Assembly: GCA_900318145.1 (NCBI GenBank) | Contig: ONJM01000001.1 | Location: forward strand, 1-64,000 | DNA: 64,000 bases | Direction: 5' to 3' | Source of the DNA: an uncultured Eubacteriales bacterium | Lineage (GTDB): Bacteria > Bacillota > Clostridia > Christensenellales > Aristaeellaceae | In this document: positions 1 through 64,000 of the stretch, piece after piece | How the letters are laid out: the number at the start of each line of letters is the position of its first letter | Numbering within the stretch: the stretch's first letter is position 1 | The notes under the pieces: generated by a model | Database searches by the model: none | What the model was told of the DNA's origin: nothing | The model's input: the letters and a program-made list of their open reading frames with translations, nothing else | Program-made: the position numbers and the translations under genes

Positions 1-91
1 CCTGCTTAAATTCGTTGTACGAATCTCAGGATAATCGCCTGTCGGCCAGTCGGATTTCTCAAAACCCCAACTGTCCGATTTACAGGGTACA
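1..91 (-). mobile_element. End of an IS3-like insertion sequence (runs off the window)
   Basis: Read on the minus strand from 91 leftward, the sequence begins TGTACCCTGTAAATCGGACA, which resembles the terminal inverted repeats of IS3/IS150-group elements (TGTA... followed by a GGACA block). It falls exactly where the reading frame of an alpha/beta-hydrolase-like protein stops making sense. A short perfect hairpin (ATTCGT, 3-base loop, ACGAAT; 10-24) lies inside. No transposase is visible because the element continues past the window edge. The family assignment is an inference from the terminus only. Confidence 0.4.
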
Positions 92-176
92 GTTTATTTT
101 CACCGTGCCCGAACCGGAAAAAGTCCATTGTGAAATCATCCGTCCTGATTGTTTCAGCCTGCGCTTTCATTTGCAT
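6..176 (-). pseudogene. 5' fragment of an alpha/beta hydrolase gene, cut by an insertion
   Basis: A 56-codon frame starts at 176 with AGGA about 8 bases upstream. Its first 27 residues (MQMKAQAETIRTDD..., then FTMDFFRFGHGENK) resemble the start of clostridial alpha/beta hydrolases, in which an FRFG-type motif precedes the strand leading to the oxyanion hole. From codon 28 the frame runs into the IS3-like end and stops at 6-8, so no nucleophile elbow, acid or histidine is present. It follows the small membrane-protein gene by 11 bases and was probably its operon partner. The family call rests on a short stretch and is tentative; the interruption itself is clear from the change in sequence at 91. 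Confidence 0.4.
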
Positions 177-187
177 GATTCCTGCGC

Positions 188-391
188 TTATTTGACCGCC
201 CTTGTTTTCTGAACGGTGGACCAGGCAAGAACGGGAACCGCGATCAGGTCAAAGACTCCGACGATCCTCTGGAACGTATCGGAGAGATCGAATTCGAATA
301 GTTCCGAGCCGGCCAGCAGGAAAGTGGCGACGGCTGTGACGATCAGGCTGATAATCCAGGTCAGATGCAGGTTTTCCTTACTCATGTTCAT
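188..391 (-). CDS. Small two-helix membrane protein
   Basis: A 67-residue protein with two hydrophobic stretches, about residues 12-30 (WIISLIVTAVATFLLAG) and 42-57 (IVGVFDLIAVPVLAWS), and a short basic tail (KTRAVK), so probably both ends are cytoplasmic. The start at 391 is supported by AAGGAAG seven bases upstream (395-402 on the plus strand). It lies directly ahead of the truncated hydrolase gene in the same direction. No family is recognised; short helix-helix proteins like this often sit beside hydrolases or regulators in Clostridia, but no function can be given. Confidence 0.6.
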   Translation of the reverse strand: MNMSKENLHLTWIISLIVTAVATFLLAGSELFEFDLSDTFQRIVGVFDLIAVPVLAWSTVQKTRAVK

Positions 392-619
392 ATACTTCCT
401 TCCGGTTTTGATTTATTGTACGGAGTGTTCCATGTGCCGCGTTTTTTCCGCATGCATTTTTATATACGCTGCGGCGGTGGGAATGGCAGTTTTTTACAAA
501 ACTAACCGCGTGCGGGCTGCGTCCGGGCCGCGAACGGTCACCTGCGAGGGACGGAGGATTTCTTTCGGCCGTGAAGAATTATAATGTATTATCCCCAAAG
601 ACGGGAGGAGAAGAAAACA

Positions 620-1564
620 ATGAAAAAAGGGTTTGTACTGATTCTCGTTCTGGCGATCATCACAATGCTGACGGCCGGCTGTTCTGCCTTTGCCGAGGAA
701 GCGTCCGCGTCCGGGCCGGAAGAGGAATATGTTCCCAAAAGGATCCGGCTGTCCGAAAGCAACAGGGGACCTGTGAAGGTGGAACAGGAAAACGGTGAAG
801 TGGAGTATGAAGCGCTGTTTTCCGACGGTTTGCTGAACAAGCTGGAAGTGGAACTGGAGGACGACGACGCTGAATACGAAGTCCGGTACAGCGCGGACGG
901 AAAGATTGAATACGCCGAATATGAAACGGACGACGGGGAGATCTATTTCGACGGCTCGGAATGGCACGACGGCGACGGGGAAAAGGTGGAGGGCCCGGAC
1001 CTTTCCTTCATGAAGAAGTATTTTGACGGATACAGGCTGAAGCATTCCGCCTACCCGCACAATACCATGGGCCTGGTGGGACTGCCGCTCCGGGAACTCT
1101 ATCCGCAGCAGACCCGGAAATGGTACCATATCCTGCCGGTGGATCTCACAAAGGAAGGCGTGTTCCGTTACCCGACGGTTGTCAGCAACATGTACTATAT
1201 GGGGTACTGCGAACTGACGGTGCAGGACGGGAAAGTAACCGTGGATTACGCGGTTCCCCTTGGCAATTTTACGCCGGAAAAACAGTGCATGGCCTGGTTC
1301 ACCGACATTCAGGAAATTACCCCGGCCTTCCTGGATAATCCGCAGAGCGATTACAGGTACGGAAAACCGGTGGATATTCAGACCGAGCTGAAAGGACAGG
1401 ATACGGCGCTGCTGTTTATGTGCAACACGGTGTCCTACCAGATTCCGCTGACCGATAACTTTACATTCCCTGCAAAGTTCTATTCCACCAGTCCGTCGGT
1501 ACAGGCGCTGCAGCAGGAACTGCGGGAGCTGCTCCGGAAGACGGAGAGCGGAGCGGCGGAATAA
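620..1564 (+). CDS. Secreted lipoprotein of unknown function
   Basis: A 314-residue predicted lipoprotein. The signal sequence MKKGFVLILVLAIITMLTAGC ends in a lipobox (LTAGC) with Cys21 as the acylated residue. An acidic stretch, rich in Glu and Asp, follows at about residues 40-130 (repeated YE, DDDAEYE and DDGE runs), then a mixed C-terminal region with YHILPVDL and WFTDIQEI. The start at 620 was chosen over an upstream ATG at 584 because GGGAGGAG lies 11 bases before it and because the signal peptide begins there. A TATAAT at 580-585 is a possible -10 box. No close family is recognised; extracytoplasmic location is well supported and function is not. Confidence 0.8.
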   Translation: MKKGFVLILVLAIITMLTAGCSAFAEEASASGPEEEYVPKRIRLSESNRGPVKVEQENGEVEYEALFSDGLLNKLEVELEDDDAEYEVRYSADGKIEYAEYETDDGEIYFDGSEWHDGDGEKVEGPDLSFMKKYFDGYRLKHSAYPHNTMGLVGLPLRELYPQQTRKWYHILPVDLTKEGVFRYPTVVSNMYYMGYCELTVQDGKVTVDYAVPLGNFTPEKQCMAWFTDIQEITPAFLDNPQSDYRYGKPVDIQTELKGQDTALLFMCNTVSYQIPLTDNFTFPAKFYSTSPSVQALQQELRELLRKTESGAAE

Positions 1565-1620
1565 TACATTCAATTATTCTTGTTTGGATTGGGCCGGCCA
1601 TAAGGCCCGGATCCGCAATG

Positions 1621-1648
1621 CGGCGGGATATTCCCCGCCGTTTTGTTT
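1621..1648 (+). terminator. Rho-independent terminator
   Basis: A seven-base-pair stem, CGGCGGG and CCCGCCG, with a six-base loop, followed by TTTTGTTT. It lies 57 bases after the lipoprotein gene and closes that unit. Confidence 0.8.
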
Positions 1649-1737
1649 ATGTAAGAGGTCTGGCATGAAAGTGAAGAGAAACTGCAGCGGATGAATGAAA
1701 AAAAGTGTATAATAGGCTTCAGAGGGAGGCGTTGAAG

Positions 1738-2874
1738 ATGAGGCATCGTTTTGCGGTTCTTCTGGTTCTTTTGCTTTGCGGAATTGCGGTATGCGCGCAG
1801 GCGGAATATGTCGTCGGAACGGATATCGCCGGGAAGGATATCACCGATTTCTACTATACGCTCAGCGCCTCCACGTACCCGCCCGTATATCAGCGGTACC
1901 GGTTCTGCAGGGAGAACGGGAAAAAACTGTTTTACCATGAATCCCGGCAGGGCGGCGGCTGGCCGCAGACGGAAGAGGATATTGTCGCTTCGGGCACCAG
2001 AGAGCTTACGGAAAAGGAATGGTCCGCGTTTGTCAGCTGCCTGCGCGGCGGAACGGTGACCGGGCGCAGCGACGAGGTTATTGACGGGGACGAAGGACCG
2101 TGGATGTACCTGTACTGGACAGGGGATGAAGGAACTATTCAGGAATTCAGGTTTGCGTCCCCGGCTGAAGAGAATGAGTTTATTGAGCTGTGTTCCAGCC
2201 TGGCGCAGAACCACATCCTGACATACTTCCGGTTTTCCAGGGGCGGCTATATGGTACCGCAGTCCTGGGAGATTACGCTTCATAACGGCGGCTACACCAT
2301 TCAGCGGAACGATGATGAACCGAGGGTGTTCGATGCGGACCTGGTGGCGGAACTGCTGAAGGTGATTGAATCGAACAATCTTGAGTCCTGGAACGGCTTC
2401 CACGAAAGCGATCCGGATGTGCTGGACGGTGAGGGCTTCATGCTGGAGATGAGATTCGCGGACGGCACATCGGTTTACGCTTCCGGGGACAACGCTTTCC
2501 CGGACAACTATTCCGGCGCCTCGGACGGCATTGAGGCGATCATGGAAAAAGAGGAAATGTGCCGTATTGCCGGTACATACAGATACGAAGGGGAAGGCTT
2601 TGGCGGGGATTTCACCATTACGCTGAATCCGGACGGCACCTATACCTTTTATGAAGGCCCGCTGAGCAGTTATATCGGCGGGGGAACATGGTACGTTTAT
2701 TACAGAACGGTGTATATGACGGAAACGAACGGCTATGACCTGCAGTTCATGTTTGACCTGCAGGATGACGCCCTGGCCTATTACGCGGTGGGATCGGACG
2801 CTTTTCCTTACGCGGAGGTTTCCGACGGGGAACGTTTTATGCGGCAGGATATGTCCGGGGCGCAGGCGGAATAA
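1738..2874 (+). CDS. Secreted protein with a C-terminal lipocalin-like beta domain
   Basis: A 378-residue exported protein. The signal peptide (MRHRFAVLLVLLLCGIAVCAQA) ends at an AQA-E site without a lipobox, so the protein is probably released or loosely wall-bound. The middle holds alternating strands rich in Trp, Tyr and Gly; the last 90 residues (AGTYRYEGEG, ITLNPDGTYTFYEG, GGTWYVYYRTVYMTE) look like the small beta-barrel found in many secreted clostridial proteins. Start 1738 has GAGGGAGG ten bases upstream; an ATG at 1705 lies upstream of that site and is out of context for a signal peptide. TATAAT at 1708-1713 is a likely -10 box, so the gene is probably monocistronic. No enzymatic motif is seen. 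Confidence 0.75.
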   Translation: MRHRFAVLLVLLLCGIAVCAQAEYVVGTDIAGKDITDFYYTLSASTYPPVYQRYRFCRENGKKLFYHESRQGGGWPQTEEDIVASGTRELTEKEWSAFVSCLRGGTVTGRSDEVIDGDEGPWMYLYWTGDEGTIQEFRFASPAEENEFIELCSSLAQNHILTYFRFSRGGYMVPQSWEITLHNGGYTIQRNDDEPRVFDADLVAELLKVIESNNLESWNGFHESDPDVLDGEGFMLEMRFADGTSVYASGDNAFPDNYSGASDGIEAIMEKEEMCRIAGTYRYEGEGFGGDFTITLNPDGTYTFYEGPLSSYIGGGTWYVYYRTVYMTETNGYDLQFMFDLQDDALAYYAVGSDAFPYAEVSDGERFMRQDMSGAQAE

Positions 2875-2944
2875 TCCTTCCGGCGGAGGCCAATTGAGGG
2901 ATTCTTCTGAGTGTATGCCGGCTGACCCTGGGGTAACCGGGATA

Positions 2945-2973
2945 TTGACAGCCGCCTGTGTTTCCTGTATCGT
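2945..2973 (+). promoter_or_regulatory. Sigma-A promoter for the downstream three-gene group
   Basis: TTGACA (2945-2950), a 17-base spacer and TATCGT (2968-2973) stand 42 bases ahead of the start at 3015. This would drive the flavin-binding protein and the overlapping cyclo-ligase and Nudix genes. Confidence 0.6.
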
Positions 2974-3014
2974 TTTTCGCAGAAGAAAAATCCTGATACA
3001 GGGAGGTATATCGA

Positions 3015-3416
3015 ATGGACGGTATTGAAAAAGTATGTAAATTCCTGGAAGAATGCGGCGTGTATTACCTGGCGACGGCGGAGGGGGACCAGCCCCGGGT
3101 GCGGCCTTTCGGCACGGTGATGGTCTATGAGGGAAAGCTGTACATCCAGACCGGTAAGGTCAAGCCGGTTTCACACCAGCTTGCGGCGAATCCCAAAGCC
3201 GAGATCTGCGGTTTCAAGGACGGAAAATGGATCCGGGTTTCCGGAGCACTGGTCAACGACGACCGGGTGGAAGCGAAGACGGCCATGCTGGACAAGTACC
3301 CGACCCTGAAGGGCATGTACAGCGCGGAGGACGACAATACCCAGGTGCTGTATTTCCAGGGCGGCACAGCCGTGTTCGCCTCCTTCGGCGGAGCGCCGGA
3401 GACCGTTTCCTTCTGA
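3015..3416 (+). CDS. Pyridoxamine 5'-phosphate oxidase-family flavin split-barrel protein
   Basis: A 133-residue single-domain protein of the FMN-binding split-barrel (PNPOx/NimA-like) fold. Characteristic pieces are YYLATAEGDQPRVRPFG near the N-terminus, where the Arg-Pro-Arg-Pro-Phe turn binds the flavin phosphate in this family, then the strand KLYIQTGKVKPVSHQL and the segment AEICGFKDGKWIRVSG. Members bind FMN, F420 or haem and mostly act as reductases; the substrate cannot be read from sequence. GGGAGG lies eight bases ahead of the start. The stop overlaps the next start as TGATG, so it is translationally coupled to the folate gene. Confidence 0.85.
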   Translation: MDGIEKVCKFLEECGVYYLATAEGDQPRVRPFGTVMVYEGKLYIQTGKVKPVSHQLAANPKAEICGFKDGKWIRVSGALVNDDRVEAKTAMLDKYPTLKGMYSAEDDNTQVLYFQGGTAVFASFGGAPETVSF

Positions 3417-4003
3417 TGGAGAACATGAAAGACGCCCGCAAGGCTCTTCGAAAACAGTATATCCGGGCCCGCGAAAGCCTGCCCCCGGAAACGCGGGAAA
3501 CGTATTCGCTCCGCGCCGCGGAGCGGATCGTTTCATTGCCGGAATTCCGGGACGCTTCCACGGTGATGCTGTACCGGGCGGTCCGGGGAGAGATCAGCAT
3601 GGAATCCATTCCGGCGTACCCGGCTTCCGCGGGAAAGCGGTTTGTCTATCCGCGGTGCCTGAACGGGACGGAAATGGCGGCCATGATTCCCGCAGGATGG
3701 GAGAACGGGCCCTTCGGCATTCCGGAACCCTCGGCGGATTCCAGGACCGCCGCGCCGGAAGAAATCGACCTGATCGTCTGCCCGGGCACCGCTTTTGACG
3801 AACAGGGCACACGGCTGGGCATGGGCGGGGGATACTACGACCGGTTCCTGCCGCGGTGCGGGAAGGCGGTGCGGGTGATGGCGGCCTTCGAGGCGCAGCG
3901 GGCGGAAAAACTGCCCGCGGAAGATACGGACGCGCCCATGGATATTATTGTGACGGAGGAAGCTGTACGGCGGATCCGGAGAGGAGGAACCTCATGCGGC
4001 TGA
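3416..4003 (+). CDS. 5-formyltetrahydrofolate cyclo-ligase
   Basis: A 195-residue enzyme converting 5-formyl-THF to 5,10-methenyl-THF with ATP in the cytoplasm. Family marks: the basic N-terminal helix (DARKALRKQYIRARESLP), the ELD/GEI-type segment VRGEISMESIP, FVYPRC, and the nucleotide/folate loop DLIVCPGTAFDEQGTRLGMGGGYYDRFL at about 130-160, whose GMGGGYYD is diagnostic. Length matches the family (180-200). The start at 3416 shares bases with the previous stop (TGATG). It overlaps the next gene by ten bases, indicating one transcript. Confidence 0.92.
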   Translation: MENMKDARKALRKQYIRARESLPPETRETYSLRAAERIVSLPEFRDASTVMLYRAVRGEISMESIPAYPASAGKRFVYPRCLNGTEMAAMIPAGWENGPFGIPEPSADSRTAAPEEIDLIVCPGTAFDEQGTRLGMGGGYYDRFLPRCGKAVRVMAAFEAQRAEKLPAEDTDAPMDIIVTEEAVRRIRRGGTSCG

Positions 4004-4461
4004 CCACGCTTTGCTACGCGGAAAACAAGGGCCGGTGGCTGATGATGCACCGGGTGAAGAAGGACGCGGACGAGAACGCCGGGAAATGGATCGGCCTCGG
4101 GGGACACATGCGGGAGGACGAGAGCCCGGAGGAATGCGTCCGCCGGGAAGTCCGGGAGGAAGCCGGTCTGGAGCTGCGGGACCTGCGGCTGCGCGGGATT
4201 ATTACCTTCATCCTGCCGGACTGGGGAAACGAGCTGACTTTCCTCTACACCGCCCGGGCGGAGGAAAAGGAATTGCCGGACTGCGCGGAAGGCGTGCTTC
4301 GCTGGGTGCCGCTGGAGGAGGTCGCGGAGCTGCCGCTGTGGGAAGGGGACCGGATATTCCTGCCGCTGCTGCGGAAGCGGCGGGACTGCTTTTCCCTGAA
4401 GCTGAACTACGCACCGGGCGGCGCGCTGCTGGATTATGAGCTTACGCCGGAGGGTGAATGA
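3994..4461 (+). CDS. Nudix hydrolase, 8-oxo-dGTP diphosphatase-like
   Basis: A 155-residue Nudix protein. The Nudix box is intact at about residues 38-60: [20 protein letters not shown] followed by EAGLEL fits Gx5Ex7REUxEExGU. The start ([24 protein letters not shown]) and the GKWIGLGGH lead-in match MutT/YtkD-like 8-oxo-dGTP diphosphatases, which hydrolyse nucleoside diphosphate-linked compounds and often clear oxidised nucleotides. The true substrate is not determined by sequence. GAGAGGAGG precedes the start, which lies within the end of the cyclo-ligase gene; the two are co-expressed. Confidence 0.88.
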
Positions 4462-4489
4462 CCGAAGGCAGAAACAAGGAGGAATCCGG

Positions 4490-5692
4490 ATGCCTTTTAT
4501 AATCGTTCGGAATGATATTACCCGGATGCGGACGGATGCCATCGTCAACGCCGCCAACAATTCCCTGCTGGGAGGCGGCGGGGTGGACGGCGCGATTCAC
4601 CGCGCGGCCGGGCCGGAACTGCTGGAGGAATGCAGGACGCTGGGCGGATGTGAGACCGGGCAGGCGAAGATTACCCGGGGATACAGGCTGCCGGCGAAAT
4701 ATGTGATCCATACCGTAGGGCCTGTCTGGCACGGCGGGAGAAACGGCGAGAAGGAACTGCTGACCGCCTGCTACCGGAATTCCCTGATGCTGGCGGAAAA
4801 ATACGGCTGCGAGTCGGTGGCCTTCCCGATGATTTCAGCCGGGGCTTACGGATACCCGAAGGAGCAGGCGGCGGGAATCGCGGCGGATACCATTACGGCG
4901 TTCCTGCAGGACCATGACATGACGGTTTACCTGGTGGTTTTCGGATCTGATGAGTTCCGGACCGGAAAGAAGCTGTTCCGGGAAGTGCAGGAATATATCG
5001 ACGACAACTACGCCGACAGCCATTTCAAAAGCAACGTGGAATCCGTGCGGGCCAAGCTGTGGCATCGGGACAGCAAAGCCGCGATGGAAATGGACCAGGC
5101 GCTGGCAGAGACGGACAGCGAAAACAAATACAGCGCACCACGGGCAGAATTGGTGCAAAATGATGACAAAGCTTTATTCATGCAGAGCGGAAAAGGTGCG
5201 AAATGCTCATTTTATGGCGCTTTGCAGGATGATCTGGAACAGAATGATTTACAGTATGCACCAACATTACCTATTGACCAATATACATCGGCTAAAACCT
5301 CCGCACCATCCGCACCGGACTGGGAAGCGCTGCTGCGGAAGACGGACGAAGGCTTTTCCGAAGCGCTGCTGCGGCTGATCACCGAAAGGGGAATGACGGA
5401 CGCCCAGTGCTACAAGAAGGCGAACGTGGACCGGAAACTGTTCAGCAAGATCCGGTCCAATCCGGCGTACAAGCCGGGAAAACCGACGGTGATGGCTTTC
5501 GCGGTGGCGCTGGAGCTGGACCTGCGGGAGACGAAGGAGCTGCTGAAAAAAGCGGGCTTCGCGCTTTCCCGCAGCAGCAGATTTGACATCATTCTGGAAT
5601 ACTTCATCAAAACGCGGCAATATAATATCTACGAGATCAACGAAGTGCTGTTCCAGTACGACATGCCCCTGCTGGGTTCCGGCATGAACTGA
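4490..5692 (+). CDS. Macro-domain protein with C-terminal helical/HTH-like domain
   Basis: A 400-residue protein. Residues 1-165 are a macro domain: [23 protein letters not shown] forms the ADP-ribose-binding strand and glycine loop, and [13 protein letters not shown] the second phosphate loop. Macro domains bind or hydrolyse ADP-ribose, O-acetyl-ADP-ribose or ADP-ribosylated proteins. Residues 165-275 are a variable linker, AT-richer than the rest. Residues about 280-395 ([60 protein letters not shown]) form an all-alpha domain common in Firmicutes that resembles an XRE-like fold. GGAGG lies eight bases before the start. It precedes a VWA gene; the pairing may be functional. Confidence 0.8.
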
Positions 5693-5794
5693 AAATGTCG
5701 CCCGGCAGGCGACCGGAAAACCCTCCCGGCTGTGTATGATACGGATGCAGGGGACAGAAGAGCCCCTGAATCAGACACACGGGAGGGATTTGTT

Positions 5795-6445
5795 ATGAAA
5801 AAGAACCTGACAGAGATGGTCTTCATCCTCGATAAGAGCGGCTCCATGGCCGGCCTGGAATCGGACACGATCGGCGGCTTCAACAGCATGATCGAGCGGC
5901 AGAAGAAGGAGGAAGGCGAAGCGCTGGTTTCCACGGTCCTGTTTTCCGGCGACAGCACCGTGATTTACGACCGGGCGGATCTGCGGAAGATCGAGCCCAT
6001 GACGGACCGGCAGTACCGGGTCGGCGGCTGTACGGCGCTGATTGACGCGATCGGCGGCGCTATTCACCACATTGGCAACGTGCACAAATACGCCCGGGAG
6101 GAAGACCGGCCGGAGCACACAATCTTCGTGATCACCACGGACGGTATGGAGAACGCCAGCCGGCACTACACCGCCGGGGAAGTGAAGGATATGGTGAAGC
6201 GCCAGAAGGAGCGGTACGGCTGGGAATTCCTCTTCCTGGGCGCCAATATCGACGCGGTGGAAACAGCCGCCCGTTTCGGCATCGCAGGGGACCGTGCCGT
6301 GAATTTCAACAACGACGCGCAGGGCCAGGCACTGAACTACGCCGAAGTCAGCGAAGCTGTGCGCAGCGTGAGGGCGAACATCCCGCTGACCGGCGCCTGG
6401 AAACGCAGAATTGAAGAGGATTACGAGACGCGGCGCAAAAGGTAA
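5795..6445 (+). CDS. VWA-domain protein (TerY-like)
   Basis: A 216-residue cytoplasmic protein made of one von Willebrand factor A domain. The metal-ion-dependent adhesion site is complete: DKSGSM (DxSxS) at residues 12-17, the conserved Thr in GGCTALIDAIG, and the Asp in ITTDGMENAS. WEFLFLGANIDA is typical of short TerY-like VWA proteins linked to stress and phosphorylation systems. No signal peptide or transmembrane segment is present. GGGAGG stands ten bases upstream of the start, with TATGAT at 5735-5740 as a possible -10. It lies 102 bases after the macro-domain gene in the same direction, which suggests joint regulation around ADP-ribose signalling; that link is inference. Confidence 0.82.
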   Translation: MKKNLTEMVFILDKSGSMAGLESDTIGGFNSMIERQKKEEGEALVSTVLFSGDSTVIYDRADLRKIEPMTDRQYRVGGCTALIDAIGGAIHHIGNVHKYAREEDRPEHTIFVITTDGMENASRHYTAGEVKDMVKRQKERYGWEFLFLGANIDAVETAARFGIAGDRAVNFNNDAQGQALNYAEVSEAVRSVRANIPLTGAWKRRIEEDYETRRKR

Positions 6446-6463
6446 TCCGTTTCCGCCCGCCGC

Positions 6464-6492
6464 AGCCCATCCCGGACAGGGATGGGCTTTTC
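6464..6492 (+). terminator. Rho-independent terminator
   Basis: AGCCCATCCC pairs with GGGATGGGCT across a five-base loop, followed by TTTTC. It closes the VWA gene's transcript. Confidence 0.8.
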
Positions 6493-6520
6493 ACGTTCCG
6501 GGCGGGCGAAGTTCCCCTGC

Positions 6521-6549
6521 TTGATTTTTCCAGCAGCGGCAGGTAGAAT
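6521..6549 (+). promoter_or_regulatory. Promoter of the murB-rapZ-whiA operon
   Basis: TTGATT (6521-6526), a 17-base spacer and TAGAAT (6544-6549) lie about 40 bases before murB, right after a terminator. Confidence 0.65.
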
Positions 6550-6587
6550 ATACTTGGGATTGTTTGTAAAGGAGTATCCGCAGAAAA

Positions 6588-7472
6588 ATGTTTGACAGTT
6601 TTGAAGTGATCCGGAACGCTGATATGCGCCAGTATACGACGCTGAAGCTCGGCGGAACGGCGGACTGGCTGGCTTTCCCGGGGAGCGCGCAGGAGATCGC
6701 CGCGCTGTTCCGGGAGGCAAAGCAGGCGGGAATCCCCGTGACGGTGATCGGCCACGGGAGCAACCTGCTGGTGCTGGACGGCGGAATCCGCGGGCTGGTG
6801 ATCCGGGTGGAAAAGAATATGCGGGAGATCCGGCAGGAAGGGAACCGCCTGATCGCGCAGGCCGGCGCCATGCTGGGCTCCGTTGCCGCAGCGGCGGCGG
6901 AAGCCGGGCTGTCCGGGCTTGAGTTCGCTTCCGGAATCCCCGGAACGATCGGCGGCGCTATGACCATGAACGCGGGAGCCTACGGCGGGGAAATGGCGGA
7001 CGTGACGGTGCGGGTGGACGGTATCCGGCCGGACGGAACACCCGTATCCCTGGACCGGGAGCAAATGCGGTTCGGATACCGGGCCTCCGCGGTAACGGCG
7101 CTGGGAATCATTGTGACGGAGGTTACGATGGAACTGCAGCCGGGGGATCCCGCGGCGATCCGGGCGCGGATGGCCGAGCTGAACGCCATGCGCGCGGAAA
7201 AGCAGCCGCTGGACGTTCCGAGCGCGGGCAGCACCTTCAAACGGCCGGAAGGCTATTACGCCTCCGCGCTGATCGACCAGTGCGGACTGAAGGGATACAG
7301 CGTCGGCGGCGCCCAGGTCAGTCAGAAACACGCCGGTTTCCTGGTGAACACCGGGAGCAGCAGCCAGGATTATCTGGACCTGGTGCGGACGGTGCAGCGG
7401 ATTGTCGGAGAAAGGGCAGGCGTACAGCTGGAGCCTGAAATCCGCATTATCGGAGAGGAGGCTCCGGCGTGA
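6588..7472 (+). CDS. murB: UDP-N-acetylenolpyruvoylglucosamine reductase
   Basis: A 294-residue cytoplasmic FAD enzyme that reduces UDP-GlcNAc-enolpyruvate to UDP-MurNAc, the second committed step of peptidoglycan synthesis. Seen: TTLKLGGTADWL near residue 20, the FAD pyrophosphate loop VIGHGSNLLVLDGGIRGLVI at about 54-73, GLEFASGIPGTIGGAMTMNAGAYGGEM, the RFGYRAS motif with the catalytic-site Arg/Tyr, and AGSTFKRPEGYYA with the serine proton donor. It is the Bacillus-type (type II) enzyme by length. AAGGAG lies upstream of the ATG. Its stop overlaps rapZ by four bases. Confidence 0.95.
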   Translation: MFDSFEVIRNADMRQYTTLKLGGTADWLAFPGSAQEIAALFREAKQAGIPVTVIGHGSNLLVLDGGIRGLVIRVEKNMREIRQEGNRLIAQAGAMLGSVAAAAAEAGLSGLEFASGIPGTIGGAMTMNAGAYGGEMADVTVRVDGIRPDGTPVSLDREQMRFGYRASAVTALGIIVTEVTMELQPGDPAAIRARMAELNAMRAEKQPLDVPSAGSTFKRPEGYYASALIDQCGLKGYSVGGAQVSQKHAGFLVNTGSSSQDYLDLVRTVQRIVGERAGVQLEPEIRIIGEEAPA

Positions 7473-8374
7473 AATACCTGATCGTTACCGGGCTCAGCGG
7501 CGCCGGAAAGACTGCGTGCGTCCGCTATCTGGAGGACAGAGGCAGTTTCTGCATGGACAACATTCCGCCCATGCTGCTGCCGAAGCTGCTGGAAGCCTTC
7601 GATACGGGAATCACCCGCTGGAATACGGTGACCATTGCGGTGGATATCCGCAGCGGTGAGTTTTTCGACGCCCACGCGGTGGCGCAGATGATCCGGGAAC
7701 TGAGCCGGGGCGGGCATTCCATGGAAACCATATTCATGGAAGCAAGCGACGATACGCTGCTGGCCCGGTACAAGGAGACCCGGCGGGATCATCCGCTGAG
7801 CCAGGAAGGGCTGTCGCTGACGCAGGCGATCGCGGAGGAAAGGCTGCGGCTGCAGCCCCTGCGGGAAACGGCGGACTACGTGATCGACACAACCGGGCTT
7901 TCTTCCCGGGATATGCGGAAAAAACTGGATGAATCCCTGAAAACCACCGGGGCGGCGGAACCGCCGATCCGGGCGGAAGTGATGAGCTTCGGCTTCAAGC
8001 GTGGTCTGCCGCGGCAGGCGGACCTGGTGATTGATGTCCGGTTCCTGCCGAATCCTTTCTACATTGAGAGCATGTGCCGCCATACCGGGCTGGATCCGGA
8101 CGTACGGGAATTTGTGACGGAGCATCCCGTGACAAAGGAGTTCATGAAAAAATGGACGGATCTGCTGTCCTTCCTGATCCCCTGCTACAGGGAGGAAGGG
8201 AAGCACCGGCTGGTGATCGCCGTCGGCTGTACCGGCGGGGTGCACCGGAGCGTTACCATCGCGGAGGCGATCGGAGCGTTTCTGCGGGAGCAGGGACTGC
8301 CCACGGAAATCAGCCACAGGGATCTGCTGCTGGAGCAGGCCCGCTGGAATACACCGCATGAGGACGGGGAATAA
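7469..8374 (+). CDS. rapZ: RNase adapter / nucleotide-binding protein RapZ (YvcJ)
   Basis: A 301-residue cytoplasmic protein. The N-terminal kinase-like domain has a Walker A motif GLSGAGKT at residues 8-15 and FCMDNIPPMLLPKL typical of the family; the C-terminal domain holds FGFKRGLP, DVRFLPNPF and GCTGGVHRSV, the last of which forms the effector site known to bind GlcN6P in E. coli RapZ. In E. coli RapZ guides RNase E to GlmZ; in Bacillus YvcJ has nucleotidase activity and affects competence. Overlap with murB (four bases) and with whiA (one base) shows a single operon. Cell-wall precursor sensing is a plausible role here. Confidence 0.94.
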   Translation: MKYLIVTGLSGAGKTACVRYLEDRGSFCMDNIPPMLLPKLLEAFDTGITRWNTVTIAVDIRSGEFFDAHAVAQMIRELSRGGHSMETIFMEASDDTLLARYKETRRDHPLSQEGLSLTQAIAEERLRLQPLRETADYVIDTTGLSSRDMRKKLDESLKTTGAAEPPIRAEVMSFGFKRGLPRQADLVIDVRFLPNPFYIESMCRHTGLDPDVREFVTEHPVTKEFMKKWTDLLSFLIPCYREEGKHRLVIAVGCTGGVHRSVTIAEAIGAFLREQGLPTEISHRDLLLEQARWNTPHEDGE

Positions 8375-9330
8375 TGCGTACGGGGGAGAAACAAAGCTTT
8401 GCGGCACGCGTGCGGGAGGAACTGATCCGCCTGCCGGCAGGGAAGGCCTGCTGTATGCTCAGCGAGATTTCAGCCCTGACGCAGACGTCGGGCCATCTGG
8501 CTTTCCGGGGTGGCGGCTGGCTTTCGGTGAGCTACCGCCTGGAGGACGCAGGAACGGCCCGCAGGCTGTTCCAGCTGCTGAAAAAAAGGCTGAATGTGAA
8601 TCCGACGCTGCATTTTACCCAGACGTCCCGGCTGGGGAACCGGCGGACCTGTGTACTGACCCTCGCCGGCGGGGACGCGAGAATCCTGCTGGACGCGCTG
8701 CATATGACCGAGACGGACGACAACGGACAGCTGCATATCAGACGGACTGTTCCGCGGCATCCCATGACCCGGCAGTGCTGCCGGCGGGCGTTCCTGCGGG
8801 GGGCGTTCCTGGGAGCCGGAACCGTGACAAATCCGGAGAAGGGTTATCATTTCGAGTGGAAGGCGGATGACGAGCACCTGCCCCGGATGCTGGGAAGGCT
8901 GCTGGAAAAATGCGACCTCCCGTTCCATTCCTACGAGCGGTCCGGGCAGCAGGTGGTTTACCTGAAAGGCGCGCAGCAGATCGCGGACGTGCTTGCGCTG
9001 ATGGGGGCCGGGCAGAGCGTGCTGGAGATGGAGAATATCCGGATCCGGAAGCAGCTGCGGGCGGCCGCGGTCCGCGCCGCCAACTGTGACGAGCACAACG
9101 GGGAACGGATGCTGGACGCCGCGCAGAAACAGGTGGAGGCCATCCGGCAGATCTCCCTGAAGCAGGGGCTGTTTACGCTGCCGCCGGCCCTGCAGGAGCT
9201 GGCAAGGCTCCGGCTGGAACACCCGGAGCTGAGCCTGAAGGAGCTGGGAGAGAATCTGGATCCCCCGGTGGGGAAAAGCGGTGTAAGCCACCGGATCCGG
9301 CGGCTGATGGAAATCGCGGGGGAATTATAA
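8374..9330 (+). CDS. whiA: DNA-binding protein WhiA
   Basis: A 318-residue WhiA homologue. The N-terminal half is a degenerate LAGLIDADG homing-endonuclease fold (CCRRAFLRGAFLGAGTVTNP, a signature of the family), and the C-terminal HTH domain includes SLKELGENLDPPVGKSGVSHRIRRL. WhiA controls sporulation septation in Streptomyces and nucleoid/division functions in Bacillus. It begins on the last base of the rapZ stop codon (TAATG). The usual yvcK gene between rapZ and whiA is absent. Confidence 0.94.
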   Translation: MRTGEKQSFAARVREELIRLPAGKACCMLSEISALTQTSGHLAFRGGGWLSVSYRLEDAGTARRLFQLLKKRLNVNPTLHFTQTSRLGNRRTCVLTLAGGDARILLDALHMTETDDNGQLHIRRTVPRHPMTRQCCRRAFLRGAFLGAGTVTNPEKGYHFEWKADDEHLPRMLGRLLEKCDLPFHSYERSGQQVVYLKGAQQIADVLALMGAGQSVLEMENIRIRKQLRAAAVRAANCDEHNGERMLDAAQKQVEAIRQISLKQGLFTLPPALQELARLRLEHPELSLKELGENLDPPVGKSGVSHRIRRLMEIAGEL

Positions 9331-9366
9331 CGAACGGAACGGCCCGGGAAAGGAGGAACAGAAAGC

Positions 9367-11403
9367 ATGATCGCTTCACTTTCATATCTGCTGCTGTATC
9401 TTTCCTTCGGCGTTCTGGAAGTGCGGTTCCTGCTTCCGCGGCACAAGCCGCTGAACCGGATCTGGCTGGGGCTGAGCCTCGGCGTGCTGGAAGAGATGTG
9501 GCTGCCGGCGCTCTGCGCCTTTGCTTTCGGTTTCACCGCGCAGGCTCACGCGGCGGCGGCAGGGCTGCTGCTCCTGCTGACTGCGGCCTGCTGGTTCCTG
9601 CGGGACCGGCGGGAGGCGGCGTGCTGGGACGCGGAGGAGAAGGCACAGCTCCGGAAAATGCTGCCGGTGATTATTCCGCTGACGCTGCTCAGCGCATACC
9701 TGCAGTATACCCATGTGATGCGGGTGGACGCGGCGGGCGGCTGGCATGTCGGGCAGAGCACCTACGGGGATCTGCCCATGCATCTGAGTTTTATTACGGG
9801 ACTGCAGGGAAAGACTTTCCCCGCGGATTACCCGTTCTATCCCGGGACGCGGCTGAGCTATCCCTTCCTGGCGGATACGCTGAGCTCCACCTTCTGCCTG
9901 CTTGGCTGCAGCCTGCAGGCGGCGGTGACGATTCCCGGAACGCTGATGATGGCGCTCTGCTTTACGGGCGTGCTGGTGCTTGCCCGGGAAATGACGGCCG
10001 GCGGAAAGGCCGTGGTTCTTGCGGCGCTGCTGTTTTTTCTGAACGGCGGGCTTGGTTTCCTGTATGATTTTGACCTGGCCGGCGGCACATGGGCGGCACA
10101 GCCGGACGCGGACTTCTTTACCCGGATCGGACAGACGGTTTCCGGCTGGTTCGAAACGGTGAGCCTGCGGATCGGGGATATCCTGGACGGCTATTACAAG
10201 ACGCCGACCAACCAGCCCGATCCGAACAACCTGCGCTGGTCCAACGTGATCTGCGACCTGATGATTCCCCAGCGGACGCTGCTGGGAGGCTGGTGTACGG
10301 TGATTCCGTGCTTTTACCTGCTGGACGCGGTGTTCCGGCCGAAGAAACGGGATCCCGGAAACAAAGCGCGGGGGCTGGTCCTGCTTGGCATCTGGGCCGG
10401 CGCGCTGCCGCTGGTGCACACCCACAGTTTCCTGGCGCTGGGCCTGGCTTCCCTGGGATGTATGGTGTACGACCTGATCCACGGGGATCCGGACGCCATG
10501 ATGATCCGGCGGGGCAGGGGGCAGATCCTGCTGCCGTACCTGGTATACGCGTGCATCGCCGCGGCGCTCGCGGTTCCGCAGCTGCTTGCCTTCACCTTCC
10601 GGCAGACATTTCAGGAAGACGCCGGACATACTTTCCTGCAGTTCCAGTTCAACTGGGTGAACAACCCGAACGGGCAGGGCATGCGGGACCTGTACATCTG
10701 GTTCTGGGTGAAGAATATCGGACTGCCTTTTATCGCGCTGATCGCGGCGCTGTTCGACAAAACGCCGAGGAACCGGCGGATCTTCGCGATGGCGCTGCCC
10801 ATTATCCTGGCGGCGGAGTTTATCCGCTTCCAGCCCAACGAATATGACAACAACAAACTGTTCTACCTGGCCTGGCTGCTTTGCTGCATGATCACGGCGG
10901 ACTGGTGCGGGAACGTCTGGAAAAGGCTGCGGGGACTGCGGAGCCGCTATGTGCTGGCAGTCCTGGCGGCCGCGGTAACCTTCCTGAGCGCGGGGCTGAC
11001 CGTCTGGCGGGAATGCGTGTCCGACTACATGGCTTACAGCAGCGCTTCGGTGGAAGCCGGAACCTTTGCCAGGGACCGGACGGAAAAGGACGCTGTGTTC
11101 CTGACCGGTACGCAGCACCTGAATCCGGTGCTGTCCATCGGGGGGAAAACCATCGTCTGCGGCCCGGATCTGTGGCTGTACTGGCACGGCTTCGATACCC
11201 GGGAACGGCAGGAGGAGCTCCGGATGTTCTATGAGGATCCGGAACACAACGCGGATATTCCGCAGAAATACAATGTGAGCTATATCTATGTTTCCTCCTA
11301 CGAAAGGTCAGCGTACAGCGTGAATACGGAGGCGCTGGACCGGAATTACCGGAAGGTGTTTGAAAACGGGGAGGCGACGATCTGGAAAGTGCCGGACGGC
11401 TGA
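9367..11403 (+). CDS. Large polytopic membrane protein, possibly GT-C glycosyltransferase-like
   Basis: A 678-residue integral membrane protein with roughly twelve hydrophobic helices, beginning with SLSYLLLYLSFGVL and including LLLLLTAACWFL, VVLAALLFFLNGGLGFLYDF and YVLAVLAAAVTFLSAGLTVW. A polar loop after the first helices carries MRVDAAGGWHVGQSTYGDLPMHLSF, and a soluble C-terminal tail (DAVFLTGTQHLNPVLSIGGKTIVCGPDLWLYWHG) follows the last helix. That arrangement, with an acidic residue in the first large external loop and a short extracytoplasmic tail, resembles lipid-linked-sugar GT-C enzymes, but no diagnostic motif is clear. AAAGGAGG precedes the start, 36 bases after whiA. Confidence 0.7.
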   Translation: MIASLSYLLLYLSFGVLEVRFLLPRHKPLNRIWLGLSLGVLEEMWLPALCAFAFGFTAQAHAAAAGLLLLLTAACWFLRDRREAACWDAEEKAQLRKMLPVIIPLTLLSAYLQYTHVMRVDAAGGWHVGQSTYGDLPMHLSFITGLQGKTFPADYPFYPGTRLSYPFLADTLSSTFCLLGCSLQAAVTIPGTLMMALCFTGVLVLAREMTAGGKAVVLAALLFFLNGGLGFLYDFDLAGGTWAAQPDADFFTRIGQTVSGWFETVSLRIGDILDGYYKTPTNQPDPNNLRWSNVICDLMIPQRTLLGGWCTVIPCFYLLDAVFRPKKRDPGNKARGLVLLGIWAGALPLVHTHSFLALGLASLGCMVYDLIHGDPDAMMIRRGRGQILLPYLVYACIAAALAVPQLLAFTFRQTFQEDAGHTFLQFQFNWVNNPNGQGMRDLYIWFWVKNIGLPFIALIAALFDKTPRNRRIFAMALPIILAAEFIRFQPNEYDNNKLFYLAWLLCCMITADWCGNVWKRLRGLRSRYVLAVLAAAVTFLSAGLTVWRECVSDYMAYSSASVEAGTFARDRTEKDAVFLTGTQHLNPVLSIGGKTIVCGPDLWLYWHGFDTRERQEELRMFYEDPEHNADIPQKYNVSYIYVSSYERSAYSVNTEALDRNYRKVFENGEATIWKVPDG

Positions 11404-11426
11404 CGGCGGGCGGCTCTTTCCGTAAG

Positions 11427-11451
11427 GCCGGGCAGGCGCGCCCGGCTTTTT
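11427..11451 (+). terminator. Rho-independent terminator
   Basis: A perfect seven-base-pair stem GCCGGGC/GCCCGGC with loop AGGCGC and a five-T tail, ending the murB-to-membrane-protein unit. Confidence 0.88.
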
Positions 11452-11454
11452 CAG

Positions 11455-11483
11455 TTGCTTTTTCGGGCAAAATAGGATACAAT
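11455..11483 (+). promoter_or_regulatory. Promoter of the YybS-rplI-dnaB unit
   Basis: TTGCTT (11455-11460), a 17-base spacer and TACAAT (11478-11483), directly after the terminator and about 70 bases before the first gene. Confidence 0.6.
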
Positions 11484-11550
11484 AAACTGATAATATATGC
11501 GATGCGGGCGCAAGCGAAACCGTGCGCCGGCGATGAATGGAGGTGACAGC

Positions 11551-12606
11551 ATGGACGGGAAAAACGACGGACTGAAATGGCTTGCCTGGGCGATTCCCGC
11601 GGGGCTGTCGCTGATAATCGCGTTAATGCCCCTGCCGGAGGCGACTGTGAGCGCGCTGCTGATTCCGGTGATTTTGTTTCAGCTGCTGCTTCCGGTGATC
11701 TCCGCGGTCACGGGAGCCGTATGTTATATTGCCGTCGCGCCGGCTTTCTGCGCGCTGGCCGCTGTGCTCGGGTGGAAGGTTTTTCCCGCGCCGGCGCTGC
11801 CGCTGACGCTTTTCTGGTGCGCGGCCTGCGGACTGACGGCCTGCCTCCCCATGAAACGGAGGCTGCTGCGCCCGGCGCTGCGGACAGGCATGTGCCTGAT
11901 GGCCTGGGCGGCCGCGTTTCTGACGCTGCTGCAGCTGACCGGTGGAAATATTGTGGCCGGGCTGGCCCAGGCGGTCTGTGATTATGTGGATCACAGCCCT
12001 GACAGCGCGGAGATCCTTCTCCGGGCCTACAGCGCGGGTTTTGTCCGCCTGACGGGGACCGAGGCGCTGATGCCCGCCGCGCGGGTGCTGGGCAGCGTGG
12101 TCATTCCGGCGGCTACCCGGACGCAGATGCTGTTTACCCTGCGGGTTTCACTGGAAGAAATGCTGCCCTCCCTGCTGTGCAACGCGGTGGTATACCATAC
12201 CGCGCTGACTGTTGTGCTGAGCACGGTGCTGCCGGACTGGCAGCGGCGGAAGCGGGGAGAACACGGGGAGTTTGCGCCCATGGAGCAGTGGTATATGCCG
12301 CGGCGGCTGGGCCTGGCCGTTTTCGCGCTGTGCCTCGGCTGGCTGATCGCGATGATGGCGCAGGACGGAACCGGCGCTTATCTTGGATGGATGTGCGCGG
12401 GCGTGTTCCGCTCGGCGTTCATCCTGCAGGGGATCTGCTGGATGCAGTGGATGGGAAAACGGATGGGAATCCGTTCCGCGGCGCGGAACATCTGGTCCGT
12501 GATCCTTTCCGTAGTGGTTCCGCTGATTCCGATGATTATGGGAATGATAGACCAGCGCAGGGACGCGCGCCATCTGCGTCCGAGAGAGGAGACTGATCAG
12601 GAATGA
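11551..12606 (+). CDS. YybS-like (DUF2232) membrane protein
   Basis: A 351-residue membrane protein with about eight helices (for example [49 protein letters not shown] and [17 protein letters not shown]). The cytoplasmic segment [29 protein letters not shown] resembles the RWKLP region preceding the last helices in YybS/DUF2232 proteins. Position also fits: in Bacillus yybS lies upstream of rplI and dnaC. The start at 11551 has GGAGGTGA nine bases before it; an upstream ATG at 11497 lacks a site. The stop overlaps rplI (ATGA). Function is unknown across the family. Confidence 0.65.
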
Positions 12607-13055
12607 AGGTTGTATTGCTGAAGGATGTCCGGAACATGGGAAAGCGGGACGATATCCTGACGGTCAGCGACGGGTATGCACGGAATTTCCTGTTTCCCCA
12701 GAAGCTGGCCGCGGAGGCGACTCCCGGTACGCTGAAGGAAATTGAGCGCAAGCGCGCTGCCCAGGACGCCCGGGAAGCCGAGATGAAGGCGGAGGCGCAG
12801 GCGAAAGCCGAACTGCTGAAGAACAAGGTGATTGTTCTGGAAGTCAAATGCGGCGAAAAGGGCCGGCTGTACGGCAGCGTAACGGCCGCGGAAGTGGCGG
12901 AAGCGCTGGAAAAACAGCACGGGATCAAGGCTGACAAGCGCAAGATCGACATCGGCGAGCCCATCCGCGAAACCGGGATCCGCGAGATCTCCGTATGGCT
13001 TTACACGGGGATTACCACCAAGATGAAACTGGACGTGCAGCCGATTAAAAAGTAA
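12603..13055 (+). CDS. rplI: 50S ribosomal protein bL9
   Basis: A 150-residue full-length bL9. The N-terminal domain [18 protein letters not shown] plus [14 protein letters not shown] is the conserved rRNA-binding part; a long connecting helix (residues 42-75, rich in Ala, Glu and Lys) and the C-terminal domain ([25 protein letters not shown]) follow. bL9 binds 23S rRNA at the base of the L1 stalk and influences frame maintenance. It starts inside the YybS stop codon and is followed after 23 bases by dnaB, the arrangement common in Firmicutes. Confidence 0.97.
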
Positions 13056-13078
13056 CCGGCAGCCGCGGGGAGAATGCG

Positions 13079-14449
13079 ATGGAAATTCCGGAGAAACTGA
13101 GCGGCGCGGTTCCGCCCCACAGCGTGGAAGCGGAAACCAGTGTCCTGGGCGCGATGCTCCAGGACGGCACCGCCGTGCTCCGGGCTGCGGAACTGCTGAA
13201 GGCGGATGATTTTTACCTTCCGGAGCACCGGGAGATTTTCCAGGTGATGCAGGCGCTGAACCAGGAACACTACCCGATCGATACCGTGACCGTGCATACG
13301 GAACTGGCGAAGCGGGGAACCCTGGAGGGAATCGGCGGGGACGCGAATCTGCTGCGGATCCTGAATTCGGTGCCTACCACGGCCAATGTGAAGGCGTATA
13401 TCGATATCGTCCGGGAAAAGAGCACGCTCCGGAAGCTGATTTCCGCCTGCCAGAACATTTCGGGGGAATGCTACCGGCAGCAGACGCCGCTGCCTGAACT
13501 GCTCGCGTCCACGGAAAAGGCCATCTTCGACATCGTGATGAACCGGACGGACGGAGAGGCGCTTCAGCCTGTGGGCGAAGTGGCGGTGCGCGCGTTTGAC
13601 CAGATCGAGGAGCTGGCGAAACGGCACGGCAGCATTGCCGGCGTTCCGACCGGCTTTTTCGACCTGGACAGCCTGCTGACAGGACTGCACCCCGGCGAAT
13701 TTATTGTGGTCGGCGCACGGCCGGCAATGGGAAAAACGTCCTTTGCCATGAATGTGGCGGCGAACGCCAGCATCGGCCACGGGAAAAGGGTCGCCGTATT
13801 CACGCTGGAAATGCCCCGGGAGCAGATTGCCATGCGCGTCATGTGCTCCGACGCCCGGGTGGACATGCAGCGGGTGCGGAAAGGGACGCTGGCCAACGAC
13901 GACTGGATCCGGCTGGCGAACACCCTGGCGCCCATGGTAGCCGCGCCGATGTATATTGACGATACGGCGGGGATCAGCCCCAGCCAGCTGCGGTCCCGGT
14001 GCCGGCGCCTGATGATGGACACGGGCGGGCTGGACCTGATCGTGGTGGACTATCTGGGCCTGATGCGCGCGGACGGACGGGTGGAAAACCGGCAGCTGGA
14101 AGTCAGCGAAATCAGCCGGGCGCTGAAGGCGATCGCGCTGGAGCTGAAAGTGCCTGTAATGGCCTGCGCGCAGCTGAGCCGCGCCAACAGGGACCGGCAG
14201 GACAAGCGGCCGGTGCTGAGCGATCTGCGGGATTCGGGTTCCATCGAGCAGGACGCGGACGTGGTCATGTTCCTGCACCGGGAGGAATACTACAACAAGG
14301 ACACGGAAGACAAGAACATCGGTGAAGTGATCATCGCCAAACAGCGCAGCGGTCCGCTGGGAACGGTGAAACTGGCCTGGCTGGGCGAATTCACGACATT
14401 TGCCAACCTGGCGAGGGACACCGGAAACACCGGGGACGCGCCGTTCTGA
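13079..14449 (+). CDS. dnaB: Replicative DNA helicase
   Basis: A 456-residue hexameric 5'-3' helicase that unwinds DNA at the replication fork. The N-terminal primase-interacting domain begins PPHSVEAETSVLGAML; the RecA-like motor has Walker A GARPAMGKTS at about 211-220, FTLEMPREQIAMRVMC, Walker B DLIVVDYLGLM, and the arginine/sensor region KQRSGPLGTVKLAWLG near the end. Length and motifs are complete, with no intein. In Bacillus naming this is dnaC. It follows rplI closely and is probably cotranscribed. Confidence 0.97.
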   Translation: MEIPEKLSGAVPPHSVEAETSVLGAMLQDGTAVLRAAELLKADDFYLPEHREIFQVMQALNQEHYPIDTVTVHTELAKRGTLEGIGGDANLLRILNSVPTTANVKAYIDIVREKSTLRKLISACQNISGECYRQQTPLPELLASTEKAIFDIVMNRTDGEALQPVGEVAVRAFDQIEELAKRHGSIAGVPTGFFDLDSLLTGLHPGEFIVVGARPAMGKTSFAMNVAANASIGHGKRVAVFTLEMPREQIAMRVMCSDARVDMQRVRKGTLANDDWIRLANTLAPMVAAPMYIDDTAGISPSQLRSRCRRLMMDTGGLDLIVVDYLGLMRADGRVENRQLEVSEISRALKAIALELKVPVMACAQLSRANRDRQDKRPVLSDLRDSGSIEQDADVVMFLHREEYYNKDTEDKNIGEVIIAKQRSGPLGTVKLAWLGEFTTFANLARDTGNTGDAPF

Positions 14450-14468
14450 GATCCCGGAAGGAGCTTAC

Positions 14469-15428
14469 ATGGAGAATTACTCGGTTTGCCAACTGCAGAA
14501 GGATATGCGGTTTGAAGGGTTCCTGCTGGTCCGGACCGCGGAAAAACGGAAAGACGTCAAGGGAAACGACTATGTGGATATGAACCTGACCGACCGGACC
14601 GGCGAGATCAACTGCAAGATCTGGAATCTGGATCCCGGAACGGAAACGCCGGAAACCGGCAGCGCGGTAAAGATCCGCGGAACCGTGCAGGAATACAACG
14701 GACGGCTGCAGCTGCGGGTGGAAAAATGGCGTGCCGCCACGCCGGAGGATCCGGTGGATATGAACCGGCTGGTGCCCTGTGCCCCGCGGAAGCCGGAGGA
14801 GATGATGGCGGAGATCCGCGCGGCCGTGGAAAGCATCCAAAGCGAAAGCCTCCGGAAACTGACGGAGGGCATGCTGGAGGCAGCGGGGGGAAACCTGCGC
14901 TGGTTCCCGGCGGCGCAGCGGATGCACCACGCGGAACGCAGCGGGCTGCTGCACCACACTACGGATATGCTGAAGCTGGCGGAAGCCATGCTGGGGATCT
15001 ATCCCTGGCTGAACCGGGATCTGCTGACCGCCGGCGTGATTATCCACGACCTGGGCAAGCTGGACGAGCTGAAAAGCGATCAGGCCGGGAACGTGACGGA
15101 TTACACACGGGACGGGCAGCTGCTGGGGCATCTGGTGCGGGGCATCACAAACCTGAACCGGGTGGCGGACCGGCTGGGCATTCACGGTGAACCGCTGGCG
15201 CTGCTGGAGCATATGCTGCTGAGTCATCACGGGGAAAGCGAGTACGGAAGCCCGAAGCCGCCCATGTTCCCCGAAGCGGAAGCGCTTCACTGGATCGATA
15301 TGATGGACGCGCGGATGAACGCCATGAAAACCGCTGAGGATAAGACGCCGGAAGGCGCCTTCAGCGAGAAGATTTTCAGCCTGGACCGGAGGATCTATCA
15401 TCCGAGGTATACGGACGACGCGGAGTAA
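14469..15428 (+). CDS. 3'-5' exoribonuclease YhaM-like (OB fold plus HD domain)
   Basis: A 319-residue protein. Residues 1-100 form an OB-fold nucleic-acid-binding domain (FLLVRTAEKRKDVKGNDYVDMNLTDRTGEINCKIW), and residues 150-300 an HD metal-dependent phosphohydrolase domain with HHAERSGLLHHT, the HD pair in IIHDLGKLDEL, and LLEHMLLSHHGESEYGSP. This is the architecture of Bacillus YhaM, a Mn-dependent exonuclease active on RNA and single-stranded DNA. Start 14469 has GGAAGGAG nine bases upstream. It lies 19 bases after dnaB, so probably shares its transcript. Confidence 0.88.
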   Translation: MENYSVCQLQKDMRFEGFLLVRTAEKRKDVKGNDYVDMNLTDRTGEINCKIWNLDPGTETPETGSAVKIRGTVQEYNGRLQLRVEKWRAATPEDPVDMNRLVPCAPRKPEEMMAEIRAAVESIQSESLRKLTEGMLEAAGGNLRWFPAAQRMHHAERSGLLHHTTDMLKLAEAMLGIYPWLNRDLLTAGVIIHDLGKLDELKSDQAGNVTDYTRDGQLLGHLVRGITNLNRVADRLGIHGEPLALLEHMLLSHHGESEYGSPKPPMFPEAEALHWIDMMDARMNAMKTAEDKTPEGAFSEKIFSLDRRIYHPRYTDDAE

Positions 15429-15461
15429 TGCGCGGATTTACAAATAACGGAGGGATGTACC

Positions 15462-16286
15462 ATGATGAAAAAGAGGATTGTTTGCCTGGCTCTGATCCTG
15501 TGCGCCGCACTGGTTCTGACAGCGTGCCAGCAGCAGGAAAGCTTCCCGAATCAGCCCAAACAGGACACCGGGGCGGGACAGCAGAAATCTGCACAGCAGG
15601 TAACGGTGACGGACGCTCCCGCGCAGCAGATCAATTTTGACGACGGCAGCTATGACCCCGCTTCCGAAGAGGGCGGAGCGGAAGAGCAGGTCACGGCGGG
15701 CAGCAGCGTTACCGCCGCGCCGGTCATGCAGAGCGAATACGCCGGCGCGACGCCCGTAAGGATTGATCCGGTGGACAAACCCACCCCCTCACCGCTGCCG
15801 AGTATCACATTCTCCTACGCGGCCTATACGGCTGCCAACCTGCATCTGTCCTTTGAAGGGCCGGCGGGCTGGATTCCGGATGACAGCACCGGGGACACCT
15901 ACACGCTGAGCGATCCGAACAGGGAGATGGACTATCCGGCGAGGGTGGTGATCCGCGCTGTAAACGTGGGCAAGGATTACACCCAGAAGGAACTGACCGC
16001 GGAACTCAAAGCCCAGTCTGACGCGCTGCGGAGCAGCGGCGGGTTCCAGTCCTACGATCCTTCCAATACGGCGACCCGCCACTTTATCGCGGACGGCGGC
16101 GTGTACATCGCCTACAAGGGAACGCTGAACGACGTGAATGAAACCGGCGTCGCCGGACGCATCATTGTCAATACCGTCAACAAGACGCTGTACATTCTGC
16201 ACGTCAGCTATCCCAGAGGCCTGGCGGACACCTACGCGGACGGCGTGTACAACAAGGTGCGCCATTCCATGAAGCTGGTCAACTGA
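15462..16286 (+). CDS. Lipoprotein with low-complexity linker
   Basis: A 274-residue predicted lipoprotein: MMKKRIVCLALILCAALVLTAC ends in lipobox LTAC (Cys22). Residues 23-105 are a disordered Gln/Pro/Thr/Ala-rich stretch, suiting passage through the wall. Residues about 110-274 form a compact domain (LHLSFEGPAGWIPDDS, YPARVVIRAVNVGKDYTQKELTAELKAQ, YIAYKGTLNDVNETGVAGRIIVNTVNKTLYILHVSYP) like the PsbP/DUF-type domains of clostridial lipoproteins that handle membrane-proximal ligands. CGGAGGG precedes the start. It begins a run of three envelope genes ending with the L,D-transpeptidase; function is unknown. Confidence 0.75.
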   Translation: MMKKRIVCLALILCAALVLTACQQQESFPNQPKQDTGAGQQKSAQQVTVTDAPAQQINFDDGSYDPASEEGGAEEQVTAGSSVTAAPVMQSEYAGATPVRIDPVDKPTPSPLPSITFSYAAYTAANLHLSFEGPAGWIPDDSTGDTYTLSDPNREMDYPARVVIRAVNVGKDYTQKELTAELKAQSDALRSSGGFQSYDPSNTATRHFIADGGVYIAYKGTLNDVNETGVAGRIIVNTVNKTLYILHVSYPRGLADTYADGVYNKVRHSMKLVN

Positions 16287-16318
16287 GAACAGCCGGCCGG
16301 AAAACCGCAGAAATGATG

Positions 16319-16351
16319 TGACGCGCTCTCCGCATCCGCGAAAGCGCGTCA
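16319..16351 (+). terminator. Hairpin between lipoprotein and SdrD-like gene
   Basis: A perfect nine-base-pair stem TGACGCGCT/AGCGCGTCA with a 15-base loop, but the tail (TACTCTGTTATC) is not a proper U-tract. It may act as a weak terminator or mRNA-stabilising structure 29 bases before the next start. Confidence 0.45.
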
Positions 16352-16379
16352 TACTCTGTTATCGGAGGCATTACGAAAC

Positions 16380-19300
16380 ATGAAAAAAGCTGCGCGGTAT
16401 ATTTCCCTGCTCCTGTGCGTCCTGCTGCTGAGCACGCTGGTGACAGCGCGGGCGGAGCTGGTAACAATCGGAATCACCCTGACAGGACTTGTTCCGCAGG
16501 AGGATGGTTCCTTCCGGAACACGGTGCCGGAAGGGGATTTCCGCGTTTATCAGAACGGACAGGAAATCGGCGTGATCACAGCGGGGGGTGAAACCCTGGC
16601 AGTGAACAACAGGGACCGGGTCCGGATCGAACCGCTCCCGGAAACTTTCGCGCCTGAATGGGACCTGAGCACCGCATACCTGGCGCCGGATGTATCCGGC
16701 TCCGGAACCGTAATCATTCCCGTGACGATCTACGCGCGGGATCCGGAACCGATCCCGGCCGCAACGGAGGCGCCGGCGGCGCAGCCCGGCACGGAGATTC
16801 CGGTGGAGACAGCCGGTGAGACGCAGGAAAATCCGGAAACGCCGGCTCCGACGGAAGTGCCGGCCGCACAGACAGCGAAAAATGGTCCGATCCAGACGCC
16901 GACCCTGCCGCCCTATACCGAACCCGCGGCGGAAACCACGCCGGAACCGGCGCTGCCCGGCCTCCCGGAAGGCGCGGGAGCAGGAACGCTCCGGGTGCAA
17001 GTCTTCAATGACAAGAACGGCAACGGGGAACAGGGAAGCCTGGAGGACGGCATAAAGGGCATTACGGTCTATCTGCTGAACGAGGCGGAGGAAGCGCTGA
17101 CGTCCGCCGTGACAGACGCGGACGGAATGGCCGTTTTCACGGGGGTGCCCGCGGGCAAATACAGGACGCGGATCACGCTGCCGGAGGAATACTATTTTAC
17201 GCAGTACGGCGGGGAAAACAGCCTGATCCGGAACGCGTACGGCCTGATCAACAAGGGGGAACAGACCAGCCGCGTGCTTGAAATCAGGACGGGCAGCGAA
17301 ACGGAGCAGGGCGTCGGCATCCGGAAAAACGCCTGCACCATGAGCGGCTTCTGTTGGCTGGAGGATACCGTGGACGGCCTCTACCGGAAAGGAGAGACGA
17401 AAATCGCGGGCATCAGGATCCGCATGGAGCATCAGCTGGGAGACCTGATCTACGAAACGGAAACCGACGCGGAAGGAAACTGGAAAATCGATCATCTGCG
17501 CCCGGGATTCTACACGGTCACCGTTACGGCGCCGGAAGGCCTGATGCTGACCCGGTATACCCAGAGCAGGGGCACCCGCTCCTTCCTGACTTCGGACAAT
17601 CCGAAGCGGCGGGTGGACGTGGAGAAATCAGGCACCGCGAACATCGGTTTCAACTGGGCGGCGCAGATCTGCGGACGCTGCTATCTGGACGCGAACTATA
17701 ACGGACTGTACGACGAGGGCGAACTGCCGCTGAAGAACGTCAAGCTTACGGCGAAATATTCATTTGACGGCGAAACAGCGTCCACAGCCGTTTCCGGCGA
17801 GGACGGCACGTATGTGCTGGACGGCCTGCGCGGGAACAGCTATTCGATCCAGGCGACGCTGCCCGCCGGAGGATATACCTTTACCCGCACCGCACCGGCG
17901 GAAGCCCTGGGGAATCTGTTCAGCGCCCGGGGAGACCAGCGGGCTTCAACACTGAGCAACTACACGATCCTGGACGCCGAAAGGCGGCAGATGGATATCG
18001 GCGCGATCCTTCCCGGCAGCGTGGAAGGCACCGTCTACTTTGACGACAACTTCTCCGCCACGCAGGACGGAAGCGAGAAGACGGTTTCGGGCTTCCTCGT
18101 GAACATTCTGGACGCGGCGGGCAACATCGTGGCTTCCGACCGGAGCAACGCATGGGGCGTCTATGAGCTGACGGGACTGGTGCCCGGCGAATACACGCTG
18201 GAAGCTGACGCTGTGAAGGGATACGCGTTCACGAAGCGCGGCGACGGCAATATGCTGCTGAACCTGAATGCCGGCGCCGGGTATTCGGAGCCCTTCCGGG
18301 TGGAGCTTGGGGAAAAGCGCACCGGAATGCATATCGGTATGATCCGCCCCGGCACCGTGGAAGGAACGGTGTTCGCGGACCGGAACGACAACGGGCTGAA
18401 GGATCCCGAGGAGAACGGGCTTACCGGCGTGACTGTGCGCCTGGTGAGCGAAGAGGAGGGAGAAGCCTTCCGCGCGGAAATCGGGGAGGACGGGAAATTC
18501 CTTTTCGACGCCGTGATGCCCGGACGGTATTACGTGGAATATGAGCTGCCGGAAAACGGCGTGTTCGCGCGGGTGAAGGACGGCGGCAACACGGTTTCCG
18601 CGGAGGGAACCGTTGCCCGTACCGAATCCTTTGACTTTGTTACGGGTGAGCTGCGCAAAGCGCCGCTGTGCGGCGCGCTGACGCTGGGCCGGATCGAAGG
18701 AACCGCTTTCCACGACTGTGACGGAAACGGCCTGATGGAGAATGAGGACGCCCTGGCCGGGGTGACCGTGGAACTGATTCCTTCCAGAAGCGAACTGGAG
18801 CCGGTGACGGCTGTGACGGATGAAAACGGAAGGTTCGCACTGGAGCAGCTGCGGCCGGACGTATATGAACTGGCGGTCGCCTGTCCGGAAGGATATGTGC
18901 TGAGCCGCACGGATTCCCTTGAGCTGCCGCTGAAGGCAGGGCTGAAGGAACAAACTGTGAGCCTGAACGTCCGGATGGGCGACGAATGGACCGGCCAGTT
19001 TACGGGCGCGGTGCTTCCCGCGGCGATTACGGGCCGGCTCTGGCTGGATGAAAACAACAACGGCCTGTTCGACGACGGAGAGAGAACGCCGGCCGGATAT
19101 CGGGTTACGGTGACGGACGAATCCACCGGCGCGGTGTTCGATACACCGGTTACCGATGAAAACGGTGTGTTCTCTGCGGCGGGCATGATTCCGGGAAGCT
19201 TTTCCGTTTCCCTGCCGTTAGATGAACGGACGCTGGCCGCGAAGCCCGGGGATTCCGCCTTTGCGGAAGAGAACGGCGCGCTGGTGCTCGCGGGCATCAG

Positions 19301-20108
19301 ACTGCGGGAAAATGAAATCCGTGAAGGCCTGCTGCTGGGCATAGTCCGCTATACCGCTGTCAGCGGGCAGGCATGGATTGACCGCGGAGACGGGATCGAA
19401 AGCCTTGCCGGCGTGCAGATTACCATGCGGAATGCTGAAGACGGCAGCGTGATCGCTGAAACAAAGACGGAAAGCGACGGCAGCTACCGGATGGACGGGC
19501 TGATGCCCTGCGTGTTCCGCCTGGAAGTGACGGCCCCTGAAGGCTGCGTGGTCATCGAACCGGACGACGCGCGGCTGGCAGGCGGACTCCGTTCCGTACC
19601 GTCGGAGACCAGCAACCGGCTGGGCTTCACGGAGGACATGGTGCTGGAGATGGACCGGGATATCGGCGGCATGGATATCGGATGTGTCCTGCCCGGACGC
19701 CTGGGGGACTACTGCTGGGTGGACCTGAACGAAAACGGCCTGCAGGACGGGGGCGAACCCGGTGTTCCGAATGTGCGGATCGAACTGCTGCGGGACGGCG
19801 AGTATGTCGCGGAAACCGTCACGAACCAGTACGGGTTCTACCGCTTTGTGGATCTGTATCCCGCGGTGTATACCCTGAAGGTGCATGTGCCGGAGGAAGT
19901 GGTGCCGGCCTGGCGGCGTACGGATCTGCCGATGATTGCCTCCGTGCTGGAAGCATCGGATGAGGATACGGCTTATTCCGTTCCGGTAACCGTGGAAAGC
20001 AACCGTGACCAGTTCAATGCGGATCTCGGATTTGTCTGCCTGGAAGCAGGCGTGCTGCCTGAGGGCGCCGGCGAAGGCGAGACGCAGGACTGGAGCAAAA
20101 AATATTGA
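16380..20108 (+). CDS. Large secreted SdrD-like B-repeat protein
   Basis: A 1,242-residue exported protein. The signal peptide MKKAARYISLLLCVLLLSTLVTARA is followed by a small N-terminal domain, a Pro/Glu/Thr-rich linker (about 120-195) and nine repeats of roughly 110 residues from residue 200 to 1200. Each repeat begins with an EGTVFxDxNxNGLxDxxE-type strand, as in DKNGNGEQG (200s), DANYNGLYDEGE (430s), DRNDNGLKDPEE (660s), DENNNGLFDDGE (890s) and DLNENGLQDGGE (1115s); the DxNxNGxxD pattern is the calcium-binding loop of SdrD B-type/Cna-like prealbumin folds. No LPXTG motif or C-terminal membrane anchor is present. It ends 12 bases before the L,D-transpeptidase gene. A stalk or wall-associated adhesin role is inferred. 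Confidence 0.85.
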   Translation: MKKAARYISLLLCVLLLSTLVTARAELVTIGITLTGLVPQEDGSFRNTVPEGDFRVYQNGQEIGVITAGGETLAVNNRDRVRIEPLPETFAPEWDLSTAYLAPDVSGSGTVIIPVTIYARDPEPIPAATEAPAAQPGTEIPVETAGETQENPETPAPTEVPAAQTAKNGPIQTPTLPPYTEPAAETTPEPALPGLPEGAGAGTLRVQVFNDKNGNGEQGSLEDGIKGITVYLLNEAEEALTSAVTDADGMAVFTGVPAGKYRTRITLPEEYYFTQYGGENSLIRNAYGLINKGEQTSRVLEIRTGSETEQGVGIRKNACTMSGFCWLEDTVDGLYRKGETKIAGIRIRMEHQLGDLIYETETDAEGNWKIDHLRPGFYTVTVTAPEGLMLTRYTQSRGTRSFLTSDNPKRRVDVEKSGTANIGFNWAAQICGRCYLDANYNGLYDEGELPLKNVKLTAKYSFDGETASTAVSGEDGTYVLDGLRGNSYSIQATLPAGGYTFTRTAPAEALGNLFSARGDQRASTLSNYTILDAERRQMDIGAILPGSVEGTVYFDDNFSATQDGSEKTVSGFLVNILDAAGNIVASDRSNAWGVYELTGLVPGEYTLEADAVKGYAFTKRGDGNMLLNLNAGAGYSEPFRVELGEKRTGMHIGMIRPGTVEGTVFADRNDNGLKDPEENGLTGVTVRLVSEEEGEAFRAEIGEDGKFLFDAVMPGRYYVEYELPENGVFARVKDGGNTVSAEGTVARTESFDFVTGELRKAPLCGALTLGRIEGTAFHDCDGNGLMENEDALAGVTVELIPSRSELEPVTAVTDENGRFALEQLRPDVYELAVACPEGYVLSRTDSLELPLKAGLKEQTVSLNVRMGDEWTGQFTGAVLPAAITGRLWLDENNNGLFDDGERTPAGYRVTVTDESTGAVFDTPVTDENGVFSAAGMIPGSFSVSLPLDERTLAAKPGDSAFAEENGALVLAGIRLRENEIREGLLLGIVRYTAVSGQAWIDRGDGIESLAGVQITMRNAEDGSVIAETKTESDGSYRMDGLMPCVFRLEVTAPEGCVVIEPDDARLAGGLRSVPSETSNRLGFTEDMVLEMDRDIGGMDIGCVLPGRLGDYCWVDLNENGLQDGGEPGVPNVRIELLRDGEYVAETVTNQYGFYRFVDLYPAVYTLKVHVPEEVVPAWRRTDLPMIASVLEASDEDTAYSVPVTVESNRDQFNADLGFVCLEAGVLPEGAGEGETQDWSKKY

Positions 20109-20119
20109 GGTGTGACAGT

Positions 20120-21910
20120 ATGATGAAAAAATGGATCAGCCTGCTGCTTGCGGCGCTGCTGCTGTTCGTGTCCTGCGTGTGCGCGGCTGAAACGGCGGAG
20201 GAAATTCCGGAGGGGGAAGCCGCCGAAACGGAAGCGGATACGGAGGGATCCGGGGAAGAGTATATGGGGGACGACTCCGAACAGATTCCCATCGAAATCC
20301 CGGAAACGGACGGAGAAGAGGACGAAGCGCTGCAGATCCGTCCCCTGAAGGCCGGGGATGAAGGCGACGATGTCATGTATCTCCAGCTTCGGCTGAAGAG
20401 CCTGGAGTACTTTGCCGGGGAAGCGAACGGAAAGTATAACCAGGAAACGGAGCAGGCGGTGCGCGCTTTTCAGAAGGATTACGCTGAAAATGAAGCGGAA
20501 ATCACCGGGGACGCGGATATCGCCACCCAGCTCCGGGCGTCCGTCGCGCTGTACAGGACGCTGAAACGGAATGCGCAGGGCGAGGATGTAAAGGAGCTGC
20601 AGAGCCGGCTGTCCGATCTGGGCTACTACAAGGGAAAAATCAGCGGTAATTTTCTGGAAGGAACGGAGAACGCAATCAAGCAGTTCCAGAAATATAACGA
20701 CATGGAACAGACCGGCATCGCGACGCCCGCGGTGCAGACGGCAATCTTCTCCGACGAGGCTGTCAGCCGCTACGGTGACGAGGAAACGATCGACATTCCC
20801 GTTGACTATGATGACGAGTACTATATTGTGGACGAGAACGAACGCGGCGTTCCCATGCCGGACGCGCCGGTTCTGTACACAAAAACCCTGAAAAGGGGGA
20901 ACAAGGGTTCCGAAGAAGTGAAGCTGCTGCAGGAGCGGATGAAACAGCTGGGATACTACGACGGGCCGGTGAGCGGCAACTTCGCGGACAAGACCCTTGC
21001 TGCCGTGAAGAAGATCCAGGTGCAGAACGGCATGGAAGATTCCGGCGTGGTGGATGAGGCGACCTGGAACGTGATTTTCAACAATCCCGGAATCGTGACG
21101 CCGGATATGCCGGCGAAGCCCGCGCCGAAAGCGGAATACGCGATTACCGTCGATGTACGCAACCAGATCGTGATCGTATACACGCTGGACGAAAACAACG
21201 AATATACCATTGCTGTGCGGTATATGCTCTGCTCTACCGGGATGAAGGCGACGCCGAGCCCGGTCGGGGACTGGGTGCTGAACGGCAAGAAGACGCGGTG
21301 GTGCTTCTTCCCGAAATGGGGAAGCTGGGCCCGCTACTGGACGCGGATCAACGCGCAGGTAGCTTTCCACTCGCCGATTTATTATGAGCCCGATACGAGC
21401 AAGATGAATAAAACCAGCTGGAAAATGCTGGGCAACCGGGCAAGCCACGGATGTATCCGGCTGTCCGTACCGGACGCCAAATGGATCTATGACAACGTAG
21501 GCAAGGGAACGGTCGTGACCATCCGGGAGGATCTGCCCTACAACTATGAACTGAAAACGGCCCTGAACCGCGACAAACCCAAGTCCCCCAACGGGGATCC
21601 GCCGGCGACAACCCCGGAACCGGCATACAGCCGGGAAAACAAGCCGACGCTGCATGCCACCCTGGGCAACAAGAGCCAGGGAGAGGCGGTTTACTGGGTT
21701 CAGCGCCGCCTGCAGGAGCTCGGATACTACAGGACCAAGTGCACCGGCGAAATGCTGAACCAGACGATCCAGGCCGTGAAAGATTTCCAGAAGGACCACG
21801 GTTTCACACCGAGCGGAACGGTGAATCAGCAGCTGATCGACGCCATGGCGGAGGCGGAGAAGATTACGCCCACACCGGCGCCGCTTCCCGAACCGACACC
21901 GGCTCCGTAA
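20120..21910 (+). CDS. L,D-transpeptidase with four peptidoglycan-binding repeats
   Basis: A 596-residue exported enzyme. A signal peptide (MMKKWISLLLAALLLFVSCVCA) precedes an acidic Glu-rich spacer. PGBD_1 repeats occur at about 72-125, 148-198, 255-310 and again at 513-565, each with an LxxxLxxLGYY core. The YkuD domain is at about 340-470, with NQIVIVYTLDENNEYTI, KTRWCFFPKWGSWARYW, VAFHSP and the active-site ASHGCIRLSVPDAKWIYD (Cys about 444). These enzymes make 3-3 peptidoglycan crosslinks by Cys acyl transfer. A Pro/Thr-rich tail ends the protein. Start 20120 was chosen over 20105 for GAGGTG eight bases upstream and the signal peptide. Confidence 0.92.
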   Translation: MMKKWISLLLAALLLFVSCVCAAETAEEIPEGEAAETEADTEGSGEEYMGDDSEQIPIEIPETDGEEDEALQIRPLKAGDEGDDVMYLQLRLKSLEYFAGEANGKYNQETEQAVRAFQKDYAENEAEITGDADIATQLRASVALYRTLKRNAQGEDVKELQSRLSDLGYYKGKISGNFLEGTENAIKQFQKYNDMEQTGIATPAVQTAIFSDEAVSRYGDEETIDIPVDYDDEYYIVDENERGVPMPDAPVLYTKTLKRGNKGSEEVKLLQERMKQLGYYDGPVSGNFADKTLAAVKKIQVQNGMEDSGVVDEATWNVIFNNPGIVTPDMPAKPAPKAEYAITVDVRNQIVIVYTLDENNEYTIAVRYMLCSTGMKATPSPVGDWVLNGKKTRWCFFPKWGSWARYWTRINAQVAFHSPIYYEPDTSKMNKTSWKMLGNRASHGCIRLSVPDAKWIYDNVGKGTVVTIREDLPYNYELKTALNRDKPKSPNGDPPATTPEPAYSRENKPTLHATLGNKSQGEAVYWVQRRLQELGYYRTKCTGEMLNQTIQAVKDFQKDHGFTPSGTVNQQLIDAMAEAEKITPTPAPLPEPTPAP

Positions 21911-21932
21911 GCCGGAAACGGGGATCAGGAAA

Positions 21933-21966
21933 GGGGAGAGTGAGAAAGCTCTCTCCTTCTTCTTTG
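21933..21966 (+). terminator. Rho-independent terminator
   Basis: GGAGAG pairs with CTCTCC around a ten-base loop, followed by TTCTTCTTT. It ends the three-gene envelope group. Confidence 0.6.
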
Positions 21967-22065
21967 GCTTTTTGCCGGGAAGGCTCCGCGTGCCCGCTGC
22001 CGCATATCCTGTTTCCCGCGGGTGAAAAAGCGCGAAAAGAGCTGCTTTCGGCGGAAAGCGGCTGA

Positions 22066-22095
22066 TTGACACGGCAGCAGGGAGATTTGTATAAT
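22066..22095 (+). promoter_or_regulatory. Strong sigma-A promoter
   Basis: Consensus TTGACA (22066-22071) and TATAAT (22090-22095), 18-base spacer. It stands 56 bases ahead of the small conserved gene at 22151. Confidence 0.8.
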
Positions 22096-22150
22096 CAACC
22101 CGTCAGGCTGACAGAAGTTGAGACAGGCGGGAACGCGGGAGGAAACAGCC

Positions 22151-22369
22151 ATGAAATTCGGAAAAAGAAACACGGCGAAAGCCGGATATGACGCGGCGGT
22201 GAAAACCCCTGTCATCCGCTGCAGCATCTGCACCGGGGAGCAGGTGGCGGGCTTTCAGCGGAAGGATACGGGAACCTTCGAGGAGGTTATGCTGATCCGG
22301 GACGCCGCGGATCTGCAGGCGTTCCGGGACGCCTACGGCATTGAGGGTGAAATCCGGAAAATCTACTGA
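22151..22369 (+). CDS. Conserved small protein with CxxC motif
   Basis: A 72-residue basic-then-acidic soluble protein. It carries TPVIRCSICTGEQVAGFQRKDTG, where CSIC is a CxxC pair, followed by EVMLIRDAADLQAFRDAYGIEGEIRKIY. Short proteins with this RCSICTGEQVAGF motif recur in Clostridia and have no assigned function. GGGAGGAA lies seven bases before the ATG at 22151; an ATG at 22118 lacks a site. It stands under a strong promoter and 43 bases ahead of the dehydrogenase. Confidence 0.75.
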   Translation: MKFGKRNTAKAGYDAAVKTPVIRCSICTGEQVAGFQRKDTGTFEEVMLIRDAADLQAFRDAYGIEGEIRKIY

Positions 22370-22412
22370 AGACCCGGAAACCGCAGCATGAAAACGGAAA
22401 GGCGGATAAACC

Positions 22413-23489
22413 ATGAAACGCAGGGTACGTATTGTTTTTTTTGACGCGAAGGATTATGACACCGCGTCTTTTGAAGGCGCGCTGCCGGCTTTCCGGGAAG
22501 CGCATCCCGGGATGCCGGAATATGAACTCAGGTTTTTTGATACCCGGCTGAGCATGAACACGGTGAATCTCGCGAAGGGTGCGGATGTGGTCTGCATTTT
22601 CGTGAACGACCTGGTGGACGCGGAAATGGCGGAAACCTTGCGGAGCATGGGCGTAAAGCTGCTGGCGCTCCGGTGCGCGGGATACAACAATGTGGACGTT
22701 CAGGCCTGCTTCGGGAAGATTCACGTGGTCCGGGTACCGGCTTATTCACCCTACGCGGTGGCGGAGCATGCCATCGCGATGCTGATGACCTCCATCCGCC
22801 GGATCCATAAGGCATACATCCGGACGCGGGATTTCAATTTCAGCCTCAGCGGGCTGACTGGCTTCGATCTGCACGGGAAGACAGTGGGCGTAATCGGAAC
22901 CGGGAAGATCGGCGCCTGCTTCATCCGGATCTGCCAGGGTTTCGGCATGCGGGTGCTTGCGTATGACAAATTCCCGAATTCCGCGCTGCGGGAGTCCGGC
23001 GTGGAATATGTTCCGATCGGGGAAATCTGGAAGCAGAGCGACATCATTTCCCTGCACTGCCCGCTGACGGATGAAACGAAACATCTGGTGAACGCGGAAA
23101 GCATCGCCGAAATGAAAAAGGGTGCTGTGATCGTGAATACCTCCCGGGGCGGGCTGATCGATTCCGAGGCGCTGCTGGAAGGAATCAAATCCCGCCAGGT
23201 CGGCGCGGCCTGCCTGGATGTATATGAGGAGGAATCCAACATCTTCTTCCATGACTTTTCCGGGCATATTGTGGAGGATGATACGCTGGCGCGCCTGATT
23301 TCCATGCCGAACGTAATTGTTTCCTCCCACCAGGCGTTCCTGACCCAGGAAGCGCTGGGGAATATAGCGGATACTACGTTTGCCAACATCCTGGAGTTTT
23401 TCGGGACGGGCATGAGCGAAAACGAACTGTGCTACAAGTGCGGAAAGCTGGAGACCTGTACGCGGGATCACCGGCAGAAATGCTTCTAA
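22413..23489 (+). CDS. D-lactate dehydrogenase-like 2-hydroxyacid dehydrogenase
   Basis: A 358-residue NAD-dependent D-2-hydroxyacid dehydrogenase, probably pyruvate to D-lactate. Seen: NNVDVQA and RVPAYSPYAVAEHAIAML in the catalytic domain; the nucleotide-binding GVIGTGKIGACF with a downstream Asp in LAYDKFPN (NAD preference); NTSRGGLID with the substrate Arg; Glu in EEESNIFF; and the catalytic His in VIVSSHQAFLTQEAL. Family members are about 330 residues; here a tail ending CYKCGKLETCTRDHRQKCF adds four cysteines spaced x2, x5 and x7. GGAAAGG precedes the start. The adjacent small CxxC protein is probably on the same transcript. Confidence 0.88.
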   Translation: MKRRVRIVFFDAKDYDTASFEGALPAFREAHPGMPEYELRFFDTRLSMNTVNLAKGADVVCIFVNDLVDAEMAETLRSMGVKLLALRCAGYNNVDVQACFGKIHVVRVPAYSPYAVAEHAIAMLMTSIRRIHKAYIRTRDFNFSLSGLTGFDLHGKTVGVIGTGKIGACFIRICQGFGMRVLAYDKFPNSALRESGVEYVPIGEIWKQSDIISLHCPLTDETKHLVNAESIAEMKKGAVIVNTSRGGLIDSEALLEGIKSRQVGAACLDVYEEESNIFFHDFSGHIVEDDTLARLISMPNVIVSSHQAFLTQEALGNIADTTFANILEFFGTGMSENELCYKCGKLETCTRDHRQKCF

Positions 23490-23510
23490 GGAACGGAAGA
23501 GCGAAGGACA

Positions 23511-24401
23511 ATGAATCAGAAAGCATTGCGGGGCAGCCTGCTGCTGCTCCTGGGGTCGGTCATCTGGGGAGCTGCTTTCGCGGCCCAGCGGATGGGGATG
23601 GATCATGTACCGCCATTTACTTTTTCCGGTATCCGGATGCTGCTGGCAGGCCTTGTGCTGATCCCGGTGTCCGCAATTTCACGGAAACGGTCCGCTGTTC
23701 AGGCTGATCCGCGGGAACAGCGGAAAGGCGGAATCCTGTGCGGGCTCTTCCTGTTTGCGGCGACGTCCTTCCAGCAGGTCGGTCTGGTATACACCTCGGC
23801 GGGAAAAGCCGGGTTTATAACGGCGCTGTATGTGGTGCTGGTTCCGGTAGCAGCATGGGTTTTGTTCCGGAAGCAGCCGGGCTGGGTAATCTGGGCCGGC
23901 GTCGGACTGGCGGTTGCGGCGCTGTATCTGCTGTGCATTCCCGCTGAGGGTTTTCAGGTGGAGCAGGGGGACGCCCTGGTTCTGGGCTGCGCTGTATGCT
24001 TTACGGGGCAGATTCTCTGTATCGACCGTTACGCGCCCCGGGTGGACGGAGTCACAATGGCAAGAGATGAATTCCTCATAACCGGGATCCTTTCTATGAT
24101 CATCGCGGTCTGCACGGAAGAAATCCGGCCGGACGGGATCATGAAGGCGGTCATTCCGATTCTCTATACCGGTATTCTGTCCGGCGCGGTGGGATACACC
24201 CTGCAGATTATCGCGCAGCGGGATGTCAATCCAACGGTCGCTTCGCTGCTGATGTGCCTGGAATCCGTTTTTGCCGTGCTGACCGGCGTGATCCTGCTCG
24301 GGGAGCAGATGACCGCGCGGGAAGGCGCAGGATGCGTGCTGATGTTCACCGCGGTGGTTCTGGCACAGCTGTCCACAGCCATGAAGAAGAGAAAAACCTG
24401 A
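23511..24401 (+). CDS. EamA/DMT-family transporter
   Basis: A 296-residue inner-membrane protein with ten helices and two EamA repeats (residues about 8-145 and 155-290). The opening LLLLLGSVIWGAAFAAQRMGMDHVPPFTFSGIRMLLAGLVL and the second-repeat GYTLQIIAQRDVNPTVASLLMCLESVFAVLTGVILLGEQM are characteristic. The family exports or imports metabolites such as amino acids or drugs; the substrate cannot be inferred. GGAAGAG precedes the ATG. It follows the dehydrogenase by 21 bases and precedes a phosphodiesterase by 18. Confidence 0.9.
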   Translation: MNQKALRGSLLLLLGSVIWGAAFAAQRMGMDHVPPFTFSGIRMLLAGLVLIPVSAISRKRSAVQADPREQRKGGILCGLFLFAATSFQQVGLVYTSAGKAGFITALYVVLVPVAAWVLFRKQPGWVIWAGVGLAVAALYLLCIPAEGFQVEQGDALVLGCAVCFTGQILCIDRYAPRVDGVTMARDEFLITGILSMIIAVCTEEIRPDGIMKAVIPILYTGILSGAVGYTLQIIAQRDVNPTVASLLMCLESVFAVLTGVILLGEQMTAREGAGCVLMFTAVVLAQLSTAMKKRKT

Positions 24402-24419
24402 AAAGAAAGGCTGCAGTAT

Positions 24420-24962
24420 ATGAAAATCCTGATTGCGTCCGATATCCACGGTTCAGCATACTGGTGCCGCAGGCTGATGGAAGCCTGGGACCGGGAGAAA
24501 CCGGAACGCGTGGTGCTGCTGGGAGATCTGCTGTACCACGGCCCCCGCAACGACCTGCCGGAGGAATACGCGCCGAAGCAGGTTATTGCCATGCTGAATG
24601 AACGCAGGGACAGCATTCTCTGCGTCCGCGGAAACTGTGATACGGAAGTGGACCAGATGGTGCTGCAGTTTCCGATCCTGGCGGATTATGCCTGGATCGC
24701 GGCCGACGGGCGCCGGCTTTTCGTGACCCACGGGCATATCCATAATGCAAACAATCCCCCGCCGCTGAGGGAGGGGGAGATCCTGCTGCACGGGCATACG
24801 CACATTCCGGCCTGGGAGGATCGCGGGACTTTCCGGGTGTGCAATCCCGGATCCGTATCCATACCGAAGGAAAACAGCCCGCACGGGTATATGACCATGG
24901 AAAACGGCGTCTTCACATGGAAGACGCCGGACGGGACTGTTTATCATACCGAAAGGGAATAA
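24420..24962 (+). CDS. yfcE: YfcE-type metallophosphoesterase
   Basis: A 180-residue single-domain calcineurin-like phosphodiesterase. Metal ligands: DIHG (residues 8-11, DxH), GDLLYHGPRN, GNCD, and GHIH/GHTH with HGHTHIPAWED near residue 125. PRNDLPEEYAPKQVIAMLN is typical of YfcE, which hydrolyses artificial phosphodiesters with Mn; the natural substrate is unknown. It is the last gene of the rightward group and converges on trpS, with only 12 bases between stops. Confidence 0.88.
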   Translation: MKILIASDIHGSAYWCRRLMEAWDREKPERVVLLGDLLYHGPRNDLPEEYAPKQVIAMLNERRDSILCVRGNCDTEVDQMVLQFPILADYAWIAADGRRLFVTHGHIHNANNPPPLREGEILLHGHTHIPAWEDRGTFRVCNPGSVSIPKENSPHGYMTMENGVFTWKTPDGTVYHTERE

Positions 24963-24974
24963 GGCTGCATCAGG

Positions 24975-26084
24975 TTACTGTTTTGCCGCCTTCAGCATTT
25001 TATCCCATTCCTTCACAATGGCGCGGTCATCGAAATAATTGATCCGCATGGCCTTCCGGACCCGCGCGAGCGTGGCGTTGGTGGTTTCCTGCGCTTTCAG
25101 CGTTCCGGCCCGGATGATGTCATACACGGTATCGATGTCCTTTTCCCATTCCGCTCTTGCGGTCCGGATCGGATCCAGAGTCTCATTCAGCACACTGATC
25201 AGGAACTTTTTGCAGGTGCCGTCCCCGAGACCGCCCCGGCGGTAATGCTCCTTCATTTCTTCCAGATTCGCATAGTCCGACAGGTACCGGCCGAAGTGCT
25301 CGTCCGTGCACAGGGCATCCAGGTAGGTGAACACGACATTTCCTTCCGTGTGCCCCGGGTCTTCAATTTTCAGATGCTGCGGATCGGTGAACATTTTGCC
25401 GTTCACCTGTTTTTTGACGGTTTTCGCGTCATCTGAAAGGTAGATGCAGTTCCCCAGGCTTTTGCTCATCTTTGCCTTGCCGTCCACTCCGGGCAGGCGC
25501 CGCTGGGTTTCATTCTCAGGGATCATGGCCTTCGGCATGACCAGTGTCTCTCCGTAGATCTTGTTGAATTTCTCCACAATTTCCCGGGTCTGCTCAATCA
25601 TCGGAAGCTGGTCTTCGCCTACAGGCACCACCGTGGCGTCAAAGGCGGTGATATCCGCCGCCTGGGAAACGGGGTAGCAGAAGAAGCCCGCGGGCAGGCC
25701 TTCGTCCGCGAAACCGCGCATCTGGATTTCCGCCTTGACGGTGGGATTCCGGCTCAGCCGGGCTGTGGTAACCAGATTCAGATAATAGAAAGTCAGCGCG
25801 TGCAGCGCCGGCAGGGCACTCTGCACACAGATGGTGGTCTTTTCCGGATCCAGCCCGACACTCAGGTAATCCAGTACAACGTTGATAATATTTTCCCGGA
25901 TTTTTCCGGGGTTGTCCGCATTATCCGTCAGCGCCTGATCATCCGCGATCAGGATGTTGATTTCATCGAATTTTCCGGAGTTCTGCAGCTCCACGCGGCG
26001 CTTCAGGCTTCCGACATAGTGCCCGAGATGAAGCCGCCCTGTGGGCCGGTCTCCCGTAAGGATAATCTGTTTCTGCTCTGCCAT
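24975..26084 (-). CDS. trpS: Tryptophan--tRNA ligase
   Basis: A 369-residue class I aminoacyl-tRNA synthetase that charges tRNA-Trp. The HIGH-equivalent is RPTGRLHLGHYVGSL near residue 12 and the KMSKS loop is present (GKAKMSKSLGN); MIEQTREIVEKFNKIYG and YPVSQAADITAFDATVVPVGEDQ are specific to TrpRS. Start 26084 follows AAGGGTGA by nine bases; the upstream in-frame ATG at 26117 has no site. Only about 100 bases lie between it and the divergent tRNA promoter, so a T-box leader does not fit and none is seen. Confidence 0.95.
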   Translation of the reverse strand: MAEQKQIILTGDRPTGRLHLGHYVGSLKRRVELQNSGKFDEINILIADDQALTDNADNPGKIRENIINVVLDYLSVGLDPEKTTICVQSALPALHALTFYYLNLVTTARLSRNPTVKAEIQMRGFADEGLPAGFFCYPVSQAADITAFDATVVPVGEDQLPMIEQTREIVEKFNKIYGETLVMPKAMIPENETQRRLPGVDGKAKMSKSLGNCIYLSDDAKTVKKQVNGKMFTDPQHLKIEDPGHTEGNVVFTYLDALCTDEHFGRYLSDYANLEEMKEHYRRGGLGDGTCKKFLISVLNETLDPIRTARAEWEKDIDTVYDIIRAGTLKAQETTNATLARVRKAMRINYFDDRAIVKEWDKMLKAAKQ

Positions 26085-26192
26085 GACATCCGTCACCCTT
26101 CCATTGTCACTTTCCAACTATTTTACCACAACCTGAAAAACGCCGCAATAGCGGCCGGTCCGCGTTCCTGCCTGCCAATTCGGGAAAAAGCC

Positions 26193-26221
26193 TTGCAAAA
26201 CTTTTTGCGCTATGATATAAA
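26193..26221 (+). promoter_or_regulatory. Promoter of the broken tRNA-Val gene
   Basis: TTGCAA (26193-26198), 17-base spacer, TATAAA (26216-26221), 19 bases before the tRNA start. It resembles the promoter of the intact copy at 30202 but is not identical, so this was an independent gene. Confidence 0.6.
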
Positions 26222-26239
26222 CCTTTCCGCTGACCGTAT

Positions 26240-26276
26240 GGGATTATAGCTCAGTTGGTTAGAGCACCACGTTGAC
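26240..26276 (+). pseudogene. 5' half of a tRNA-Val gene, broken in the anticodon loop
   Basis: Bases 26240-26276 are identical to the first 37 bases of the intact tRNA-Val(GAC) at 30252: acceptor strand, D-arm, 5' anticodon stem and loop up to GTTGAC. The sequence then diverges (GTGGTTGTACTT...), with no T-arm or 3' acceptor strand, so it cannot fold as a tRNA. The break lies next to the left edge of the 44-bp core used as attachment site by the neighbouring element, which suggests that an older integration or deletion used the same target. Confidence 0.85.
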
Positions 26277-26322
26277 GTGGTTGTACTTAACGACTTGCAT
26301 TGGCATCAATATGATGTTCAAC

Positions 26323-26344
26323 ACGACCATAAGGTCGTTTTTTC
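26323..26344 (+). terminator. Rho-independent terminator
   Basis: ACGACC pairs with GGTCGT around ATAA, followed by TTTTTTC. It may be the original downstream terminator of an integrated element or of the tRNA unit. Confidence 0.6.
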
Positions 26345-26629
26345 TTTTCACATGATACATGACCCGGTAAACGAAATTGGTGTCGAATTTTGATAAAAAC
26401 ATCGCATTTTTGTGAATTTAACGTAAATTCATGGAAAAAAGACTTATCAAATAAAATAGTCCCCGAAAAATGGACACTTGAATTAGTGTGAGATCCATTC
26501 TACAGACACTGAATTAATGAGCACAACTTTCTGACTACTGCAGAGATCCTTTCCACCCCAAATAAGAAAGAGAACCGGCCTGGCTTGGTCGATCCTCTGT
26601 CTTATTACCTGAGAAATACTTGAAACCAT

Positions 26630-26708
26630 GTTACGATGGAGTGCCGTATACCCGGCCGGTACGTACGGTGCAACGGGTGGCGAAGGCCAATGCCCTCCCT
26701 CTACCTTA
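26630..26708 (+). mobile_element. 3' end of a group II intron (domains V and VI), remnant
   Basis: GGAGTGCCGTATACCCGG, GCC, GGTACGTACGGTGCAAC forms a domain V-like hairpin with the catalytic triad region at its base, followed by a second stem (GGTGGCGAAGGCC...GCCCTCC) in the position of domain VI and ending near CTCTACC. No reverse-transcriptase/maturase frame and no 5' GTGYG end are nearby, so this is only the tail of an intron. Bacterial group IIC introns commonly insert behind terminator hairpins, consistent with the hairpin 300 bases upstream. Confidence 0.5.
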
Positions 26709-26731
26709 TTGCGATCAGGCAGCAGCGGTTT

Positions 26732-29245
26732 TTATTCAGCCATAATCTTCGTGCTGATATCGGCACAGATTCCGAAACAGCCGCTGCCGCCGATCCTGTC
26801 CGTTCCGGCGGCTTCTGATATTTCTTCGCTTCCGGGGACATTGTACAGCCATAGCACATAGGTCAGGCCGTCGCCCTGCTCTGTTCCCTCTGCCATAGCG
26901 GTCACAAGGCTGCCGCAGCTGCTGATGTCGATCTTTCCCAGGTTGTTTCCCTTGCAGACCAGCCTTTCAAGCCCCGGATTGTTTTTCAGATTCAGCTTCC
27001 AGATTTCGTTATCCGAGCAGCGGAGATCGGTAAGGGCACTGTTGCGGTTCGTATCCAGTTCCATCAGCCGGTTTCCGTCGCAGGCCAGGGTCTGCAGGCG
27101 GGTGTTGCCGGAAATGCTCAGGGCGCTCAGCTGGTTGTTGGAAACGCGGATTTCTGTCAGATCGGCGTTCACATACACATCCAGTTCCGCCAGCCGGTTG
27201 TCCGAGGCGCTCAGGAATTGCAGACCGGCGTTTTTTCTGACGCCGAGTGATGTGAGGTTGTTGCGGTCACAGTTCAGCCGCACCAGCGACTTATTGCCGC
27301 TGAGATCCAGTTCGGACAGGCTGTTGTCAGAACAGTCCAGTTCCCGCAGCGCTGTGAAGTATTCTATACCCTTCAGGGAGCTGATCTTCCGGCCTGCGCA
27401 GTTGATGTACAGAATCCCCGGCAGTTCTTTTGAATCAAGGACGCTGTTGCCGTCCTGATCGAACGATTTTACAAAGGCACGGAAAACCGCGTCCGGGAAA
27501 TTGTCGCTGTTGATCTCAACTCCGGAGGCAGCAGGTTCAGGGTTGATGATTTTCTCCTGCTTTTCGACGGTCCTGGACAGGGCGGTAATCTCTCTTTCTT
27601 TTTCGTACAGGGAAGCGGTCAGGGCTTTGATCTGTTCGTCCCTTTCATTCAGGTCCATGTTCAGCGCTTCAATCTGAGCGCCTTTCTCCGCGGCATCCGC
27701 ATCCAGCGCGCTGATCCGGGAGCCTTTCTCTGCGATGTCCGCGTTCAGCGTGTCGATCTCATCGGCTTTTCCGGCAATATCCGTGTTCAGCGCTTCGATC
27801 AGCGCTGCTTTATCCGCGACATCTGCGGTCAGCGTATCGATTTTGCCGGATTTTGCGGCTACGTCATTGATCAGGATGTCGATCTGGCCGTCTTTTCGAG
27901 CCATCTCTTCATTCAGGGCTTCGATCTGCGCGGCTTTCTCCGCGGCGTCTGCGTTCAGCGCTTCGATCTGGGACTCTTTATTGGCGGCGTCCGTATTCAG
28001 CGTATCGATCCGGGAAGCCTTTTCTGCGGCGTCCGCATTCAGGGATTCAATCTGAGAAGTTTTCTCCGCGGCATCCGCGTTCAGCGCCTCGATCTGGCTG
28101 GCCTTTTCCGCGGCGTCGGCGTTCAGCGCTTCGATCTGGGAAGCCTTGTCTGCGGCGTCTGCGTTCAGCGCTTCAATTTGGCTGGCTTTTTCCGCAGCGT
28201 CGGCGTTCAGTGCTTCAATCCGGGAGGCCTTTTCCGCGGCGTCAGCGTTCAGCGTTTCGATCTGGGAAGTCTTTTCCGCGGTGTCGGCATTCAGGGTTTC
28301 GATCCGGGAAGCCTTTTCCGCAGCGTCGGCGTTCAGCATTTCGATCTGGGAGGTCTTTTCCGCGGCGTCCGCGTTCAGGGCTTCAATCCTGGAGGTTTTT
28401 TCCGCCACATCCGCGTTCAGCGCCTCGATCTGGCTGGTTTTACCCGCTACGTCATAGATCAGAATATCAAGCTGTTCGCTCTTTTTGGCGACGTCAGCAG
28501 TCAGCGCCTCAATCCGGGAGGCTTTCTCTGCAATGTCGGCATTCAGCGTTTCAATCTGACTGGCCTTTTCCGCGGCGTCGGTGTTCAGTGCTTCAATCTG
28601 CGCGGCTTTCTCCGCGGCGTCCGCGTTCAGCGACTTGATCTGCGAAGCCTTTTCCGCGGCGTCGGCGTTCAGCGCTTCAATCTGCGCGGCTTTCTCCGCG
28701 ACGTCTGCGTTCAGTGCTTCGATCTGAGAGGCTTTGCCGGCGACATCGGTATTCAGCGTTTTAATCCGGGAAGCTTTGTCTGCGGCATCCGCATCCAGCA
28801 CTTCAATCTGCGCAGCTTTCTCCGCGACGTCTGCGTTCAGCGCTTCGATCCGCGCGGATTTTTCCGCGGCGTCGGCGTTCAGCGTTTCGATCTGGGAAGC
28901 CTTGTCCGCGACATCGGCGTTCAGCGTTTCGATCTGGGAAGCCTTGTCCGCGGCGTCAGCGTTCAGTGTTTCGATCTGGGAAGCCTTGTCCGCGACGTCA
29001 GCGTTCAGCGTTTCGATCTGAGAAGCCTTGTTGGCGGCATCCGCATCCAGCGCTTCAATCTGAGAAGTTTTCTCCGCGATATCCGTGTTCAGCGCTTTGA
29101 TCATGTCTTCTTTTTTGGCGATGTTTTCGGAAAGTTCGTCGATGGTTCTGGTCTTGCCGGCATTGTTTGAGAGATACAGTCCGCCAAGCCCAACAGCAAT
29201 CAGTGCAAGGATCACAATAATAGTAACAGCCACATTTTTCTTCAA
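26732..29245 (-). CDS. Membrane-anchored coiled-coil protein with 14-residue repeats and C-terminal LRRs
   Basis: An 837-residue protein. Residues 5-27 are an N-terminal transmembrane anchor (VAVTIIVILALIAVGLGGLYLS). Residues 49-552 consist of about 36 tandem copies of a 14-residue unit, consensus IEALNADAAEKASQ (two heptads), predicting a very long parallel coiled coil. Residues about 570-837 hold an EF-hand-like DQDGNSVLDSKEL and then leucine-rich repeats of about 21 residues (LRELDCSDNSLSELDLSGN and similar). The start is TTG at 29245, fixed by AAGGAGG eight bases upstream; no ATG fits. The head would sit about 70 nm from the membrane if the coil is continuous. The 42-bp DNA repeats also keep the opposite strand open, which is not coding. 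The gene lies between two tRNA-Val copies, in acquired DNA. Confidence 0.82.
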   Translation of the reverse strand: MKKNVAVTIIVILALIAVGLGGLYLSNNAGKTRTIDELSENIAKKEDMIKALNTDIAEKTSQIEALDADAANKASQIETLNADVADKASQIETLNADAADKASQIETLNADVADKASQIETLNADAAEKSARIEALNADVAEKAAQIEVLDADAADKASRIKTLNTDVAGKASQIEALNADVAEKAAQIEALNADAAEKASQIKSLNADAAEKAAQIEALNTDAAEKASQIETLNADIAEKASRIEALTADVAKKSEQLDILIYDVAGKTSQIEALNADVAEKTSRIEALNADAAEKTSQIEMLNADAAEKASRIETLNADTAEKTSQIETLNADAAEKASRIEALNADAAEKASQIEALNADAADKASQIEALNADAAEKASQIEALNADAAEKTSQIESLNADAAEKASRIDTLNTDAANKESQIEALNADAAEKAAQIEALNEEMARKDGQIDILINDVAAKSGKIDTLTADVADKAALIEALNTDIAGKADEIDTLNADIAEKGSRISALDADAAEKGAQIEALNMDLNERDEQIKALTASLYEKEREITALSRTVEKQEKIINPEPAASGVEINSDNFPDAVFRAFVKSFDQDGNSVLDSKELPGILYINCAGRKISSLKGIEYFTALRELDCSDNSLSELDLSGNKSLVRLNCDRNNLTSLGVRKNAGLQFLSASDNRLAELDVYVNADLTEIRVSNNQLSALSISGNTRLQTLACDGNRLMELDTNRNSALTDLRCSDNEIWKLNLKNNPGLERLVCKGNNLGKIDISSCGSLVTAMAEGTEQGDGLTYVLWLYNVPGSEEISEAAGTDRIGGSGCFGICADISTKIMAE
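27600..29100 (-). repeat. 42-bp coding tandem repeat array
   Basis: About 36 degenerate copies of a 42-bp unit, each encoding one 14-residue segment. Stretches at 28050-28400 and 28860-29020 are most alike, so recent duplication or unequal exchange is likely there. Four units (near 27890, 27840 and 28470) diverge to an LDILIxDVAxKS form. Confidence 0.8.
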
Positions 29246-29710
29246 TCCGGTTACCTCCTTTTATTCGGGTCGGAATTGGTTGTACGGTTCAGGAAGACAA
29301 ATGAAAAACTTTCTTTTGATTGCGGCGTTTTGTGGAGAAACAGAACAGTATGCAGGGATTTGCTGTGCGGCGGTATTCATTTGCGGGTTTGTGAGCTGAT
29401 GCTGAAATACGGCATCTGCAATTGGAAAAAGAGAACGAAACCGAAATACAGTGGAACTTATTTTCGTTAATAATAACACATGGAACGAATTCTGTAAATT
29501 GTAAAAATCGATTTATCTGGAAAGCTGCCGCGAATATGGAAGAAACAGAATATCCGAAAAGAAACACAACGATATAGATTAATGCAAGGTGTGAAACCGG
29601 CTGTATAGATAGATATATGCTGTATTGTATCCGGAAGGCAATTCCGATATTAATGATACTGACAGATTATGGGACAAAAGAAAACCGGAACCGGGAGGAA
29701 GATACAGCGC
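29246..29710. other. Intergenic region without a gene
   Basis: These 465 AT-rich bases separate the leftward coiled-coil gene from the rightward BspA-like pseudogene. It holds the AAGGAGG ribosome site of the former (29254-29260). No frame longer than about 70 codons has a supported start, and no RNA structure was recognised; both promoters probably lie here. Confidence 0.5.
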
Positions 29711-30123
29711 ATGAAAAAGTATTGGATTGTGTTGGCAGTGCTGGTTCTGATGGCGCTGTGACGCGGAACAGCGTCAGCGGCTTCCAGCGGCACCTGCGGA
29801 GAAAACGTGACCTGGGATCTGGGCGAGAGCGGGACAACGCTTTCCATCTCAAGTGAAGGTGAGATAAAGGATTATCCTACAGATTATCCTTTTTCCTGCC
29901 TTCGGACCTGAAAACAATTCAGAGCCAGGCCTTCTCCGGTATAAAAACAACGGTGGTTGTGATCCCGAAGGCAGTGACCGGCATCTCCGGCAATCCTTTT
30001 GCGGAAAGCAGCGCGGTGTGTATTTACGGCTATGCCGGCTCTGCGGCCCAGACACTGGAGACCGATTACGGCTGCTGTTTCGTCGGCATCAGCGACGCCC
30101 GGATAGCCGGCCATGGTAAGTAG
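29711..30123 (+). pseudogene. BspA-like secreted LRR protein, inactivated
   Basis: GGGAGGAA precedes an ATG at 29711 and a signal sequence MKKYWIVLAVLVLMAL, which meets an in-frame TGA at codon 17. The frame then continues with RGTASAASSGTCGENVTWDLGESGTTLSISSEGEI, the standard start of BspA-like LRR_5 proteins. Near 29890 the frame shifts and a C-terminal piece follows: LPSDLKTIQSQAFSGI, VVVIPKAVTGISGNPF, CIYGYAGSAAQTLETDYG, up to TAG at 30121. Most of the LRR region is missing. Thus it has a nonsense codon and a frameshift with deletion; the TGA could be tested as a sequencing error but the second break makes decay likely. Confidence 0.75.
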
Positions 30124-30201
30124 AAAAACAGGCTCTGGCTATTGTATCTGTTGGTTTTCCGGGATGATACGGCGGAAAGGCACATGAAATCGAATTTGCA
30201 C

Positions 30202-30230
30202 TTGCAATCGTCCCGGCAATGTGTTATAAT
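30202..30230 (+). promoter_or_regulatory. Promoter of tRNA-Val(GAC)
   Basis: TTGCAA (30202-30207), 17-base spacer, TATAAT (30225-30230), 22 bases before the tRNA 5' end. Confidence 0.75.
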
Positions 30231-30251
30231 TCCATCCGTTCGAAACCGCAT

Positions 30252-30325
30252 GGGATTATAGCTCAGTTGGTTAGAGCACCACGTTGACATCGTGGGGGTC
30301 ATAGGTTCGAGTCCTACTAATCCCA
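30252..30325 (+). tRNA. tRNA-Val (anticodon GAC)
   Basis: A 74-base cloverleaf: acceptor GGGATTA/TAATCCC, D-arm GCTC...GAGC, anticodon stem CCACG/CGTGG with loop TTGACAT (anticodon GAC, valine), T-loop TTCGAGT, discriminator A. The outer T-stem pair is A-C. No CCA is encoded (CAA follows), unlike the displaced 3' half at 42050, which is followed by CCA. This shows that the 3' half here was supplied by the integrated element, which preserves the gene on integration. Confidence 0.95.
30282..30325 (+). repeat. attL: 44-bp attachment core in tRNA-Val
   Basis: Identical to 42007-42050. The core runs from CGTTGAC in the anticodon loop to the discriminator base. The left boundary is set by A versus T just outside and the right boundary by C-A versus C-C. 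Confidence 0.93.
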
Positions 30326-30326
30326 C

Positions 30327-30365
30327 AACCCCGGAACGTTGATAATAAAGCGTTCCGGGGTTTTC
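30327..30365 (+). terminator. Rho-independent terminator after tRNA-Val
   Basis: CCCCGGAACG and CGTTCCGGGG form a perfect ten-base-pair stem with a 12-base loop, then TTTTC. It insulates the tRNA from the element. Confidence 0.9.
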
Positions 30366-30497
30366 TTATGTTCTGATATTCGACAAAAATAGATGGCATA
30401 TCGCACAAAAACCTAACAAAAATCTAACGTTTATAGGCTTTTTGTTGTTTGATGTATCGTTTTCTGCTTTTATTTACCTTTTGCTTTCTTTGCATAA

Positions 30498-30560
30498 CTA
30501 TACAAAATATAGTGGCTAAAATGAATAAACATTGTATTTATACACTTTATTTTGTATAAT
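30498..30560 (+). promoter_or_regulatory. Promoter and possible operator of the rightward module
   Basis: TTGTAT (30532-30537), 17-base spacer, TATAAT (30555-30560). TATTTTGTATAATAAT around the -10 box and an inverted copy, ATACAAAATA, at about 30500 could be a pair of operator half-sites. The same TTTTGTATAATAA occurs at the promoter of the element's XRE repressor (38771-38783). Confidence 0.5.
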
Positions 30561-30582
30561 AATACATGTTGGAGGTGAATTC

Positions 30583-30765
30583 ATGACGAACACCCATAAT
30601 GATGAAACACGCAATGCAAAGCGCGAGTATTACAGGGAATGGCGCAAGAACAATCCGGAACGCGTTGCAAAGATACAAGAGCGGTTCTGGACAAAGAAAG
30701 CCGCAGAAATACGCAACCAGGAACCGGTTGCCCCGGACCGCGGCGAGGAACCGCAGCCGGATTGA
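30583..30765 (+). CDS. Small basic phage-type protein
   Basis: A 60-residue highly charged protein (NAKREYYREWRKNNPERVAKIQERFWTKKAAE), probably one long helix, then a Pro/Glu tail. Short proteins with this REYYREWRKNNPE pattern recur in clostridial phages and islands, often at the start of a late or packaging region; none has a known role. GGAGGTGA lies six bases before the ATG. It is the first gene behind the promoter at 30532-30560. Confidence 0.65.
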   Translation: MTNTHNDETRNAKREYYREWRKNNPERVAKIQERFWTKKAAEIRNQEPVAPDRGEEPQPD

Positions 30766-30890
30766 TTGGTGATTCCGGCGCGTTCCCTTTCCATCATCCT
30801 GGCGCGCCGTTGTCATACCGGCCGCCGGCCGTTTCTCTTGCTCCAATCCAACGGATCCGGCGGCCAACTTCAAGAAAGGAATACCACAAC

Positions 30891-31238
30891 ATGGATACTA
30901 AAGATAGAAAGATCAAACCTGGTACGGATGTCGTTGCAGTAATAAGCGAACCCGGTGCGTTAGTATTCGCAACGCGTAAAGAATGGTGCAAACTTACGGA
31001 AAGCGCGCTGGATGAACTGAATCATTACGATATCAAAAAGGCTTTCATGGCTCCGGCTGGGATTTTCCTTCTTTTGCGTGATTACCAGCCATTGAATTTC
31101 CCGGATTCCTTCAGCAAGGATTATTTGCTTGTGAAGATCAACACGGACGAAGAAGGGAAACAGGCGGTTCATTGTATGCAACTGTCAACCGCAGAAGGGA
31201 ACCAGTTGATTCTGAATCGGATGGATCTGTGGGATTAA
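30891..31238 (+). CDS. Hypothetical element protein
   Basis: A 115-residue soluble protein of mixed alpha/beta character (DVVAVISEPGALVFATRKEWCKL, FPDSFSKDYLLVKINTDEEGKQ). No family is recognised and no signal or membrane segment is present. AAGAAAGGAA precedes the ATG at 30891. The 125 bases between it and the previous gene hold nothing recognisable beyond GC-rich inverted pieces. Confidence 0.55.
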   Translation: MDTKDRKIKPGTDVVAVISEPGALVFATRKEWCKLTESALDELNHYDIKKAFMAPAGIFLLLRDYQPLNFPDSFSKDYLLVKINTDEEGKQAVHCMQLSTAEGNQLILNRMDLWD

Positions 31239-31258
31239 TCCAGGAAGGGGGAACGCTG

Positions 31259-31411
31259 ATGGACATTATCAAAAAGAAAGAACATAAACGGCCAGCGCGG
31301 ACCGTGACGGCAGCGCAGAAACGGAAGATCAAAGAGTTTCAGAAGCGCATTGAAGAAGAGAATCGCGCCAGGCAGATGGGAATTCCGAAAGATGCGGAGA
31401 TTCGCTGTTAA
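31259..31411 (+). CDS. Small basic helical protein
   Basis: A 50-residue, Lys/Arg-rich protein (MDIIKKKEHKRPARTVTAAQKRKIKEFQKRIEEENRARQMGIPKDAEIRC), likely a single helix and possibly nucleic-acid-binding. AGGAAGGGGG lies upstream, 20 bases after the previous stop. It has no recognised family; size, charge and spacing suit a real small gene of the array. Confidence 0.5.
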   Translation: MDIIKKKEHKRPARTVTAAQKRKIKEFQKRIEEENRARQMGIPKDAEIRC

Positions 31412-31456
31412 TTGCCGGTAAACGTCCGGAGATGATAAAGAAAGGGGAACCACAAC

Positions 31457-32065
31457 ATGAAAACTGGGATTGAACGATTCCGACAGCAGAAAGCAGACAA
31501 TGAAAAGAAAGCTGCCGCTGCTGCGGAAAAACTGAACACGCTGAATGGAACCAGGGCAGAACTTGAAACCCGGATTGATTCTGCAATCAAAGACGGCGAC
31601 CAGGTGACCGCGGAGAAACTGATCCGTTCCCGGATGGACATTGACGTACAGATTGAAATCGCACAGAAAACCCTTGCCAACCTGGACAAGCCGCTTGACC
31701 GTGCTGCCGTTGCTGCCGCATGGGAAGATGATTTGTCCGATTATCAGAGGCAGATTGACAAGGGAGAAAAAGAACTGAATCAGTTGATTCGACAGGCAGT
31801 AGAAAAGGCCCTGGCTATTGCAGACGCGATAAATGCATCCTGGGATGCACGGACGGCGGCCCTTCTGCTGGTAAATGACCAGGAACCGCACACATACAAT
31901 TCCGGGAATAATGATTTTCCGGGAGTATCGTTCACGGGAAAAACCCTGGACGATGTTTCCGAATTACTTTCCCGGGAAGAGATGAACAAGATTCGCCCGG
32001 ATGCTTTGGGAACAATCGGCATGGCAATACGCAACAGAACCAATGTATTTTTTCGTCGTAAATAA
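31457..32065 (+). CDS. Coiled-coil protein of the element
   Basis: A 202-residue protein. Residues 1-125 are strongly helical with Glu/Lys/Ala/Gln heptads (NEKKAAAAAEKLNTLNGTRAELETRIDSA; LIRQAVEKALAIADAINASW) and resemble tail-assembly or scaffold-like coiled coils. The C-terminal 60 residues (PGVSFTGKTLDDVSELLSREEMNKIRPDALGTIGMAIRNRTN) are compact. AAAGGGGAA precedes the start. Scaffold, tail-chaperone or nucleoid functions are all possible; there is no direct evidence for any. Confidence 0.6.
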   Translation: MKTGIERFRQQKADNEKKAAAAAEKLNTLNGTRAELETRIDSAIKDGDQVTAEKLIRSRMDIDVQIEIAQKTLANLDKPLDRAAVAAAWEDDLSDYQRQIDKGEKELNQLIRQAVEKALAIADAINASWDARTAALLLVNDQEPHTYNSGNNDFPGVSFTGKTLDDVSELLSREEMNKIRPDALGTIGMAIRNRTNVFFRRK

Positions 32066-32080
32066 TTGGGGGATTGAAAC

Positions 32081-32221
32081 ATGAGCAAAAATAATCCGTC
32101 AAACGAACCAGAAGAGAATAACCAGGAAGAACAGGAAGAGGAAAAGCCGGTTGGCTTCTCATGGTGGAGTCCGCTTCCAAAGGAACAGTATCACGAGCAT
32201 CCGATTGGAAGCTCCAATTGA
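32081..32221 (+). CDS. Acidic 46-residue protein
   Basis: A short protein with a Glu/Asn/Gln-rich head (NEPEENNQEEQEEEKP) and an aromatic tail (GFSWWSPLPKEQYHEHP). TGGGGGATT lies upstream, 15 bases after the previous stop. Very acidic small proteins in phages often mimic DNA, but this one is too short to judge. Confidence 0.4.
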   Translation: MSKNNPSNEPEENNQEEQEEEKPVGFSWWSPLPKEQYHEHPIGSSN

Positions 32222-32385
32222 TCAATAAGGTGAACCGGTCACCTCTGCTGGGGAACCTTTTTGATAACCTTCCTTCGACCAGGCCCGGCCGCCGTCCGGA
32301 TTGCGCGCTCATGACACGCAAGGCAGACGGGCAAATCCACTCTCGCGCGGTTAGATCAAACATCGCGCAGCACCTCCTCTTGTAA
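32218..32385 (+). CDS. Possible 55-residue protein, TTG start
   Basis: A frame opening with TTG at 32218, overlapping the previous stop (TTGA), with GGAAG six bases before. It reads INKVNRSPLLGNLFDNLPSTRPGRRPDCALMTRKADGQI and onward to 32385. Coupling is plausible but unsupported; the stretch 32222-32441 otherwise shows nothing else. Confidence 0.25.
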   Translation: MINKVNRSPLLGNLFDNLPSTRPGRRPDCALMTRKADGQIHSRAVRSNIAQHLLL

Positions 32386-32441
32386 CGGCCGCGGTCGCTG
32401 GATAGCGGCTGCGGCTAATTCTTTATAGCAAAGGTGATATT

Positions 32442-32762
32442 ATGAATCTACTGTTTACAACTATCGAAGGCGTGGAAATAGGACGCGAAAAACGCATTTC
32501 AAAAGTGAAGAAAGCCATTGAGGACCGGAAGAAACTCAAGAAGGAACTTGAGGAACGTTTCCGGGAACTGTGCGCGCTTGCTAATGCTATCCGTCATTCC
32601 AACCCGGTAAAGGCGCGTGTTCTGGATCATCGCGGAATTACCCTGGCAAATGAAGCGTACCGGATGAAAAATGAGGACCGGCAGCCAATGACATATGATC
32701 AGATCCGGAGATCTGCGCTCCTGGGAAAATGTGCGCTGCTGGTGGATGGTGAAAAGAAATGA
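32442..32762 (+). CDS. Hypothetical helical protein
   Basis: A 106-residue basic protein, helical for most of its length (GREKRISKVKKAIEDRKKLKKELEERFRELCALANAI), with a C-terminal segment YDQIRRSALLGKCALLVDGEKK. AAAGGTGAT precedes the ATG. It overlaps the next gene by four bases (ATGA). No family recognised. Confidence 0.55.
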   Translation: MNLLFTTIEGVEIGREKRISKVKKAIEDRKKLKKELEERFRELCALANAIRHSNPVKARVLDHRGITLANEAYRMKNEDRQPMTYDQIRRSALLGKCALLVDGEKK

Positions 32763-32965
32763 AGATAGAAGTTGAATCATCGGAACTGATACGAATAGCC
32801 GCAGCAATAGAACACGATTGTTTTATGCTGGGTTATACGGATCCGGAAGATGCAGAGGATGATATAGATTTTTATATTCCTTCAATCAAATCCATGGCCG
32901 GTTGTCTGCGGCTGATGGTATGGAAAGGCGAAAAGCAGAAGCAGACAGGAGGCGCAAACCAATGA
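32759..32965 (+). CDS. Hypothetical acidic protein
   Basis: A 68-residue protein (VESSELIRIAAAIEHDCFMLGYTDPEDAEDDIDFYIPSIKSM) with an acidic centre and a basic tail. It starts within the previous stop codon and overlaps the next gene by four bases, which fixes it inside a translationally coupled run of three genes. No family recognised. Confidence 0.5.
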   Translation: MKIEVESSELIRIAAAIEHDCFMLGYTDPEDAEDDIDFYIPSIKSMAGCLRLMVWKGEKQKQTGGANQ

Positions 32966-33342
32966 CAAAAATACCAATTCAAACTATTGCAGATCCTGGC
33001 AAGGCCGCAGCGGTTGAACAGGAACGCGCCCGGCTGATGGAATTATTTGCAACAGCAAATCCGAACAAGCTGGATTTTATCCGTGACGCGGTGCAACAAC
33101 TCGCCTGGTTAAATATCAGCATCCAGGAATTGCAACGCGACATTGACGAAATCGGCCCGGTTGTTCCGTATCAGAACGGCCGGGAACAATCCGGATTGCA
33201 AGCGAATCCGTCATGCAAACTGCTGACAGATTTTCAAAAATTAAGTAATACCACGTTCCGCGCGCTGCTGCCGGTGCTTCCGGATAAACCGGCCAGGCAT
33301 GGCAAGCTGGCCGCATTGATGAATGAATTTGATGTGGAATAA
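32962..33342 (+). CDS. Phage terminase small subunit-like protein (P27 type)
   Basis: A 126-residue protein. LMELFATANPNKLDFIRDAVQQLAWLNISIQELQRDIDEIGPVV, then PYQNGREQSGLQANPSCKLLTDFQKLSNTTFRALLPVLPDK, follows the pattern of P27-family small terminases: paired helices, a GPVVxYxNG turn, and a helical NPxxK segment. Small terminases select DNA for packaging by the large subunit, which is missing here. In phage satellites a private TerS redirects a helper phage's packaging motor. ACAGGAGG precedes the start. The family call is from pattern only. Confidence 0.5.
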   Translation: MTKIPIQTIADPGKAAAVEQERARLMELFATANPNKLDFIRDAVQQLAWLNISIQELQRDIDEIGPVVPYQNGREQSGLQANPSCKLLTDFQKLSNTTFRALLPVLPDKPARHGKLAALMNEFDVE

Positions 33343-33499
33343 CCGCGCAGATCCGGCAACGGAACCGGAGAACAATTCCAATACCATCCCAACAGGACCA
33401 GGAACAGAAACACAACCAGCACCAGCCCGGTATAATCCGCGGCTGGTGGTTGGCGGCTTGGATTTCTTTGAAATGATAATGGAACAGAAAGAGCCGTAA
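33323..33499 (+). CDS. Possible 58-residue protein overlapping the TerS-like gene
   Basis: A frame from 33323 reads MNLMWNNRADPATEPENNSNTIPTGPGTETQPAPARY, then NPRLVVGGLDFFEMIMEQKEP, and stops at 33497-33499. It overlaps the end of the previous gene by 20 bases in another frame and lacks a strong ribosome site. Its low-complexity Pro/Thr/Asn head and ordered tail make it plausible but uncertain. Confidence 0.35.
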   Translation: MNLMWNNRADPATEPENNSNTIPTGPGTETQPAPARYNPRLVVGGLDFFEMIMEQKEP

Positions 33500-33524
33500 C
33501 CAATAACCAGGAGGACCGGCGGCA

Positions 33525-34295
33525 ATGCGCGAAACAAATATCCCGGATGAACAGATACCGACCGCGGATCCGGCGGCCGTTGTGGCGCGGTATGATGCGT
33601 TTATTAGGAAGATTTCAAGACGATATATTCCTATCCTGGACAAAACCGGCGCGATGGACCTGGACGATATGCAGCAGATTGGCCGTTGTGCTTTACTGAC
33701 CGCACAATCAAAATTTGATCCGGCTGAAGGTGTAAAATTTACTTCATTCGCGTTCAATTGGATCCGTTCAGCCATGCGGCGCGCCCTGGGGTTTTCGTCT
33801 ACCGGTGCGCCGCCGCCGATCCTGGAATCCCTGGATGCACCGATACCCGGCGAGGACGGCAGCGAAACCGCGCGGATTGATTTTGTTCCGGATCCGGATA
33901 TATTGCCGTTTGACGAATCGTTAATTGAAGATGAAAACCGCCAGGAAACGAAAAAAGAAGTACGCGCCGCCCTGGACCGCCTGAAAAGCGAACGGCAGCG
34001 CGAAATCATCCAGCGCATATACTTTGACGGCGCGGAACGGAAAGACATTGCCGCCGATATGGGAATCTCCAGGCAAAGAATCAGCGTACATGAACACGAT
34101 GCATACCGGAGTTTGCGCCATGATAAAAAGTTGCAAAAAGTTGTGGCGGATACTGTTCCTTTTGTTCGTGTGGGAGTTTCGCGGTTCAATACCACCTGGA
34201 CATCCGCGACCGAATTTGCGGTTTTGTGGCGGCTGGAACACTTGCCGCAGTACGCGCCGCAGAACGCGGAGGAAGGACCGAATCCGGGCCGCTGA
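33525..34295 (+). CDS. Sigma-70 family RNA polymerase sigma factor
   Basis: A 256-residue sigma factor. Region 2 is at about 17-90: AVVARYDAFIRKISRRY, DLDDMQQIGRCALLTAQSKFDPAEGVKFTSFAFNWIRSAMRRAL, including the -10-recognition helix. Region 4 is at about 145-195: LDRLKSERQREIIQRIYFDGAERKDIAADMGISRQRISVHEHDAYRSL, a complete HTH. A 60-residue C-terminal tail is not recognised. CAGGAGG precedes the start. A sigma factor inside an integrated element would let it transcribe its own or a helper's late genes. Confidence 0.85.
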   Translation: MRETNIPDEQIPTADPAAVVARYDAFIRKISRRYIPILDKTGAMDLDDMQQIGRCALLTAQSKFDPAEGVKFTSFAFNWIRSAMRRALGFSSTGAPPPILESLDAPIPGEDGSETARIDFVPDPDILPFDESLIEDENRQETKKEVRAALDRLKSERQREIIQRIYFDGAERKDIAADMGISRQRISVHEHDAYRSLRHDKKLQKVVADTVPFVRVGVSRFNTTWTSATEFAVLWRLEHLPQYAPQNAEEGPNPGR

Positions 34296-34364
34296 TGACT
34301 TACCCCATCATCCGCACCGGCAACGCGCCAGAAATGGCCGTAAATGCTGAAAGGGGAGGTTTGT

Positions 34365-34718
34365 ATGTTTACCGTTTCGGAATGGGATACTTTGACCGGA
34401 TACCGGGAAACGGTCCTGGCCGCGTGCAGCGTTTTGATAGATATATCCTGGCGGCTGCAGCATGGAATACCGCTGACGGATTTACCGGAACAGTATGACC
34501 GGCTGAAGATGGACATTGTTCGATTCAATGCCATCCTGGAAAAGATCCCTGACCGGCTTGCCAGGAACGTTCTCCGCTGCCGGTTCGCCCTGGGTTATAC
34601 CATCGGTGAAACGGCCGAATTCCTGGAAGTATCACGCGGTAACATTGACAATATCATTAAGAAACTGAAACCATCAGAAAGGAATGGTATACATGAGGAT
34701 AATCCGATTGAACATTGA
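34365..34718 (+). CDS. Sigma region 4-like HTH regulator (ArpU/RinA-like)
   Basis: A 117-residue protein. The N-terminal part is helical (TGYRETVLAACSVLIDISWRLQ); the C-terminal part is an HTH matching sigma region 4 (IPDRLARNVLRCRFALGYTIGETAEFLEVSRGNIDNIIKKLKP). Proteins of this size and layout (DUF1492, ArpU, RinA) activate late operons in Gram-positive phages. AGGGGAGG lies eight bases before the start at 34365; the ATG at 34344 lacks a site. It overlaps the next gene by 26 bases. Confidence 0.7.
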   Translation: MFTVSEWDTLTGYRETVLAACSVLIDISWRLQHGIPLTDLPEQYDRLKMDIVRFNAILEKIPDRLARNVLRCRFALGYTIGETAEFLEVSRGNIDNIIKKLKPSERNGIHEDNPIEH

Positions 34719-35025
34719 TGAACTGAATAAGCGCGTTGTGCCGATTGGCATTGAGGACGAGAACGGACACACACAAATCCAAATTGATTGTACACCGATG
34801 TTTGCCGAACACCCGGAAGCAATCGCGGATCTGATGGTGCAGCCGCCAATGGGAGATCTTTATACCGCAGAAACAAGCCGCAATCAGAACATTGTTACCT
34901 GGACAGTTTCGGAAATGGATCTGCAGTACCCTGGCAACGGGGAATTTCAGCTGCGTTTTACCGATGGAAATAGCATTGCATTAAGTCCAGTAGCGCGATT
35001 TAGAATAGCCAGGTCCATCGAATAA
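34693..35025 (+). CDS. BppU-like beta domain protein
   Basis: A 110-residue beta-rich protein: IRLNIDELNKRVVPIGIEDENGHTQIQIDC, WTVSEMDLQYPGNGEFQLRFTDGNSIALSPVARFRI. The PGxGEFQLRFxDG...SPVxRF arrangement recalls the N-terminal domain of phage baseplate upper proteins (BppU/DUF2479). Alone and this short, it may be a truncated tail gene or a domain kept for another use. GAAAGGA precedes the ATG at 34693. It is the last rightward gene of this module. Confidence 0.5.
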   Translation: MRIIRLNIDELNKRVVPIGIEDENGHTQIQIDCTPMFAEHPEAIADLMVQPPMGDLYTAETSRNQNIVTWTVSEMDLQYPGNGEFQLRFTDGNSIALSPVARFRIARSIE

Positions 35026-35343
35026 CCGCCAGGCTGCAGCACCGGTGCGCACGGTGGCCAGCTGGAGCGGTATATAGCCCCCCTATTACTTGTTTTTGGG
35101 TGGATGGGCGGCGGGTCTGGCCGTGGGATCGGAAAGACTCTCCCTGGCTTTTGCAAGGCCGGTGGTCTGCACCTGGTTTTCGCGCAGCTGGAGCCGGCAT
35201 ATTTACCGGGAATTACGCGGAAATAATCGGAATTATCATGCGTTTTTGTGGCAGGGAAAAGATACCGGTTTTTCCTGGAAATAAGCATTTTTTACCGGGA
35301 GAAATCTTCCTGGCTGGATTATGGAATAGAAAAACAAATACTG

Positions 35344-35379
35344 ATCTTTCTAATCTTTCTAATCTTTCTAATCTTTCTA
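35344..35379 (+). repeat. Four perfect copies of a 9-bp tandem repeat
   Basis: ATCTTTCTA occurs four times in direct succession and is followed by a partial ATCC. Such short iterons can be Rep-binding sites; the Rep protein is encoded about 150 bases away. Confidence 0.85.
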
Positions 35380-35472
35380 ATCCATCGTGGATCACAAAGC
35401 GCACAAAGAATAGAAAAAATAGTATTATTCCATAGTTGGATTCTGATCCATTTGATGATCCAGCAGCAATGG

Positions 35473-35502
35473 AAATAAAAAAGCCGGGGTATTTTCCCGG
35501 CC
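35473..35502 (-). terminator. Terminator of the leftward replication module
   Basis: Read leftward, GCCGGGAAAATACCCCGGC forms a stem with a loop of A/T and is followed by TTTTTTATT, 25 bases after the Rep stop. Confidence 0.82.
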
Positions 35503-35526
35503 TGGTTAGTGTGCCTGGTTAGCTGG

Positions 35527-37965
35527 TTAGATTTTTGTTTGTTGCGCATGTTTGCCGCTGGTTCCGATTGTGACCGGTGTAATTGTAACACCATAAACCT
35601 TCCGATTATAATCCGGTTCAAAGATCTTTCCGCGCCAATTATATGCTTTCGGTTTAATACTACCTTCGCGCTTGTCTACCTGGATTCCATCCTTTTCGAT
35701 CAATAGTGTACGCAGCTTGCTGATTCTCTGATAGATTCCAATGGTTTTATCCTTTGCCGGGATGTATGGGCATCGTCCGCAAACATCGGTAATCTTTGAT
35801 ATCAGATCATCGGTTCCAATAAACATTCCATCCGGATTGTATGATGCGATCTCGCGCGCGGTGATAACCAAGGGATCATCGTCATATTCAAATTGCAATG
35901 TTTCCTCTTCTTCTGCTTTCTCATCAGCTTTACGCGCAGCTTTTTTGAATAGCCGTTCATTGTATTCCGGAAGAATCTGCGTAAATTCTGCATGGCCGCG
36001 GAATCGTTCGTGCTTTTGTTTTTCGTGGTTATAACTTCCTGGATGATCTTTCACCTGGTACTGTATTGCGCGCTGGACATCCTGAAGCGCGGCCAGGTTG
36101 CTTTTTACCGTAAACAGGATTTTGTAATAATCATCCTCCGGATCTGTAACCACCTGGAGCATGGACCGCGTTGATGCACCGATATCGACAGAACCAATTC
36201 CGCGATGTATTGCCGCTTTTGTTGTGTCTTTGCCGGTGTGGACGGTGAACGCAATACAGATATTGTTCTCTGCTGCAACGTTCATTAATCGCGCCATCTG
36301 TGGCCGGGTTTCGCTTGCATTGTTCATGTCACCGGTTAGAAACTGCTGAATCGGATCCAATACAAGAAACTTTATATCCTTCTCTTTGATGATCTTATTA
36401 ATCATCTTTATTCCATCCGGAGAAAGATTCAGCCTTGCGATTTCTTCTCGCTCCTGGATCCGGAACAATTTGGATAAATCTCCACCGGCATCCAGGAAAG
36501 AAATCTTTATATCGCTTGCTTCATCCTCAATAGTGATAAACATAACGTTCCCCGGATCTTCACAGGGAACGCCCAGGAGATCTGCACCGGTGGACACCTT
36601 CGCACCTACTGCGTACAAACAAGTTGATTTACTGGTCCCGGAATCACCTTGAACCGCAACCAAATAACCGCGCGGAAACCAGGGAAAGAACAGAAAATCA
36701 ATTGGCTTGATTTCAATATCATCATACCCGGTTATGGTTAACTGATGCTTTTTCTTTTCTGCTGGTTTCGCTGCGGCCGGATTTGCCAGGTGGACATTTT
36801 CGCCGGTTTCCGTCTGCGCTTGTGCCGGTTTAGTGTAGACGATTTCACCGGTTGCCTTGTTGATTACTTCTGTAAAGGACCCGTCAAAATCGCGTTTCCA
36901 GGTGTACCGGTACGGATCCCCGGCACAATCAATACCCAGGGCGGCCAGCTGCGCTGCGTGTTCTTCGCGGTGTTCAACCTGGTATTTTTCGCGCTCTTTT
37001 CTTCGCCATTCAGCTGCTTCATGGTTTTCTTTGTATTCCCCGGTAAGTTTTTCCGGATCCGGTTTCCAACCGTTGGCTTTTGCCATATTTACAATGGTTC
37101 CAGCGCTTGCGGTTCTGTCTGCACCTTCCGCGCGGAATGATTGCCATTTCTTCGCAGCTGCCGTTTCGCCTGGATACTTGCTGCTGCTGCGCGACCATCT
37201 GTCCCATATATCAAAAGGTTGGTCAGCATTAACAAGCGCGTTTCCTACGGTTACCCAGGTTCCATAATCATCCGCGGAAATGAATTGAAGCATATCTTCT
37301 ACATTCAGCGAAAAAAAATCATCTGATACCGCAGTTGTTCGCCTGGTAGGCTCCGAATCACTGGCCGGTTTCGTTTCATTCTCTGATTCCGGTTCGGTTA
37401 TCTCCGGATGCTCCATAAAGAATTCTGCTATGTCTTTCTCACCCGGATGGTATTCCGCAACCGGTTCCGCATGACCAAAGAAGAACTGCGCTGGCTTCAT
37501 TCCGTCCCGGTCGAATTCCGGGAACACCACCAGGATCCTGGCCATTATCGCGCGGATGATATGAATATCCGGAATGGCAACCCGGAGAGGAAAGTAATAA
37601 TGCCACCTGGGCCGCGCGGATTTTTCGCCTGGCTCACCTGGATGTTTTACCTTGTCGCAATTCCTGGATTTTACCGCGTAGAACGCGATAACGGGTAGCC
37701 GTTCAGCTACTGTTGCTGGAGTAATCCAGGCTGCCGAATCTTCCGTATTATCATTATCACAATCAGCCTGGATGGCGTGGCAACGGATGAAATTATCAGA
37801 GCCGCGCCGATTATCCTTGAATTCTGTGCAAACATGATCCTTCCGGCAAGCTGCGGCGAGATCCTCCGCGCTGGAAACATCAAAAGGAATACTGTAAATG
37901 GTATTCTGCGCATTTCCGGTGCCGCTGGCCAGGAACATCCGGAACGATGCAAGGGTTTCGGCCAT
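35527..37965 (-). CDS. Primase-polymerase/helicase replication protein (Pri-Rep)
   Basis: An 812-residue multidomain replication protein. Residues about 1-185: archaeo-eukaryotic primase (AEP) domain with AIQADCDNDN (DxD metal ligands) and ARPRWHYYFPL (family His). About 215-295: PriCT-2 domain (ISADDYGTWVTVGNALVNA, IWDRWSRSSSKYPGETAAAKKWQSF). About 420-640: RecA-like helicase with Walker A GDSGTSKST near 445 and Walker B FLVLDPIQQFL near 535, then FTVHTGKDTTKAAIHRGIGS. The C-terminal 110 residues look like a winged-helix region. ATG at 37965 overlaps the previous stop (TGATG) and follows AAGGATGA. This is the type of protein that replicates satellites and small plasmids. Confidence 0.85.
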   Translation of the reverse strand: MAETLASFRMFLASGTGNAQNTIYSIPFDVSSAEDLAAACRKDHVCTEFKDNRRGSDNFIRCHAIQADCDNDNTEDSAAWITPATVAERLPVIAFYAVKSRNCDKVKHPGEPGEKSARPRWHYYFPLRVAIPDIHIIRAIMARILVVFPEFDRDGMKPAQFFFGHAEPVAEYHPGEKDIAEFFMEHPEITEPESENETKPASDSEPTRRTTAVSDDFFSLNVEDMLQFISADDYGTWVTVGNALVNADQPFDIWDRWSRSSSKYPGETAAAKKWQSFRAEGADRTASAGTIVNMAKANGWKPDPEKLTGEYKENHEAAEWRRKEREKYQVEHREEHAAQLAALGIDCAGDPYRYTWKRDFDGSFTEVINKATGEIVYTKPAQAQTETGENVHLANPAAAKPAEKKKHQLTITGYDDIEIKPIDFLFFPWFPRGYLVAVQGDSGTSKSTCLYAVGAKVSTGADLLGVPCEDPGNVMFITIEDEASDIKISFLDAGGDLSKLFRIQEREEIARLNLSPDGIKMINKIIKEKDIKFLVLDPIQQFLTGDMNNASETRPQMARLMNVAAENNICIAFTVHTGKDTTKAAIHRGIGSVDIGASTRSMLQVVTDPEDDYYKILFTVKSNLAALQDVQRAIQYQVKDHPGSYNHEKQKHERFRGHAEFTQILPEYNERLFKKAARKADEKAEEEETLQFEYDDDPLVITAREIASYNPDGMFIGTDDLISKITDVCGRCPYIPAKDKTIGIYQRISKLRTLLIEKDGIQVDKREGSIKPKAYNWRGKIFEPDYNRKVYGVTITPVTIGTSGKHAQQTKI

Positions 37966-38171
37966 CAGCATTCATCCTTCCCATAAGAATTATTCAACCA
38001 ATCTAAAAGCCGGTTATAGTTGATAAGAAACTTACTCCCGGCGCGAACGTGGACAATCTTACCGGCCAGGCAGCACTTCCGCAGAAAATCATAAGACAGA
38101 TACGGATGCCGCCGGTGTACTTCCGCAATGGGAATCATTTCCGGGATCATCGGATCAATCTGTCCTGTCAT
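37965..38171 (-). CDS. HTH excisionase/AlpA-like protein
   Basis: A 68-residue winged-helix protein of the MerR-like, excisionase class: MIPIAEVHRRHPYLSYDFLRKCCLAGKIVHVRAGSKFLINYNRLLDWL has the HTH, the RAGSKFLIN wing and the end helix of helix_turn_helix_17 proteins. Such proteins act as excisionases or as activators of integrase and rep genes (AlpA in PICIs). The ATG at 38171 is used as start; GTG at 38180 is an alternative. Its stop overlaps the rep start. Confidence 0.75.
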   Translation of the reverse strand: MTGQIDPMIPEMIPIAEVHRRHPYLSYDFLRKCCLAGKIVHVRAGSKFLINYNRLLDWLNNSYGKDEC

Positions 38172-38346
38172 GCTTTTCACCGGTCCTTTCTTCGATCAGC
38201 TGGATAATCTCGTTTTGTTCCTCTTCCGGCAATTCGTTCCGAAGCCGCCTGGATAAGGTTGCTTCGCTGGTTCCCAGGATCCCGGCCAACCACCACAATC
38301 GCTTGTTATGTTCCAATAACTTGATGCGGATTTTCATGTTGTTCAT
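38155..38346 (-). CDS. Cro-like small HTH protein
   Basis: A 63-residue protein (MKIRIKLLEHNKRLWWLAGILGTSEATLSRRLRNELPEEEQNEIIQLIEE), a compact XRE/Cro-type HTH with LAGILGTSEATLSRRLR as recognition part. GGAGG lies nine bases before the ATG at 38346. It overlaps the excisionase-like gene by 17 bases. A Cro or early-repressor role in the leftward operon is likely. Confidence 0.7.
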   Translation of the reverse strand: MNNMKIRIKLLEHNKRLWWLAGILGTSEATLSRRLRNELPEEEQNEIIQLIEERTGEKHDRTD

Positions 38347-38420
38347 ATCTCTTTACCTCCGGTATTCAATCGGATTCCCGGAGGCCCAGGAAGGAACCTC
38401 CGGGGAATTTATTGATAGTT

Positions 38421-38669
38421 TTAGGGATTGTCTGCTTGATTAATTCGATTTCCTATGATTCTGAACAACTCCCCGGAAACATAATTTGCCATATTAGCGA
38501 GGATATCGCGTGTTTCAAGAAAATCGTCCGCAGAAAATGAGTCGCGTTCATCTCCATACATATCACATAGGGAAGTGAGAGCATCCATACCAGCGGATAA
38601 GTTCTTCCGGATGGATATGAGCCTTTTAACATAAGGACATATTTTGATGCTGATATTTGAATCTTCCAT
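38421..38669 (-). CDS. First gene of the leftward module, unknown
   Basis: An 82-residue helical protein: MEDSNISIKICPYVKRLISIRKNLSAGMDALTSLC, FSADDFLETRDILANMANYVSGELFRIIGNRI. GGAGG stands eight bases before the ATG at 38669; the ATG at 38714 is not supported. It is divergent from the XRE repressor and therefore the first gene to be expressed on induction. No family recognised. Confidence 0.6.
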   Translation of the reverse strand: MEDSNISIKICPYVKRLISIRKNLSAGMDALTSLCDMYGDERDSFSADDFLETRDILANMANYVSGELFRIIGNRINQADNP

Positions 38670-38752
38670 TTTCTTTACCTCCATATTTTTTCGATTGGCC
38701 GTTCCGCTGCGCATCGGTTCGGCCTGGCGTGATGAAACATTTCATCTTTACG

Positions 38753-38781
38753 TTGACAGTATATCTTTTGTTTTGTATAAT
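38753..38781 (+). promoter_or_regulatory. Promoter of the repressor-integrase operon
   Basis: TTGACA (38753-38758), 17-base spacer, TATAAT (38776-38781), 41 bases before the GTG start. The -10 sits in TTTTGTATAATAA, also present at the promoter at 30555, a candidate binding site of the XRE protein. Confidence 0.78.
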
Positions 38782-38821
38782 AAAAATCCCAACGAGATAT
38801 GAAAAAACGGAGGTCGGAAAG

Positions 38822-39718
38822 GTGGAAAAAGATAACAAATATCCCAAAGAATTAGAGAAGCTCAAAGAAAATATAAGAAACATACGCAAAGAAAAAGGTT
38901 TCAGATCCGCGGAATCATTCGCGGAAGCCCTGGGAGTTAGTTTGAAAACTGTACAAGGATGGGAAAACCTGGACAATGGCCGTTGGCCGGATCTTGTCAT
39001 GATGCTTAAATTGTGTGACAAAACCGAAACCGATATTGATTATCTGCTCGGCCGCATCCAAGAACCTACGCATGATGTTAAATTCATTCGCGAGAAAACC
39101 GGTTTATCTGTTGAAGCAATTGAACGGTTGATCAGCTTGAAGGGAACCGGCATGGATGATCTTATATCCGATATTATTACTCATAAAAGCGCAGCACGGT
39201 TGCTCCGGGTGCTTCTACTTGCATCGGATGAAGATGAAATAGCCTGGCTTGATTTGGATAGCATCCCCAGGGAATTGCTTTCCTCCTATGCGGATCAGCC
39301 AATGGATTTTTCCGTTGGTATTGGTTCGGATGTTGCTGATTTCCTTGCAAGTCAAGAAATGGTTAACATAATCAGAAGCATCAGAGAAGCACGAGAAAAA
39401 GACAAACGCAGTAAAAGGGAGAACCGGGAACATCATTGGATGGAAGTGTACAAATCAAAGTATGATGTTTATGCGGCGAAAATGGACCGAAAAAAGATGC
39501 TTGCAAGGCTTGAAGATGATTGCATTGATTTGGATGCGGATCTGAAAGGGATGAATGATCCGGACACGATCAGCAGAGCAGAGAAACTGCTGGACGAACT
39601 GTCCGCATTAAGCACGAGAATCAAAACTGTATCTTTCACAGAGTGGAAATCCGGAAACATAGAAAAGGAATATACCGACATTTACGGTAAGGAGGAAGAC
39701 AACGATGGCCAATATTAA
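38822..39718 (+). CDS. XRE-family repressor of the element
   Basis: A 298-residue regulator with an N-terminal XRE HTH at about 10-75 (LEKLKENIRNIRKEKGFRSAESFAEALGVSLKTVQGWEN, then WPDLVMMLKLCDKTETDIDYLLGR) and a long C-terminal region ending in a helical segment. The start is GTG at 38822, with CGGAGG eight bases upstream. It has no LexA-type peptidase residues that I can see, so release from DNA may need an inducer protein, as with Stl of SaPIs. The last 14 bases overlap the integrase, so the two are coupled. Confidence 0.8.
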   Translation: MEKDNKYPKELEKLKENIRNIRKEKGFRSAESFAEALGVSLKTVQGWENLDNGRWPDLVMMLKLCDKTETDIDYLLGRIQEPTHDVKFIREKTGLSVEAIERLISLKGTGMDDLISDIITHKSAARLLRVLLLASDEDEIAWLDLDSIPRELLSSYADQPMDFSVGIGSDVADFLASQEMVNIIRSIREAREKDKRSKRENREHHWMEVYKSKYDVYAAKMDRKKMLARLEDDCIDLDADLKGMNDPDTISRAEKLLDELSALSTRIKTVSFTEWKSGNIEKEYTDIYGKEEDNDGQY

Positions 39719-41039
39719 ACCGATAACGCGCAAGGATGGAACGATTGCCTATCAGATCACAGTTTCCCTGGGCCGTGATAAGGCCACCGGTAAACAGATT
39801 CTGAAGTATGTGACATACATACCAAAAGAGAAAGCAACAACTAAAATTGAAAAGGAAGTAAACACCTTTGCTGCGGATTTTGAGCAGAAAGCAAAGAACG
39901 GAGAACTTGTTTCCGGTGATAAAGTGACGGTCAGCGAATTTGTGAAGATATGGGAAAAGAATTGGCTCCCAGCTAAAACACCGTCCGTCCGCGAGAACTA
40001 CATGGATATTCTCCGGAACCATGTTCTGCCGGTCATCGGTCATATGAAAATTACAACAGTAAAGGCAACACATATTGACGGAATTATCCAGGCGGCAAAG
40101 GATGCTGGAAAAGCTCCGTCAACGATCAGAGATCGGTTTACAGTAATCAATTCTGTTTTTAAGTATGCGTTTAAGAAACAATATATCCGGGAGAATCCTT
40201 GCCAGCGTTGCGATGAACGGCCGCCGGTGAAAATGAAGACGGGAAAAGAACTTCGATATTTTAATGAAGATCAATCGCGGCGGTTCCTCCGGGATGCTCT
40301 GACAATGGAATATGATCTTAAGTACGGTCAGCGCGGCCGGAAATCAAAAATAACCGGGAAGGAATACACCGTCAAGGAATATACGGTAAAACGTTCGGTT
40401 CCGTTGCAATGGCGCGTGTTCTTCACAATGGCAATTTACGGATCCTTCCGGCGCGGTGAAATGGTTGCTTTGACCTGGAATGATATAGATGAAAAAAAAC
40501 ATATCATTTCTATTGATAAGGCTGCAGCAATGACAAAGACGGAAAAGTATATCAAGGATCCGAAGACGGAAGCCGGGATCCGCGAAGTGTTTATGCCGGA
40601 TGAAGTATTTGCACTCTTGCGCGAATGGAAACGAGAACAGGCGGCACTTTGTATGAAGCTGGGAACGGCCTGGAAGGGTCACCGGAACGGGATGAAGGAA
40701 GACGGAAAAACCCCGGATTGCTTTGATGAAAACAATATCTTTATCCAGGTTGATACCGGCTTGCAGATGCATCTGTCTTCACCGAATCATAAATTCCATG
40801 AAATCTGTGATATGTATAACGCTACCAGGGAAAAGGAAGAAGACAAATTGCCGCGGATCCGGCTGCATGATCTCCGGCATACAGGCGCAACGCTGCTCCT
40901 GGGGAATAATGCGGACATCGAAACCGTATCGCACCGGCTGGGCCATAGTAAAGCCAGCGTAACGCTGGACATTTACGGCCATTGTCTGCCGGAGAACGAT
41001 AAACAGGCAGCTGATACACTCGCTGCCATGCTCAATTGA
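39705..41039 (+). CDS. int: Tyrosine-type integrase
   Basis: A 444-residue site-specific recombinase. An AP2-like arm-binding N-terminus (DGTIAYQITVSLGRDKATGKQ) leads to the core-binding SAM-like domain (TVSEFVKIWEKNWLPAKTPSVRENYMDIL). Catalytic residues: Arg in YGSFRRGEMVALTW (about 249), HDLRHTGATLL (His/Arg about 387-390), LGHSK (412) and Tyr in DIYGHCL (about 423). It lies 970 bases from attR and points to it. GGAGG precedes the start, which is inside the repressor gene. It presumably recombines the 44-bp tRNA-Val core. Confidence 0.94.
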   Translation: MANIKPITRKDGTIAYQITVSLGRDKATGKQILKYVTYIPKEKATTKIEKEVNTFAADFEQKAKNGELVSGDKVTVSEFVKIWEKNWLPAKTPSVRENYMDILRNHVLPVIGHMKITTVKATHIDGIIQAAKDAGKAPSTIRDRFTVINSVFKYAFKKQYIRENPCQRCDERPPVKMKTGKELRYFNEDQSRRFLRDALTMEYDLKYGQRGRKSKITGKEYTVKEYTVKRSVPLQWRVFFTMAIYGSFRRGEMVALTWNDIDEKKHIISIDKAAAMTKTEKYIKDPKTEAGIREVFMPDEVFALLREWKREQAALCMKLGTAWKGHRNGMKEDGKTPDCFDENNIFIQVDTGLQMHLSSPNHKFHEICDMYNATREKEEDKLPRIRLHDLRHTGATLLLGNNADIETVSHRLGHSKASVTLDIYGHCLPENDKQAADTLAAMLN

Positions 41040-41059
41040 TGGAGAGAGGAGGAACGAAA

Positions 41060-41110
41060 ATGGAACGGAATAAAAAACCGCCGCCGGACGGATCCAGCGG
41101 CAGCCGGTGA
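41060..41110 (+). CDS. Possible 16-residue leader peptide
   Basis: ATG at 41060 with AGAGGAGGAAC before it and a stop at 41108. The codons MERNKKPPPDGSSGSR include a Pro-Pro-Pro run. A strong ribosome site for so short a frame is unusual; a hairpin (GCCGC...GCGGC) lies within it. It may be a regulatory leader of the next gene or chance. Confidence 0.25.
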   Translation: MERNKKPPPDGSSGSR

Positions 41111-41219
41111 ACCTAACTCGCGACAGAAAGGAACACCAACCGGATTATATCCCGGAATGGTGCTTCCGATCAAGTAACCGTCAACTAAAACGGAAGAATA
41201 AAGAAAGGAAGTATCAATT

Positions 41220-41765
41220 ATGAAAACCGACAAAAACATGAACACAGCGAGAAAACTTTCCCTGGAAGAAATCGAAGCAATGCCGCGAGGATCTGTAGTG
41301 TGGAGATCTTTTTACACCAAAACAGATGAAGGAATTATATGGCATACTGCCGATCCGATGTTGGTTTGTTTGCCTGGTCACGGAGGATATTTGCTGGGTG
41401 CAGATAAAGATAGTTACTGGGAAGGTGACATTGATAATTCGCTGATGTCGGCTCCGGATATCTCTTATTGGAATTCCGAACCGGCAGATGATCAGCTGCG
41501 TGGAATAACAAAAGAACAGTACAACGCTATGACCAATGAGGAATTAATCGTCAATACGAAGCTGGCTGCTGCCATTACAACAAGAGGAGTATTGTTTAAA
41601 GAATTGTGTTCAATGACCGGAATGAATTTCAATCATTTTTGGAAAGCATTGACCGGAGAATGTGAATTTGTGCGATCAGAAATTGTAACCATCAGAACTG
41701 TGCTGGATCTGACGGACGATGAAGTGTTGGATATCTTCTTTCCGGAAGTAACGCTGCAGATCTGA
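41220..41765 (+). CDS. Element cargo protein next to attR
   Basis: A 181-residue protein. Residues 1-95 form a beta-rich unit (GSVVWRSFYTKTDEGIIWHTADPMLVCLPGHGGYLLGADKDSYWEGDI); residues 105-181 are helical and XRE-like (TNEELIVNTKLAAAITTRGVLFKELCSMTGMNFNHFWKALTGECEFVRSEIVTIRTVLDLTDDEVLDIFF). Position between integrase and attR is where satellites and prophages keep accessory genes such as phage-resistance factors. Function unknown. AAAGGAAG precedes the ATG. Confidence 0.65.
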   Translation: MKTDKNMNTARKLSLEEIEAMPRGSVVWRSFYTKTDEGIIWHTADPMLVCLPGHGGYLLGADKDSYWEGDIDNSLMSAPDISYWNSEPADDQLRGITKEQYNAMTNEELIVNTKLAAAITTRGVLFKELCSMTGMNFNHFWKALTGECEFVRSEIVTIRTVLDLTDDEVLDIFFPEVTLQI

Positions 41766-41792
41766 ATTGTGTACAGACTTCCATTTTTAAAG

Positions 41793-41817
41793 ACGGGGGA
41801 GAAATCCTCCGTTTTTT
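41793..41817 (+). terminator. Rho-independent terminator
   Basis: ACGGGGGA pairs with TCCTCCGT (one G-T pair) across GAAA, then TTTTTT. It ends the integrase-side operon. Confidence 0.75.
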
Positions 41818-42006
41818 GTTAGAAAATCAAAGGTGGTCACCGGTTCGTTTTTTGCCGATTTACACCTAATAAAACCTAACAGGAACCTAACGTTTATATA
41901 AAAAGCACCAAAAATGAGAAAAAGATAGAAAAAGAAAAACGGCTGGAGCCGTTGAATTATAAAGAGTTGCTAAAAGGTGGGGAAAGCCGGAAAAAAGGCA
42001 GAGAGT

Positions 42007-42050
42007 CGTTGACATCGTGGGGGTCATAGGTTCGAGTCCTACTAATCCCA
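42007..42050 (+). repeat. attR: 44-bp attachment core (displaced tRNA-Val 3' half)
   Basis: Identical to 30282-30325 and followed by CCA, so this is the original chromosomal 3' end. The base before the core (T) differs from the tRNA (A), marking the junction with the element. Confidence 0.93.
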
Positions 42051-42056
42051 CCAGCG

Positions 42057-42089
42057 AGAACCCTTGTAAATCAAGGGTTCTTTCTTTTT
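42057..42089 (+). terminator. Rho-independent terminator, original tRNA-Val terminator
   Basis: AGAACCCTTG/CAAGGGTTCT ten-base-pair stem with a five-base loop, followed by TTCTTTTTG. It lies directly behind the displaced tRNA 3' end and probably served the undivided gene. Confidence 0.85.
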
Positions 42090-42148
42090 GCTTTGACCAG
42101 ATTGTACATGCAACATGGTAATAATTGGTAAAAATGGGTGTTCGGTGC

Positions 42149-42367
42149 CTAAACGGTGGCAAAGGCATTCTCCAGGACCCTTATATATTGCGGGTTTGAG
42201 GGCTCTTTCGGTGCCTGCTCGGTGCCTGAAGCATATGGATTGAGAGCGTTTAAAAGGTCCTTGTGCTTCATAATTCCCTGATGACGGGTGACCGCATAGA
42301 TCGTTTCGACCATTCTTGTATCCGCATGACCAAGAAGATCTGCGACCTGTGCAGAGGAAAGGTTTTC
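42149..42367 (-). pseudogene. C-terminal remnant of a second tyrosine integrase
   Basis: Seventy-two codons up to a TAG at 42149: ENLSSAQVADLLGHADTRMVETIYAVTRHQ contains the LGH box and the catalytic Tyr (ETIY), then MKHKDLLNALNPYASG and a low-complexity tail. An in-frame stop lies directly upstream and no Arg or HxxR box is found. It is unrelated in sequence to the intact integrase. Its position next to the tRNA shows that another element once used this locus. Confidence 0.75.
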
Positions 42368-42411
42368 TTATATATTCTGGGACATATCTGCAAAAAAAGT
42401 GGGAGCCGATG

Positions 42412-42540
42412 ATGACCATCACACAGGAAGAAATGATGCAAGAAGAATATGAATCTGGAGATTACAATGACCGGACAAAGGTTGTTTGCCCTGAATGCAG
42501 GGAGCCGTTATGGATAGAAGAATTCTTCATGTGGGATTGA
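42412..42540 (+). CDS. Small zinc-ribbon-like protein
   Basis: A 42-residue acidic protein (MTITQEEMMQEEYESGDYNDRTKVVCPECREPLWIEEFFMWD) with CPEC in the centre; a single CxxC would need to dimerise to hold zinc. GGGAG lies six bases before the ATG at 42412. It lies between the integrase remnant and the chromosome and is probably part of the older element. Confidence 0.45.
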   Translation: MTITQEEMMQEEYESGDYNDRTKVVCPECREPLWIEEFFMWD

Positions 42541-42590
42541 TGAAGAATAAGGAATCTGTAAGTCAATAATATGCTATCGCATAATATAAA

Positions 42591-42620
42591 ACCACCGGTC
42601 GTACATTGGCCGGTGGGGAA
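42591..42620 (-). terminator. Leftward terminator
   Basis: Read leftward, CCACCGGCC/...ACCGGTGG forms a stem with an eight-base loop followed by TTTTATATT. It lies 150 bases past the end of the redoxin-LRR gene. Confidence 0.5.
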
Positions 42621-42766
42621 GAGCCGTCTCTTTTGGTGGTGGAACAGAATTACATACGCCGCTGATTTACTTTTCTTCTTATTTCGTCCATTCCACAATG
42701 TAAACGCTGGATGGGCGGCCTTTTTGGCTGCGTAATTCAAAGGAACCGTACGTTTTCTGCGTTTCA

Positions 42767-43621
42767 TTATTTCACAATAAAAGTTAATCCTGCCGCTTCC
42801 GCGTATTCCTGCGCGAAGCTTCCGGCCACTCCGTAGATGATCAGGCTGTCCGGACAACCGGAGAACGCGGTTGCGTCGATTGATGTCACGGAAGAAGGCA
42901 GATAGACCCATTTCAGGGATGGATTATCCGCAAAAGCGTATTTTCCAATGGAAACGACGTTTTTCCGGCAATACACGGAATGATAGTTTCCACTGCGGAA
43001 GGCTTCAGCGCTGATTTCCGTCAGATCTGCCGGCAGCGCGAGGTCCGCGTTATTCGCGGACGGCTTGAATCCACCCAGTACAAGGGCAGTTGAAACTACA
43101 GACAGAGGTTCATACACATACCCGGTTGAATAATACCGGAACCGTCCTGCAGGGGAGCGAAGGAACACCACCGGGAAGGTGACGGAACCGCCTTCGAAAC
43201 CGACGGCACTCAATCCGGTCCACATTCCGCCATCGTACGAAATCTTGCCGCAGACGATCCCCGGGAAAGTGTCCGCGAATTCCTTCATCGCCTCATTGGA
43301 AGGATCATCATGCAATCCAACCAGCACAGTGATCCCGGCTGCTGCCAGCTGATCCATCCCGGACTGAATGCCGCCAAGGAAGGAACGTGTGTTGTAACAG
43401 GTGATCCTGCCGTAAACGAGCAGGATACACCTTCCGGCTCCGAAGTTTTCTGAAGTGATCACGTTTCCGTCGATTCCGGTTATGGAAAAGGAAGGCGCCT
43501 CCACATCTGTGTTGAATGCAGCCGGATCCGGCAGCGTCCCCGCAAAAGCCCCGGAAACGGAAAAAACAGCCAGAGAAACAGCAACAAGTATAAAGACAGC
43601 AGCCGGCAATGATTTCCGCAC
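42767..43621 (-). CDS. Secreted redoxin-like protein with BspA-type LRR
   Basis: A 284-residue exported protein. A signal peptide (RKSLPAAVFILVAVSLAVFSVSGAFA) is followed at about 38-190 by a thioredoxin/AhpC-like fold (FNTDVEAPSFSITGIDGNVITSENFGAGRCILLVYGRITCYNTRSFLGGI); the usual CxxC is reduced to CYNT, a single cysteine. Residues 195-284 are one to two LRR_5 units (LPADLTEISAEAFRSGNY, VVSIGKYAFADNPSLKWVYLPSSVTSIDATAFSGC). The start is GTG at 43621, with GGAAGG six bases upstream. Fusion of a redoxin to BspA repeats is unusual. It is downstream of a related TlpA-like gene. Confidence 0.8.
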   Translation of the reverse strand: MRKSLPAAVFILVAVSLAVFSVSGAFAGTLPDPAAFNTDVEAPSFSITGIDGNVITSENFGAGRCILLVYGRITCYNTRSFLGGIQSGMDQLAAAGITVLVGLHDDPSNEAMKEFADTFPGIVCGKISYDGGMWTGLSAVGFEGGSVTFPVVFLRSPAGRFRYYSTGYVYEPLSVVSTALVLGGFKPSANNADLALPADLTEISAEAFRSGNYHSVYCRKNVVSIGKYAFADNPSLKWVYLPSSVTSIDATAFSGCPDSLIIYGVAGSFAQEYAEAAGLTFIVK

Positions 43622-43728
43622 AAGGATCCTTCCTTTCCAGGTGTTTTCGCTTTCTCAAAATATTATCTGGAATATTATAACACGACAGATCGATTCTGCA
43701 ATTTCTGGAAACTGCTTAATTGAATGAA

Positions 43729-43758
43729 AATCCCGCAAGCAATGCCTGCGGGATGATG
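43729..43758 (-). terminator. Leftward terminator
   Basis: ATCCCGCA(GG)C...TGCGGGAT forms a stem read leftward, followed by TTTTC, 15 bases after the TlpA-like gene. Confidence 0.65.
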
Positions 43759-43770
43759 TGTTTTTCAGGA

Positions 43771-45039
43771 TCAGTCCTTATGGAGGCGGATGATCCACTC
43801 GCCGTAGGTTTTCGGGGTGTACATCTCAAAGGACTCGTCACAGCTGTAGCCGTCCGGGTAGTCGATGACCTGGACGTGATAGGCATCCGGCTTTCCGGTG
43901 AAAACGATCGTGCCGCTTTCATCCGACTCGCAGGGGACGCACGCGATATCGGTGCAGAAGTTGACGGAAACTTCCGGTACCGGGCTGCCGTTCTGATCGA
44001 GTACATGGATTATATAGGCTTCGGACTTGCTTTCGGCAGCGGAATCCTCGGCAACATAGTCCAGAGTTACCTTGTCATAGCCGTTTGACTTCAGAAAATC
44101 GACAAAGGATTCAGCACTGGCGGAGCTGCGGACCAGGTAAAACTGGATCAGATCCGGATCTCCCTCCTCTGTGAGAGCTTTACTGGTGTCCACCAGGTAA
44201 ACCACAACCTGACCTTCTTCGGGAACGCTGACATCACAGGCGAGGACGCCGCGTTCCGGGTCAAGCATATCCTTCAGAGCCGTAAAGCCTGTGTTGCTGT
44301 TATAGAATAAGATATCGGAAGCGGAGTCTGAAGCGGATATTTCTGCAAGCACATGCGCTACACTGTCATTCACAATGAAGATATCGACAGTCTCTTCCTC
44401 CCCGTCAGCGCGAAGGATTGCTTTCTGTACACCCTGGTTTTCGATCCGCAATGCGCGGGCAGAGGATACCGGCAGAGCGACAGTGGAGGTATCCGCCGGA
44501 ACGGAATACTGGACGACTGTTTCGGTATACTGATCTCCGAGGAAGGCACTGAGGACGCGGCGCAGCTCATCGGCTGTACGGAAAGCACCGACCTGACAGA
44601 AACCGGCATTGCCGAAACGATCGACAATAACGGTGGTCGGAATACCCGCCGCTTCGGTATAAGCGTACAGCTTACCGCCTTCATCCCGGCTCATGGGAAA
44701 GGTCAGGCCGTTGTCCCGGCGGAAAGATGAGATGACATCGTCTGTGTCTTCGGGCTCCGTTGAAAGGGCAATGAAAGCCACCTTGTCCTTGTATTCCTCA
44801 TACACTTTGTTGACTGCCGGGAACTCGTTCCTGCAGGGTCCGCACCAGGTGGCCCAGAAGTTGATCAATACCGCTTCGTGATCCTTAAGCGCCTCAGAAA
44901 GGGTAAAGGTGTTTCCTTCGGTATCCGTTACGGTGAAATCCGGGAACGGCTTGCCGAGGATAGAGGGCCCGCTTTCCGCGGAAGCGGAAACGGCAAGGAA
45001 AAGCGTAAGAGCCAGCAGGATAAGCAGGCATTTTTTCAT
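43771..45039 (-). CDS. TlpA-like secreted thioredoxin with C-terminal extension
   Basis: A 422-residue exported protein. The signal peptide (MKKCLLILLALTLFLAVSASA) precedes a TlpA/ResA-type thioredoxin domain at about 24-165: PDFTVTDTEGNTFTLSEALKDHEAVLINFWATWCGPCRNEF with an intact WCGPC, and the cis-Pro in AGIPTTVIVDRFG. About 170-330 is a mixed domain of unknown type, and 335-422 a carboxypeptidase-regulatory-like beta sandwich (YIIHVLDQNGSPVPEVSVNFCTD). No lipobox. GGAG sits ten bases before ATG 45039; GTG at 45042 is an alternative start. Likely reduces or isomerises disulfides in exported proteins. Confidence 0.85.
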   Translation of the reverse strand: MKKCLLILLALTLFLAVSASAESGPSILGKPFPDFTVTDTEGNTFTLSEALKDHEAVLINFWATWCGPCRNEFPAVNKVYEEYKDKVAFIALSTEPEDTDDVISSFRRDNGLTFPMSRDEGGKLYAYTEAAGIPTTVIVDRFGNAGFCQVGAFRTADELRRVLSAFLGDQYTETVVQYSVPADTSTVALPVSSARALRIENQGVQKAILRADGEEETVDIFIVNDSVAHVLAEISASDSASDILFYNSNTGFTALKDMLDPERGVLACDVSVPEEGQVVVYLVDTSKALTEEGDPDLIQFYLVRSSASAESFVDFLKSNGYDKVTLDYVAEDSAAESKSEAYIIHVLDQNGSPVPEVSVNFCTDIACVPCESDESGTIVFTGKPDAYHVQVIDYPDGYSCDESFEMYTPKTYGEWIIRLHKD

Positions 45040-45194
45040 CACTGAAACACTCCTTCAAAAATAATTAATTCAGCGTAAACCGGATAAACGGATTTGCGGA
45101 ATCAGCTGCTGTTATTTTATATTCCGCAGAAGCTGTACTGATTCCTGCGTCTCTATATACGCAGCACAGGAGGAGGCGGGAACCGGCTTCTGTT

Positions 45195-45434
45195 TTACGG
45201 TGTGTTTGTTTTTTGAAATACAATTTCCGAATTGATGATTCTGTCCATATTCTTTTTTGAATACTGGAGATCATGACGTTCGATAATTAAAATGTTTGCC
45301 GTTTCCCAAACCGCCACCCAGCCGACAATCGAAAGTATTTCAAGTGCTACGCTTTCAGATCCGGCGGTTTCGTCCCTGATTATACCATGAAACCGTCGCA
45401 TGGCTACAGGTTTCCGGGGAAGAATTGTTTTCAT
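45195..45434 (-). pseudogene. Remnant of a conserved clostridial protein
   Basis: A 79-codon frame: MKTILPRKPVAMRRFHGIIRDETAGSESVALEILSIVGWVAVWETANILIIERHDLQ... The segment ESVALEILSIVGWVAVWETANILI resembles the C-terminal part of a longer conserved protein in Clostridia, but nothing upstream supplies the rest and no good ribosome site exists. It ends where the rightward promoter begins. Confidence 0.3.
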
Positions 45435-45464
45435 TTTTCCGGACTCCGAGAAACGCCGGATGTC

Positions 45465-45494
45465 TTGTGAAAGAGGCAATAAATATAGTATAAT
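45465..45494 (+). promoter_or_regulatory. Promoter of the giant secreted-protein gene
   Basis: TTGTGA (45465-45470), 18-base spacer, TATAAT (45489-45494), about 105 bases before the start. Confidence 0.6.
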
Positions 45495-45598
45495 TATCCT
45501 TAATGGCAGCTGCAATTGCCTGCGCTGTATTACAAAAGGGAAAAGTATCTTTTTGCCCGGGAGAAAACAAACAGGAACAGATGACTGGGGGAGACGGT

Positions 45599-48500
45599 AT
45601 GAAACATCGGACGTGGAGTTTTTTCAAAAGTGTGTGCTGTGCCGTTTTGGTTCTGATGACGGCGCTGCTGCTTCTGCCCGGCACGGAAGCGGAAGCGGCT
45701 ACCGTCGTGAGTGGTACGGTGACAGAGTACGACCTGGACGACCTGGAGTTTTCTTCCGACACGATCTACGCAGGGAATGAAGTGAATGTTTCATGGTGTT
45801 TGCCATATTCAATAAGCTTAAGTTCCTTTGACGAATTAAAACTGTACCGTGTTGATCTGGAAGGAAAGATTGTCGAATGCGGCGAGATTGACTTCTGCGA
45901 CCCCATGGGCGATACCGAACGGGTCGGAAGCATGTATGTTGCCTTTGGCCCGGAAGAAACCGGTGAATTCATGTTTTACATCAGCGGCGAATCCTGGAAC
46001 TATGGATTGTGTGAATTTGTTTCCGACAATGTGCTGAGGGTCCTGCCGCATGATCCGGCTGAGGCACATGTGGTCTGGAAGAACGCGGAGGGCCACGAAA
46101 TCACGTCCGCGGTCGTGGGCCAGCAGGTGACGGCGGACTGGACGATCAGCAATGTCAATTTTACCGGTTCGGTCGGGCGTGTCAGCGTGCGTTCGACAAA
46201 CGGAGAGGTCTATGAACAGTTTACCGGTACCAGCGGTACCGTAACCTATACGCTCACCGCGCCTGGAGCCTGCCGGCTGAATATCTGGGGCTGTGACAAT
46301 GATAATTATTCATTTGATGTATATACCTCGGAAACTCTGACGGTCATTTCTCCTGTCACAGCGGACTTTGATATGGATCCGATGGACGGAAAAGACCGGG
46401 TGACAGCTGAAATCACCGGACTCGGCGGCGGCAGCGGACGGGAAGCTGTCAGCGCCAGCTGGCTGATCAGCTATAGCAGATGGACCTATGGATATACCAC
46501 TTCCATCCCGGTGGAAAGTGAAATTGTGGAAAGCTGGAACGAAGGCAGTGCGCAGTCTGTCACCTATGTCCGGGATTTCACCTGGGGCGACAGTGCAAAG
46601 CTGACTGTTCAGTATCTGGAGAATGAGGAATACTGTACTGCCAGCTTTGACAGCGTTACGCTTTCCGGCCACGCGATTCCGGATATCCAGGCCAGCTACA
46701 CCAATTACTCCGATGGTTTTGATGTCAGCGGCGGCGATTATTTCAGCATGGACTGGCAAGTGACCGGAGCGGACCGGATCACAGAAATGTCCTGGAATAT
46801 TACCACAGCAGGTCAGTACGGGATTGATCCTTACGATGTTGACGCGGATACCGGTTTTTATTCCATCGACCTGAACGTTGAAAGCCTGGAACCGAACGAG
46901 GACGGCAGTTTCAGCGGAACGGAGTGGGTAAGGCTGCCCGAGACGGCGATTCAGGTATACCTGGCTATAAGCGCGGAAAAAGACGACTTTGAGGAATCTA
47001 CAAACAGTTACGATATTGAAACAACCGGCGCGGTTTACCCCGTGGAAGACGTATCGGTGGAAATCGGGGACGCGCAGACTCCCGGCGGATATCTGGTTGT
47101 GTGGAATGTGAATATCCTCAACCAGGGCGTTCACTTCGAGAACATGGAGTGCAGCCTGCGCGGACAGGACGATGAAACGATATACACCGGCATATACTAC
47201 AGCGATGAATATAACTGCTACTTCAATGATGTGGCGGACGGAACCTATTATCTGCATATATCCGGAAAAGATAAACTGGGCAGAAGTTTCAGCGCGACGT
47301 CCACGTCACCGGTTACTGTCAGTTACGGGGAACTGGTGCCTGAGGCGCGCTTTGTCACCACGATCCGGGGTGATCATACCGTCAACCTGCAGGACAATAT
47401 TGTGCTGGCTTATGTTAAAAACGACGGGCCGGAGGGAAGCACGTCCGGCATGTTCTATTATGTGACGCCGGAAGGAGACATTGAGATCCCGGGAACGGAA
47501 AGGGATATGGAGGAGGTAGGAGCGCCGGAAATTACGGTATACGGCGTCGAATGGAATATTGAAGATATTGCTGCCGGGGACTATGAAGTGCATTTTGTCC
47601 TGACCTACGGAGAAGGGCAAACGACGGAGTGCTCCGGTACGGTTACCGTCGTGCGGAACATCCCGCAGAAGATTGAAAACCTGATCGCGGAGGACAACCT
47701 GGACTGTGTCTGGCTGAACTGGCCGATGGCAGCGGAAATCGACACCGCGGCATACGGGATTTACCGCCGGGAAGAAGGAGAGGAATCCTTCGAACAGATC
47801 GGCGTGGTGCTGGGACGGGACAACTGCGTTTTCGAGGATGTCACGGTCAGCAGGAATACAACCTACGAATACTATGTGGCAGCCATCACCGAAGTAGGGG
47901 AAAAGAGCGAACCCGGCAACATCGTGCAGGTAACCTATATAGGTGACTCGGAGGCTCCGGTTGTTGCGGAAATTTTGCTGGAAAACCAGTATGCCAACGA
48001 ACATTCCGTCGTGTATGGCAGTATGGGGTTCCTGCTGCAGGCGCAGGACAACCTGGCCGTGACGGAATCCGCGCTGAGCTGGACCATGGACGGGGAAACG
48101 TGGACGGAATTCGGCAGGGCATCGGACGGAAACCTGGGCTGTACCCTGGATACCACCGGATTGCCGGACGGACAGATAGAGATCCGCGGCATAGCGTGGG
48201 ACGCGGCAGGAAATGAAAGCGTGCCTGTGACCCGCACCTTCCGGATTGACAATACCGGACCGGAAAAGGTGACGGGGCTGGAGTGCACGTCCGCGCAGCG
48301 GACAGCCCTGACCCTGAAATGGAACCAGGTCGCGGATTATGATATTGCAAACTTTATTGTACAGCGGAAAGCCACGGACGGATCCTGGCAGTATGAAACT
48401 ACCGCAAGCGGTACCCTTGGAGCCAATATCTCCGGACTGGAACCGGGGACGGAATACACCTTCCGGGTGGTTGGGGTGGACTTGTGGGGGAACACCGGAA

Positions 48501-51500
48501 CCTATTCAGACGAACTGACCGCGGCAACCGTGACGGATACCACCGCCCCGGTCGTGACCGGGATTGTCCCGCAGGGCGGAGCGTACGCGGACCGGATCAG
48601 CGTTTCCGCCACGGTGCAGGATGACTGCAATGTGGCTTCCGTAACCTTCCGGATGAAGGAAGGCGCGGACGGGGAATGGCTTGATATTCATACCGAGTCC
48701 TTTGCGGGCGCGGGAGTTTCCGCCTCCAGAACCGTATCGTACACGCTGGAGCTGGAAGATCTCGCGGAGGGAGTGGTCTATATCCGCGTGACCGCGGCGG
48801 ATGACACCGGGAACGTCAGCGAGGATACGGAAACAGCGCCGCAGGCGGAATATACTGTGGACAGGACGGCTCCGGCTGCCCCGGCGGGCGTCAGCGCGAG
48901 AGGACGCGCCGAAGCGGTGGAGATTTCCTGGGAACAGGGAGCGGAAGCGGACCTGGGAACCTATTCCGTTTACCGCGCGGAGACGGAGGACGGAGAGTAC
49001 ACGCAGATCGCCTCCGGACTGGCTTCCCTGAACCATTTTGATTACACGGCGGAACAGGGCGTGACGTACGCCTACCGGGTCCGCGTATGCGACCGTGCCG
49101 GGAACCTGAGCGATTTCTCCGAGACGGTATGGGGCATGATCACCCCGGACGAGGAGCCCCCGGTGATTGTGAACATCTATCCGGAAGGCGGAGACACCAT
49201 CAGCCCGGCAAACTGCACGCTGCAGGTGCTTGCCACAGACAACACGGAGCTGGATGCCATCCTGGTTGAATACAGCACGGACGGCCGCACCACATTCAAA
49301 CGGGCGGCGATGGAAACCGGCATCGGCGGAAAGGGAAAATGGCTGTCCTGCGGTTTCCCGGAGGATGATGAATGGATCGACGGAGGCGTCATCGATATCC
49401 GGGCCGTGGCGATGGACGCGTGCGGAAATGAAAGTCTTCCTTTCATGTGCGCGTACCATATCGACACGACGGCTCCGGAAGTAGATACCGTCTCGATCAC
49501 GTACCTGGAGGAGGAAGGAGGCGTACAGCTTGCCTGGGAAGGAATGGGCGAGCCGGACCTCGCAGGGTACAGGATCTACCGGATGAACAGCGACGATGGG
49601 AATTTCGTACTCATCGGCTCCCGGGCGGCGGACGCGGAATACCGGATCACTGACAGCAGCCCCGTGTATATTTCCGGGGAATATATCTACCGGATCGAAG
49701 CACTGGATACCCGCGGAAATGCCTCCGAAACGACTGTAACCTTCGAAGGAGCAGTGGAAATCATCCGGGAAGCAGGTCCGGAGGCATACCTTTCCTGCGA
49801 ACCGGCAATGGAAGCCGGGGTGGAATACCTCTTTGACGCGTCCGCTTCCACCGGAGAAATCACCGCGTGGCATTTTGACTTCGGCGACGGCAGCGTAAGC
49901 GAGGGCCAGACAGCGGTTCATTTCTACGCGGAAACCGGGGAATATGCCGTTACCCTGACGGTGACGGATGCCAACGGCAAAGAGGACAGCATTTCCCGGA
50001 ATGTGACCGTTACCGAGCGCACGATGCTGGGCACGCTTTCCGTGCTGGTTGTGGATGAGAACGGAGCCGGCGTGCCGGGTGCCTCTGTTTACCTGGACCT
50101 GGGGGATGAGAACCAGGCCGTCAAAGCTGCGGACGAAAACGGCCGGGTCTCCTTTACCGCCATGGCGGGCGGGCATGTGATCGGCGCGATCATTCCCGAC
50201 AACCACTGGCTGCCTGCCCAGACGCGGGCTGTCGTGACTTCGGGACAGACTACGGAAATCACAATGACGCTCGTGCACCAGGATCTGATGGAAGGCAGCT
50301 TCGAAGCACGGCAGATGACCTTCGAGGAAATTGTCGAAGCGGGCATCGACGTGACGGATCCGGACAACCGGAATTACGTGCAGATCGACGTGCACCTGGT
50401 CTACCGGGCTCAGGATTATACGGAATCCATTACGTTCAACTATTATGACCCGGATCCCGCTCCGGTTGTTATTGATATCGGACCCACGATTCATGATGAC
50501 GATGATGACGACCACAGGCAGCTGATCATCAAACCTATTCCCGGAACGGACAAGCGCAATCACCCCGGCGGCGGATCCGGCGGCAGCAACTACCAGTTCT
50601 CCGGAGAGGACATTTCCCTGGCGGTACTGGATATTCCGATCGGCATATCTGCGCTGAAGGATTTCTTCGACGTGAAACTGTATATCATCAACAACGCTTC
50701 CGCTGAATTCAGCATGCTGGACAACATTTTCTCCCTGAATATCCCGACCGGGCTGAGCCTGATGCAGACCTACAGGAGTGAAAAAAGCGCAGAGGTCCAC
50801 CGCGCGGAAATCAAGGGACAGACGACGGAGACCATCCAGTGGATCCTCCGGGGCGATACTGTGGGCGAATATTACCTGTCAGCGGATTATTCCGGCATCC
50901 TTTCCAAATTCAACACGGAAATCAGCACCCGCTTTGAAGCGGCGTCGCCTGTGCAGGTCACAGGCCTTTCCGACGCGCATGTGACCATTGAAATCGCGGA
51001 CCAGCTGGACAAGGACCGGCTGTACTACAACGTTCTGCTGGAAAACGAGGGTGAAAAAGATCTGTACTGCCCCGATATTGAATCGCAGGATGAACTGATC
51101 CGGATGGACCTGTTCGACGCGGCGTCGGCAGAACGGGCCAAAGCTATCCGTTATGACGCTAAATCATTGGACGAGCTTTCCATCTCCGTGGCGCCGACGA
51201 TCGATCCCAACGTCTTCGAACCGGGCGCGCTGCTGATCAAGCATTTCGTGACCTACGACGAAGTGCAGTATACCGAGAAAAAGCTGGCGCTGGAGGAATA
51301 CTGGTATACCCTGTCAGACGACTACGGGATTGAGGTTACCCTGGAGGTGCTGCCCCTCAGCCGGTTTACCGATTACCTGGGAATCGGCATCAGCCCCACT
51401 TCCCTGGACCAGACGGATCTTGCCTGGCTGAAGGACAACGAAAACTTTGCCTACTGGATCCTGTACAAGGGGGATCCCACGGATCCCGACCTGCACCTGA

Positions 51501-54010
51501 AATCCAAGGTCGGTGAATTCTTCTGGGATCTCGTTACCCTGCTCAGCGGCGGCGGCGGTTCCGTCAAGGAGCTGTTTGACCTGGATCATGTTGAAAGCAT
51601 TGAAGCACTGATTGCCAGCGCAATGGGTATCAGCGTGGAGAATGCCGAGGGCGTCGGAGCCGCGGTAACGGCGATGGAGTGGCTGAAGAGCTTTAAAAAC
51701 GCCGTAAATCTGCTGCATCCGGAACAGAAGCTTCTGGAAGCGTTCCTGAAAGCGTATCCCGGATACTCCGGAATTGAAGAAAAACTTGCACGCGTCAACG
51801 CTGTTACGTGGGTCAATGAAACCATTACGCTGATCGAGCAGCAGTATCTTGGCAACCTGCTGGAGTACATCAACAACGGCGAAGGAGATCTTGCTTCTTT
51901 CTTCGGCACATATTCCGAATATACGAACTACTACCAGGAAAACATTGCACCTGTTGCTGAATTCACAGCTGACGAAGACGTCCGGAAGTACCTCTTCGGC
52001 GGGCTGTTTACAGACGAGAAATTCGATACGGTCTGGAAAGGCATCGGCTACACAATGGACGCCGCGGACGCTATCGTGACAGCTACGAGGGACATAGGGT
52101 TCGACGTTTCCGTGGCCATTGCCGCCCAGAAGAACCTGAAGGCCTGCAACCTCTTCCTGGACGCCCTGATCGACTCGGCAGGGGACTCCCCAGAGCAGAA
52201 TAAAGTACGGGACGCCGCGCGAAGAGTCAAGCGGGTGATCCAGGAGAACGATCCTGTCAGTTCGATACTGGAAAACAATCTGAAGCAGGCAGTGCTCCTG
52301 GGCATTGAGTGGACCGCGGATATGGGGGTGGATGCTCTCTCAGAAGCGGCATCCTCCACTGTGATCCTGGAGGTTGTGCGGGTCGGGCTTAAAATTACGA
52401 CCTACATCGGGAACGAATATTTCCATGTGAGCGATACCCACGATCTCGCGGACAATATCGTGTTTGTATCTGTGATGTCCGATGACATCCGTCAGGCGCT
52501 GAACCGGGGCGGCTATTCGGACGAGGATACCGTGCAGCTGATCGGCTACCTGCTGGAGCTGCGGAGAATGGGTGAATCCCAGGTGGCGCAGTACGGCATG
52601 TCCCAGGAAGTGATCCGATGCCTGTACGACAGCGAGGACCTGTTCCTGGCGGTACGGAGAATTACCGTGCCCGAATCGGAGCATTCCCGCGTCAACAGCT
52701 GGCAGAAATGGCGTGATTATGTGGAGGATGAGATCTCAGCCCTGATGGTGAAGCTGCTGCGCAAGCCGGTATATCCGTACGGGGTGAACCTGAGGGCGCC
52801 GATCGTGACGATTGACTACGCGAATTTCGAAACCGCGCAGCGCTTTGGCGAGGACTACATCTGGAGAACAGGCAGCGAAACTGAATGGACCCCGTGCACC
52901 GGTGACCCGATTCCCGCGGCGCCCGGAACGGAGCCCTATGTGCTGATGGTGCGCAACGCGCGCGCGGACGCCGGGGAGGAAAGGCTGACGGCGGCCGTCC
53001 TGATCGGTCTGCCGCCGGATCTCTCCGAAAACGGTATTGAAATCACCTGCACAGAAGGCGGCTACCGGCTGGAATTCCCGGATAACGACCTGACGTATTC
53101 CTATACAATGAGCAGTGAACCGATCGCGTATGATTACATGGATGAACTGGAGGAACAGATTCCCGAGGGCAGCTACAGCTGGGATCTCGCGGCGGGACCG
53201 GAATCCGGATACCTCTACCTGCGGTCCGCGGCCACACCGGAACAGTTCGCTTCCGAAATCTGGGAGATCAGCCTGGATCAGGTGAAGATGAAAGCGTTTG
53301 TGTTCTCGGATCCGGTTAACGGAACGGTGGAACTTATCGGCTACAACGGCTTTGAAACCGACCTGGTCATTCCTGACGCCATACCGCAGGAGGACGGCTC
53401 CGTATGGAAGGTCACCGGAATCGGGGCGGAGGCGCTGAAGGACCATACGGCACTGAAGACCGTATGGATTCCGGAAGGCGTCGCGTACATCGGCGATTCC
53501 GCCTTCGAGGGCTGCTCCGCGCTGCGCTTCGCGGCGATCCCCGGCAGCACGTCGGTCATCGGAAACGAAGCGTTCAGGGACTGCGCGAAGCTCAGCTGGG
53601 CCAGCCTGCCGGCCGGTACGGCCACCGTCGGGAACGACGCGTTTGCGGCGTGCGCTCCGGGCTTTACCGCAATCGCGGTGCCCGGATCGCCGGCAGAGAC
53701 CGCACTCCGGGCCGCGGGCGTTTCATGCAAGGCGCCGGCTGCTCTGCCGGCAGGCCTGACGGAGATCGAGGAATCCGCGTTTGAAGGAACGGTATTCGCG
53801 GCGGTGACCATCCCCGCGGACTGCATGTCTGTCGGCAGTTTTGCGTTTGCGGACTGCCGGAACCTGCACGCGGTTTATCTGGAGACAGGAACGGCGGAAA
53901 TCGCGCCGGACGCCTTCCCGGATCAGGACATCGTGTTCTACGCGCCGGCGGGTTCGGCCGCTTACGGACAGCTGGCTGGGTACGGGTATCATGTATATTC
54001 CCGAAACTGA
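45599..54010 (+). CDS. Giant secreted multidomain protein (Fn3, PKD, LRR_5)
   Basis: A 2,803-residue exported protein, start 45599 with GGGGGAG five bases upstream. Signal peptide: MKHRTWSFFKSVCCAVLVLMTALLLLPGTEAEA. Residues 35-680 carry several beta-sandwich units; fibronectin III domains lie at about 687-780, 886-977, 1090-1180 and 1290-1382; a PKD domain (WHFDFGDGS) at about 1395-1470; a carboxypeptidase-like beta domain (LSVLVVDENGAGVPGASVYL) at 1476-1560; a DDDDDD run near 1632; then about 900 residues of unknown, partly helical sequence; and BspA-type LRR_5 repeats from about 2565 to the end. No LPXTG motif or C-terminal helix. A surface adhesin or polysaccharide-binding role is inferred from the domains only. 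Confidence 0.88.
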   Translation: MKHRTWSFFKSVCCAVLVLMTALLLLPGTEAEAATVVSGTVTEYDLDDLEFSSDTIYAGNEVNVSWCLPYSISLSSFDELKLYRVDLEGKIVECGEIDFCDPMGDTERVGSMYVAFGPEETGEFMFYISGESWNYGLCEFVSDNVLRVLPHDPAEAHVVWKNAEGHEITSAVVGQQVTADWTISNVNFTGSVGRVSVRSTNGEVYEQFTGTSGTVTYTLTAPGACRLNIWGCDNDNYSFDVYTSETLTVISPVTADFDMDPMDGKDRVTAEITGLGGGSGREAVSASWLISYSRWTYGYTTSIPVESEIVESWNEGSAQSVTYVRDFTWGDSAKLTVQYLENEEYCTASFDSVTLSGHAIPDIQASYTNYSDGFDVSGGDYFSMDWQVTGADRITEMSWNITTAGQYGIDPYDVDADTGFYSIDLNVESLEPNEDGSFSGTEWVRLPETAIQVYLAISAEKDDFEESTNSYDIETTGAVYPVEDVSVEIGDAQTPGGYLVVWNVNILNQGVHFENMECSLRGQDDETIYTGIYYSDEYNCYFNDVADGTYYLHISGKDKLGRSFSATSTSPVTVSYGELVPEARFVTTIRGDHTVNLQDNIVLAYVKNDGPEGSTSGMFYYVTPEGDIEIPGTERDMEEVGAPEITVYGVEWNIEDIAAGDYEVHFVLTYGEGQTTECSGTVTVVRNIPQKIENLIAEDNLDCVWLNWPMAAEIDTAAYGIYRREEGEESFEQIGVVLGRDNCVFEDVTVSRNTTYEYYVAAITEVGEKSEPGNIVQVTYIGDSEAPVVAEILLENQYANEHSVVYGSMGFLLQAQDNLAVTESALSWTMDGETWTEFGRASDGNLGCTLDTTGLPDGQIEIRGIAWDAAGNESVPVTRTFRIDNTGPEKVTGLECTSAQRTALTLKWNQVADYDIANFIVQRKATDGSWQYETTASGTLGANISGLEPGTEYTFRVVGVDLWGNTGTYSDELTAATVTDTTAPVVTGIVPQGGAYADRISVSATVQDDCNVASVTFRMKEGADGEWLDIHTESFAGAGVSASRTVSYTLELEDLAEGVVYIRVTAADDTGNVSEDTETAPQAEYTVDRTAPAAPAGVSARGRAEAVEISWEQGAEADLGTYSVYRAETEDGEYTQIASGLASLNHFDYTAEQGVTYAYRVRVCDRAGNLSDFSETVWGMITPDEEPPVIVNIYPEGGDTISPANCTLQVLATDNTELDAILVEYSTDGRTTFKRAAMETGIGGKGKWLSCGFPEDDEWIDGGVIDIRAVAMDACGNESLPFMCAYHIDTTAPEVDTVSITYLEEEGGVQLAWEGMGEPDLAGYRIYRMNSDDGNFVLIGSRAADAEYRITDSSPVYISGEYIYRIEALDTRGNASETTVTFEGAVEIIREAGPEAYLSCEPAMEAGVEYLFDASASTGEITAWHFDFGDGSVSEGQTAVHFYAETGEYAVTLTVTDANGKEDSISRNVTVTERTMLGTLSVLVVDENGAGVPGASVYLDLGDENQAVKAADENGRVSFTAMAGGHVIGAIIPDNHWLPAQTRAVVTSGQTTEITMTLVHQDLMEGSFEARQMTFEEIVEAGIDVTDPDNRNYVQIDVHLVYRAQDYTESITFNYYDPDPAPVVIDIGPTIHDDDDDDHRQLIIKPIPGTDKRNHPGGGSGGSNYQFSGEDISLAVLDIPIGISALKDFFDVKLYIINNASAEFSMLDNIFSLNIPTGLSLMQTYRSEKSAEVHRAEIKGQTTETIQWILRGDTVGEYYLSADYSGILSKFNTEISTRFEAASPVQVTGLSDAHVTIEIADQLDKDRLYYNVLLENEGEKDLYCPDIESQDELIRMDLFDAASAERAKAIRYDAKSLDELSISVAPTIDPNVFEPGALLIKHFVTYDEVQYTEKKLALEEYWYTLSDDYGIEVTLEVLPLSRFTDYLGIGISPTSLDQTDLAWLKDNENFAYWILYKGDPTDPDLHLKSKVGEFFWDLVTLLSGGGGSVKELFDLDHVESIEALIASAMGISVENAEGVGAAVTAMEWLKSFKNAVNLLHPEQKLLEAFLKAYPGYSGIEEKLARVNAVTWVNETITLIEQQYLGNLLEYINNGEGDLASFFGTYSEYTNYYQENIAPVAEFTADEDVRKYLFGGLFTDEKFDTVWKGIGYTMDAADAIVTATRDIGFDVSVAIAAQKNLKACNLFLDALIDSAGDSPEQNKVRDAARRVKRVIQENDPVSSILENNLKQAVLLGIEWTADMGVDALSEAASSTVILEVVRVGLKITTYIGNEYFHVSDTHDLADNIVFVSVMSDDIRQALNRGGYSDEDTVQLIGYLLELRRMGESQVAQYGMSQEVIRCLYDSEDLFLAVRRITVPESEHSRVNSWQKWRDYVEDEISALMVKLLRKPVYPYGVNLRAPIVTIDYANFETAQRFGEDYIWRTGSETEWTPCTGDPIPAAPGTEPYVLMVRNARADAGEERLTAAVLIGLPPDLSENGIEITCTEGGYRLEFPDNDLTYSYTMSSEPIAYDYMDELEEQIPEGSYSWDLAAGPESGYLYLRSAATPEQFASEIWEISLDQVKMKAFVFSDPVNGTVELIGYNGFETDLVIPDAIPQEDGSVWKVTGIGAEALKDHTALKTVWIPEGVAYIGDSAFEGCSALRFAAIPGSTSVIGNEAFRDCAKLSWASLPAGTATVGNDAFAACAPGFTAIAVPGSPAETALRAAGVSCKAPAALPAGLTEIEESAFEGTVFAAVTIPADCMSVGSFAFADCRNLHAVYLETGTAEIAPDAFPDQDIVFYAPAGSAAYGQLAGYGYHVYSRN

Positions 54011-54028
54011 CCCATATGGATGAGAGCT

Positions 54029-54056
54029 TTCCCGGGAGAGAACCTCCCGGGAAAGC
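54029..54056 (+). terminator. Hairpin after the giant gene
   Basis: TTCCCGGGAG pairs with CTCCCGGGAA around AGAAC. Only an A-rich tract follows, so it may be a weak terminator or an mRNA barrier 35 bases before the peptidase gene. Confidence 0.5.
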
Positions 54057-54088
54057 ATGAAAAAAACTGAAGCAAAAGAGAGGACAAA

Positions 54089-56068
54089 ATGATGAAAAGA
54101 ATTATCTGCTGCGTGATTGCCCTGTGCATGCTGGCGGGCTTTGCCACTGCGGGGGCAGAAAGCCAGCACTTTGAGGGGAAGCCCTGGATGAATTCGAATT
54201 TCTTCGGTCTCTGGCCTTCCGAACGGCCCGCCGTGGAGGAAACCTTCGAACTGTATGCCAACTATGACCTGTATCAGGAAGCGCTCGCGAAGGGGGAACG
54301 GAAAATTTACACCCCCATCGATGAAGCGCAGAGGCTGGAAATGCGGCAGATGGCAGCTATCTGCACGGATCCGGACCTGACCGGCCCGGAGGCGGAGTGC
54401 ATGCGGATTCTCTACAGGCTGTATACGGGAACAAAACAGGGACGGGAGGCGTTTGCGCCCCTGCTGCCCTACGCGGAACGGCTGCGGTCCGTGAAGACCC
54501 TGGAGGAACTGAACGCGCTGATCCGGGAGGACGGCTGGCTGTACGGGGAGGCATTCTACAAAGGCATTCTGTCCACGGAGGAACGGGAATCGGGGAAATA
54601 TTACGTGTTTTTCTCCCAGACTGAACCCATCGAGTACCTGCCGTTCGATGAAGAGACGTTTGATCTCCCGGGGAAGGACACCGAAGGGGCAAAGGAAAAG
54701 CTGCTGTGCCTGGGCTGGAACGCGGAGGAAGTGCCGCAGCTGATCGAAAAAGTGCTTGATGTCTATGATTACAGCAAATCACGGGATGAAGACCCCTACA
54801 CGGAACGGGAAAAAGAATTCCAGTCCCGTCAGCCGCAGATGTTCTCCCTGAACGAGATCCGGGAAGTCAGCCCGGTGTTCTGCGAGCTGATCAAGGCCCG
54901 GGGACTGGCCAGGGAGGGCGCCGAAGAAGAACCGGCATATCAGATCAATATCACTGAACTGATAAAGAACAAGACTGTCTGCCGGGAGGAAAACCTGGAA
55001 ACGGTCAAGGCAATCCTGGCGCTTTCCATGTACAACGGGGCGGAAAAAGCCATTCCGAAGGACGCGGCGGAAGGAACCGAGGATCCGACAGACGCGGTGA
55101 ACCGGCTGGCTCCGTTGGCGGTCAGGGAACAGGGCTATGTACATAACTTTGTTTCGCGGGAGCGGATCGATATGTACAATCAGCTGGCAGAGGAATACAA
55201 GGATGCCCTGCGGGCAAGGATTGAAAAGAACGACTGGCTCAGCGACGCGACAAAGCAGGAAATCTGCAGGAAGATCGACAGGCTGGTCGCCGCCGACATC
55301 CTTTATCCGGGCGGGGAATTCGACTGTACGCCTCTGCTGGAATCGCTGCGTTCCTGCGATAATATCATTGAAGCATACGGGCTGTGCAGCCGCTTCCAGC
55401 ATCAGTGCGAGGCGCGTTTTGCCGGAATGGACTGGGCTCCCGGAAACCGTTTCGGGAAGCATTCAACACTGAAAGCGGAAGGCGGGTATTATCCTGAAGA
55501 GAACGTTTTCTATGTCGGCGGCGCTTCGCTTTGCGATATTACGCTGGACATGACATCCCGGGAAACGATTCTCGGCACCTTCGGCGCGCATATCTCGCAT
55601 GAGTTCTGCCATGCCTTTGACACAACCGGTTCGAAGTACAACGCGGATTTTACGGGATCCCTGTTTGCCACGGAGAAGGACCGGGAGATCTTTGAGCAAA
55701 AGGCGGCGGCCATCGCGAAGCAGGTCAGCTCCATCGAGGTGCTTGACGGCGTTTGCAGCAACGGCACCGCGCAGATCGGCGAAATCCTCGCGGATCTGAC
55801 GGGCATGAGCCTGACGATGGATATTGCAAAGGAAACGGAAAACTTCGACTATGACAAGTATTTCCGGGCGTTTGCCTATTTCTTCAGCCAATATCTGCCC
55901 TCACGGGAAGACGTGGAACCCGGAAGCGCGGACAATACCCATCCTTACTGCAGCCTCCGGATCAACTTCGCGGTGCAGCACTTTGACGAGTTCTACCGGA
56001 CGTATCCGTCCGTGACGGAAGGAACGCCGATGTATCTGGCGCCGGAGGAGCGGCTGCTGGTCTGGTAA
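54089..56068 (+). CDS. Secreted M13-family metallopeptidase (PepO/neprilysin-like)
   Basis: A 659-residue exported zinc peptidase. Signal peptide MMKRIICCVIALCMLAGFATAGA; no lipobox. The zinc site is ISHEFCHAFD (HExxH, about 503-507), and the third ligand is Glu in IGEILADLTG (about 563), matching M13. The family NAYY(S/N)P segment appears as GGYYPEENVFYVGG. The C-terminus LVW fits the conserved end Trp. M13 enzymes cut short peptides; intracellular PepO is usual in lactic acid bacteria, so an exported form in this window points to peptide processing outside the cell. AGAGAGGAC precedes the start. Confidence 0.9.
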   Translation: MMKRIICCVIALCMLAGFATAGAESQHFEGKPWMNSNFFGLWPSERPAVEETFELYANYDLYQEALAKGERKIYTPIDEAQRLEMRQMAAICTDPDLTGPEAECMRILYRLYTGTKQGREAFAPLLPYAERLRSVKTLEELNALIREDGWLYGEAFYKGILSTEERESGKYYVFFSQTEPIEYLPFDEETFDLPGKDTEGAKEKLLCLGWNAEEVPQLIEKVLDVYDYSKSRDEDPYTEREKEFQSRQPQMFSLNEIREVSPVFCELIKARGLAREGAEEEPAYQINITELIKNKTVCREENLETVKAILALSMYNGAEKAIPKDAAEGTEDPTDAVNRLAPLAVREQGYVHNFVSRERIDMYNQLAEEYKDALRARIEKNDWLSDATKQEICRKIDRLVAADILYPGGEFDCTPLLESLRSCDNIIEAYGLCSRFQHQCEARFAGMDWAPGNRFGKHSTLKAEGGYYPEENVFYVGGASLCDITLDMTSRETILGTFGAHISHEFCHAFDTTGSKYNADFTGSLFATEKDREIFEQKAAAIAKQVSSIEVLDGVCSNGTAQIGEILADLTGMSLTMDIAKETENFDYDKYFRAFAYFFSQYLPSREDVEPGSADNTHPYCSLRINFAVQHFDEFYRTYPSVTEGTPMYLAPEERLLVW

Positions 56069-56107
56069 GGGAAAGGCCTGTTTTTATTCCCCTGATCCGG
56101 ATTGTTC

Positions 56108-56136
56108 TTGTTTTTTCCGGAGTTATTCTGTATAAT
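56108..56136 (+). promoter_or_regulatory. Sigma-A promoter
   Basis: TTGTTT (56108-56113), 17-base spacer, TATAAT (56131-56136), 40 bases before the gene at 56177. Confidence 0.6.
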
Positions 56137-56176
56137 GTATCCAGATTCCACAATCACAGAAAGGAAGGAAATCATT

Positions 56177-56884
56177 ATGAAAAAGCTCATTTCCCTGATT
56201 CTGGCACTGGCTCTTTGCTGCATGCTGGTTCCCGCGGTGGCGGAGGAGGATATTACCGGTGAATGGTATGCCTCTTTTGCGGGCATTGCCATGACCATGA
56301 CGATCAACGCGGACGGGACCTTGTCCATGACAGCCCCCGGCCAGGAAGGTTCCGCCGAAGGCACCTGGACCCTGGAAGGCGACCAGCTGACCCTTACGGT
56401 GGATGGATCTCCTGCCACCGCGACTGTGAGCGCGGACGGTATCCTGCTCAGCTCCGGCGGTATGGATATGCTCTTCACCCGGGAGCCCGTTGAAGTCCCC
56501 ACTGTGGGTGAGGTAAAGCCTGACGCGGCGGCGGAAGAGTTCTACGGCGAATGGGCAGTCGCCTACATGGAAGCGGAAGGCATCCTTATGGATCCCGGCG
56601 CTGTCGGCATGGGGCTTCCGAAAATTGTTCTCGGTGAGGGCACGATTGAATTCATCGCCACGGACGAGACGGATTTCATGACTCCCATATTCAACGCGCT
56701 GGGCCTGGTGAGCGCCTATGAGAACGGCGCCCTGAACCTTACATCAACCACCGAAGGAATTACGGCAACCGGAAAAGTGGAGATGCTGACAGACGGAATG
56801 ATCAAGGTTTCCCTGGACAACAACGGAAACGCCATGGTCTTCTACTACAAGCCTGCCGCGACCGCGGAAGAACCCGCCGCCTGA
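56177..56884 (+). CDS. Secreted protein with two lipocalin-like beta repeats
   Basis: A 235-residue exported protein: signal peptide MKKLISLILALALCCMLVPAVA, then two similar beta domains. Domain 1 (about 24-110) has ITGEWYASFAGIAMTMTINADGTLSMTAPGQEGSAEGTWTLEGDQLTLTVDG; domain 2 (about 120-225) has EEFYGEWAVAYMEAEGILM...GTIEFIATDE and VEMLTDGMIKVSLDNNG. This is the DUF5640/lipocalin-like pattern common in secreted clostridial proteins, of unknown ligand. AAGGAAGG precedes the start. Confidence 0.8.
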   Translation: MKKLISLILALALCCMLVPAVAEEDITGEWYASFAGIAMTMTINADGTLSMTAPGQEGSAEGTWTLEGDQLTLTVDGSPATATVSADGILLSSGGMDMLFTREPVEVPTVGEVKPDAAAEEFYGEWAVAYMEAEGILMDPGAVGMGLPKIVLGEGTIEFIATDETDFMTPIFNALGLVSAYENGALNLTSTTEGITATGKVEMLTDGMIKVSLDNNGNAMVFYYKPAATAEEPAA

Positions 56885-56902
56885 GCGGAAAGGTATAAAA
56901 AA

Positions 56903-56937
56903 CCGGACAGCTTACTTACGCTGTCCGGGATTTTTTT
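56903..56937 (+). terminator. Rho-independent terminator
   Basis: CCGGACAGC/GCTGTCCGG nine-base-pair stem with an eight-base loop and TTTTTTT. Confidence 0.92.
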
Positions 56938-56985
56938 GCCGCTGAATCAGCCGGCGGGTCCGGTGGCAGGAGAAACGGGATGTGA

Positions 56986-57612
56986 TTATTTTCCGTCCGG
57001 GAAGCTGGTAAACGCTCCGTGCTCCATGGCGGGAAGGCCGTATTTTTCCTTGCCGTCGGCGATCACCCGGATCAGGAAACTCATGTTCCGGGCCAGGTTC
57101 CGCATGGTCTGAAGGCCCTCAAGGTCTTTCCTTACGTCTTCCGCGGTAAAGCCGTGCACCTGGTTCCAGTAGGTGCCGGACGCGACGGGCATTCCGGAGA
57201 TCGTAAAGTATTTGTTCAGCACATCGAAGGCGGCAGTGTTTCCGCCGCGCCTCGCGCTGACAACGGCCGCGCCGACTTTCATATGCTTGGAAAAACGGGT
57301 GGAATAGAACAACCGGTCCATAAAGGAAAGGATTGTTCCGTTCGGGCTGGCGTAGTATACGGGACTGCCGACTACCAGCCCGTCAGCGGCTTCAAACCTG
57401 GGCGCGACTTCATTCACCAGATCGTCAAAGACGCATTTTCCTGTTTTACCGCAGGAATTACAGCTGACGCAGCCGCGGATATCCCTGTTTCCCACGTGGA
57501 TCAGCTCGGTTTCAATACCTTCCGCCTCAAACACACCGATCATTTCCTGCAGCGCCGTGGCTGTACAGCCTTTTATATGCGGACTGCCGTTCAGCAATAA
57601 AACTTTTGCCAT
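56986..57612 (-). CDS. Flavodoxin-fold NAD(P)H-dependent oxidoreductase
   Basis: A 208-residue FMN protein of the NADPH-dependent FMN reductase/iron-sulfur flavoprotein class: LLLNGSPHIKGCTATAL (phosphate loop), DIRGCVSCNSCGKTGKCVFDD (four cysteines in C-x2-C-x2-C-x5... arrangement, possibly for an Fe-S cluster), and VVGSPVYYASPNGTILSFMDRLFY (isoalloxazine loop). It would reduce quinones or other acceptors. Start 57612 has AAGGAGG nine bases upstream. It follows the leftward Nudix gene by 20 bases. Confidence 0.88.
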   Translation of the reverse strand: MAKVLLLNGSPHIKGCTATALQEMIGVFEAEGIETELIHVGNRDIRGCVSCNSCGKTGKCVFDDLVNEVAPRFEAADGLVVGSPVYYASPNGTILSFMDRLFYSTRFSKHMKVGAAVVSARRGGNTAAFDVLNKYFTISGMPVASGTYWNQVHGFTAEDVRKDLEGLQTMRNLARNMSFLIRVIADGKEKYGLPAMEHGAFTSFPDGK

Positions 57613-57632
57613 AGATATTCCTCCTTAAACAT

Positions 57633-58193
57633 TCAACGCGGTGAAGAAAGAGGCGCTGAGGGAACTGTCGTATCGCCTCTGGTCTGGGAACCGCTGTGAT
57701 TCCTGCGGAAAAAGAGCATCCCGATCAGGCTCTTTTCATACGGAATAAACTGCCCGTCATCGATCATCCGCAGGATTTCATCCATGGAAGCCCAGCGGAC
57801 CGCCTGAACCTCCTCATACTGCAGCCGCAGAGATTCCGGATCAACCTGCCGCGTCAGAACGTAATAATCGTCAAAGCCATGCTCCCAGTGAACCGTTATC
57901 GCCGGGCGGACGCCGGCCAGGTTAACGGGGAGCCCCAGTTCCTCGCGGGTTTCCCGTTCCGCGGCAGACCGGCTGCTGTCTCCGGCCACGGCACAGCCGC
58001 CCACGGTGACATCCCAGAGGCCGGACCAGCCTTTCTTGAACGGCTGACGCCGCTGAATCAGCATCTGTCCTTCCGGATTGAAGACGCAGACATGGACGAC
58101 CAGCCGATAAAAGCCTTCCGGCACCGGCTCGCCGCGCACCATCGTCTGTCCGGTCTTTTCCCGATCAGCGGTATACAGATCGAACAACTCCAT
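57633..58193 (-). CDS. Nudix hydrolase, IPP-isomerase-like
   Basis: A 186-residue Nudix protein. FYRLVVHVCVFNPEGQMLIQRRQPFKKGWSGLWDVTVGG is like YfcD/IDI-type proteins. The Nudix box AERETREELGL is complete in its REUxEExGU half, but the upstream Glu of Gx5E is Asp here (GGCAVAGD). A Gly/Ser/Pro-rich tail ends the protein. It is the first gene of a two-gene leftward unit. CAGGAG precedes the start by nine bases. Confidence 0.85.
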   Translation of the reverse strand: MELFDLYTADREKTGQTMVRGEPVPEGFYRLVVHVCVFNPEGQMLIQRRQPFKKGWSGLWDVTVGGCAVAGDSSRSAAERETREELGLPVNLAGVRPAITVHWEHGFDDYYVLTRQVDPESLRLQYEEVQAVRWASMDEILRMIDDGQFIPYEKSLIGMLFFRRNHSGSQTRGDTTVPSAPLSSPR

Positions 58194-58299
58194 GACGGAT
58201 CACACTCCTGCTCCGCACTGTATTGCACTGTCAATCATACCACACCGGAGCCGCAGGGGCAATCCGCACGGGAATATCACCGGATTCGGCGAATCGGTA

Positions 58300-58328
58300 T
58301 TGTTTTTTTCCGGATATTGAGATACTAT
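58300..58328 (+). promoter_or_regulatory. Probable promoter
   Basis: TTGTTT (58300-58305), 17-base spacer, TACTAT (58323-58328), about 63 bases before the gene at 58392. Confidence 0.45.
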
Positions 58329-58391
58329 TTCATTCAGGTGCCGGCAGAAGTGCCGGTATTATTGACCGAACAATCCGAAAGGAGAAAAAAC

Positions 58392-58880
58392 ATGAGCAAT
58401 TACGAAAAGAAAACCGGCCATCCTGTTCTGGGCATCATCCTTGGAATTATCGGCATAATGGCAGCGGCACTGCTGAGCGTTCTTACCGGCGTGATCGGCG
58501 GCGCTGTGGCCGGCGTACTGGGCCTGGCAGCCCTGCTGCTGGGTATTTTCGCGGTCAAAGGCGGCCGCAGGGGCGGCGGCGCCGCGGCGGTTGTTGCCGG
58601 CGTTCTGGCCATCATCCTGGCTGTTACTATGACCTATGGCACTGTCGGTATGCTCAATGAAATGAAGGAAAAGGCAAAGAGCAATCCGAATACGCCTCTG
58701 ATGGCCAAGTATCTGGACAGTCCATCCATGGGTTTTCTGGGTATCGTGCTCGCAATTTCCAAGGATGGAGAAGCCGAAAAAACGGACACTGAAACACTTC
58801 TGAAAGCGCTTAACAAAGAAATGGATTTACTGAAAGAAACGACCGGAGCGCCTGCTGCAACGGCGGCTCCCGCCCAATAA
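58392..58880 (+). CDS. Membrane protein with three N-terminal helices
   Basis: A 162-residue membrane protein. Hydrophobic helices at about 11-31, 33-52 and 63-85 (LGIILGIIGIMAAALLSVLTGVIGGAVAGVLGLAALLLGIFAV; GGGAAAVVAGVLAIILAVTMTYGTVG) are Gly/Ala-rich; the second half is a soluble amphipathic tail with a Thr/Ala-rich end. It resembles clostridial DUF4190-like proteins. AAAGGAG precedes the start. No function can be assigned. Confidence 0.7.
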   Translation: MSNYEKKTGHPVLGIILGIIGIMAAALLSVLTGVIGGAVAGVLGLAALLLGIFAVKGGRRGGGAAAVVAGVLAIILAVTMTYGTVGMLNEMKEKAKSNPNTPLMAKYLDSPSMGFLGIVLAISKDGEAEKTDTETLLKALNKEMDLLKETTGAPAATAAPAQ

Positions 58881-58927
58881 ACCGGAACCGGATCGGTCAC
58901 CTGATACCGGAAAACGGATCAAGACAG

Positions 58928-58972
58928 ACAACCCCGGGGAGAAAATGAAAAACTCTCCGGGGTTGTTTTTTA
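58928..58972 (+). terminator. Rho-independent terminator
   Basis: CAACCCCGG...GGAGA pairs with TCTCCGGGGTTG with a bulge and an A-rich loop, followed by TTTTTT. Confidence 0.85.
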
Positions 58973-58998
58973 ACTTCCTGCTTTTTTTATGATATAAT
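58969..58998 (+). promoter_or_regulatory. Probable promoter of the DUF2500 gene
   Basis: TTTAAC (58969-58974), 18-base spacer, TATAAT (58993-58998). Confidence 0.5.
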
Positions 58999-59088
58999 CT
59001 TAACCGGTAACCGGGCTATACGGCCCGACAAAGGGGAGAACAGCGCGGGAAGCTTTTCCGGCGGGTAAAGGGGAGTTGTGAAATCGTT

Positions 59089-59487
59089 ATGTCAGTCAAC
59101 GGCCGTCTCGGAAACTATATCGATCCGGAATCGAGTGTTTTTACCGTATTCAATATCGTCCTGGTGCTGTTTGCATGCCTGGCCGCCGCGGCGGTGATCC
59201 GGTGCCTGTATGTCCGGAACAAAAACAAACGTGTGCCCCGCAGGACGGAAGAAGCGGCCGTGATCGGCAAAACGACGGAAAAAACCATCTGGCGGCATGA
59301 CCCGACGGATGTAACAGGTTTACGCAATTCACATTATATCCGGTATTATATCGTGTTCCGGACAAAGGACAGCGGACAGGTGACGCTGAAAGTCAGCGCC
59401 GGCGAGTTTAACCGCGTTCAGGAAGGGCAGGCAGGAACCCTGACATTCCAGGGAAGCCATTACCTCGGCTTTGAGGAAAGAGCCTGA
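59089..59487 (+). CDS. DUF2500-like membrane protein
   Basis: A 132-residue protein with one helix at about 17-42 (VFTVFNIVLVLFACLAAAAVIRCLYV), then a cytoplasmic beta domain (RRTEEAAVIGKTTEK, YIRYYIVFRTKDSGQVTLKVSAGEFNRVQEGQAGTLTFQGSHYLGFE). The GEFNRVQEGQxGTLTFQGxxYLGF end is the DUF2500 signature. Function unknown. Its own promoter and terminator make it monocistronic. Confidence 0.75.
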   Translation: MSVNGRLGNYIDPESSVFTVFNIVLVLFACLAAAAVIRCLYVRNKNKRVPRRTEEAAVIGKTTEKTIWRHDPTDVTGLRNSHYIRYYIVFRTKDSGQVTLKVSAGEFNRVQEGQAGTLTFQGSHYLGFEERA

Positions 59488-59518
59488 TTTTCCGGAAGAC
59501 TGACAGATCATATGAAAC

Positions 59519-59550
59519 GGGGCTGTGATTTTCACAGCCCCGGTGGTTTT
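59519..59550 (+). terminator. Terminator
   Basis: GGGGCTGTGA/TCACAGCCCC with a three-base loop, then GGTGGTTTTT. It could also serve the convergent nucleotidase gene. Confidence 0.85.
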
Positions 59551-59582
59551 TCCGCTGAAATACAGGAATGCCGGATTTTTAT

Positions 59583-61283
59583 TTATTTCTGGATGGCCGA
59601 ACCGCGCGGCTGACCGTAGGTTTCCGCCTTGATCACGCCGTTGAGCACTTCGGTGACATACGCCATAACCACTTCGTCCATCGGAATTCCGGTGTCAAAG
59701 CTGGAACTGGAGCGGACGAATACGTTGTAGGTATCGCCGCCGGCTGCGCAGAAGTTGTTAGTTACGACCGCGTAGGTGGCTTCGGGGTCGAAGGCTTCCC
59801 CGTTGATGCCGTTGATGGTGACACGCTTGATGGAGGCGGGGGCAAAATAGCTGCTCTCCTTGCCGTCGAGGGTGTAAACCTCACCCTGGTCGTAGGCTAT
59901 AGACGTGTCGAGGGTCCAGCTGATGCCGGAAGTCTGGGGATAGCCGCCGACGGATTCGGGCGTGCAGAAGGTGGATGCTTCAAGGGCTTCCAGCAGCTCG
60001 GCGCCGGTGACATAGACCACGGAGACCGTGTTTCCGAAGGGCAGCACGGTGTTGATGTCCTTCTTCGTAACATCACCGATGCCAATGGCGGCACGGATAC
60101 CGCCGCCGTTGGTGATACCGACAACCGCGTTGGGTTCTACCTGCTCGATGCCGCCTTCCTTCAGGACGGACCATACCATCGCGTCGGTGATCAGGTCGCC
60201 AAGATTGGTTTCCTCCGTGCGGTTGCCGGGAGCCTTCGCGCCGTTCAGCTCGACTTCGGAGGTTGCGAATACAGCGCTGTATTCCTCGTCCACTTTGGCG
60301 GTAATCTCCTGTGCTTTAGCCTGGACAGCGCTGTCGGTATATTTGAATTCATGCAGGTCGGAGCCGAGATAGGTGCGGACCAGGAAGTGGTCTTCAATCG
60401 CCTTGGTTTCGTTGTCGATGACGATGACGCCGATGTGCGAGAACTTGGTGCCGGTGGACTGAATGGGCTCGCCGTTCTGGCCGGCGGTCATCACGTAGTG
60501 GCTGTGGCCGTCGATCACGAAGTCAATGCCGCTGACTTTCTGCAGGGTGTCGATCGAACGGTAGGCGTTCGTCTTGGATTCGGCGTCCATGCCCAGGTGG
60601 AACAGGCCGATGACCAGGTCCGCTTCCGGACGGACTTCATCAATGGCTTTCTGCGTGGTTTCATACAGCTTGTCGAAGGCCGCGAAGGTGATCATATTGA
60701 CCAGGCCGGGGTGAACCTTGGTGACGGTTTCGGGCGTTTCCACGCCGACGAAACCGATCTTCAGGCCGCTTTCGGTCTTCACGACGGCGGACGCCGGGAA
60801 AGCGGTTTCACCGGTCTCGTCCAGGGTAACGCTAGCGCAGACGGGAGTGAAGGTTACATTGGCAAGGTTCTCTTTCAGCTGTTCAAAGCCGAAGTCAAAT
60901 TCATGATTGCCCAGCGTTACGACATCATAGCCTGCGGCGTTCATCATTTCGACAGCGGCGGCGCCTTTGCTGGAACTGACGTAGATGGATCCCTGGCTGA
61001 AGTCGCCGGCGTCGGCAAGGATCACATCGGCGCCCAGCGTGATAAGGTAATCGCGCAGGCCGGCAATGTATGCATAACCGTCGATCTGGCCGTGAACGTC
61101 ATTGGAGTGCAGGATGATGGTTTTGCCGGTATAGTCGCCGGCAAGGCTGTACCGGACATCCGCGTGGGCCGCGAAATCCGCTTCGCCCCATTCAGCGTCC
61201 TCCGCGCCCGCGGAGAAGACGGCAGCCATGGAGAGAACCATGGCCAGCGCCAGGATCATTGAAAGCAGCTTTTTCATGTTCAT
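59583..61283 (-). CDS. Secreted 5'-nucleotidase/2',3'-cyclic phosphodiesterase family protein
   Basis: A 566-residue exported metallophosphoesterase (UshA-like). The signal peptide (NMKKLLSMILALAMVLSMAAVFSAGA) leads to the calcineurin-like domain with metal ligands in ILHSNDVHGQIDGYAY, ADAGDFSQGS, TLGNHEFDFG, GLFHLG and DGHSHY. The C-terminal nucleotide-binding domain shows TNGGGIRAAIGIGDVTKKDINTVLPFGN and ATYAVVTNNFCAAGGDTYNVF. It hydrolyses extracellular nucleotides or related phosphates to feed salvage. Start 61283 follows GGAAGGAG. Confidence 0.93.
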   Translation of the reverse strand: MNMKKLLSMILALAMVLSMAAVFSAGAEDAEWGEADFAAHADVRYSLAGDYTGKTIILHSNDVHGQIDGYAYIAGLRDYLITLGADVILADAGDFSQGSIYVSSSKGAAAVEMMNAAGYDVVTLGNHEFDFGFEQLKENLANVTFTPVCASVTLDETGETAFPASAVVKTESGLKIGFVGVETPETVTKVHPGLVNMITFAAFDKLYETTQKAIDEVRPEADLVIGLFHLGMDAESKTNAYRSIDTLQKVSGIDFVIDGHSHYVMTAGQNGEPIQSTGTKFSHIGVIVIDNETKAIEDHFLVRTYLGSDLHEFKYTDSAVQAKAQEITAKVDEEYSAVFATSEVELNGAKAPGNRTEETNLGDLITDAMVWSVLKEGGIEQVEPNAVVGITNGGGIRAAIGIGDVTKKDINTVLPFGNTVSVVYVTGAELLEALEASTFCTPESVGGYPQTSGISWTLDTSIAYDQGEVYTLDGKESSYFAPASIKRVTINGINGEAFDPEATYAVVTNNFCAAGGDTYNVFVRSSSSFDTGIPMDEVVMAYVTEVLNGVIKAETYGQPRGSAIQK

Positions 61284-61455
61284 AGGGATACCACTCCTTC
61301 CTTAGTTATGAATCTGTCGAGGGACTCTTCCTGCAGAAAGTATAGCAGAGGTGAGCAGAAAAAACAATCCGGGCGGCGGATTATTCTCCCGGCTTTTTCA
61401 GCCGCGGCCCCGTTCAATAATACATTGAAAAAACAGAAACACCGGGGGATTGGTT

Positions 61456-61485
61456 TTGACTTTTTGCGGGCGGGGAGCTTATCAT
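61456..61485 (+). promoter_or_regulatory. Promoter of the amino-acid ABC transporter operon
   Basis: TTGACT (61456-61461), 18-base spacer, TATCAT (61480-61485), 54 bases before the binding-protein gene. Confidence 0.65.
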
Positions 61486-61539
61486 ATTGGCAGGGAAGAG
61501 AAAGGTTTCTTCTATTAATTGATAACGGAGGTTTTTGCA

Positions 61540-62373
61540 ATGAGAAAGCTGATTGCGATGATTCTGGTTCTGATGACAGCGCTTGTTTCCGTTTCCTTCG
61601 CGGAGACGATTCCCGGCCTGGAGGACGGGGTGCTGACGGTGGCGATGGAATGCGCCTACGCTCCGTACAACTGGGCACAGGAGACCGATGCCAACGGCGC
61701 GGTTCCGATCAAGGATTCCAGCATGTATGCCAACGGATACGATGTCATGACCGCGAAGGCGATCTGCGACGCGAACGGATGGCAGCTGGAAGTGAAAAAG
61801 CTGGACTGGGATTCCCTGATTCCTGAAATCCAGAACGGCTACAGTGACGCGGTCATCGCTGGGCAGAGCATGACAGCGGACCGGATGGAAGTTGTGGACT
61901 TCGCGGGACCGTATCTGTACGCGACCATCGTATGCCTGACGAAGAAGGACAGCAAATTTGCCGAGGCGAAGGGCATTTCCGATCTGAAGGGCGGCACCTG
62001 CACCAGCCAGAGCGGTACGATCTGGTACAGCAGCTGCCTGCCGCAGATTCCTGAAGCAAATATCGGCATGCCGGCGGAATCCGCTCCCGCGATGCTGATG
62101 GCGGTGGCGTCCGGAATGGTGGACTTTGTCTGCACCGATATGCCGACAGCGCAGGGAGCGCTGATTGCCTATCCGGACCTGGTGATTCTCGACTTCGCGG
62201 GCAGCGGAGACGACTTTGAGGTTTCCGAGGAGGAGGTCAATATCGGTATTTCCGTGCAGAAGGGAAACACGGCGCTCGTGGATGCCATCAACAGCTATCT
62301 GAAGGACAAGACGGCGGACGATTTCAATGCCATGATGCAGGAAGCCATCAAAATCCAGCCCATCGGCGAATGA
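61540..62373 (+). CDS. Polar amino-acid ABC transporter substrate-binding protein
   Basis: A 277-residue exported protein of family 3 (PBPb). The signal peptide MRKLIAMILVLMTALVSVSFAE lacks a lipobox cysteine, which is unusual in a Gram-positive. LTVAMECAYAPYNWAQ, GYDVMTAKAICDANGWQLEVKKLDWDSLIPEIQNGYSDAVIAGQSMTADRMEVVDFAGPY and the hinge sequence VDFVCTDMPTAQGAL are typical of the fold. CGGAGG lies nine bases upstream of the start at 61540. First gene of the operon with permease and ATPase. Confidence 0.92.
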   Translation: MRKLIAMILVLMTALVSVSFAETIPGLEDGVLTVAMECAYAPYNWAQETDANGAVPIKDSSMYANGYDVMTAKAICDANGWQLEVKKLDWDSLIPEIQNGYSDAVIAGQSMTADRMEVVDFAGPYLYATIVCLTKKDSKFAEAKGISDLKGGTCTSQSGTIWYSSCLPQIPEANIGMPAESAPAMLMAVASGMVDFVCTDMPTAQGALIAYPDLVILDFAGSGDDFEVSEEEVNIGISVQKGNTALVDAINSYLKDKTADDFNAMMQEAIKIQPIGE

Positions 62374-62408
62374 TTCAGGGCACTACATCTGAAGGATGAG
62401 GAAATTCC

Positions 62409-63239
62409 ATGTTTGCACAGCTTCTTTCCGACATCAGCAGCCTTTGGGCAAGATACGGCTCCGTCTATCTGCAGGGCATCGCCAACACGCTGATCCTTGC
62501 GGTGACCGCGACGCTTATCGGATGTATCATCGGGTTTTTCTGCGGCATCCTGCAGACGATTCCCTACGGCCTCAATGACAACATCTTCAAAAAGATTCTG
62601 CTGAAGCTGATCCGGATTATTATCCGGGTCTATGTGGAAGTGTTCCGCGGAACGCCCATGATCCTGCAGGCGGTGTTCATCTATTACGGCATGCCGTATT
62701 TCTTCGGCATTGCCTTCAGGGATATCTGGACCGTCAGCATTGTCGTTGTTTCGGTCAATACCGGCGCGTATATGGCGGAATCCGTCCGCGGCGGCATCAT
62801 GAGCATTGATGTGGGGCAGTTTGAAGGCGCCAAGGCCATCGGCATGAACCACTGGCAGACCATGCTGCACATCATCCTGCCGCAGACGCTGCGGAATATC
62901 ATGCCGCAGATCGGCAACAACTACATTATCAACGTCAAGGATACTTCGGTAATGTTTATTATCGGGTTTTCCGACTTCTTCGCCGTGCATAAAATGGTGT
63001 CCGGAGCTGTGTTCAAGTATTTTCCCTCAGCGTTCATGGAAATGGGCGGATACCTGATCCTGACGCTGGTGGCTTCCTTCCTGCTGCGGAAGATGGAAAA
63101 GAAGCTGGCCGGGAAATCGAATTACGAGCTGGTGAACACGGACCAGCTGGTGATGACCGCGGGAACCTACAATTATCCGAAAGAAGCAGGGTCGCCTTTT
63201 GAAGAGGTAAACAAGGATTACAAAGGAGAGAAAAAATGA
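62409..63239 (+). CDS. Amino-acid ABC transporter permease
   Basis: A 276-residue HisMQ/GlnP-type permease with about five helices. [18 protein letters not shown] and the EAA loop [33 protein letters not shown] are conserved. The 40-residue cytoplasmic tail ([25 protein letters not shown]...) is longer than usual. It starts 35 bases after the binding protein and overlaps the ATPase gene by four bases. Confidence 0.93.
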
Positions 63240-63970
63240 GCGAACGGATACTGGAAATACGCCATCTCTCCAAAGCCTTCGGGTCCCATGCCGTTCTGAA
63301 GGATATTGACTTTACGGTCGACCGGGGAGACGTCACGTCCATCATCGGGGCCAGCGGCAGCGGCAAATCCACGCTGCTCCGCTGCATCAACCTGCTGGAA
63401 ACGCCGACGACGGGAGAGATCTTTTTCCACGGAAAGGACGTGACAAAGGAAAAAGCCTCCGCCTACCGGGCCAAGGTGGGTATGGTGTTTCAGAATTTCA
63501 ACCTTTTCAGCAATCTGTCCGTGCTGGACAACTGCATGATCGGCCAGCAGAAGGTCAGCCGCATTCCGAAGGAAGAGGCGAAAAAGCGCGCGCTGTACTA
63601 CCTGAACAAGGTAGGGATGGCGCCGTACATCAACGCCCGGCCGAACCAGATTTCCGGCGGCCAGAAGCAGCGGGTGGCCATCGCGCGGGCGCTGGCCATG
63701 GAACCCGAGGTGCTGCTTTTTGACGAACCGACGTCCGCGCTGGACCCGGAAATGGTCGGGGAAGTGCTGGATGTCATGAAGTCGCTGGCCGCGGACCGGA
63801 TGACCATGCTGGTGGTGACGCACGAAATGGCTTTTGCCCGGGACGTGAGCACCCATGTGGTGTACATGGCGGACGGAATTATCGAGGAGCAGGGGAAACC
63901 GGAAAAGATCTTTACGGATCCGGAAAGCCCCAGCACCCGGAGCTTCCTGAAACGGATCCTGAACGAATAA
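63236..63970 (+). CDS. Amino-acid ABC transporter ATP-binding protein
   Basis: A 244-residue GlnQ-like ATPase: Walker [10 protein letters not shown] at about 38-46, Q-loop MVFQNFNLF, signature [15 protein letters not shown], Walker [13 protein letters not shown] and the H-loop VTHEMAFA. It powers uptake with the preceding permease and binding protein. It overlaps the permease by four bases, and the stop is at 63968-63970; the last 30 bases of the window hold nothing. Confidence 0.97.
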
Positions 63971-64000
63971 GGACCGGAGGACGGACGAACTTCCGGCGCA

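Follow-up and report, generated by a model that had tools for sequence, protein, structure and literature searches.

The well-studied phage satellites of Gram-positive bacteria are, to our knowledge, those of cocci, and what we know of how satellites time their own late genes and those of the helper comes mostly from P4 and the SaPIs. P4 carries its own late-transcription activator, Delta, which is an Ogr-type activator and not a sigma factor. As far as the account in PMC6092414 goes, the Gram-positive PICIs are elements of about 15 kb with genes unique to their class and without phage structural or lytic genes, in which repressor and integrase are read one way and excisionase and pri-rep the other way, with an iteron origin directly 3′ and the interference and terS genes following pri-rep on the same strand. 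The same account describes an att site that is never used by prophages, induction that depends on a phage, and packaging in helper particles (PMC6092414).

The window, i.e. the whole stretch of 64,000 nucleotides that was analysed, comes from a bacterial genome with kinship to rumen Clostridia and holds an element that is quite probably a complete, helper-dependent PICI-like phage satellite. Its TerS would redirect packaging, and its sigma factor and region-4 protein would run late transcription, perhaps that of the helper. Like the Gram-positive PICIs and SaPIs, some of which have their own TerS, it is bounded by att sites, falls within about 10-15 kb, lacks virion genes and has repressor and integrase on one strand against excisionase and a fused pri-rep on the other, with a candidate iteron-type origin 3′. 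It differs from the Gram-positive PICIs in that the terS operon (plus strand) converges with pri-rep (minus strand) and does not lie downstream of it on the same strand, in that it carries a full sigma factor together with a region-4 protein, and in that its att core is also present on a tailed-phage contig. A PICI-like satellite, as proposed in the original prediction, is still the best reading, but the opposed terS operon and the tailed-phage contig with the same att core are the reasons why we, judging from gene order and sequence, do not claim strict PICI membership.

In contrast to capsid-forming PICIs, the element has no capsid, portal or TerL of its own. The Streptococcus satellite phages Javan571 (MK448546) and Javan593 (MK448556), of 10.8 and 13.3 kb, have an integrase 26% identical over 98%, and Javan571 is annotated with an integrase, an HTH gene and a primase, but the seven phage-collection records that match the sigma factor include none from Streptococcus. 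A homologous sigma factor (31% over 59%, E 1e-13) is found in the Fusobacterium phage phiRTG5 (OR492272), annotated between transposition genes and TerL, upstream of TerL; this is however a 37-kb phage with head genes and no satellite. The "Bacteriophage sp." scaffold MT836843.1, which measures 8,514 bp including a terminal repeat of 124 bp and so probably represents a circle of 8,390 bp, shares integrase, XRE, o1-like, excisionase-like and sigma genes with the element, but lacks matches to its TerS and Pri-Rep and carries AbiD. The likeness to P4 would be a satellite-borne late-transcription activator, if the sigma factor acts on helper genes, whereas no P4-type morphogenesis gene is named among the 19 proteins of the element.

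Integration, switch and replication genes

The element is flanked by exact direct repeats, 11,725 bp from start to start, the left copy being the 3′ part of a tRNA-Val(gac) gene. The predicted perfect repeat around 11.7 kb is thus there, at a length of 45 bp and not 44 bp.

30252..30326, plus strand: tRNA-Val(gac), integration target, intact (ARAGORN)
30282..30326, plus strand: attL core, 45 bp (exact direct repeat)
30408..30435, plus strand: candidate arm site for the integrase (28 nt, repeated at 41871-41898, 89%)
41871..41898, plus strand: candidate arm site for the integrase (28 nt, repeated at 30408-30435, 89%)
42007..42051, plus strand: attR core, 45 bp (exact direct repeat)

Beyond these two, no core copy with up to three mismatches was found in the element's own genome, which is 88% complete (reversed control 0). 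Measured in 1-kb steps, the element has a GC content of 0.43-0.53 and its flanks mostly 0.53-0.64, but the flank steps at 26-27, 29-30, 42-43 and 45-46 kb are likewise low (0.45-0.48).

38753..38781, plus strand: perfect TTGACA-17-TATAAT promoter of the repressor-integrase operon (promoter scan)
38822..39718, plus strand: XRE-type (Stl-like) repressor (HTH_3 8.5e-7; phrog_8 1.6e-11)
39705..41039, plus strand: tyrosine integrase (phrog_1 4e-62; Phage_integrase 1.8e-15)
41220..41765, plus strand: o19, conserved in L049, L051, L052, L054 and L056 (alignment)
38421..38669, minus strand: o16, no homologue in the other stretches
38155..38346, minus strand: Cro-like regulator (position; phrog_17740, annotated as unknown function, 2.2e-4)
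37965..38171, minus strand: excisionase/AlpA-like HTH protein (via homologue in L055)
35527..37971, minus strand: fused primase/replication ATPase, Pri-Rep (PriCT_2 1.6e-14; AAA_25 5.5e-21)
35341..35385, plus strand: array of iteron-like 9-bp units 3′ of pri-rep, candidate origin of replication (repeat)

The start of the integrase gene overlaps the end of the repressor gene by 14 bp, in line with the coupling first proposed, and the divergent module of Cro-like, AlpA-like and Pri-Rep genes was also recovered on the opposite strand. Pri-Rep is recognised by Pfam, with homologues among the other stretches only in L049, L050 and L051, and the Cro-like regulator, which has homologues in seven other stretches, by its position and weak matches. 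The excisionase/AlpA-like protein has no Pfam match of its own at E 0.1 and is named through its homologue in L055 (6.4e-22), which matches HTH_17 at E 2.2e-5 and 25.0 bits, below the 27-bit cut-off. In the iteron region one 8-mer is found four times within 250 bp, which none of 438 other overlapping segments of the element equals, and the signal is conspicuous in three of the five elements tested, L052 and L049 being the exceptions.

The late operon, TerS and the sigma factor

The plus-strand array at the tRNA end includes the TerS-like gene and the genes of the two transcription factors, a sigma factor and a region-4 protein, all three of which had been predicted.

30550..30562, plus strand: TTTTGTATAATAA, 13 nt, before o1; one further copy in the window, at 38771-38783
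30583..30765, plus strand: o1, small protein, opens the late operon (phrog_14214 2e-9)
30891..31238, plus strand: o2, homologues in L049, L051, L053 and L054
31259..31411, plus strand: o3, 50 aa, no homologue in the other stretches
31457..32065, plus strand: o4, helical protein (model pLDDT 69.6)
32081..32221, plus strand: o5, no homologue in the other stretches
32442..32762, plus strand: o6, no homologue in the other stretches
32759..32965, plus strand: o7, homologues in L052 and L053
32962..33342, plus strand: terS, small terminase subunit-like (phrog_5110 1.7e-5; phrog_1066 5.9e-12; homologues before TerL; fold)
33332..33499, plus strand: o9, small protein encoded between the terS and sigma genes; L051, L052 and L053 have homologues
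33525..34295, plus strand: sigma factor, regions 2 and 4 (Pfam; phrog_351 1.7e-30)
34365..34718, plus strand: sigma region-4-only protein (Sigma70_r4 8e-5, below cut-off; alignment)
34693..35025, plus strand: o12, closes the late operon, no homologue in the other stretches

Homologues of o1 are present in six of the 14 other stretches, and six genes of the element have none in any of them. The relatives have helical proteins in a position like that of o4, with 13-18% identity and no significant similarity to it.

The PHROG matches of TerS are modest, and Pfam gave none at E 0.1, Terminase_4 (P27) included. A profile made from five satellite TerS proteins found two matches among 357 ORFs of prophage-type regions (L057, 1.6e-23; L127, 4.4e-6), each immediately upstream of a Pfam-confirmed TerL gene. 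In the BFVD fold search 26 of the 50 matches listed were named terminase small subunit and some fold matches bear the name P27, and the PDB gave no fold match. The weak profile matches, the viral folds and the homologues preceding TerL make it likely that the protein is a small terminase subunit of the phrog_5110/phrog_1066 type.

Regions 2 and 4 of the sigma factor are both present and conserved, and both score above their cut-offs (Sigma70_r2 34.1 bits against 24, Sigma70_r4 41.9 bits against 24.1); the region-4 protein reaches 22.5 bits, below the cut-off of 24.1. The string TTTTGTATAATAA, with two matches in the window against 0.04 expected, may be a promoter or operator common to the late and repressor operons. 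By eye there is a TATAAT-type site before the late operon, together with the 13-nt string of the repressor promoter; the promoter scan, which overall gave 19 sites against 17.9 in shuffles and thus no excess, lists no plus-strand site before o1. This site and the shared string suggest that the sigma factor is probably a product of the operon and not what starts it.

Related elements and prophages

Seven further genomes of the genus have relatives, and those with both ends known measure 8,840-13,160 bp. Repeats bound most of these relatives, and the same plan is seen in L051, L052, L054 and L049, and in L053/L050 provided that two contig ends of G013 belong to a single element. The sigma factor is present in six of the eight genus elements and a TerS of the element's family in five (absent from L049, L054 and L055). 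Outside the genus, three Clostridia loci have a homologous sigma factor near TerS, which is of other families in two of them (L147, phrog_24579 7.5e-25; L150, Terminase_2 4.9e-21; L152, phrog_1066 9e-34), and the sigma-TerS pairing is thereby seen with three TerS families. The private sigma factor of a clostridial satellite that had been suspected is real and recurrent.

TerL, portal, capsid, tail, lysis and relaxase/mobilisation families are missing, as predicted, from the 19 proteins of the element in Pfam and PHROG scans at E 0.1. According to the original prediction, capsid, portal and TerL genes at the same positions in homologues would speak for a decayed prophage; 21 queries from 13 prophage loci (some labelled by eye, nine Pfam-confirmed) gave no TerL, portal, capsid or sheath-type match among the 217 called ORFs of the 15 stretches, and none of 16 portal matches from a separate search lies within a satellite.

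The element's own genome has TerL, portal and protease genes on contig C5, a 6.9-kb fragment whose resident phage has a TerS of a different family (Terminase_4), and TerL and capsid genes on contig C37, where a region-4 protein (Sigma70_r4 4.1e-4, below cut-off), weakly related to that of the satellite (7.8e-4), is encoded two genes before TerL. On the tailed-phage contig G040:C2 the att core, which has one mismatch there, is flanked by a holin gene on one side and an integrase on the other. A prophage-sized pair of cores on a single contig was not found in 45 genomes of the genus, most of them split into many contigs.

Nature of the element and role of the sigma factor

A helper phage would lift the repressor, the element would excise and replicate from the iterons, and its TerS would pair with the helper TerL and bring satellite DNA into helper particles. 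One step later, the sigma factor and region-4 protein may guide the RNA polymerase of the host to late promoters, be they those of the satellite or of the helper, by analogy a role like that of P4 Delta in a protein of a different family, which we put forward tentatively.

It is a serious possibility that the two proteins drive nothing but the late operon of the satellite itself and do not act on the helper, considering that their genes share this operon with TerS and that the sigma-TerS neighbourhood recurs, but the TATAAT-type site, even if seen by eye and unlisted by the scan, already precedes the operon with its 13-nt string, and a search of the satellites yielded no common sigma promoter motif. 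That the sigma factor instead diverts RNA polymerase from helper or host genes, as interference and not activation, seems unlikely; interference genes commonly adjoin terS in PICIs, as far as described in PMC6092414, but the conserved regions 2 and 4 suggest promoter use rather than blocking.

A decayed prophage, which lost its virion genes and kept a fragment for integration, replication and late control, would account for TerS and the sigma factor as remnants, and phage-type genes are indeed present in this group of elements, i.e. TerS, a PLD-like nuclease, lone head proteases in L051, L055 and L152, and tape measures in L049 and L053. This explanation is already weakened and now quite improbable, as several genomes have similarly planned, compact elements of 8.8-13.2 kb with open frames, inserted at different tRNA genes, and as the 357 ORFs from 19 prophage-type stretches (two overlapping) include no match to o19 and only one weak match each to the sigma factor (7.4e-5) and the region-4 protein (7.8e-4), which also agrees with the class-unique genes of PICIs. 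An IME moved by conjugation or natural uptake, with incidental phage-like genes, is very improbable, for although the element is small, integrative and equipped with a primase, and although L066, which carries a sigma gene and sits in a tmRNA gene, encodes a protein of the rolling-circle Rep type, none of the 19 proteins belongs to a relaxase or mobilisation family, a relaxase being the other finding that was to speak against a satellite, and no use of a TerS in conjugation is known.

If the element is a satellite, it may, although we find this rather doubtful in full, belong to a broad class in Clostridia with a sigma-TerS late-control module, where the sigma factor, in many cases accompanied by a region-4 protein, would activate helper late genes in trans as the sigma-factor counterpart of P4 Delta, where TerS would be exchangeable, and where some members would use a single morphogenesis gene of helper type, for a head protease or a tape measure, to customise or block the particle. 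A satellite-borne sigma factor beside TerS, paired with three TerS families, would be a simple and testable control device, and would allow many of the small att-bounded islands that lack annotation in Clostridia of the gut and rumen to be read as satellites.

Boundaries, gene plan and relatives of the element

The element spans 11,725 bp and is bounded by a 45-bp direct repeat (30282-30326 and 42007-42051), the left copy being the 3' end of a tRNA-Val(gac) gene; the original prediction was right that the repeat is perfect, and its length of 44 bp has been corrected. Even with up to three mismatches allowed, the core has only these two copies in the source genome (3.24 Mb in 63 contigs, 88% complete). 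The repressor and integrase genes overlap and run rightward, the Cro-like, excisionase-like and fused primase/replication (Pri-Rep) genes run leftward, and a rightward operon at the tRNA end, o1-o12, is convergent with pri-rep and includes the genes for a TerS-like protein, a sigma factor and a region-4 protein. As had been predicted, families of capsid, tail, TerL, portal, lysis and relaxase proteins are absent from the 19 main element proteins when compared with PHROGs and Pfam. Among seven proteins of the window compared with defence families, o6 alone had a match, a marginal one (JetC, 0.0044). The predicted model of o4 is poor (pLDDT 69.6, pTM 0.39) and this protein had no homologue in the other stretches compared; a search with Pri-Rep as the only query protein yielded no relatives from the genome-contig or viral-contig collections. 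Outside the repeat, positions 26732-29245 encode an 837-aa protein that by eye shows near-identical repeats and, after them, a leucine-rich-repeat-like part, and the DNA has a 42-bp tandem repeat (29006-29097).

We searched the genomes of 100 relatives and then read the gene neighbourhoods. A similar plan was found in L051 (genome G023), L052 (G044), L054 (G034), L049 (G041) and in G013, where a late part (L053) and an early part (L050) at two contig ends would belong to one element; L055 (G018) and L056 (G011) have the integrase type and att core of the window. For the genus relatives with both ends known, the repeat spacings are 8,840-13,160 bp.

Exact bounding repeats and adjoining tRNA genes of the related elements
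L051: 60 bp, tRNA-Trp
L054: 42 bp, tRNA-Trp
L049: 56 bp, tRNA-Leu
L052: 16 bp, tRNA-Leu
L050: tRNA-Leu; exact bounding repeat not found in G013
L055: 45 bp, identical to that of the window, tRNA-Val
L056: 62 bp, tRNA-Val

With the window included this gives eight elements in the genus, six of which have a full sigma factor (window, L051-L055), six the region-4 protein (window, L051-L054, L049), six o19 and five the window type of TerS (window, L051-L053, L056). Homologues of Pri-Rep are confined to the window, L049, L050 and L051, and the other elements have different primases. A PLD-like nuclease gene lies upstream of terS in L051, L052, L053 and L056; the L051 protein matched phrog_16945 (1.4e-13; motif by eye), and a scan of viral contigs for this nuclease gave one match.

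The TerS-like protein and the sigma factor

The TerS-like protein of the window matched phrog_5110 (terminase small subunit) at 1.7e-5 and phrog_1066 (unknown function) at 5.9e-12, and no Pfam family. A profile built from the TerS-like proteins of five satellites was compared with the 357 ORFs called in 19 prophage-type stretches (two of these overlap) and had only two matches under E 10, in L057 (1.6e-23) and L127 (4.4e-6), and each of these homologues is encoded immediately upstream of a TerL gene with ATPase and nuclease domains in Pfam. A fold search of BFVD with the AlphaFold model (pLDDT 79.8) found viral proteins, and 26 of the best 50 matches are named terminase small subunit (best named E 1.6e-4); the top three are unnamed, and six matches reach E 0.001 or better, two of them named TerS, with a large rmsd for several matches. 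The same model gave no match at E <= 0.001 in the PDB, and when the TerS alignment was compared as a profile with solved structures, even the best match, at E 0.32, was not convincing. We dropped a P27-type label for the window protein, as it has no Pfam support and the genuine Terminase_4 protein of the resident phage is not among the two profile matches.

In a class-wide draw, 7 of 291 genomes, the source included, have a match to the sigma factor at E 1e-20 or better, and sigma is paired with a TerS in three of the six non-source loci. The first of these, L147, has integrase, Cro-like, excisionase-like, region-4 and sigma genes near tRNA-Arg, with a TerS gene (phrog_24579, 7.5e-25) adjoining that for sigma, and is truncated where its contig ends. 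L150 is 10.1 kb long with a 17-bp repeat at tRNA-Arg, and carries an o1-like gene, sigma and a Terminase_2 TerS (4.9e-21), and L152, near tRNA-Ala and with its far end not found, carries a primase gene, sigma, a TerS of the window's type (phrog_1066, 9e-34) and a lone ClpP-type head protease (phrog_94, 4.4e-85). In L151 we saw no TerS beside the genes for an integrase, a repressor, sigma and transposase-like proteins. L148 and L149 each have a sigma gene in an island flanked by conserved genes, where we saw no integrase. The sigma and TerS genes are at most three genes apart on the same strand in all seven elements that have both; the product of the per-element chances is 3.4e-5, which overstates independence since four of the seven are one lineage. 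The single-protein sigma query found no relatives in the viral-contig collection, and an alignment-based scan of viral contigs gave five partial matches (26-34%). A 7.6-kb element in a tmRNA gene (L066, 9828-17495, 23-bp repeat) has genes for an integrase, sigma, a region-4 protein and a rolling-circle Rep-type protein.

A sigma gene is also present in MT836843.1, an 8,514-bp scaffold from human fecal samples from Mexico, which has a 124-bp terminal repeat and is therefore probably an 8,390-bp circle; its other genes include those for an integrase, an XRE protein, an o1-like and an excisionase-like protein. It is satellite-like and carries an AbiD defence gene (1.4e-63). The record presumably stems from the work in PMC8361208, where virus-like particles of Mexican children were studied with filtration, chloroform, DNase and IDBA-UD (k 20-125); the main text of that paper does not contain the string "MT83".

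The promoter of the repressor gene matches TTGACA-17-TATAAT perfectly. The 13-nt TTTTGTATAATAA occurs twice in the window, at this promoter and before o1, against 0.04 occurrences expected, and allowing one mismatch adds no further site. A promoter scan listed no + strand promoter before o1 because the -35 is poor, and overall it gave no excess over shuffles. We suggest that the housekeeping polymerase would start the late operon, under the same switch as the repressor operon, and that the sigma factor encoded in the operon would act later. Phage phiRTG5 has a homologous sigma gene between early genes and TerL, a position that fits late control. A motif-pair search (four-plus-four) of five sigma-bearing satellites gave 8 patterns present in all five, against 0-4 in eight shuffles, and 181 in at least four, against 34-62; all 8 contain fewer than three G or C, and base content was the only property that the shuffles preserved, so that we claim no sigma promoter in these five satellites.

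Lone phage-type genes and the comparison with PICIs

The original prediction named capsid, portal and large terminase genes in the homologues as the mark of a decayed prophage. Queries for TerL (8), portal (7), capsid (5) and a sheath-type protein (1) matched none of the 217 ORFs in 15 element stretches, and in the same ORFs protease and tape measure queries matched L051, L152, L049 and L053. We base the absence of structural genes mainly on this search, since the family scan of 74 satellite proteins, where TerL, portal and capsid are also missing, covers the best 25 of 97 families matched. None of 16 portal matches lies inside a satellite among the 61 genomes drawn, a draw without G041 and G044.

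Lone phage-type genes in the satellites
L051, between o2 and the place of o4: prohead protease (Peptidase_S78, 7.3e-45)
L055, downstream of sigma: prohead protease (Peptidase_S78, 6.1e-29)
L049, 13185-16700: tape measure (phrog_1272, 8.9e-71)
L053, 4401-6452: tape measure (phrog_1533, 1.8e-19)

Both tape measures are complete and homologous to phage ones, and that of L053 follows a tail gene whose homologues stand in the same position in prophages L124 and L126. That they shorten the tails of the helper would fit L053 (683 aa against 747 and 730), and was dropped because that of L049 is the longer one (1171 against 1155 aa). It is possible that they customise the particle or interfere with tail assembly, the latter being known for other PICI genes (PMC11364771).

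By the published definition (PMC6092414), the element resembles PICIs in its divergent switch, its fused pri-rep with iterons, its size and its lack of virion genes. It differs in that its terS module is not co-directional with pri-rep, and an exclusive att site is doubtful; these two points are why we speak of a PICI-like satellite rather than a PICI. A literature search at title and abstract level, with most subscription journals outside it, found no satellite-borne sigma factor, which is weak evidence of novelty; in two papers on satellites the word "sigma" is always the name of a supplier.

Candidate helpers and the att core

Two contigs of the source genome carry phage packaging or head genes. 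The 6.9-kb C5 has genes for Terminase_4, TerL, HNH, portal and Clp-type protease proteins, and C37 has TerL, major capsid and DUF3383 genes, the last labelled sheath by eye, in a cluster at about 40-13616 (major capsid PF09950, 1.1e-62) that could represent either a retained prophage or a phage-derived particle. Two genes upstream of its TerL, C37 encodes a region-4 protein weakly related to that of the satellite; a prophage protein before the HNH-TerS in L125 was rejected as a relative of the region-4 family because the link was weak (hhalign probability 10.7). Matches to the TerL profile phrog_2 with E below 1e-28 occur in 18 of 28 genus genomes, with cluster identity checked for some.

A portal-type prophage gene is common to G000 (the source) and G018, both with a tRNA-Val satellite, and this overlap of two in three among 37 genus genomes has P 0.013 in a test conceived post hoc. 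The third carrier, G011 (63% complete), is without the portal-type gene, and G008 has the phage and no tRNA-Val core pair. The core itself occurs in 34 of 45 genus genomes. Same-contig pairs of it occur only in G000, G011 and G018, at the spacing of satellites. G017 and G040 have a second copy on another contig, with one mismatch; in G040 this copy is on the phage contig C2, and C13 has a single-core tRNA-Val site. On C2 there are tail-type genes and a holin gene (Phage_r1t_holin, 1.6e-14), with an integrase gene beyond the core, which lies between the two at about 10252. The tape measures of this contig and of satellite L049 share 46% identity, and from this likeness and the core we infer that helper-type phages and satellites appear to draw on one gene pool.
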